From a virus, in IMG/VR virus record IMGVR_UViG_3300021376_000356, positions 1 through 23,861 of that record: 23,861 bases of DNA; one strand, 5' to 3'. The translations under genes were made by a program, and so were the position numbers. Shown piece by piece: positions 1 through 23,861 of this stretch; position 1 is the stretch's first letter, and every line of letters starts with the position of its first letter. The notes beneath the pieces are model-generated. The model was not told the DNA's origin. It searched no databases and worked only from the letters and a program-made list of their open reading frames with translations.

Positions 1-289
1 TTCCTTTTGCCACTATTTTTATACCAGCGATGGCAAAATAACTAGCTACACCTGCGGTTGGATTGGTTCTTACTACCGAAAATACTGCATCTAAAGCTTC
101 TTTTGACACTATTCCCGCTACTTTCCTAGCCCATTTTTCCCCATATTCCGCCTTAATTGCTTCATTAAATCCGGCGGAATTTGATAAAGCATAAAGACTA
201 CCATCGCTTGCCTGCCATATTACAGCATTTGTGTCAGGTCTTTTTGGAATTATTGCTTCTTTTGGCCCATGTCTTTGAATATCTCCCAT
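1..289 (-). CDS. Partial gene (N-terminal 96 residues), unknown tail/baseplate protein
   Basis: An open frame starts at an ATG at 289-287 and runs without a stop off the left edge; only the first 96 residues are visible. It begins MGDIQRHGPKEAIIPKRPDT and continues with a mixed alpha/beta-looking segment (WQASDGSLYALSN, then a charged helix EAIKAEYGEKWARKVAGIV, then a small-residue stretch VASYFAIAGIKIVAKG). The start lies 9 bases after the stop of the gp48-like gene, so it is the next gene of the same operon. I do not recognise a family. By position it should be a baseplate or tube-completion protein, because in T4-type phages the genes after the tape measure and gp48 usually encode baseplate parts. 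That is inference from context only. The good coding character and tight spacing make the gene itself likely. Confidence 0.7.
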   Translation of the reverse strand, partial: MGDIQRHGPKEAIIPKRPDTNAVIWQASDGSLYALSNSAGFNEAIKAEYGEKWARKVAGIVSKEALDAVFSVVRTNPTAGVASYFAIAGIKIVAKG

Positions 290-298
290 ATTTTTTAT

Positions 299-2167
299 TT
301 ATGCTTTATTTGCTACTGTTTTTTCGGGCGGAATAGGTGTTGCCTTTCTGTTTGCCGGCGTCGCATCCACATAACCATATAATAACTTATTTGGAGAAGA
401 ATTAAATCTATTTTCAAGAAATTTCACACCTATCTCAACATTTATTATCATAGGTAATTTATAATTGTCTGAGCTGAGGTTTTCATCAACAGTATACGCA
501 AATCCTCCCAAAAATATAGGAATAACGTTACTTGTTGCTTTTTTATTCATACCAATTTCCCAAGGCGTATTTTCATCAACACTAAATGTTAAACTATCAA
601 TAAAACATTCTCTTTCTTTATACCAATTACCAATCGTAAGTTTTAATATTGGTGGTACAACTGCTCCTGCAATTCCTTTGTAGTCCTGTGGATATGTATA
701 TGATGCTAACTCATTTATTCTTTCCCACATCATAGTGTGCTCATGTAAATTTAAGGAAAATATTTTAAAACTAAATGTCAAACTTCTTTCAATACTTTGA
801 TATGTATAAAAATTAAAAGGACTTCCTAAAAATTTATTAGTATCCCAATTTGGAGTATAAGTTTCTGTCATATCCGAAATGGTACATCTAAATTGAAGTG
901 TTTCGTTTTTATAAATTGAATAAAATTTTAAAGGTACAAAATCATAGTTATCAGAGGTACGTCCTTCTTCATCTATTTTTACTTCTGTACCTGAATAAAC
1001 AACAGAGTTAATTGTGTTTAATGCATCAGCTCCTATAGTCATACCTCTTTTCTTATATATTCCTTCCTTTTGTATTGATTGATTGTCAGAATATTTAGCT
1101 TTTGTTGAATTTAAACCATCTTTAAGACCAGCTAGAGCTATTTTAGGTATTTGTTCTAAATTTTTGCCTTTTAAGTTAAAATCTGCAAAATTTTGTAATT
1201 TAGCTTGTAGAAAAAAAGCACTTAAATCCAATCTATCCCAAGCATCTTCATTTCTAATTGAAGCTAAAGAACCTCTTTTACTAGTATATTTATCTTTTGA
1301 TGAATATTTAAAACTTAACAATGAAGATGGTTGTATGGTTTGCTGAGACCCTGCTTTCTTTTTCTTCACCCCATCAAAAACCAAATCACTTAGTTTCCCA
1401 ATTCCTTTTTTTAATAATCCACCTGCTGCAGATGCTGCTTTTGAAATTAAAAAATCTTTGGTTTGGCCTAAAGAATCTTTATTATCTCTTAATAAGTTTT
1501 GAATTAATTTTGGAACTTTATTTTTATTATTTAAAAATTTATTTCTTTTATCTATATCATACTCATGTTCAAAAAGCTCCTTTTTCTTTTGCACCCCTTT
1601 TTCAAATTCTTTTACAACATTCGATGGAATCATTTGTTCTGGTAATAGTGTTCCCAAAGTTCTACTAACTATATCCGCACCTATATCAGTACCTAAAGCT
1701 TTTAAATCTATTTTTGGTGGTGGTTTTACTTGTTCACCCTTTTTTTGCAATGCGTTTGAAATTCTATCACCTACAAAACTACCTAAAGCGTTTGCAACTT
1801 TATCAGTAATACTGTCATCTAAACCAGCACCACTTGCCCCTATACTTTTTAACATAATTTGCTTGGAACGGGTAGTACGATTTATAATTCTAAAATAATC
1901 TCCACCGTATAGTATTAATTTTGCAGTATCTGTCAATGGTTTTAATCCAACACTATCTTCCTCTATTCTATTTTCAACCAATCTAATAGATTGTTCTTTT
2001 CTTCTTTTATTAATTTTATTTGCAAAACTTTGTAATAATGGGTTTGTTGTTTGAATATCAATAATTGATTTTACATTTTGTACAGCGTATGCCTGTTCTG
2101 CAGTTTTACCTGTATTTGGTCCATCATTAATAACTTTTGTCCTAAATAAATCTTGTATTGTTGGCAT
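299..2167 (-). CDS. gp48-like baseplate tail-tube (tube cap/initiator) protein, long N-terminal extension
   Basis: The C-terminal third (about residues 405-585) has the layout of T4-type baseplate tube proteins. An aromatic-rich segment (ETYTPNWDTNKFLGSPFNFY) is followed by the helix MMWERINELASYTYP, the strand LKLTIGNWY, the motif SVDENTPWEIGM and the final strand LPMIINVEIGVKFLENR. Members of this family sit on the central hub and nucleate polymerisation of the tail tube. At 622 residues it is much longer than T4 gp48 (about 360). The extra N-terminal part is low in complexity, rich in Lys, Gly and Ala (for example residues 110-150 and around 235-275), and I cannot assign it. The gene starts 2 bases after the tape-measure stop, so the two are translationally close. 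The family call rests on motifs I recognise by eye; gp48 versus gp54 cannot be settled here. Confidence 0.75.
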   Translation of the reverse strand: MPTIQDLFRTKVINDGPNTGKTAEQAYAVQNVKSIIDIQTTNPLLQSFANKINKRRKEQSIRLVENRIEEDSVGLKPLTDTAKLILYGGDYFRIINRTTRSKQIMLKSIGASGAGLDDSITDKVANALGSFVGDRISNALQKKGEQVKPPPKIDLKALGTDIGADIVSRTLGTLLPEQMIPSNVVKEFEKGVQKKKELFEHEYDIDKRNKFLNNKNKVPKLIQNLLRDNKDSLGQTKDFLISKAASAAGGLLKKGIGKLSDLVFDGVKKKKAGSQQTIQPSSLLSFKYSSKDKYTSKRGSLASIRNEDAWDRLDLSAFFLQAKLQNFADFNLKGKNLEQIPKIALAGLKDGLNSTKAKYSDNQSIQKEGIYKKRGMTIGADALNTINSVVYSGTEVKIDEEGRTSDNYDFVPLKFYSIYKNETLQFRCTISDMTETYTPNWDTNKFLGSPFNFYTYQSIERSLTFSFKIFSLNLHEHTMMWERINELASYTYPQDYKGIAGAVVPPILKLTIGNWYKERECFIDSLTFSVDENTPWEIGMNKKATSNVIPIFLGGFAYTVDENLSSDNYKLPMIINVEIGVKFLENRFNSSPNKLLYGYVDATPANRKATPIPPEKTVANKA

Positions 2168-2169
2168 AA

Positions 2170-4578
2170 TTAAAGTCTTTGTCCGTACGCAAAATTATTT
2201 CTTGTACTTTGTTCACTTGCTATAGCAATTCCTGTTGTAACTTTTTGCCCGTCAAGATATGCATTAGCTCGTATTTTTCCAGAATTCATATCTTGTCTTA
2301 ATTTTTTCATTTCATCAACTAATACTCCAATAGCTTGTGTAGCTCCACCACCCAACGGCATAGTTGCCATAGCAGATAATTGAGAACCTCTGTTCAATCT
2401 ATCTACAACATTCGGTCCCATAGCAACTTGGTCATTTCTTGTTCCTTGATATATTCCACCTTCAGATGTAGATATAACCGTACCACCGCCAGCACTTGGA
2501 GCGCCCACCGCCATATCACCAACTTTTGTACTAGCACTACCCATCAAACTCATTAATCCTGCAATCGTTCCTACTGATAAAGCCGCACCTATTATACCAA
2601 ATTTTGCATTACCAGCATAAATTTTCGCAATAGACTTTTTGAGTTCCATTTTGGCTGCTTTTTTACTCAAAATATACATTGTTGTTAATCCTGCTATAAT
2701 TGCTGGAAATAATCCTGGTATAAAATTTAAAACTTTAAAAATAAACCCAAACACACTACCTATCATTGTAATAAGCGGTGCCAATCCTTCCATTAAAGGT
2801 ACAAATCCAGTTGCCAAAGCTGCGGTAATTCCTTTAAATGAATTTTCCATTTGCGTTACAGCATCTGCAATTTGTTGTTGTTTTTCTAATTCTTTCACTT
2901 TATCTTTAAGTTGAGAATCAGTCATATCGGTAAGGGTTAATCCCTTATCCATAGCATCTGCAACTAATTTCTTTTGCTCATCACTTAATCCAACTAAACG
3001 CTCTTGCATTGTAAGTTGTTTAGTAATTTCTTCAACGGTCATTCCTGCAGCATCCGCTAAAGCTCTTTGTGTGAAAATATCTTTATCTCTAAAATCACCA
3101 GTTCTTTGTACCTGTCTTAAAATTTCTTTTTGTGCATCAGCATGTCTATCAGCATATGCCAAAGCTCTGGCTTGAGATAAATTAAATTGTCCACCTACAA
3201 AAGTTGCTGCAACTAATTCTTTCTCAATACCTTCTTCAAAATCCAAAAGCTTTTCAGTAGATGTAACAACACTTTTTATATTAGTACCTAATCTTCTTGC
3301 TTCAACCGCTGCTTTTGCCAAAGCATTTATATCACCTCTAAAATATTTGTAAGATTCTTCCGCGGATTCTGCTATATCTTTAAATAATTGAGAAGGTGCA
3401 ACGCCAGACATTTTTGCCATATCAATAAGTTGCATTGATACATTTTGTGCAGTTTCAGCACTCAATCCGGCCATATTTTGGAATATCATATTAACCGCGG
3501 CGGCATCGGATTGTGCAATAGCAAAGTTTTTATTCATTACAGTTAATGAAGAAACTATTCCTTCACTAAATGGTATTGCATCACCAAACTCTTTTTTAAG
3601 AGCAGACACACTATCATATACATCTTCTGCTTCAACTCCTAATGCAGCGAATTCATTTTTAATACTTTTTACCTGAGCATCAATTTCTTTAGTTTGGTCT
3701 GCGGTAAGTCCCGTTTCTTGTCTAAATTTTTTCTGAGCCGCACTTAATTCAGTAAATTGGCTAATTGCAAGTGCAAGAATTCCACCCAATATCACTATCG
3801 GTCCTAAACTTTTTGCAGTTGCTTTTACTACATTTCCAATACCTGAAACAATACTTTGTAAACCTTCTGGTAGAGCATTATATAAACCCGTAGTTTGTGC
3901 ACTTATTTCTCTATACCTCTCAGCCTGTTTTGTAAGGGCTTCATTTCTTTCATATATTTCCTGCGCTAATTTCCTATCTTCTTCCGATAATCCCGTTAAT
4001 GATGCTTGAAATTCTAATCTTCTTTTTACTTCATCATTTATACCAAATAAATTATCTCTTTCGCTACCAGCCAATTCCGCTGCTTCTATTTGAGTTTGTC
4101 TAACTCCTTCTAATACCTGTCTTCTTGCCTGCAATCCTATCAATTCTTCACCACTAGCATTAATTTCTTGTTTTTTTATCTCTAATATTTTTGCAGTAAT
4201 TGCAGCAAAAGCACCTCCACCTTTTTGTTGAGATACTAAAAGGTTTTTAATAGATGGTGTTAATTTTGAAAATGATGTTCCGTATTCTTCCTGTAAATCA
4301 TTATACGATTGTTGTCTTTTTGCAGCTTCTTCCCAAAAATCAGCATATTCATCAACTTCATCTTTTATATCTTGTATTCCCTCAAGTTCTTTAGCTAGAT
4401 TATCAAGATGGTCTTTATCTTTCTGATTTCTTTTTTCTAAACGTTTTATCTCATCTCCACCAGCAACAGCAATACGTTTATTCCTCTCTTCAATGCGTTG
4501 TAATATTTCATCACGCTCTTTGAGAAGTTTATTCTGTTTTTCTAATTCTTCCGGTGTAAGATTTCTAACGTCTGCCAT
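2170..4578 (-). CDS. Tail tape measure protein (T4 gp29-like role)
   Basis: This 802-residue protein has tape-measure character. Residues 1-80 are a highly charged heptad-rich coiled coil (LLKERDEILQRIEERNKRI), with further helical segments to about 250. A hydrophobic segment LGPIVILGGILALAISQF lies near 257-275, a long alpha-helical middle follows, and strongly hydrophobic helices lie near 590-640 (ITMIGSVFGFIFKVLNFIPG) and 656-680. The last part is a Gly/Ser-rich linker and a short terminal domain ending in AYGQRL. Tape measures set tail length, occupy the tube lumen and leave with the DNA, and membrane-active helices are usual. It lies directly downstream of the predicted tail chaperones (gp26-like gene and its extension, 77-residue gene) and upstream of the gp48-like tube cap, which is the usual position. 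Whether it is homologous to gp29 or only analogous cannot be seen. Confidence 0.85.
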   Translation of the reverse strand: MADVRNLTPEELEKQNKLLKERDEILQRIEERNKRIAVAGGDEIKRLEKRNQKDKDHLDNLAKELEGIQDIKDEVDEYADFWEEAAKRQQSYNDLQEEYGTSFSKLTPSIKNLLVSQQKGGGAFAAITAKILEIKKQEINASGEELIGLQARRQVLEGVRQTQIEAAELAGSERDNLFGINDEVKRRLEFQASLTGLSEEDRKLAQEIYERNEALTKQAERYREISAQTTGLYNALPEGLQSIVSGIGNVVKATAKSLGPIVILGGILALAISQFTELSAAQKKFRQETGLTADQTKEIDAQVKSIKNEFAALGVEAEDVYDSVSALKKEFGDAIPFSEGIVSSLTVMNKNFAIAQSDAAAVNMIFQNMAGLSAETAQNVSMQLIDMAKMSGVAPSQLFKDIAESAEESYKYFRGDINALAKAAVEARRLGTNIKSVVTSTEKLLDFEEGIEKELVAATFVGGQFNLSQARALAYADRHADAQKEILRQVQRTGDFRDKDIFTQRALADAAGMTVEEITKQLTMQERLVGLSDEQKKLVADAMDKGLTLTDMTDSQLKDKVKELEKQQQIADAVTQMENSFKGITAALATGFVPLMEGLAPLITMIGSVFGFIFKVLNFIPGLFPAIIAGLTTMYILSKKAAKMELKKSIAKIYAGNAKFGIIGAALSVGTIAGLMSLMGSASTKVGDMAVGAPSAGGGTVISTSEGGIYQGTRNDQVAMGPNVVDRLNRGSQLSAMATMPLGGGATQAIGVLVDEMKKLRQDMNSGKIRANAYLDGQKVTTGIAIASEQSTRNNFAYGQRL

Positions 4579-4586
4579 TTATAAAA

Positions 4587-4820
4587 TTATTTTACAAAAC
4601 CGTGCTTTAGCAAGTATGCATAAATTTCAGGATCATTTTTTTTAACTTTATCCAAATAATCTTTTGATTTTGCATCAATTGCATCAATTTTTGCCTGCAG
4701 TTGTTTTAACACAGGATCATTATCAATTATTTTTTGTAATTTTTCCGGTGTCCTTTTGGATTTAAACAAAGTCCAAAATTCATTTATATTTGCTTCAGAT
4801 AATTTATATTTTTTTTCCAT
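4587..4820 (-). CDS. Small helical protein of unknown function upstream of the tape measure
   Basis: This is a 77-residue, Lys/Asp-rich, probably all-helical protein (MEKKYKLSEANINEFWTLF at the N-terminus, KNDPEIYAYLLKHGFVK at the C-terminus). It has no signal peptide or membrane segment. It starts 27 bases after the conserved TATTTATA motif and 8 bases before the tape-measure start, so it is the first gene of the tape-measure operon. I do not recognise a family. The position between a gp26-type protein and the tape measure, and the small acidic/basic helical make-up, fit a tail-assembly chaperone or a baseplate-hub helper. That role is inference. The ATG chosen is the only good start after the terminator and promoter motif. 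Confidence 0.75.
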   Translation of the reverse strand: MEKKYKLSEANINEFWTLFKSKRTPEKLQKIIDNDPVLKQLQAKIDAIDAKSKDYLDKVKKNDPEIYAYLLKHGFVK

Positions 4821-4847
4821 TTTAGTATTGTTTACACTTATTCAAAC

Positions 4848-4856
4848 TATAAATAT
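4848..4856 (-). promoter_or_regulatory. Conserved TATTTATA motif, probable phage late promoter element
   Basis: The minus strand reads ATATTTATA. The 8-mer TATTTATA ends 27 bases before the ATG of the 77-residue gene and lies just after the terminator at 4862-4910. The same exact 8-mer is found upstream of five other genes in the window. On the plus strand it reads TATAAATA, identical to the T4 late promoter core but facing away from the genes. Promoter function is inferred from position and repetition. Confidence 0.55.
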
Positions 4857-4861
4857 CTTAT

Positions 4862-4910
4862 AAAAGAAAAAGTTAGGTGTTGGTAACATATCTACCTATA
4901 CCTAACTTTT
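4862..4910 (-). terminator. Rho-independent terminator after the gp26-like gene and its extension
   Basis: On the minus strand an 11-base arm AAAAGTTAGGT (4910-4900) pairs perfectly with ACCTAACTTTT (4878-4868), and TCTTTTA follows. The 21-base loop contains an additional short inner pairing GGTA/TACC. The stop codon of the out-of-frame extension (4894-4892) lies inside the hairpin loop, so the hairpin overlaps the end of that reading frame. The conserved promoter-like motif of the next gene begins 12 bases further on. Confidence 0.7.
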
Positions 4911-5113
4911 GAAGCTCCTGTGCTTTTTTGCGCCCTTTTTGCTTCTTCGTTTTCTTTCTTTTTAGACTCCACCAACTTATTATAGTAAAATATTCTTAAA
5001 TATGTTGGCATTTTGTAGAGCTCCATCATAGAAAATCCGTTACTATACTCAACCATTTCAAAGATTTGAGTATGAAGATTATAACTATGATTCTTCGGAA
5101 GGCCAAAAAAAGT
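4892..5113 (-). CDS. Out-of-frame C-terminal extension of the gp26-like gene, probably reached by ribosomal frameshift
   Basis: A second frame is open from just after a TAA at 5116-5114 to a TAG at 4894-4892. It overlaps the end of the gp26-like frame by about 26 bases, which include a T7 run. After the T run it encodes 70 residues (GLPKNHSYNLHTQIFEMVEY, then SNGFSMMELYKMPTYLRIFY, then a Lys/Glu-rich helix ending KVRYR). The pattern of an aromatic, Gly-Phe-Ser, Met-Pro-x-x-Leu-Arg-x-Phe-Tyr motif and a charged helix looks like a conserved small T4-type tail assembly protein rather than chance. Entry could be a +1 or -2 shift on TTT-TTT-T, giving a fusion of about 320 residues. Alternatives are independent initiation (the first in-frame ATG is at 5056, giving 54 residues) or a one-base sequencing error in the T run that splits one gene. 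No good Shine-Dalgarno precedes the internal ATG. Confidence 0.7.
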   Translation of the reverse strand, partial: TFFGLPKNHSYNLHTQIFEMVEYSNGFSMMELYKMPTYLRIFYYNKLVESKKKENEEAKRAQKSTGASKVRYR

Positions 5114-5849
5114 TTACGCCCATTGGAATGGGCACCACCTCCACTTCTCCATCGTCATGCGTATATTCAAATACCATGTTCATATCCGGAGCTATTTTTT
5201 TAACGTATTCTCTAAAAGCTTTACTATCTTTAGCCAAAAATGAATTACTGATAAATTTATTTATATATCCTAAATCAGAATTACCATCAACCGATTTTAT
5301 CATGTACCTAAGACGTGTTGTAATTTCAAAAGAACTATCCTTATTTAATTTTTCTAAAGCCTGTATATCTCTATCAATCAATTTTTCATCTCCGTGTGTA
5401 AGTAACTTAAACTTAATAACATTTTTACCTACCGGTGTAGTAAACTCAAATTCGTTTTTATTATTTAACAAACTATAATCTATTTCTCTTACACCAACTT
5501 TAGATAAATCCACATTAGTTTCTAAAGTAGCACTTTTCTTTTTAGAATAAAAAGTTACTTGATAATCACTACCATAACCCAATAATCTAGTTGCTAAAAT
5601 AATTGCGTTTTTATCACCCAATGTAATATCATCAATATTTACATTATCTACTACAATTGATTCAAAAAGTTTATCCAATACGATACCTTTTTTAATAAGA
5701 TTAGCGGAAGAAAGTATATCTTCTTCTTTAGCAGTCATATATTTTATTGTAATTCTGCCGGATGATAGTGGGTTATCTTTTGGATAAATTAACCCTTTTG
5801 ATGGAAGGTCTAACACTTCCGTTGGAAAATCAAAGTTTTTTTCACTCAT
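5085..5849 (-). CDS. T4 gp26-like baseplate hub / tail assembly protein (zero-frame product)
   Basis: The 254-residue protein starts FPTEVLDLPSKGLIYPKDNP and contains the signature IKYMTAKEEDIL followed by LIKKGIVLDKLFESI (residues about 35-65). This is the pattern of the T4-type baseplate family to which gp26 belongs, widespread in T4-like phages. A middle beta-rich part and a C-terminal helical part (LRYMIKSVDG, AFREYVKKIAPDMNM) follow, ending FFWPSEES. The family is usually annotated as a baseplate hub subunit. Because it precedes the tape measure and overlaps a frameshifted extension, it may instead or also act as the tail assembly chaperone (a G/GT-like pair); this is inference. It starts 21 bases after a TATTTATA motif, itself placed directly after a strong terminator, so it begins its own transcript. 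No clear Shine-Dalgarno is seen. Confidence 0.8.
   Translation of the reverse strand: MSEKNFDFPTEVLDLPSKGLIYPKDNPLSSGRITIKYMTAKEEDILSSANLIKKGIVLDKLFESIVVDNVNIDDITLGDKNAIILATRLLGYGSDYQVTFYSKKKSATLETNVDLSKVGVREIDYSLLNNKNEFEFTTPVGKNVIKFKLLTHGDEKLIDRDIQALEKLNKDSSFEITTRLRYMIKSVDGNSDLGYINKFISNSFLAKDSKAFREYVKKIAPDMNMVFEYTHDDGEVEVVPIPMGVNFFWPSEES
5105..5111 (-). other. T7 slippery run, candidate +1/-2 ribosomal frameshift site
   Basis: The minus strand reads AAC TTT TTT TGG in the gp26-like frame. A peptidyl Phe-tRNA on the second TTT can re-pair perfectly with TTT after moving one base forward or two bases back. Either move puts the ribosome in the frame that is open to 4892. The site lies in the short overlap between the stop of the extension frame (5116-5114) and the stop of the zero frame (5087-5085). 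A homopolymer is also where a sequencing or replication indel is most likely. Confidence 0.5.
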
Positions 5850-5870
5850 AACATTGTTTATTTTTGTATA

Positions 5871-5878
5871 TATAAATA
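5871..5878 (-). promoter_or_regulatory. Conserved TATTTATA motif, probable phage late promoter element
   Basis: TATTTATA on the minus strand (TATAAATA on plus) lies 21 bases upstream of the gp26-like start and about 20-30 bases downstream of the terminator that follows the tail-tube gene. It is the second of six identical intergenic copies. Coding-strand context is TGTATTTATATATACAAAAA. Confidence 0.55.
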
Positions 5879-5899
5879 CATAAAATAAAAAAAATTGAA

Positions 5900-5932
5900 A
5901 ATAAAAAAGGGATACTTTTGGTATCCCTTCTT
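5900..5932 (-). terminator. Strong rho-independent terminator after the tail-tube gene
   Basis: A perfect 7-base stem GGGATAC/GTATCCC has a 5-base loop (5909-5927) and is followed on the minus strand by a T-rich run (TTTTTTATTTT). On the plus strand it is also followed by TTC and six T, so it could stop transcription in both directions. It lies 20 bases after the tube stop codon and ends the sheath-tube unit. Confidence 0.9.
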
Positions 5933-5951
5933 TTTTATATTGTTTTAAATA

Positions 5952-6455
5952 TTAGTATTCAAGAACTGCGTAATCGTAAGTAAGTGTTAATTCAATTGAT
6001 ACTGGTTCATTTGTTGAACCGAAATCCAAATCACCGAAAGATGCTCTAGATATAAACGCTCCGTTCAATGTCCATTGTTCAACTTTATCACCTACAGGAC
6101 CTAACATATAAAAATTAATAGTCTTTTTGTAAAATTCTGCATATCCATCACGTCCGGTAATAGATTCATGTGATAAACGAATCCACTCCATTACTAATTG
6201 TGCTGCTGATGGGACAATTGGGTCATAAAGAGTTATAGTCAAATCTTGCCACTCACCTTTACCTTTTAATTTTCTATAAGTGTTGATGTGATCAATTTTA
6301 ACAGTTTCAAACTGAATTTCAGGTCTATTTGCTGTTTTAACCATAAATGCGGGGATACCAACTTCTGCAATTTCCATGTAGTAGCGGTTCTTCATTTTTG
6401 GTTCGAACTGCCTGAATATCATCTGGTCATATGTTAATATTAAATTGTCTGCCAT
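5952..6455 (-). CDS. 19: Tail tube protein (T4 gp19-like)
   Basis: The protein is 167 residues, very close to T4 gp19 (163). The family layout is clear: N-terminal helix segment DQMIFRQFEPKMKNRYYMEI, then a strand on binding partners (VKTANRPEIQFETVKIDHIN), then KLKGKGEWQDLTITLYDP, a helix AAQLVMEWIRLSHE, and a C-terminal beta part ASFGDLDFGSTNEPVSIELT ending DYAVLEY. Hexameric rings of this protein stack to form the inner tube through which DNA passes. The gene follows the sheath gene and ends at a strong terminator, as expected for a highly expressed structural gene. An AGGA Shine-Dalgarno (6467-6464) sits 8 bases before the ATG, and a TATTTATA motif 25 bases before it, so it may be transcribed from its own start as well as by readthrough from the sheath gene. 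Confidence 0.95.
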   Translation of the reverse strand: MADNLILTYDQMIFRQFEPKMKNRYYMEIAEVGIPAFMVKTANRPEIQFETVKIDHINTYRKLKGKGEWQDLTITLYDPIVPSAAQLVMEWIRLSHESITGRDGYAEFYKKTINFYMLGPVGDKVEQWTLNGAFISRASFGDLDFGSTNEPVSIELTLTYDYAVLEY

Positions 6456-6480
6456 TTTTTTGTTCCTTTTATTTTACATT

Positions 6481-6489
6481 TATAAATAT
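6481..6489 (-). promoter_or_regulatory. Conserved TATTTATA motif upstream of the tail tube gene
   Basis: The coding strand reads AGATATTTATAAATG, 25 bases upstream of the tube ATG and in the short gap after the sheath stop. I see no terminator hairpin between sheath and tube, so this copy would give an additional internal start and raise tube expression relative to sheath. It is one of six identical copies. Confidence 0.5.
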
Positions 6490-6511
6490 CTACCTTCGTT
6501 ACTTTCCATTA

Positions 6512-8836
6512 TTATGCTGAAAAACTTGCTCCGGTTGGAAGAATGTTGAAATCAATTATAATGAATTCTGCAGTCTTCGTAGGTTGTAAGTAAATAGCTC
6601 CCGCTAAAATGTTTCTATCAATTACATCAGGAGTATTGTTTGTTTCATCCATTACAACATTAAATGCGTACAAACCCTGTCTTTGTTGAATGTTTTCCAG
6701 ATATGGGTTTACAGTATTAATAAATCTATTTCTTGTTTCAGAAGTGTTTTGTTCAAATACTAAATAACGAGATGTAGATGCTATAAATTTCTTAACTGCA
6801 ATCAATAATCTTCTTACATTGATTCTATCCAAAGCTGATGCTTTATCTTGTAAAGTTTTTTGACCAAATGCTACAATACCTTGTCCAGGAAATGCCGCAA
6901 TAGGATTTACTTTGTTTTCATACAGTGTATCTCTTTCAGAATGTGTCAATCTATTTAATACACTAACTGCGCCTACAATACCACCTCTATTCAAACCAGC
7001 AGGTGCAAACCATTCTGCTGCCAATCTATCACTACTTGCATAAACAGCAGGTAATAATACTGATGGTGGAACGGTTGTTAATTTATTTGTATTAACATCA
7101 ATTGTTTTCATCCAAGGATAATATGTTGCTACATAGTTTGAATCAACTGAATTTGCTTGTTCAGTTGCAGTTGTAATAGATGCATCATAGTCAGTAAAAT
7201 CAGCAATATAGAAACAATCTTGTCTATCTTCACACATATCAATTAATTTCTGAGTAACTGCTGGGTGAAGTTCCCTGATAATACCAGGAGCTACTACCAT
7301 ATTGATATCATATTCATCGGGATTAGAAAGTGCATTAATACCTTTAACATATGCTTGTGAACCCGCAGATGCTAAAGTTGAACAATTCAATCCTTGATTA
7401 TTAGCTGGTCCCCAATCTGCATCTCCGGCTTTAGCTTTTACTATAATTGGATTTACACCATCAAAACCACCTTGTAATGCTACTAAAAATTGTCTCTTAA
7501 CCATATCAGATGTTGCAGAACCTGTCATTTGATATGCCAATTGTGAATCAAATGCAAATGTAGTATTTACTCCTACCCCTGCACTTGCCGGTAATGGTTT
7601 TAAATATTGAGTGTTATCTAATAATGCTGCTACGCTTTCGTAATCAAATCCAGAATAATATTTTGGAGATGATGATGTATTTTCAGCAGAGCCAGTTTGA
7701 TAAATTACTTTAGGTACTAAATTTGGATTAGATAATCTTACAGGATTAGTATAAGCACCATGTCCAAAAGGTGCTGCTGATATTGGGAATGAGCCTGGTG
7801 CGGAAACTTCAACTCTTATATTGAGAGATTTGTTACTATAATCACCATTTTCAGTAATTTTACCGAATTGGTCAATTGTAAAATATCTGTCACCAATAAC
7901 TCTTGCAATATATCTAGGAGATGCTGGGTCTAAGTTTACATTACCAAATTGTTCAATAACACTTTTTGATTTATCAGTATCACCATATGTTCTTAATGTT
8001 ACTGTAAATGTTGAGTAATCAGTTGAACCATCTTCACCTGCGGCTTTTACATTTGAAATACCAATTTTATATTTCTTATTATAAACTTCACCTACTCCGA
8101 TTGTATGGAAACGGAAAAGGTCATATCTTTCACCACTTATCAATTGAGATTGTATATAAGGAGTTGATGCTGCCAAAGCTTCATCTGTATAATCTTGGTC
8201 AGGAAGTATAGAATGTGAAATTTGGGAAAATGTATCCGATACTGGAAATAAAGATGCACTATGTTCATAATAGATATATCCATAAGCATTTTTAACTCCA
8301 AATGGAGATTCACCAAATACATCTTTTAAGTCATTTGTATCAGAAGGAAGAATAGATGCGGAAATTCCAGCGTTTGGATTATTTAATCCGCCAAATTCAT
8401 TTCCTTTAAGTACAAAACTACCTTTCACTGCTTGATTATCTACAATACTACCAGTAGAAATAATTGCTTGATAAGTAGAACCTACTTTAGTGTTATATAA
8501 TACTCCTATTAATTTAACTCCAAAACCACTACCACTAGCAAATACGCCTAATGGTCCTTTTTGTGTATATCCTTCAGTACCAGCTATTCTTACAATAGTA
8601 GCAGTACTAGCTTCTCTAAGATAATTCTGAACTGCATACTCTGTATAAAAAGTTCCATCCGGTACTCCGAATATTGTTTCAAATTCCGTTTGTGAACTTA
8701 CGATTGTAGGAACAAACGAAGGTCCTTGTTTAAAAGGTCCTATAAACGCCGCTCCAATTTCACCAATTCCTTGAGCTAAGAAGGAAAGGTCATTTTCTCT
8801 CGTAAATACGCCTGGTGATACTATTCTTTCTGCCAT
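6512..8836 (-). CDS. 18: Contractile tail sheath protein (T4 gp18-like)
   Basis: The 774-residue protein has hallmarks of contractile sheath proteins. The N-terminus is MAERIVSPGVFTRENDLSFL, followed by GEIGAAFIGPFKQGPSFVPT and VQNYLREASTATIVRIAGTE (about residues 25-85). The conserved C-terminal domain (about 590-774) contains AAEWFAPAGLNRGGI, IAAFPGQGIVAFGQKTLQDK, ALDRINVRRLLIAVKKFIAS and the terminal strand AEFIIIDFNILPTGASF. The two end domains carry the handshake strands that link neighbouring subunits. The long middle (about 100-520) is the variable outward-facing insertion, which explains the length over T4 gp18 (659). A good GGAG Shine-Dalgarno (8847-8844) lies 7 bases before the ATG. 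A terminator and two overlapping TATTTATA motifs lie upstream, so this gene starts a transcript that continues into the tube gene. Confidence 0.96.
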   Translation of the reverse strand: MAERIVSPGVFTRENDLSFLAQGIGEIGAAFIGPFKQGPSFVPTIVSSQTEFETIFGVPDGTFYTEYAVQNYLREASTATIVRIAGTEGYTQKGPLGVFASGSGFGVKLIGVLYNTKVGSTYQAIISTGSIVDNQAVKGSFVLKGNEFGGLNNPNAGISASILPSDTNDLKDVFGESPFGVKNAYGYIYYEHSASLFPVSDTFSQISHSILPDQDYTDEALAASTPYIQSQLISGERYDLFRFHTIGVGEVYNKKYKIGISNVKAAGEDGSTDYSTFTVTLRTYGDTDKSKSVIEQFGNVNLDPASPRYIARVIGDRYFTIDQFGKITENGDYSNKSLNIRVEVSAPGSFPISAAPFGHGAYTNPVRLSNPNLVPKVIYQTGSAENTSSSPKYYSGFDYESVAALLDNTQYLKPLPASAGVGVNTTFAFDSQLAYQMTGSATSDMVKRQFLVALQGGFDGVNPIIVKAKAGDADWGPANNQGLNCSTLASAGSQAYVKGINALSNPDEYDINMVVAPGIIRELHPAVTQKLIDMCEDRQDCFYIADFTDYDASITTATEQANSVDSNYVATYYPWMKTIDVNTNKLTTVPPSVLLPAVYASSDRLAAEWFAPAGLNRGGIVGAVSVLNRLTHSERDTLYENKVNPIAAFPGQGIVAFGQKTLQDKASALDRINVRRLLIAVKKFIASTSRYLVFEQNTSETRNRFINTVNPYLENIQQRQGLYAFNVVMDETNNTPDVIDRNILAGAIYLQPTKTAEFIIIDFNILPTGASFSA

Positions 8837-8893
8837 TTTATTTCTCCGATTTGTATTTTAAATTTTGTATTTGTTTATCCACAAAAATACACA

Positions 8894-8907
8894 TATAAAT
8901 ATAAATA
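8894..8907 (-). promoter_or_regulatory. Two overlapping TATTTATA motifs upstream of the sheath gene
   Basis: The minus strand reads TATTTATATTTATA: two exact TATTTATA copies overlapping by two bases (8907-8900 and 8901-8894), 57 bases before the sheath ATG and directly after the terminator that closes the preceding gene. This is the only doubled copy and it belongs to the most abundantly needed tail protein. The 56-base leader is the longest of the six. Confidence 0.55.
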
Positions 8908-8952
8908 AAAAACCCAAAACATAATTTTGTTTATAAAGTGTTTCGGGTATTT
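8904..8952 (-). terminator. Rho-independent terminator before the sheath gene
   Basis: On the minus strand ACCCGAAACA (8948-8939) pairs with TGTTTTGGGT (8921-8912), ten pairs with one G-T wobble and a 17-base loop, followed by TTTTTATTT. It ends the transcript of the 140-residue gene 24 bases after its stop. The T-rich tail overlaps the first TATTTATA motif of the sheath gene, so termination and re-initiation are packed together. Confidence 0.75.
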
Positions 8953-8975
8953 TATTTTTTTTATATAATAATCTC

Positions 8976-9398
8976 TTAATCAGCTTGTGCCGCGTAATTA
9001 GCAGCCGCTGGTAAAGGTGGTGTTACTGATCCAGATAACGAACCGGTGTACCAAGGTAGTTCATGTTCTGAAACATTAGTAATAATGTTCTTTTGTCCAT
9101 TAATATCTTTCTGAACTCTACCCATAATATGCTCCCAATAGTTTGTAGATGAATTTGAACCACTTACGGTATTTTTTATCCATCCTAAAACTTTCTCTTC
9201 TGTTAAATCATTATATGATGTAAAAGTACTAACATTCACTTCAGATGCTTTAAAAGGAGTTGCTCCTTGAAAAGTTCCGCTGTAACCTTCATCATCGGTA
9301 ACTTTTACTTCCCATTGTGTACCTATAATAACCCCATCAAGCTCATTATAATTTTGTTTTTTAAGGCCTTTGAGTTGCCATTGCTCTGTATATCCCAT
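8976..9398 (-). CDS. Small conserved T4-type virion/structural protein
   Basis: This is a 140-residue protein with the pattern of a small family frequent in structural regions of T4-like phages, especially cyanophages. An N-terminal strand (EQWQLKGLKKQNYNELDGVI) is followed by TQWEVKVTDDEGYSGTFQGA, then the helix-forming motif YNDLTEEKVLGWIKNTV (about 63-79), a further helix (YWEHIMGRVQKDINGQ) and a short Pro-Trp ending (HELPWYTGS). The function of the family is not known to me; a minor capsid or tail decoration role is plausible. It lies alone between the giant fibre and the sheath. It starts 17 bases after a TATTTATA motif and is followed by its own terminator, so it appears to be a single-gene transcript. 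No Shine-Dalgarno is visible. Family assignment is from memory of the motif, without a search. Confidence 0.75.
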   Translation of the reverse strand: MGYTEQWQLKGLKKQNYNELDGVIIGTQWEVKVTDDEGYSGTFQGATPFKASEVNVSTFTSYNDLTEEKVLGWIKNTVSGSNSSTNYWEHIMGRVQKDINGQKNIITNVSEHELPWYTGSLSGSVTPPLPAAANYAAQAD

Positions 9399-9415
9399 AG
9401 TTTGTATGTTTTATG

Positions 9416-9424
9416 TATAAATAT
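9416..9424 (-). promoter_or_regulatory. Conserved TATTTATA motif upstream of the 140-residue gene
   Basis: The coding strand reads ACATATTTATACATAA, 17 bases before the ATG. Its plus-strand context ttatgtataaatat (14 bases) is identical to the copy at 19795-19803, which supports a conserved element longer than the 8-mer core. Confidence 0.55.
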
Positions 9425-9449
9425 GTTTGTTTTTGAAAAAAGTAACTTA

Positions 9450-9824
9450 TTATTCTTTATTAATAATATTGTAAACCATTTTTTTCAATTCTTCAATTTC
9501 CAAAGATTGTTTTTCAATTATTTCTTGCTGTTCTTTTACAGATTGAATTAATACTGGTACAATTTTTTCTAATTGGACTGTTTTATAGTATTCACCTGTT
9601 ACAGAACCTCCATCACCTAATGCATCAAACGGTGCTTGTTTTACTGCTTGTGGTACAACTTTTTCAACCTCTTGTGCAATAACACCAATATCATGTCTAT
9701 CCATTGGTACAAATCCTAATTCATCAACTAAAGGTTTCCAATCAAAATAAACTCCTCTTAATTGTTCCAATAATGATAATGCGTTTGGAATTGTTACTAC
9801 ATTTTCTTTTAATCTAATATCTGA
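9450..9824 (-). other. Peptidase S74 (intramolecular chaperone) domain of the giant fibre
   Basis: This is the coding segment for residues 3103-3226. In endosialidase-type chaperones, cleavage occurs just before the Ser of the SDxRxK motif. Here that Ser is codon 9824-9822 and the Lys five residues later is present, so the domain looks catalytically intact. The mature fibre would then end after residue 3102 (AYS). The tail of the domain (EQQEIIEKQSLEIEELKKMV) is a heptad-like trimeric coiled coil. Confidence 0.88.
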
Positions 9825-12800
9825 AGAATACGCAATAATGTTACCGGCAGCGTACATATTACCACCACCCATTTCCAGTTGCCATCTATTTGAAGATGCA
9901 GACCATCCACCGATACGAAGCCAGTTATCACCATCTAACCCCATATTAGTTGCCCAAATACCATATTTGTGGAATGATAGGAATGCAGAGTTATTACCGC
10001 CTGCAGTTGCTTGTAAATTCGCAGTACTAGTATTACCGGAATAGTAATTTCTTTCAACCCTAAATTGGAATTGACCATTAGTCTCCGAATAACCACCTAC
10101 TTGACAATGTGCGTAAAATGTTCTTAATTCACCAGAGTTGTTTCCAAAAAAGTAATAAGTATCATTTCTATCATAATACAAATACGATTGGTGATATGAA
10201 CCAAAGATTGTGTTATCATTATGCCAGTTAAGATACGTTGCGTATCCATCACGACAATCCAAATGTAAATTACCATTTGATGTAAAGATACTTGCCCATC
10301 CATCAACTCTGTTATTTGTACCAACTCTTAGATATGCACCCCACCACCAGTTTGGACCATGTAGAGTACCACCTCTCATTCTTAAACCTTGGTTATCGGT
10401 ATTGTGTGGGTCTAAGTAATATCCAGTATCTTGGTTATCATAAAAAATTGGCGCTCTTAACGAACCACCTGCTTCCAAATATTGGTTTACATATACACCC
10501 CAAGGTTGCATTGACATTCTTTCGTTACCAGCCCAATATAGGTAAAGGACTGCTCCACTCATATACCAAATCCAACCCCTAGCATTATCATGAACACCTA
10601 CGTTATCACCCATAGTACTCATATACACATATCTCGAACCTACTGAGTATCCATACCAACCGTTTCTACCACCACCATAAGTTGCTATGTGCCCATAAGA
10701 ACTACCTTCACAAAAGACACTCCAAATACCTTGTCCATAAGATTCCCAATAAACACCAGAACATCCTTGAGGTCTGAACCAGTTGTTTGCTAATACATAG
10801 TGAAGTTGGGATACACCATTTGGGTCAACTCTGTAGGATGTATCGTTTCTATCATAGAAAATAGTACTATCAATTCTACCAACACCATAGATATCATATC
10901 CATAGTGTTCTGAGTGATAGAAGAATCTAATCCATCTATTTGAGTAATAGTTGAGATATATATCATATCCACAGAATGAATCAATATGTAAGTTACCACT
11001 AAGCCAAATACGTCCACAACCATTTCTTGCATGCAAATAGTTATCCGTTCCAATATAGTGTAACTGAGAAGTACCATTAGGGTCTATATAATATCCGGAA
11101 TTATTAGAATCATACATTATTGTTGACCAGAAATCATTTGAGTATTCGTTCAATCCATACATCGCCACTTTATACCAAGGGCGTTTTGAACTCCAATAAG
11201 ATGTCCACCATGCACCACTAATAGGTCCACCAACTAACTGCCATCCATATCCACCATTGTAACAACAAACGTAGTGATGTGCTTGAACACCAACCCAGTG
11301 AGATGTACCGGCAGGTTGGTTAGCTGGGTTACCCCACGTATCAAAGAAACCACTACCCCATTGGAATACCGAAATAAGGTCAGTTGTACCCCAACCCATT
11401 GAACCCACCCAATAGTTAGAATCACCAGTATAATCATTTCTTCTAAAGTTACCTTTGGCTGTTAAACCAATTCTCATTTTAGAATAATCATCAGTACCTT
11501 GCCATCTAGTAGTACCATTACCATCAAAATAGAATGATGTATCGTGGTCATAGTAAATAGAAGCTCTAACGTCAGCGTGTGCATAAACACCATGTGACCT
11601 CATCGACATTCTATCATTACCTGCCCAATATAAATTCAGGTCACCACCACCCATATACCAAATCCAACCCCTAGCGGTATCATGCAATCCGAAGTTATCA
11701 CCCATTGTACTCATTAGAGTATAACGGCTACCCACACCATATCCTCTCCAACCATTTCTACCGCCACCATAAGTTGCAATGTGTCCATAAGGGTTACCCT
11801 CACATTCTGGTGACCAAATACCTCTACCATAAGATTCCCAATAAACACCAGTACAACCTTGTGGTCTGAACCAATTATTTGCGAGTACATAGTGAAGTTG
11901 CGATGTACCGTTAGGGTCTACATAATACCCAGTATTATTTCCATCATACCAAAAACCTGCATAGAATGTGCCACCACCAATGTTTCTATCGTACAACATT
12001 ATCTCATACCAAGGATATGTTGTACCACCCCATTTACCTCTTAACCACCAACGGCTTTGAGCATCATGTGCACCTACCATTTGCCAACCATATGCTGCTC
12101 CACCATCAGATGTTGCATAGTGTTGGCCGGAAACTATACCTTGAGCGTGAATGTATCCACCACCTTGAGGGTGTGCAGTACCACCGCCCCAAATATCCCA
12201 TCCCGCAAAACCAGACTTCCATGCATTATCCCAGTTTCCAGCAGAAGTTCCCCATCCAAAAGTACCCGTCCAATAATTTACATCACCTGTATAATCAAAT
12301 CTAGGAGTAATCCAATGATACCCCCTATTCATAGCTGCATGTGTTCTTTGGGTGAATCGTGCCAAGCTTGAAGTACCATTAGGGTCTACATAATAACCAC
12401 CATCTTGCCTATCGTAATAGATGTTGGCGTAAGGAGTTGCAACAATTTGTAAATTATTTCCAGTAGATTCACCCAAATACATTGTCATAGATGAGTTATT
12501 ACCATACCAGTGTTGTGATTCAACTACATATGCTGAGAAGTCCCAACGAGGCTCATTGTTTACGTTATTTACTAATTTAATTCTATTTGTTACATCATAG
12601 TTTCTACGAGATGTACTAGCTGGGTCATCATAATATCCTGTATTATTTGAGTCATAGAATATAGGACTGTATAAAGCTGCTGTTGAAAATATTGCTCCGG
12701 TTGTATAGATACCTCCATTCATTTGCAACCTAGTGTATGTTGTACCATTGTTTCTTAATGCGATAACATGAGGGTCACCAGGTAAGAATGTACTACTAGC

Positions 12801-15800
12801 ATATTCATATCCTAATCCGTACATATTACCGATTGGCCAGCTTTCACCAATAGTCCAAATTACTTTAGATGCTGTACCACTACTATTGTAATCACCCATC
12901 ATACCACCATTATTTCTAGATACCCAATAGTTATCGTAATATCCTCTACCAAAGTGATAAGATACGTTCATTACAGTTGTACCATTACCATCAAATCTAT
13001 AAGTTGTATCATTACCATCATAATAAATTGGTGCATACATTGCTCCCAATCCTTGTACATAATCATGTCCTATAATCCAACCATCAACTCTAAGATTTAG
13101 GTTACCACTATCTGAACTCATACGGAATTCACCTTGTGCTCCTATAACGTCAATACCAGATTGAGAATCCCAATGCGTATTGGTTCTAAATCTCATAGTA
13201 CCACCATTAACATAAGGCATTCTTATTTCAGAACTAAAGTCACCAAAGAATGCGGAGTTTGTATCGTAGAATATAGGTGCTTGAACATAGTTTACACCAT
13301 AAATGTCTCTACTTCTAAGTATTTGCAGGTCACCACTAATATATGAATAGGTATCACTTTCAATATTTGCAGTATATCCTTCTGCAACATCCATTACTCC
13401 ATCATAATATGCACCATTTTGTATTTTACGAAGTACAACTTGTCCATATGACCAAGATGATGAACCATTACCAATTACAATACAATACTTACCATCTTTA
13501 ACACCAACTCTTACAGGTTTATCAGTATATCCAACTACGTTTGCATTAAAGTTATACCAATAACCATTCCAGTTATGTCCACCAACTATTATAGTTGCTG
13601 CAGCATTTCCATTATATTCATAAATGTCAATTACAGCATGTATCATTCCATAGTTACCAATTCCACCAGGAAATTTAATAACCACTGCTCCGGTTGCACC
13701 TGTTGCTCCCCAAACTGCATAAGGTCTACCAACTAAGTTTCTTTGTTTAATACCACCTGCGATTCTTAAAGAAGTTGCTGTTGTATTAGGGTCTAAGAAA
13801 TACCCAGTATCATTATAATCATAGAATATATTTGCTCTTACATCACCAAAATTTGTAGCCGAACCACCACCGGCATTTATACCACCATATAACCAGTTAT
13901 ATCCGGCTGAATAAATACCAGATGGATGCCAAGATGCATTACCCGTACCACCAACGTTACCATTACCTCTATATGAGTATGAATAAACATCATTAAGGTT
14001 TGAAGTACCATTAGGGTCTAAATAATATCCTGTATTATTGTAATCATAAAACGATGTTCCTCTTACTTGTGCTGCTGATGCAAAGTTATTATTTGTCCAT
14101 GTCCAAGACCCACCATAGTTAGGTCCATCTAATTCAAATATTATGTTTGCACTTCTTAACCTCAATCCATAATAACCGGCTAATTGAACCATAGAACCAC
14201 CAAATGGTCCTCCTATATTCGAACCACCCAAACCATACCAAGGTGCGTTATTTACTGTATCACCAAAGTTATTATAAAGAGTAAAATATCTATCAGCAAA
14301 TATATTATTAATTCTTGAGTTTGAATTAGGGTCTACATAATATCCTGTATTATTTAAATCATAGAATATTGGTGATTGCATTGATGCTACTGCATAAAGG
14401 TTACCAGATGTATCACCATACACAACATTACCACCACCACTATTTCTGAATATGAACGACGATGCATATTGGAAGTACCAGTTACTACTATGATATTGAA
14501 TTTTACCCGAAAATTCACCTGTCCATCCTGCCGAGTCTGCCCTCCAATCACCAACCGTTCTTATAGATTGAGTTGATGTTGGGTCCAAATAATAACTAGT
14601 ATTATTTTGGTCATAGAATATTGGTGCTCGCATTGAACCAAACGCAAAAAGGTTAGATGAAGTATCTATGTATCCTCTTTGTGTGTTTCCAGTTACAAAT
14701 TCTATGTAACTACCATCAGAACCTAATGATAAATAATTTGATGAATAAATACCAGGTCTACCCCAAGCTGCTCCTAATCTAACATCACCAACACCATTAC
14801 CCTCTGCATTATTTACTCTAAATCCAGAATCGTTTGTATAAAATTGAACTCTGTTAGATGAACCGCCTCGTAGTACAAACCCACCATTAGCCGGGTCTAT
14901 ATAATAAGAGTTGTTATTAATATCAATAAATGAAGCCCCATATATACTACCACCACTATAAATGTTTCTATTAGTTGCTAAACCAGCGTAAGAGTTAGGG
15001 TCTATTTCTGCAAATGTTGTGGAACCAGGATTACCAGTACCACCATTTGTCAATGTCCAACCACTACTTTGATAGTTATCACTCATTGCAATTCGCAATG
15101 TTCCACCTGAAGTTATGTAAATTTGTAAGAAATGAGTATCGTATGTACCCGTACCTCTTATACGAATATTATTAAATATACCCCCATTACCGTACCAACT
15201 CTTACCCAACATTGTAATTGTAGCAGAACCACCAAATGAAATTCCAGCATTAAACTTCATAGAGCCATGCATAGAACTTTCATAGTCCCATATATGGAAC
15301 GTAGCCATTGCTCTATTACCAGGATTTGTTGCAATAGTCAACCACGTGCCTGCGGTAACATTAATATCTAAAAATTGCTGTACTGCCCAACCACCAACAT
15401 TTAATAAATTTAGGTTTGATGTTGAAGCAGGGTCTATATAATAGCCAGAATTATTTAAATCATAGTATATTGGTGAATAAACCGAATTATTTACATAGAG
15501 TATATTATCAATTCTAACATTCGCATCGCCTTCACCAAATGATGCTATACGAGAACTTAAATCTTCATTATTAAAGATACGGATACCACCATATCCAGGT
15601 TGTGCACCCATACGGATACCAGTGTGCCATCTTAAGTCTAATTTGTTGTAGTTACCACCATAGTTTTCTAAGTTAGTACCAATGTAGTAGTTGTCTGCTG
15701 CATCATTATCGCCACCACCAAGCATTAATCTTACACCAGTTATACTATTATATGCGTTTGCTGAAGTATATCCCCCAATTGTTACTCTCCTTTCATTTGA

Positions 15801-18800
15801 TGGGTTAATGTTTACAGCCCAACTTCCTGGTCCACTTAATAAACCAAATCCGTTTCCATCAAAGTATAGGTAACCTCTTGAACCAGCACTTCTATCAAAA
15901 ATCTGCCAACCATTATCTGAACGAGATTTGATGTATGCTGAGTTATCAGAGAATATACGAGTATCATATGATTGCCAATAAACCCCCGTTGCTCCTTGTG
16001 GTCTAAACCAGTTATCAGCCAATACATAATGTAGTTGAGATGTACCATTAGGGTCTACATAATATCCTGTATTGTTTGAATCATAGAATATAGGAGCTCG
16101 GGCACTGGTTCTAAATTCTACATAACTACCGTCTTGATTAGGATAATTTCTTTGACTCCAATCCCAACTACTACCGTTTACCGCACCTCTTCCACCGTAA
16201 AGATACCAAGCACCGTCTGCTGCTACATGTTGCAATTGATATCCCAAATTACCATTTGTAGCTGTTTGATAGATAGAAGCGTAAGTGCCAGTTACTGTAA
16301 GTGTGGCGTGACCTGATCCAAATGGTGAGCTTCCCCAATCTCCTCTGTAATTTCCATAATAAGTGTTTGTTCTATTAAAAATAGAAGTAGATGCAAAATC
16401 ACCGTAATAACTACTATCATTTGAATCATAGAATATTGGTGCTCTGAAATCACCGTATGATTCCACCGTAGCATTACCTCTAATTACCATATTACGGTCT
16501 CCCGCCAAACCACCATCTCTAAATACAATATCTTCACCACCAGAAGTTGCTATAATAAGATGATTATCATCAGTATCCGTAGCTTGTAAGAATCCCCTTA
16601 ATGAACCCGCTGAAGTATAAAGTTGAATAACATTTCCACTATTAAGATTTATTGTTCCAGTTGATGTAACACCCGCAAAAGTTACCGCATCGGTTGTTCT
16701 AATGTTTTGATTCATTAAGTAAACTTCCGTTGCACCTTGTCCTGTATCAATTGTACCACTAAGAACTACGTTACCATTTACTTGTAATGTATTATCAGCG
16801 TACCATCTATCAGTTGATTCATCCCAATAAAATGAAACGGTTGAAGATGAACCTCTCCTTACTTCTATACCAGCATTTTCAGATGGTGCGCCGGAAGTAA
16901 AATTAGAATTTAATGTGATTATATTATCCGCAAGTAATATTGTTTCTGTATTGACTGTAGTTGTTGTTCCACTTACAGTAAGATTACCACTAATTGTAGC
17001 GTTACCAGTAACTGCCAATGTAGTACCATCAAATGTTAAATTAGATTCAACGGTTGCGTTTGGTGCTGAACCATTTAAGGTGATTACACCATTATCAGTT
17101 GTTCCAGTTAATGATAATAAACCAGATGAACCAGATGTACCTCGTGTGCCAGAACTTCCAGAAGTGCCACTACTTCCAGAACTACCTGATGAGCCAGAAC
17201 TTCCACTACTACCAGAACTACCTGATGAACCGCTACTTCCCGAACTACCAGATGTGCCACTTGTTCCAGAAGAACCAAATCCAGATGAGCCAGATGAGCC
17301 GCTTGAACCACTTGTACCTCGCGTACCAGATGTGCCACTCGTGCCACTCGTGCCATCTTTACCGGATGAGCCACTACTTCCAGAACTACCAGATGTGCCA
17401 CTTGTTCCAGGTTGACCACTACTTCCACTAGTACCAGATGTTCCTGAACTTCCACTACTACCAGATGAACCATCTTTTCCAGATGATCCAGATGTACCTG
17501 AAGAACCTGATGTACCTGAAGAACCAAATCCAGAGGAACCAGACGAACCAGAGGAGCCAGACGAGCCAGACGAGCCGGAACTTCCGCTACTTCCAGAACT
17601 TCCCGATGAACCACTACTTCCAGAACTACCGGAAGAACCCGATACACCAACTCCACCTGTTACCCCACTACTACCAGAGCTGCCACTACTTCCAGATGTG
17701 CCAGAGCTTCCACTTGTTCCTGATGAACCAGAACTTCCAGAACTTCCAGAACTACCGGATGAGCCAGCAATACCAGAAGAACCTCCAGCTCCACTTATTC
17801 CTGATGTTCCTGAACTTCCACTACTGCCAGATGAACCAGATGTGCCACTACTTCCAGAACTACCAGATGAACCGCTACTTCCTGATGTTCCTCCAACACC
17901 TGTAACACCTGATGAGCCGGAACTTCCACTACTTCCAGAGGTGCCGCTAGTTCCAGATGTACCAGAAACTCCACTCGTTCCAGAACTGCCACTTGAACCA
18001 GTTAATCCACTACTTCCACTACTACCAGATGAACCAGATGTGCCACTAGATCCAGATGTTCCATCTTTTCCAGAAGTACCAGAACTGCCACTCGTACCGG
18101 ATGTACCAGATGAGCCACTTGTCCCACTACTTCCTGAACTGCCCGATGTGCCGCTTGTGCCTGCACTACCTGATGTTCCAGAGCTGCCACTTGTACCAGA
18201 TGAGCCACTACTTCCAGAACTACCAGATGAGCCACTACTTCCTGATGAGCCACTACTTCCTGATGAGCCACTTGTTCCCGAACTACCAGAGCTGCCACTC
18301 GTTCCTGCAGAGCCGCTTGTTCCCGAAGTGCCACTCGTGCCAGAACTGCCACTTGTTCCAGATGTGCCACTAGATCCAGATGTTCCAGATGACCCACTTG
18401 TTCCGGAAGTACCAGAAGTACCAGAAGTTGCTGCTGCAAATCTTCTACTAATTCTACCAGTTGTTGTATTTAAAACTAATACCTCATTTGTTGTATTATC
18501 AGTTGGTATTGTATCACCAGTTACTACGATTGAACCACTTATATTTAAACTACCAGTAATTTCTTGTCTATCAGTAACATTATCACCAAATTTATTTGAA
18601 CCGGTTGCGTATATAATTGATGATGAAATAAATGTTGTATGTATTTCAGTCGCTGTAATCTTTCCACCTACAGTAAGGTTATTTGTTACAGCTACATTAT
18701 TCGTAAATGTACCACTTCCAGTTACTATTAAAAATTCATTAATAGTTGTACCTTTATTAATTTCCAAACCCCTATTCGGAGATATTAGTGCTATTGCGGA

Positions 18801-19130
18801 ACCTGATTTGAGTCTATTAATATCACCAATAGATTCTGCTGATATATTTGTAATTAAACTACCATCACCTCTTAAAAATGATGCAGAAACTGAACCAGAA
18901 ACATTTACGGAACCTGTAAATTGAGTATTTGCATTTATTACAATTGGAGAACTTCCAGGTGAATCTATTGTACTTACTTCAATTATTGATGATGAGAATA
19001 CAGCTCCATTGACAACATTTACAGAAAATGGTGAAGCATTAATTACAGGACTTCCGCTAACATGTAGTGATATTACGCTAGAACTTACCTGATTTAATCC
19101 ATTTGGGTCAATACCTAAGAAACTACTCAT
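9450..19130 (-). CDS. Giant tail fibre/adhesin with collagen-like stalk, YYDPN repeats and C-terminal S74 chaperone domain
   Basis: The product has 3226 residues. Residues 1-234 are Ser/Thr/Gly-rich beta segments (VNVSGSVSAS, NLTVGGKITATEI), presumably virion attachment. Residues 235-670 are Gly-X-Y with X and Y mostly Ser or Thr. About 671-790 is a connector (LSLTGTTDNGVITLNG, then TVNTETILLADNIITLNSN and FYWDESTDRWYADN) that recurs in many phage fibres. From about 894 to 2997 there are some 18 copies of APIFYDxNNTGYYVDPNGTS, separated by variable aromatic-rich modules. The C-terminal 124 residues from Ser3103 match the intramolecular chaperone of endosialidase-type fibres (Peptidase S74): SDIRLKENV carries the Ser/Lys pair (Ser3103, Lys3108), followed by GVYFDWK, DIGVIAQEVEKVVPQAV and a final coiled coil. 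This domain trimerises the fibre and then cuts itself off. The protein probably forms the long host-recognition fibre. The start lies 15 bases after the preceding gene. Confidence 0.93.
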   Translation of the reverse strand: MSSFLGIDPNGLNQVSSSVISLHVSGSPVINASPFSVNVVNGAVFSSSIIEVSTIDSPGSSPIVINANTQFTGSVNVSGSVSASFLRGDGSLITNISAESIGDINRLKSGSAIALISPNRGLEINKGTTINEFLIVTGSGTFTNNVAVTNNLTVGGKITATEIHTTFISSSIIYATGSNKFGDNVTDRQEITGSLNISGSIVVTGDTIPTDNTTNEVLVLNTTTGRISRRFAAATSGTSGTSGTSGSSGTSGSSGTSGTSGSSGTSGTSGTSGSAGTSGSSGSSGTSGSSGSSGSSGSSGSSGSSGSSGSSGTSGSSGTSGSAGTSGTSGSSGSSGTSGSSGTSGTSGSSGTSGKDGTSGSSGTSGSSGSSGSSGLTGSSGSSGTSGVSGTSGTSGTSGSSGSSGSSGVTGVGGTSGSSGSSGSSGSSGTSGSSGSSGSSGTSGISGAGGSSGIAGSSGSSGSSGSSGSSGTSGSSGTSGSSGSSGSSGVTGGVGVSGSSGSSGSSGSSGSSGSSGSSGSSGSSGSSGSSGSSGFGSSGTSGSSGTSGSSGKDGSSGSSGSSGTSGTSGSSGQPGTSGTSGSSGSSGSSGKDGTSGTSGTSGTRGTSGSSGSSGSSGFGSSGTSGTSGSSGSSGSSGSSGSSGSSGSSGSSGSSGTSGSSGTRGTSGSSGLLSLTGTTDNGVITLNGSAPNATVESNLTFDGTTLAVTGNATISGNLTVSGTTTTVNTETILLADNIITLNSNFTSGAPSENAGIEVRRGSSSTVSFYWDESTDRWYADNTLQVNGNVVLSGTIDTGQGATEVYLMNQNIRTTDAVTFAGVTSTGTINLNSGNVIQLYTSAGSLRGFLQATDTDDNHLIIATSGGEDIVFRDGGLAGDRNMVIRGNATVESYGDFRAPIFYDSNDSSYYGDFASTSIFNRTNTYYGNYRGDWGSSPFGSGHATLTVTGTYASIYQTATNGNLGYQLQHVAADGAWYLYGGRGAVNGSSWDWSQRNYPNQDGSYVEFRTSARAPIFYDSNNTGYYVDPNGTSQLHYVLADNWFRPQGATGVYWQSYDTRIFSDNSAYIKSRSDNGWQIFDRSAGSRGYLYFDGNGFGLLSGPGSWAVNINPSNERRVTIGGYTSANAYNSITGVRLMLGGGDNDAADNYYIGTNLENYGGNYNKLDLRWHTGIRMGAQPGYGGIRIFNNEDLSSRIASFGEGDANVRIDNILYVNNSVYSPIYYDLNNSGYYIDPASTSNLNLLNVGGWAVQQFLDINVTAGTWLTIATNPGNRAMATFHIWDYESSMHGSMKFNAGISFGGSATITMLGKSWYGNGGIFNNIRIRGTGTYDTHFLQIYITSGGTLRIAMSDNYQSSGWTLTNGGTGNPGSTTFAEIDPNSYAGLATNRNIYSGGSIYGASFIDINNNSYYIDPANGGFVLRGGSSNRVQFYTNDSGFRVNNAEGNGVGDVRLGAAWGRPGIYSSNYLSLGSDGSYIEFVTGNTQRGYIDTSSNLFAFGSMRAPIFYDQNNTSYYLDPTSTQSIRTVGDWRADSAGWTGEFSGKIQYHSSNWYFQYASSFIFRNSGGGNVVYGDTSGNLYAVASMQSPIFYDLNNTGYYVDPNSNSRINNIFADRYFTLYNNFGDTVNNAPWYGLGGSNIGGPFGGSMVQLAGYYGLRLRSANIIFELDGPNYGGSWTWTNNNFASAAQVRGTSFYDYNNTGYYLDPNGTSNLNDVYSYSYRGNGNVGGTGNASWHPSGIYSAGYNWLYGGINAGGGSATNFGDVRANIFYDYNDTGYFLDPNTTATSLRIAGGIKQRNLVGRPYAVWGATGATGAVVIKFPGGIGNYGMIHAVIDIYEYNGNAAATIIVGGHNWNGYWYNFNANVVGYTDKPVRVGVKDGKYCIVIGNGSSSWSYGQVVLRKIQNGAYYDGVMDVAEGYTANIESDTYSYISGDLQILRSRDIYGVNYVQAPIFYDTNSAFFGDFSSEIRMPYVNGGTMRFRTNTHWDSQSGIDVIGAQGEFRMSSDSGNLNLRVDGWIIGHDYVQGLGAMYAPIYYDGNDTTYRFDGNGTTVMNVSYHFGRGYYDNYWVSRNNGGMMGDYNSSGTASKVIWTIGESWPIGNMYGLGYEYASSTFLPGDPHVIALRNNGTTYTRLQMNGGIYTTGAIFSTAALYSPIFYDSNNTGYYDDPASTSRRNYDVTNRIKLVNNVNNEPRWDFSAYVVESQHWYGNNSSMTMYLGESTGNNLQIVATPYANIYYDRQDGGYYVDPNGTSSLARFTQRTHAAMNRGYHWITPRFDYTGDVNYWTGTFGWGTSAGNWDNAWKSGFAGWDIWGGGTAHPQGGGYIHAQGIVSGQHYATSDGGAAYGWQMVGAHDAQSRWWLRGKWGGTTYPWYEIMLYDRNIGGGTFYAGFWYDGNNTGYYVDPNGTSQLHYVLANNWFRPQGCTGVYWESYGRGIWSPECEGNPYGHIATYGGGRNGWRGYGVGSRYTLMSTMGDNFGLHDTARGWIWYMGGGDLNLYWAGNDRMSMRSHGVYAHADVRASIYYDHDTSFYFDGNGTTRWQGTDDYSKMRIGLTAKGNFRRNDYTGDSNYWVGSMGWGTTDLISVFQWGSGFFDTWGNPANQPAGTSHWVGVQAHHYVCCYNGGYGWQLVGGPISGAWWTSYWSSKRPWYKVAMYGLNEYSNDFWSTIMYDSNNSGYYIDPNGTSQLHYIGTDNYLHARNGCGRIWLSGNLHIDSFCGYDIYLNYYSNRWIRFFYHSEHYGYDIYGVGRIDSTIFYDRNDTSYRVDPNGVSQLHYVLANNWFRPQGCSGVYWESYGQGIWSVFCEGSSYGHIATYGGGRNGWYGYSVGSRYVYMSTMGDNVGVHDNARGWIWYMSGAVLYLYWAGNERMSMQPWGVYVNQYLEAGGSLRAPIFYDNQDTGYYLDPHNTDNQGLRMRGGTLHGPNWWWGAYLRVGTNNRVDGWASIFTSNGNLHLDCRDGYATYLNWHNDNTIFGSYHQSYLYYDRNDTYYFFGNNSGELRTFYAHCQVGGYSETNGQFQFRVERNYYSGNTSTANLQATAGGNNSAFLSFHKYGIWATNMGLDGDNWLRIGGWSASSNRWQLEMGGGNMYAAGNIIAYSSDIRLKENVVTIPNALSLLEQLRGVYFDWKPLVDELGFVPMDRHDIGVIAQEVEKVVPQAVKQAPFDALGDGGSVTGEYYKTVQLEKIVPVLIQSVKEQQEIIEKQSLEIEELKKMVYNIINKE
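10138..16447 (-). repeat. Array of about 18 divergent 'FYDxNNTGYYVDPNGTS' repeats in the giant fibre
   Basis: Translated repeats include APIFYDSNNTGYYVDPNGTS, SPIYYDLNNSGYYIDPASTS, ANIFYDYNDTGYFLDPNTTA and STIFYDRNDTSYRVDPNGVS. They run from about residue 894 to 2997, with spacing between copies of roughly 60 to 230 residues. They are protein-level repeats; the DNA has diverged. They probably mark the joints between successive trimeric beta modules of the shaft. Copies at both ends are degenerate (SSYYGDFASTS at the start, TYYFFGNNSG at the end). Confidence 0.85.
10493..12320 (-). repeat. Tandem A-B-A'-B' duplication of fibre modules
   Basis: Within the shaft, module A (about 11980-12320, starting near DYTGDVNYWTGTFGWGT) and module B (about 11583-11950, with HIATYGGGRNGW and ARGWIWYMGGG) are followed by a second pair. 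That pair is A' (about 11150-11450, DYTGDSNYWVGSMGWGT) and B' (about 10493-10857, HIATYGGGRNGW and ARGWIWYMSGA). B and B' are also similar at DNA level. The offset is roughly 1.1 kb (B/B') and 0.85 kb (A/A'), the difference being an inserted segment between A' and B'. Confidence 0.75.
17122..18428 (-). repeat. Gly-Ser/Thr-Ser collagen-like repeat in the giant fibre
   Basis: About 436 residues of uninterrupted Gly-X-Y triplets, almost all GTS or GSS, with rare GKD, GVT, GAG, GFG, GQP and GTR units. Proline is almost absent. It lies between the N-terminal attachment region and the connector. Plus-strand frames across it look like long proline-rich ORFs but are antisense shadows. Confidence 0.92.
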
Positions 19131-19145
19131 CTACTTAATTTGGTT

Positions 19146-19478
19146 TTAACTCAACTCCAATGCTGAAACAATTATATCTGCTGAAGATGCAAGTGATGAT
19201 GTTACCGAAAGAAAATCATTTGCTTCTAAAACAATTTTTTGTTCTCCACCAACCAAAACGGTTGCTGAATTTGGTGTAATAAGAACATCCTTCACTAAAT
19301 ATACAGTTTTGTTTGCTGAACTATCTCTTGCCATTACACTTACTGATATATTATTTGAATTTATATTTGCTACACTTACACCTATAATTGTAGTTGTTGT
19401 TGCACTTGGAGTTGTGTAAGCAACAACACCGGTTGTTCCTACACCATTTGTCATACTATTTTTAAATACGTTTGCCAT
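19146..19478 (-). CDS. Small beta-rich virion protein, likely fibre/baseplate accessory
   Basis: This is a 110-residue protein built of alternating short strands (MANVFKNSMTNGVGTTGVVA, then TTTIIGVSVANINSNNISVS, then TVYLVKDVLITPNSATVLVG, then KIVLEANDFLSVTSSLASSA). It has no signal peptide or membrane segment. The pattern is one I associate with small beta-sandwich proteins placed next to fibre genes in T4-like and other environmental phages. Their exact job is not known to me. It lies 11 bases after the 93-residue gene and 15 bases before the giant fibre, so the three are one transcript starting at the TATTTATA motif at 19795. A role as adaptor, tip or decoration protein of the fibre is inference. 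Confidence 0.75.
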   Translation of the reverse strand: MANVFKNSMTNGVGTTGVVAYTTPSATTTTIIGVSVANINSNNISVSVMARDSSANKTVYLVKDVLITPNSATVLVGGEQKIVLEANDFLSVTSSLASSADIIVSALELS

Positions 19479-19489
19479 CTATTAATATT

Positions 19490-19771
19490 TTAACCTAAAG
19501 CTATAGCATATGCTAAAGCCGTATCTAATACGTTTACACTATCTACTAAATATCCACCGGCTGTCAAATTTATAGAACCAGTCATTTTCATAGAACCAGT
19601 AACAGATAAACTATTATTAACAAGTAGATTATCAAACGATGCTTGCTGCACATCAATAGTTCCCTTAAATGAACCGGTTAATGAACCAGTAAACGAACCA
19701 CTCAAGTTTGCATATGAATTATTTTTATCTTGAATGATTGAGCCAGAAAATATGGGACTATGGATTACCAT
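19490..19771 (-). CDS. Small fibre-like/structural protein, first gene of the giant-fibre operon
   Basis: The 93-residue protein has Gly/Ser-spaced strands (NLSGSFTGSLTGSFKGTIDV, then SLSVTGSMKMTGSINLTAGG) and a short helix at the end (VLDTALAYAIALG). The 'SGSFTGSLTGS' style is the same as in the N-terminal 200 residues of the giant fibre (FTGSVNVSGSVSAS), so it may be a small relative of that attachment region. It starts 23 bases after a TATTTATA motif, with AGG a few bases before the ATG. It belongs with the 110-residue and giant-fibre genes as a three-gene unit. I do not recognise a named family; a structural role is inferred from sequence style and context. Confidence 0.7.
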   Translation of the reverse strand: MVIHSPIFSGSIIQDKNNSYANLSGSFTGSLTGSFKGTIDVQQASFDNLLVNNSLSVTGSMKMTGSINLTAGGYLVDSVNVLDTALAYAIALG

Positions 19772-19794
19772 CTACCTTAATTGTTTTACTTATG

Positions 19795-19803
19795 TATAAA
19801 TAT
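19795..19803 (-). promoter_or_regulatory. Conserved TATTTATA motif upstream of the giant-fibre operon
   Basis: The coding strand reads CAATATTTATACATAAG, 23 bases before the 93-residue gene. The 14 plus-strand bases ttatgtataaatat match the copy before the 140-residue gene exactly. No terminator hairpin separates it from the preceding chaperone-like gene, so readthrough from upstream is also possible. Confidence 0.55.
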
Positions 19804-19816
19804 TGAGTATCTCCAA

Positions 19817-20260
19817 TTAAGGTTTTACCGGCCATACTATACTAAAAGGGTTTAATTGATTTGTAACATCTCTTAATTGTTGTCTGTATGATTGCCAATT
19901 ATTTTTAGTTTCTATTGGTATATCTGATAATTGTGTCCAATCACATTCTAATAATAATCCATTTCTAATTTCTCTAATTTCTTGCCATTTTGTTTCTATT
20001 CTTTGGTTTATTTCTGATGTTGAAGCATCTGTTTGCTGCCAGTTTTGGTAATATAGACCATCTATTAATAATGGTGTTCCTTCTACAATATTTTTTGTAT
20101 AATCATTAGGCTTTGGTGTAATCCTTACCTCAAAAATGTTATACTGATTCATTAAACTTTCTGTGATTTCCGATGGGAAACTTGTATTTTGGTAATCTTC
20201 TCTTAATTTTTGTAAAGAGTATGGATAATTTATTTCGTTATTTTTAATTCTTAAATACAT
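19817..20260 (-). CDS. Tail-fibre assembly chaperone-like protein
   Basis: The product has 147 residues. The C-terminal 50 residues carry the pattern seen in phage tail assembly chaperone (APC/Tfa-like) proteins: a helix with RNGLLLECDWTQLSDIPI, then WQSYRQQLRDVTNQ and the end NPFSIVWPVKP. The N-terminal part (IKNNEINYPYSLQKLREDYQ) and the middle (LLIDGLYYQNWQQTD, typical of the TPxxxDGxxxQxW motif) also fit. Such proteins help fibre or adhesin proteins fold or assemble and are usually encoded right after their client. Here it starts 3 bases after the stop of the PKD/leucine-rich-type protein, which together with the partial collagen-like fibre is the natural client. Which of the two it serves is inference. 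Confidence 0.72.
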   Translation of the reverse strand: MYLRIKNNEINYPYSLQKLREDYQNTSFPSEITESLMNQYNIFEVRITPKPNDYTKNIVEGTPLLIDGLYYQNWQQTDASTSEINQRIETKWQEIREIRNGLLLECDWTQLSDIPIETKNNWQSYRQQLRDVTNQLNPFSIVWPVKP

Positions 20261-20263
20261 AAT

Positions 20264-21163
20264 TTATTTCCAATTTAATGGTATTGATGCAAAATTAGAT
20301 AAATTGACACAATTGTTAAATGCATCAGTACCAGATGGTGTAGGAGTTCTATTCCATAACTCAGGAGCGGTACCTGTTAAAGCGTTTGATGTAGAAGTCA
20401 TATTGTAAATATTATTAAAAATTGTTACCTGAGTATTATTTGTAAATTGTAAAACATTTGTTAATACTCTACAGTTACGAAATGTTGATGAAAAGTTTAC
20501 AACATTTGTATTTAAATCAAATAAGTCTAAAGGTACGGTTGTCAATGAACTACATGCTAAAAAACAAGATGCAAATGTAGTTGCCAAAGGGACTTCATCA
20601 AATAATCCAGATGGTACTGTTGTTAATGTAATAACTGATTCAAATGTATTTGTAAATGTTGTTGCATTTGTAGAATAATCAAATAAATCCGCCGGTATAG
20701 ATGTAATACGGGTTCCTCTCATTAAAGATGCAAAACTTACTACTTCTGATAATCCAGTATATCCCCCCACACTACTCAAAGATGCGCTACTTGGAATTGA
20801 TGTTAAATTAACACATCCATAAAAATCTATTGTTCTTAATCCAACAGTTCCCCATTGTACTAAAGAAGTTATTAAATTTCTTATGCTTAAATTATTATTT
20901 ACTTTAAATCCTGGCATAAACCCACTAATAGTAATTGTATATGTTCCCGGTGATGTATATGTATGAATTCTATCTATTGAAGTTGATGATATAATTAATG
21001 GCGATGAAGTACTATCTCCCCAATTTATTGTAAGCTGTGGTGTTAATCCACCATAATCAACTAAAGGAATTGTAAAAATAGTATTCGCTAAAGTTGTAGT
21101 TACCTGAATTTTAAAGGGAAATTGCTCTTGACCGCTTGGTATTAATTTTCTCGCTATACTCAT
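20264..21163 (-). CDS. PKD domain plus BspA-like leucine-rich repeat protein, candidate receptor-binding/adhesin
   Basis: The product has 299 residues. Residues about 15-85 look like a PKD-type Ig fold: LTINWGDSTSSPLI, followed by IHTYTSPGTYTITISG (the WGD and HTY..PGTY features of PKD domains). Residues about 105-290 form irregular BspA/DUF285-style repeats of about 24 residues: LTSIP, ITSIPADLFDYSTNATTF, LTTVPSGLFDEVPLATTF, LTTVPLDLFDLNTNVVNF, each followed by an F..C or F..S capping motif. BspA-like repeats are common in surface adhesins of Bacteroidota and mycoplasmas. There is no signal peptide, as expected for a virion protein. It lies 11 bases after a collagen-like fibre and 3 bases before a fibre-chaperone-like gene, so a role at the fibre tip or in receptor binding is likely but inferred. 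Confidence 0.78.
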   Translation of the reverse strand: MSIARKLIPSGQEQFPFKIQVTTTLANTIFTIPLVDYGGLTPQLTINWGDSTSSPLIISSTSIDRIHTYTSPGTYTITISGFMPGFKVNNNLSIRNLITSLVQWGTVGLRTIDFYGCVNLTSIPSSASLSSVGGYTGLSEVVSFASLMRGTRITSIPADLFDYSTNATTFTNTFESVITLTTVPSGLFDEVPLATTFASCFLACSSLTTVPLDLFDLNTNVVNFSSTFRNCRVLTNVLQFTNNTQVTIFNNIYNMTSTSNALTGTAPELWNRTPTPSGTDAFNNCVNLSNFASIPLNWK

Positions 21164-21174
21164 AACTTTAATTA

Positions 21175-23861
21175 TTAACTAAGATTTTTTCCTACTACAA
21201 ATCCATAATATGTTGTACCCCCATCATAAGTAAAGAATGTTAATACATCAACACCCGATGATGTTAATACTGGAGCTGTTCCACCCACCCAATCAATTGA
21301 TGCAGGCCATGTAATTACATACGCTCCAGCGTTCACAGTTGTTAGTGTAAATCCAAATGCGTTTGGTGCTGCTGGTGGGTTATCAAATGTTATTGTAGCT
21401 GTTGCATTAAATTGTCTTCTAAAATTATTTCCAATTGAAAGGTCAATAATAACACTCGCACCTGTTCCGTAGCTGTAATAAGTTTCTCTAAATGTTTGTG
21501 AAGAAATAAATCCAGTAGAATTTGTAATATCACCTGTATTAGTAAAATCTCCATTAACATTTAATACACCTGTAACACTTAATGTAGTGCCGTTAAATGT
21601 TAAGTTATTTTCAACATTACCACCACTTATTCCACTATCATAAGTAATCACACCATCATTTGTAGAACCTTGTAATGGTAGGAATCCAGAAGTACCACTT
21701 GTGCCAGATGTGCCGCTTGTACCATTTGTGCTACTCAATCCAGATGTTCCTGAGGTACCAGATACACCAGATGAACCAAAGAATGTACCATCTTTACCAT
21801 TTGAACCTGCAGCTCCATTTGTACCCGATGTACCAGATGTAAAACCTGGAGGGGTTGTACCCGATGTTCCACTTTGTCCGCTAGTTCCAGATGAACCTGA
21901 AGTTACCCCATAGAAAGATGTACCAGATGTACCATGCGAACCATCAACACCACTACTACCAAAGAATGTTCCATCTTTACCAGATGTACCGGATGTACCT
22001 GCTGAAGATGCAATACCACTTACTCCACTCGTACCTGCACTACCAGAAGTACCAGATGTACCCGCACCTGAAGTACCAGAAGTACCAGATGTACCACTAC
22101 TACCAAAGAATGTACCATCTTTACCAGATGTACCTGATGTGCCACTTGTACCAATTCCATCAGTACCAGATGTACCAGAAAATCCACTTGTGCCACTTAC
22201 ACCTGATGTGCCGGAACTTCCAAAAAGAGTTCCATCTTTACCAGAAGTACCAGATGTGCCACTTGTTCCAGATGTTCCAGAGGAACCTGATGTGCCACTT
22301 GTTCCAGATGTGCCGGTTGTACCCGAACTACCAAAGAATGTACCATCTAATCCAGATGAACCTGAAGTTCCTGAAGTTCCAGAGCTACCAGATGTGCCAC
22401 TTGTTCCAGATGTACCTGATGTGCCACTTGTACCAGAACTACCAAAGAATGTACCATCTTTACCAGTTGTACCAGATGTGCCTGCTGAGCCGGATGACCC
22501 TGCAGTTCCAGTTGTGCCACTTGTACCAGATTCACCGGATGTTCCTGATGTTCCTGATGTGCCATTTGAACCAAAGAATGTACCATCTTTACCAGAACTA
22601 CCAGAAGTACCTGATGTGCCACTTGTGCCGCTAGTTCCTGTTGTGCCACTCGTGCCAGATGTGCCAGAACTGCCTCCACTACCTGCAGTACCATGCGAAC
22701 CAAAGAATGTACCATCTTTACCACTTGTACCTGCGCTACCAGATGACCCCCCACTTCCTGCAGTACCAGAGGAGCCTCCACTTCCTGCCGTACCAGAGGA
22801 ACCAGATGTACCCGAAGTCCCACTACTACCTGATGTACCATGAGAGCCGAAGAAAGTACCATCTAAGCCAGATGTACCTGAAGTACCCGATGTACCAGAT
22901 GTGCCACCACTTCCTGCCGAACCGTTTGTACCATCAATACCGCTTGTGCCATTTGTGCCAGCACTACCCGAACTACCTGAAGTTCCTGAAGTGCCTGCTG
23001 AACCTCCACTGCCCGCTGAACCACTTGTACCATGTGAACCAAAAAACGTACCGTCTTTACCACTAGTTCCACTTGTGCCAGATGTGCCACTCGTGCCAGA
23101 TTCACCCGATGTACCAGATGTGCCACCACTACCAGATGTACCCGAACTTCCAAAAAAAGTTCCATCTTTACCAGATGAACCTGAACTACCTGAAGTTCCA
23201 CTTTGTCCACTTGTACCTGATGAACCAGATGTACCGTGCGTACCTTCACTACCAGAACTTCCTGAAGTGCCTGCTGAACCAGAAGTACCGTTTGTACCGA
23301 AGAATGTTCCATCTAAACCGGATGAACCAGATGTGCCAGCTGTGCCACTCGTGCCTCCTGTTCCTGATGTGCCACTTGAACCCGAAGTACCAGATGTGCC
23401 AGAACTGCCAAAGAATGTACCGTCTTTACCAGATGAGCCGCTTGTGCCACTACTTCCTCCACTACCTGCGGTGCCAGATGAGCCAGACGTACCAGATGAA
23501 CCACCACTTCCACTTGATCCTGAACTGCCACTACTTCCACTACTGCCCGATGAGCCAGAAGTGCCAAATGATCCTGAGCTTCCTGATGAACCAGAAGTGC
23601 CACTTGTGCCGCCTGTGCCACTTGAGCCATCAGTACCACTTGTACCAGGACTTCCAGCGCTGCCTGGAGAGCCACTTGTACCAGATGAACCAGAGGTTCC
23701 AGATGTGCCAAATGAACCTGTTGTGCCAGAGCTTCCACTACTACCTGAAGAACCGGCTGAACCAGAACTTCCAGATGAGCCAGAACTTCCTGATGTACCA
23801 GAACTTCCTGATGTACCGAATGAACCTGTTGTACCAGAGCTGCCACTACTTCCAGATGTGC
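21175..23861 (-). CDS. Partial collagen-like tail fibre (C-terminal part; N-terminus beyond the window)
   Basis: The frame is open from the right edge to a stop at 21175, about 895 residues, with no stop and no natural start, so the gene begins outside the window. About 725 residues are Gly-X-Y (GTS/GSS) interrupted by 13 copies of a KDGTFFG-type unit. A connector follows (FLPLQGSTNDGVITYDSG, then NNLTFNGTTLSVTGVLNVNG) that is clearly related to the connector after the collagen region of the giant fibre. The last about 120 residues (SQTFRETYYSYGTGASVIID, then ITFDNPPAAPNAFGFTLTTV, to YYGFVVGKNLS) are a beta-rich terminal domain of a type seen at fibre ends. There is no S74 domain. A TTG at 21738 is only an internal Leu codon, not a start. 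The next gene begins 11 bases later. Confidence 0.88.
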   Translation of the reverse strand, partial: TSGSSGSSGTTGSFGTSGSSGTSGSSGSSGSSGSAGSSGSSGSSGTTGSFGTSGTSGSSGTSGSPGSAGSPGTSGTDGSSGTGGTSGTSGSSGSSGSFGTSGSSGSSGSSGSSGSSGSGGSSGTSGSSGTAGSGGSSGTSGSSGKDGTFFGSSGTSGTSGSSGTSGTGGTSGTAGTSGSSGLDGTFFGTNGTSGSAGTSGSSGSEGTHGTSGSSGTSGQSGTSGSSGSSGKDGTFFGSSGTSGSGGTSGTSGESGTSGTSGTSGTSGKDGTFFGSHGTSGSAGSGGSAGTSGTSGSSGSAGTNGTSGIDGTNGSAGSGGTSGTSGTSGTSGLDGTFFGSHGTSGSSGTSGTSGSSGTAGSGGSSGTAGSGGSSGSAGTSGKDGTFFGSHGTAGSGGSSGTSGTSGTTGTSGTSGTSGTSGSSGKDGTFFGSNGTSGTSGTSGESGTSGTTGTAGSSGSAGTSGTTGKDGTFFGSSGTSGTSGTSGTSGTSGSSGTSGTSGSSGLDGTFFGSSGTTGTSGTSGTSGSSGTSGTSGTSGTSGKDGTLFGSSGTSGVSGTSGFSGTSGTDGIGTSGTSGTSGKDGTFFGSSGTSGTSGTSGAGTSGTSGSAGTSGVSGIASSAGTSGTSGKDGTFFGSSGVDGSHGTSGTSFYGVTSGSSGTSGQSGTSGTTPPGFTSGTSGTNGAAGSNGKDGTFFGSSGVSGTSGTSGLSSTNGTSGTSGTSGTSGFLPLQGSTNDGVITYDSGISGGNVENNLTFNGTTLSVTGVLNVNGDFTNTGDITNSTGFISSQTFRETYYSYGTGASVIIDLSIGNNFRRQFNATATITFDNPPAAPNAFGFTLTTVNAGAYVITWPASIDWVGGTAPVLTSSGVDVLTFFTYDGGTTYYGFVVGKNLS
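21685..23861 (-). repeat. Gly-Thr/Ser-Ser collagen-like repeat with periodic DGTFFG units
   Basis: Gly-X-Y triplets run in one frame from the edge to 21685. Thirteen units of the form G(K/L)DGT(F/L)FGS occur near 21779, 21959, 22101, 22220, 22331, 22441, 22572, 22701, 22849, 23039, 23151, 23298 and 23409, spaced about 110 to 190 bases apart. A variant GTSFYGVTSG lies near 21910. The edge-proximal 430 bases have no such unit. Three-base periodicity is kept throughout, so it is coding sequence and not a non-coding tandem repeat. Confidence 0.9.

Follow-up and report, generated by a model that had tools for sequence, protein, structure and literature searches.

Tail assembly in long-tailed phages commonly relies on a G-T frameshift, which is described as conserved "except T4" (PMC5009743). 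In T4 itself, gp26 and gp51 are listed as hub assembly chaperones, gp51 being required yet absent from the particle (PMC3004832). Cyanophage gp51 is described to reach only about 20% of full length, with the first ~200 residues missing (PMC3037559). A further case is SPP1: its tail chaperone gp17.5/gp17.5* involves a presumed −1 shift at UUUUUUC, its tail tube protein gp17.1/gp17.1* a +1 shift (PMC6316719). Here we analyze a locus on a 23,861-nt stretch of viral DNA, referred to in its entirety as the window, whose positions serve as coordinates throughout. Sequence comparison makes it very probable that this locus encodes a G/GT-type tail-assembly chaperone pair, whose longer member would be produced by +1 ribosomal frameshifting here, by −1 frameshifting in cyanophages and by gene duplication in T4. 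No prior report of this frameshifted gp26/gp51 pair was found in the open-access literature.

The zero-frame gene (5085–5849, minus strand) encodes 254 aa and terminates as ...GVNFFWPSEES, followed by a TAG stop at 5087–5085. Its predicted product, a gp26-like baseplate-hub/tail assembly chaperone and the putative "G-like" member of the pair, falls into the T4 gp26/gp51 family by its matches to phrog_150 "baseplate hub" (E 5e-9) and Pfam PF12322 T4_baseplate (28.8 bits, above the cut-off of 24.5), and phrog_150 was matched by 20/20 fusion homologues as well. For structure prediction, the zero-frame part and the extension described below were modelled apart. The AlphaFold2 model of the zero-frame protein (pLDDT 90.4) matches gp26-type predicted proteins in BFVD, such as that of SP-15 (E 1e-18), while a Foldseek search of the PDB returned nothing with an E value below 0.001 and hence no solved structure that it resembles.

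The +1 frame contains a TAA at 5116–5114, is open from 5113 and runs past the gp26 stop as an extension of 70 codons plus stop (4892–5104, minus strand; GLPKNHSYNLHTQIFEMVEY...KVRYR from 5104, stop at 4894–4892), the candidate "T-like" domain and probable counterpart of the T4 gp51 C-terminus and of the short cyanophage gp51. Both frames overlap by 29 nt including the zero-frame stop and by 26 nt without it, and a product fusing the gp26-like protein to the extension would measure 317 aa. The initial annotation had proposed exactly this layout, a gp26-like gene with a hidden out-of-frame extension at a T7 run (5111–5105) and an overlap of 26 bases, and its coordinates and frames hold. The modelled extension consists of three helices, the last one long (pLDDT 85); Foldseek with this model gave sub-threshold matches only, and phrog_634, which carries the gp51 name "baseplate hub assembly catalyst", was matched weakly (E 0.2).

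That the extension stays open beyond the gp26 stop, likewise pointed out in the initial annotation, extends to the relatives: the +1 frame is open for at least 120 nt past this stop in 183/187 distinct relatives, the four others being three contig ends and one locus with a deletion (L030). Beyond the stop, the +1 frame has a median open length of 205 nt and the −1 frame one of 32 nt. Of 406 ends of other genes on these contigs, 25 (+1) and 22 (−1) reach 120 nt, so that the +1 extension cannot be attributed to chance. Median dN/dS values of 0.40 for the extension and 0.395 for gp26, which are rough since many pairs approach saturation in dS, accompany each other closely; purifying selection acts on the extension, which evolves like gp26. 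In L030 the deletion cuts the +1 extension short after the gp26 stop, while the five other contigs of this near-identical six-contig group are intact.

Across the T run, the zero-frame codons read AAC TTT TTT TGG CCT, the first four of which form the candidate frameshift site (5103–5114, minus strand). We compared it over 191 distinct junctions, comprising the 80 nearest relatives, two further scans and annotated phages, including Flavobacterium, Microcystis, Rhodothermus, Bacillus and Streptococcus phages and one 484-kb phage. The consensus is YTT/YTT/T(GG or AC), with YTT YTT T present in 188/191 junctions. TTT TTT TGG (133), TTT TTT TAC (26) and TTT CTT TGG (20) dominate, followed by TTT CTT TAC (3), TTC TTT TGG (3), TTT TTT TTC (2) and TTC TTT TAC (1), and single exceptions occur in GXN1 (TTC TTT CGT), LR756508 (TTT CTA TTC) and SP-15 (TTT TTT CAC). 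A single +1 slip in the P-site would account for the 188 sites, where UUU or CUU precedes a U, and for the rest, where UUU precedes a C; LIS04 (TTT TTT AGT) and LR756508 would require the slip at the first F codon.

Codon choice changes abruptly at this position. Synonymous-codon identity amounts to 0.96–1.0 at codons 0–3 versus 0.42–0.68 expected, while codons −2, −3 and −5 show 0.31–0.37 versus 0.41–0.42 expected and synonymous choice over codons −2 to −8 is at or below expectation. Codons frozen at 0–3 and free upstream indicate that selection acts on both frames starting at the FF codons and on a single frame before them. Where the joint carries Leu, the codon is CTT in 23/24 cases (18% gene-wide); where it carries Tyr, it is TAC in 30/30 (26% gene-wide), and CCT follows the site in 184/185. 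The constraints on TAC and CCT correspond to the requirement for Thr or Gly and then Leu in the +1 frame (FFTL, FFGL). The codon before FF ends in T in only 4 loci against 92.4 expected, by which formation of the −1 heptamer U UUU UUU is avoided. A conserved, by its composition shift-prone site stands right at the frame transition.

Upstream of it, an SD-like GGAGG/GAGG tract (5138–5144, minus strand) lies 27–33 nt before the FF codons and is conserved in the +1 clade: GGAG, GAGG or AGGA occurs within −36 to −24 in 137/185 loci, and the codon bin at −30 reaches 185 versus 49.8 expected from synonymous shuffles. This distance is unusual and too far for known SD stimulation. SD-like elements within 21 nt are confined to few +1-clade loci, and no standard +1 stimulator, that is an SD within about 5 nt, an A-site stop codon or a pseudoknot, was found in the clade. 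Folding on either side of the site is weak, with a mean Z of about −0.9 versus −0.4 to −0.5 in control stretches. In the window itself, folding of its own sequence gives a possible hairpin upstream of T7.

In cyanophages and their relatives, the extension lies in the −1 frame in 64/65 distinct junctions, at the same FF position, with T TTT TTC at 64 sites and T TTT TTT at one. The shift site is usually located one codon before the gp26 stop. An SD-like GGAGGG at −16 to −11, about 10 nt upstream of the heptamer, and folding of the sequence that follows downstream (mean Z −2.97) complete what is, judged by these elements, a classical −1 signal. The same −1 arrangement is present in Aeromonas Ah1, Vibrio D482, pf16, PA5oct, Atu_ph07, RAS14 and LR756511; scanning with the protein of RAS14 brought up no relatives. 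A typical cyanophage extension is matched by 565 phage records, a few of which are T4-type phages carrying it as the C-terminus of a full-length gp51. In cyanophage annotation it appears as a separate gp51 (P-SSM2) or is absent (ACG-2014i, S-CAM1), and no joined gp26-gp51 feature was found in the phage records opened. In the Synechococcus phages ACG-2014i (L337, 1200–1380) and S-CAM1 (L338, 1200–1390), a gp51-like extension lies unannotated between gp26 and the next gene. The initial annotation had recommended a profile search for the extension. The sequence alone has no match among annotated phages, and the profile of the window-clade extension matches the cyanophage extension with P 7e-6 and a probability of 84%.

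The cyanophage extension in turn leads to T4. Its profile matches residues 207–245 of T4 gp51 at 2e-8 in a two-protein database, and the C-terminal part of gp51 in Aeromonas phage 25 is likewise hit by the cyanophage extension. A direct comparison of the window-clade +1 extension with T4 gp51 stays below 0 bits, so that the link passes through the cyanophage extension, and a profile of the fusion alignment against the single T4 proteins was uninformative. PF12322 and phrog_150 are matched by both T4 gp26 and T4 gp51. Together with the extension match at the gp51 C-terminus, this gives gp51 the layout of the frameshift product and gp26 that of the short product; by these profile matches, T4 gp51 is a gp26-like domain plus extension, i.e. 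a paralogue. We infer that the T4 pair arose by duplicating and fusing this gene. In the gene tree, T4-type gp26 and gp51 cluster with a support of 87 and fall on the −1 side. At least one change is required for the +1 label, and the tree is compatible with a single +1 clade (p-AU 0.21) without deciding whether +1 had one origin. The initial annotation had missed the gp51 C-terminus match, the −1 shift in relatives and the resemblance of T4 gp26/gp51 to the duplicated form.

From these comparisons, shifting in vivo and its rate may be pictured as follows. Most ribosomes would translate gp26 to its stop and release the 254-aa protein. In a minority, peptidyl-tRNA-Phe paired to the second UUU (5108–5106) within AAC UUU UUU UGG would slip +1 onto the overlapping UUU (5107–5105) before UGG is decoded, and reading would resume at GGC (5104–5102) to yield the 317-aa gp26-gp51 fusion. 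The client proteins can be proposed by analogy with lambda gpG/gpGT, according to which the gp26 domain would coat the tape-measure protein and the extension would recruit a tail or hub component, while neither chaperone product need be in the virion.

Several other explanations of the locus have to be weighed. The extension could be a small gene in its own right, gp51, whose own start is reached by termination-reinitiation, in line with its annotation in cyanophages: P-SSM2 is recorded with gp26 at 6495–7214 and gp51 at 7217–7390, and most members of the cyanophage set do have an ATG just 3′ of the gp26 stop. Even there, however, the heptamer is about 10 nt away from the SD-like element and this ATG about 25 nt. 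In the +1 clade no conserved start codon was found for the extension: 56/175 loci lack any ATG, GTG or TTG before the conserved motif and the first ATG of the window's extension sits within that motif. The constraint moreover covers the shift site and the directly following +1 codons, upstream of any such start. We consider a separate gene unlikely, and the observation that the initial annotation had named as speaking against frameshifting, a separate gene with its own ribosome binding site, was not made in the +1 clade, where no start codon is conserved. Transcriptional slippage, in which RNA polymerase would produce mRNAs one U shorter that are then read normally, draws on the known slipping of RNA polymerase on homopolymers and on T7 being the longest run at 159 tabulated sites. 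Against it stand 29 tabulated sites such as TTT CTT TGG that carry the +1 extension without a T run above 4, and a longer run would favour slippage, yet a preceding T is almost never seen (4 versus 92 expected), which renders this explanation very unlikely. As those 29 sites have no longer run, the pure T run is not essential either, and its role as the key feature in the initial annotation had to be given up.

That annotation had also left the direction of the shift undecided between +1 and −2, and on T7 itself either re-pairing would indeed be open to the P-site tRNA-Phe. The variants TTC TTT TGG and TTC TTT TAC distinguish the two, since their −2 codon is UCU, unreadable by tRNA-Phe, and the P-site re-pairs on UUU only in the +1 direction; CTT TGG furthermore corresponds to a prfB-type CUU_U +1 site with UGG replacing the stop. 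The +1 shift is borne out in this comparison, whereas −2 frameshifting is highly improbable. Since homopolymers are error-prone and the window is a metagenomic contig, an indel from sequencing or assembly could finally have broken one continuous frame. The 80 nearest relatives, viral contigs that are 66–100% identical, all carry exactly T7 and the same +1 frame relation (80/80), the alignment of homologous loci asked for in the initial annotation contains no T6 or T8 copies among these 80, and the isolate genomes Mel-JY01 and RM378 show T7 as well. A continuous frame would also not freeze codon choice at this point alone, leaving it free upstream, and a sequencing error can practically be dismissed. 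Ribosomal +1 frameshifting remains our preferred reading.

The surroundings of the locus agree with a chaperone function. A probable tape-measure protein of 802 aa, the expected client, is encoded at 2170–4578 (minus strand) and was assigned by position and length with a weak match to phrog_1068 tape measure (E 0.079). Between it and the extension lies a small ORF of 77 aa (4587–4820, minus strand), and L030 shows a comparable ORF start after its extension. The order of chaperone gene and tape-measure gene is also annotated in Flavobacterium phage immuto and SP-15, so that gene order in the window and in both phages, along with the comparative evidence, backs the tail-chaperone pair upstream of a tape-measure gene that the initial annotation had suggested. 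In gene order and in the N-terminus shared by the predicted short and extended forms, the locus corresponds to a G/GT pair.

Some further features of the window were noted. In the gap that separates the tail-tube gene from gp26, GGGATACCAAAAGTATCCCTTTTTT (about 5899–5928, minus strand) resembles an intrinsic terminator. TATTTATA occurs in seven minus-strand copies (4848–4855, 5871–5878, 6481–6488, 8894–8907, 9416–9423 and 19795–19802), each 18–65 nt upstream of a gene start, and resembles a promoter motif; its total count is not far above chance, its placement is striking. A protein of 3226 aa (9450–19130, minus strand) combines long TSG/SSG repeats with a Peptidase_S74 chaperone domain at its C-terminus (E 1.5e-16) and is probably a tail fibre. 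A second TSG/SSG repeat ORF of 894 aa with recurring KDGTFFGSSG units (21175–23859, minus strand) leaves the window end.

Taken further, the data allow a broader reading, to which we assign an even chance: one ancestral chaperone gene would give the same two products throughout, the second being made by a −1 shift (cyanophages, vibriophages, several jumbo phages), a +1 shift (window clade) or duplication (T4 gp26/gp51). The direction would be set by the bases flanking the conserved Phe-Phe joint, and the SD-like tract about 30 nt upstream would act as a new +1 stimulator. Opposite shifts at one spot for the same pair suggest how T4 came to two separate genes, and the family in this way addresses the one phage that the literature states as the exception to the widespread G/GT frameshift. 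The present reading also explains why cyanophage gp51 appears truncated, the absent residues being gp26, and would correct the annotation in hundreds of phage genomes. The +1 and −1 loci offer a natural series for studying how ribosomal frameshifting changes direction.

Like lambda gpG/gpGT, the window would pair a short chaperone with a frameshifted longer form, upstream of the tape-measure gene and with the shift shortly before the first frame ends; it differs in that its zero-frame protein belongs to the T4 gp26 family (PF12322) and its proposed shift is +1. T4 gp26/gp51 share the protein family, and the layout of gp51 matches the window's predicted frameshift product, but they are separate genes on opposite strands and involve no frameshift. 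The gp26 of cyanophages and vibriophages with its short "gp51" (baseplate hub assembly catalyst) has the same two parts in the same order and FF codons at the joint; there, however, the extension lies in the −1 frame, U UUU UUC is accompanied by an SD-like element and by structure downstream, and two genes are annotated. The cyanophage −1 heptamer is that of SPP1 gp17.5, UUUUUUC, although the SPP1 proteins are those of a siphophage and its +1 shift takes place at CCC UAA, outside the chaperone gene. In the bacterial prfB gene for release factor 2, a +1 frameshift occurs at CUU UGA by a P-site slip to UUU, with an SD 3–5 nt upstream. The slip proposed here, from CUU or UUU to UUU, is alike, and the CTT TGG sites differ from prfB by UGG in place of UGA, whereas the window clade presents a sense codon in the A-site and has no SD 3–5 nt upstream.
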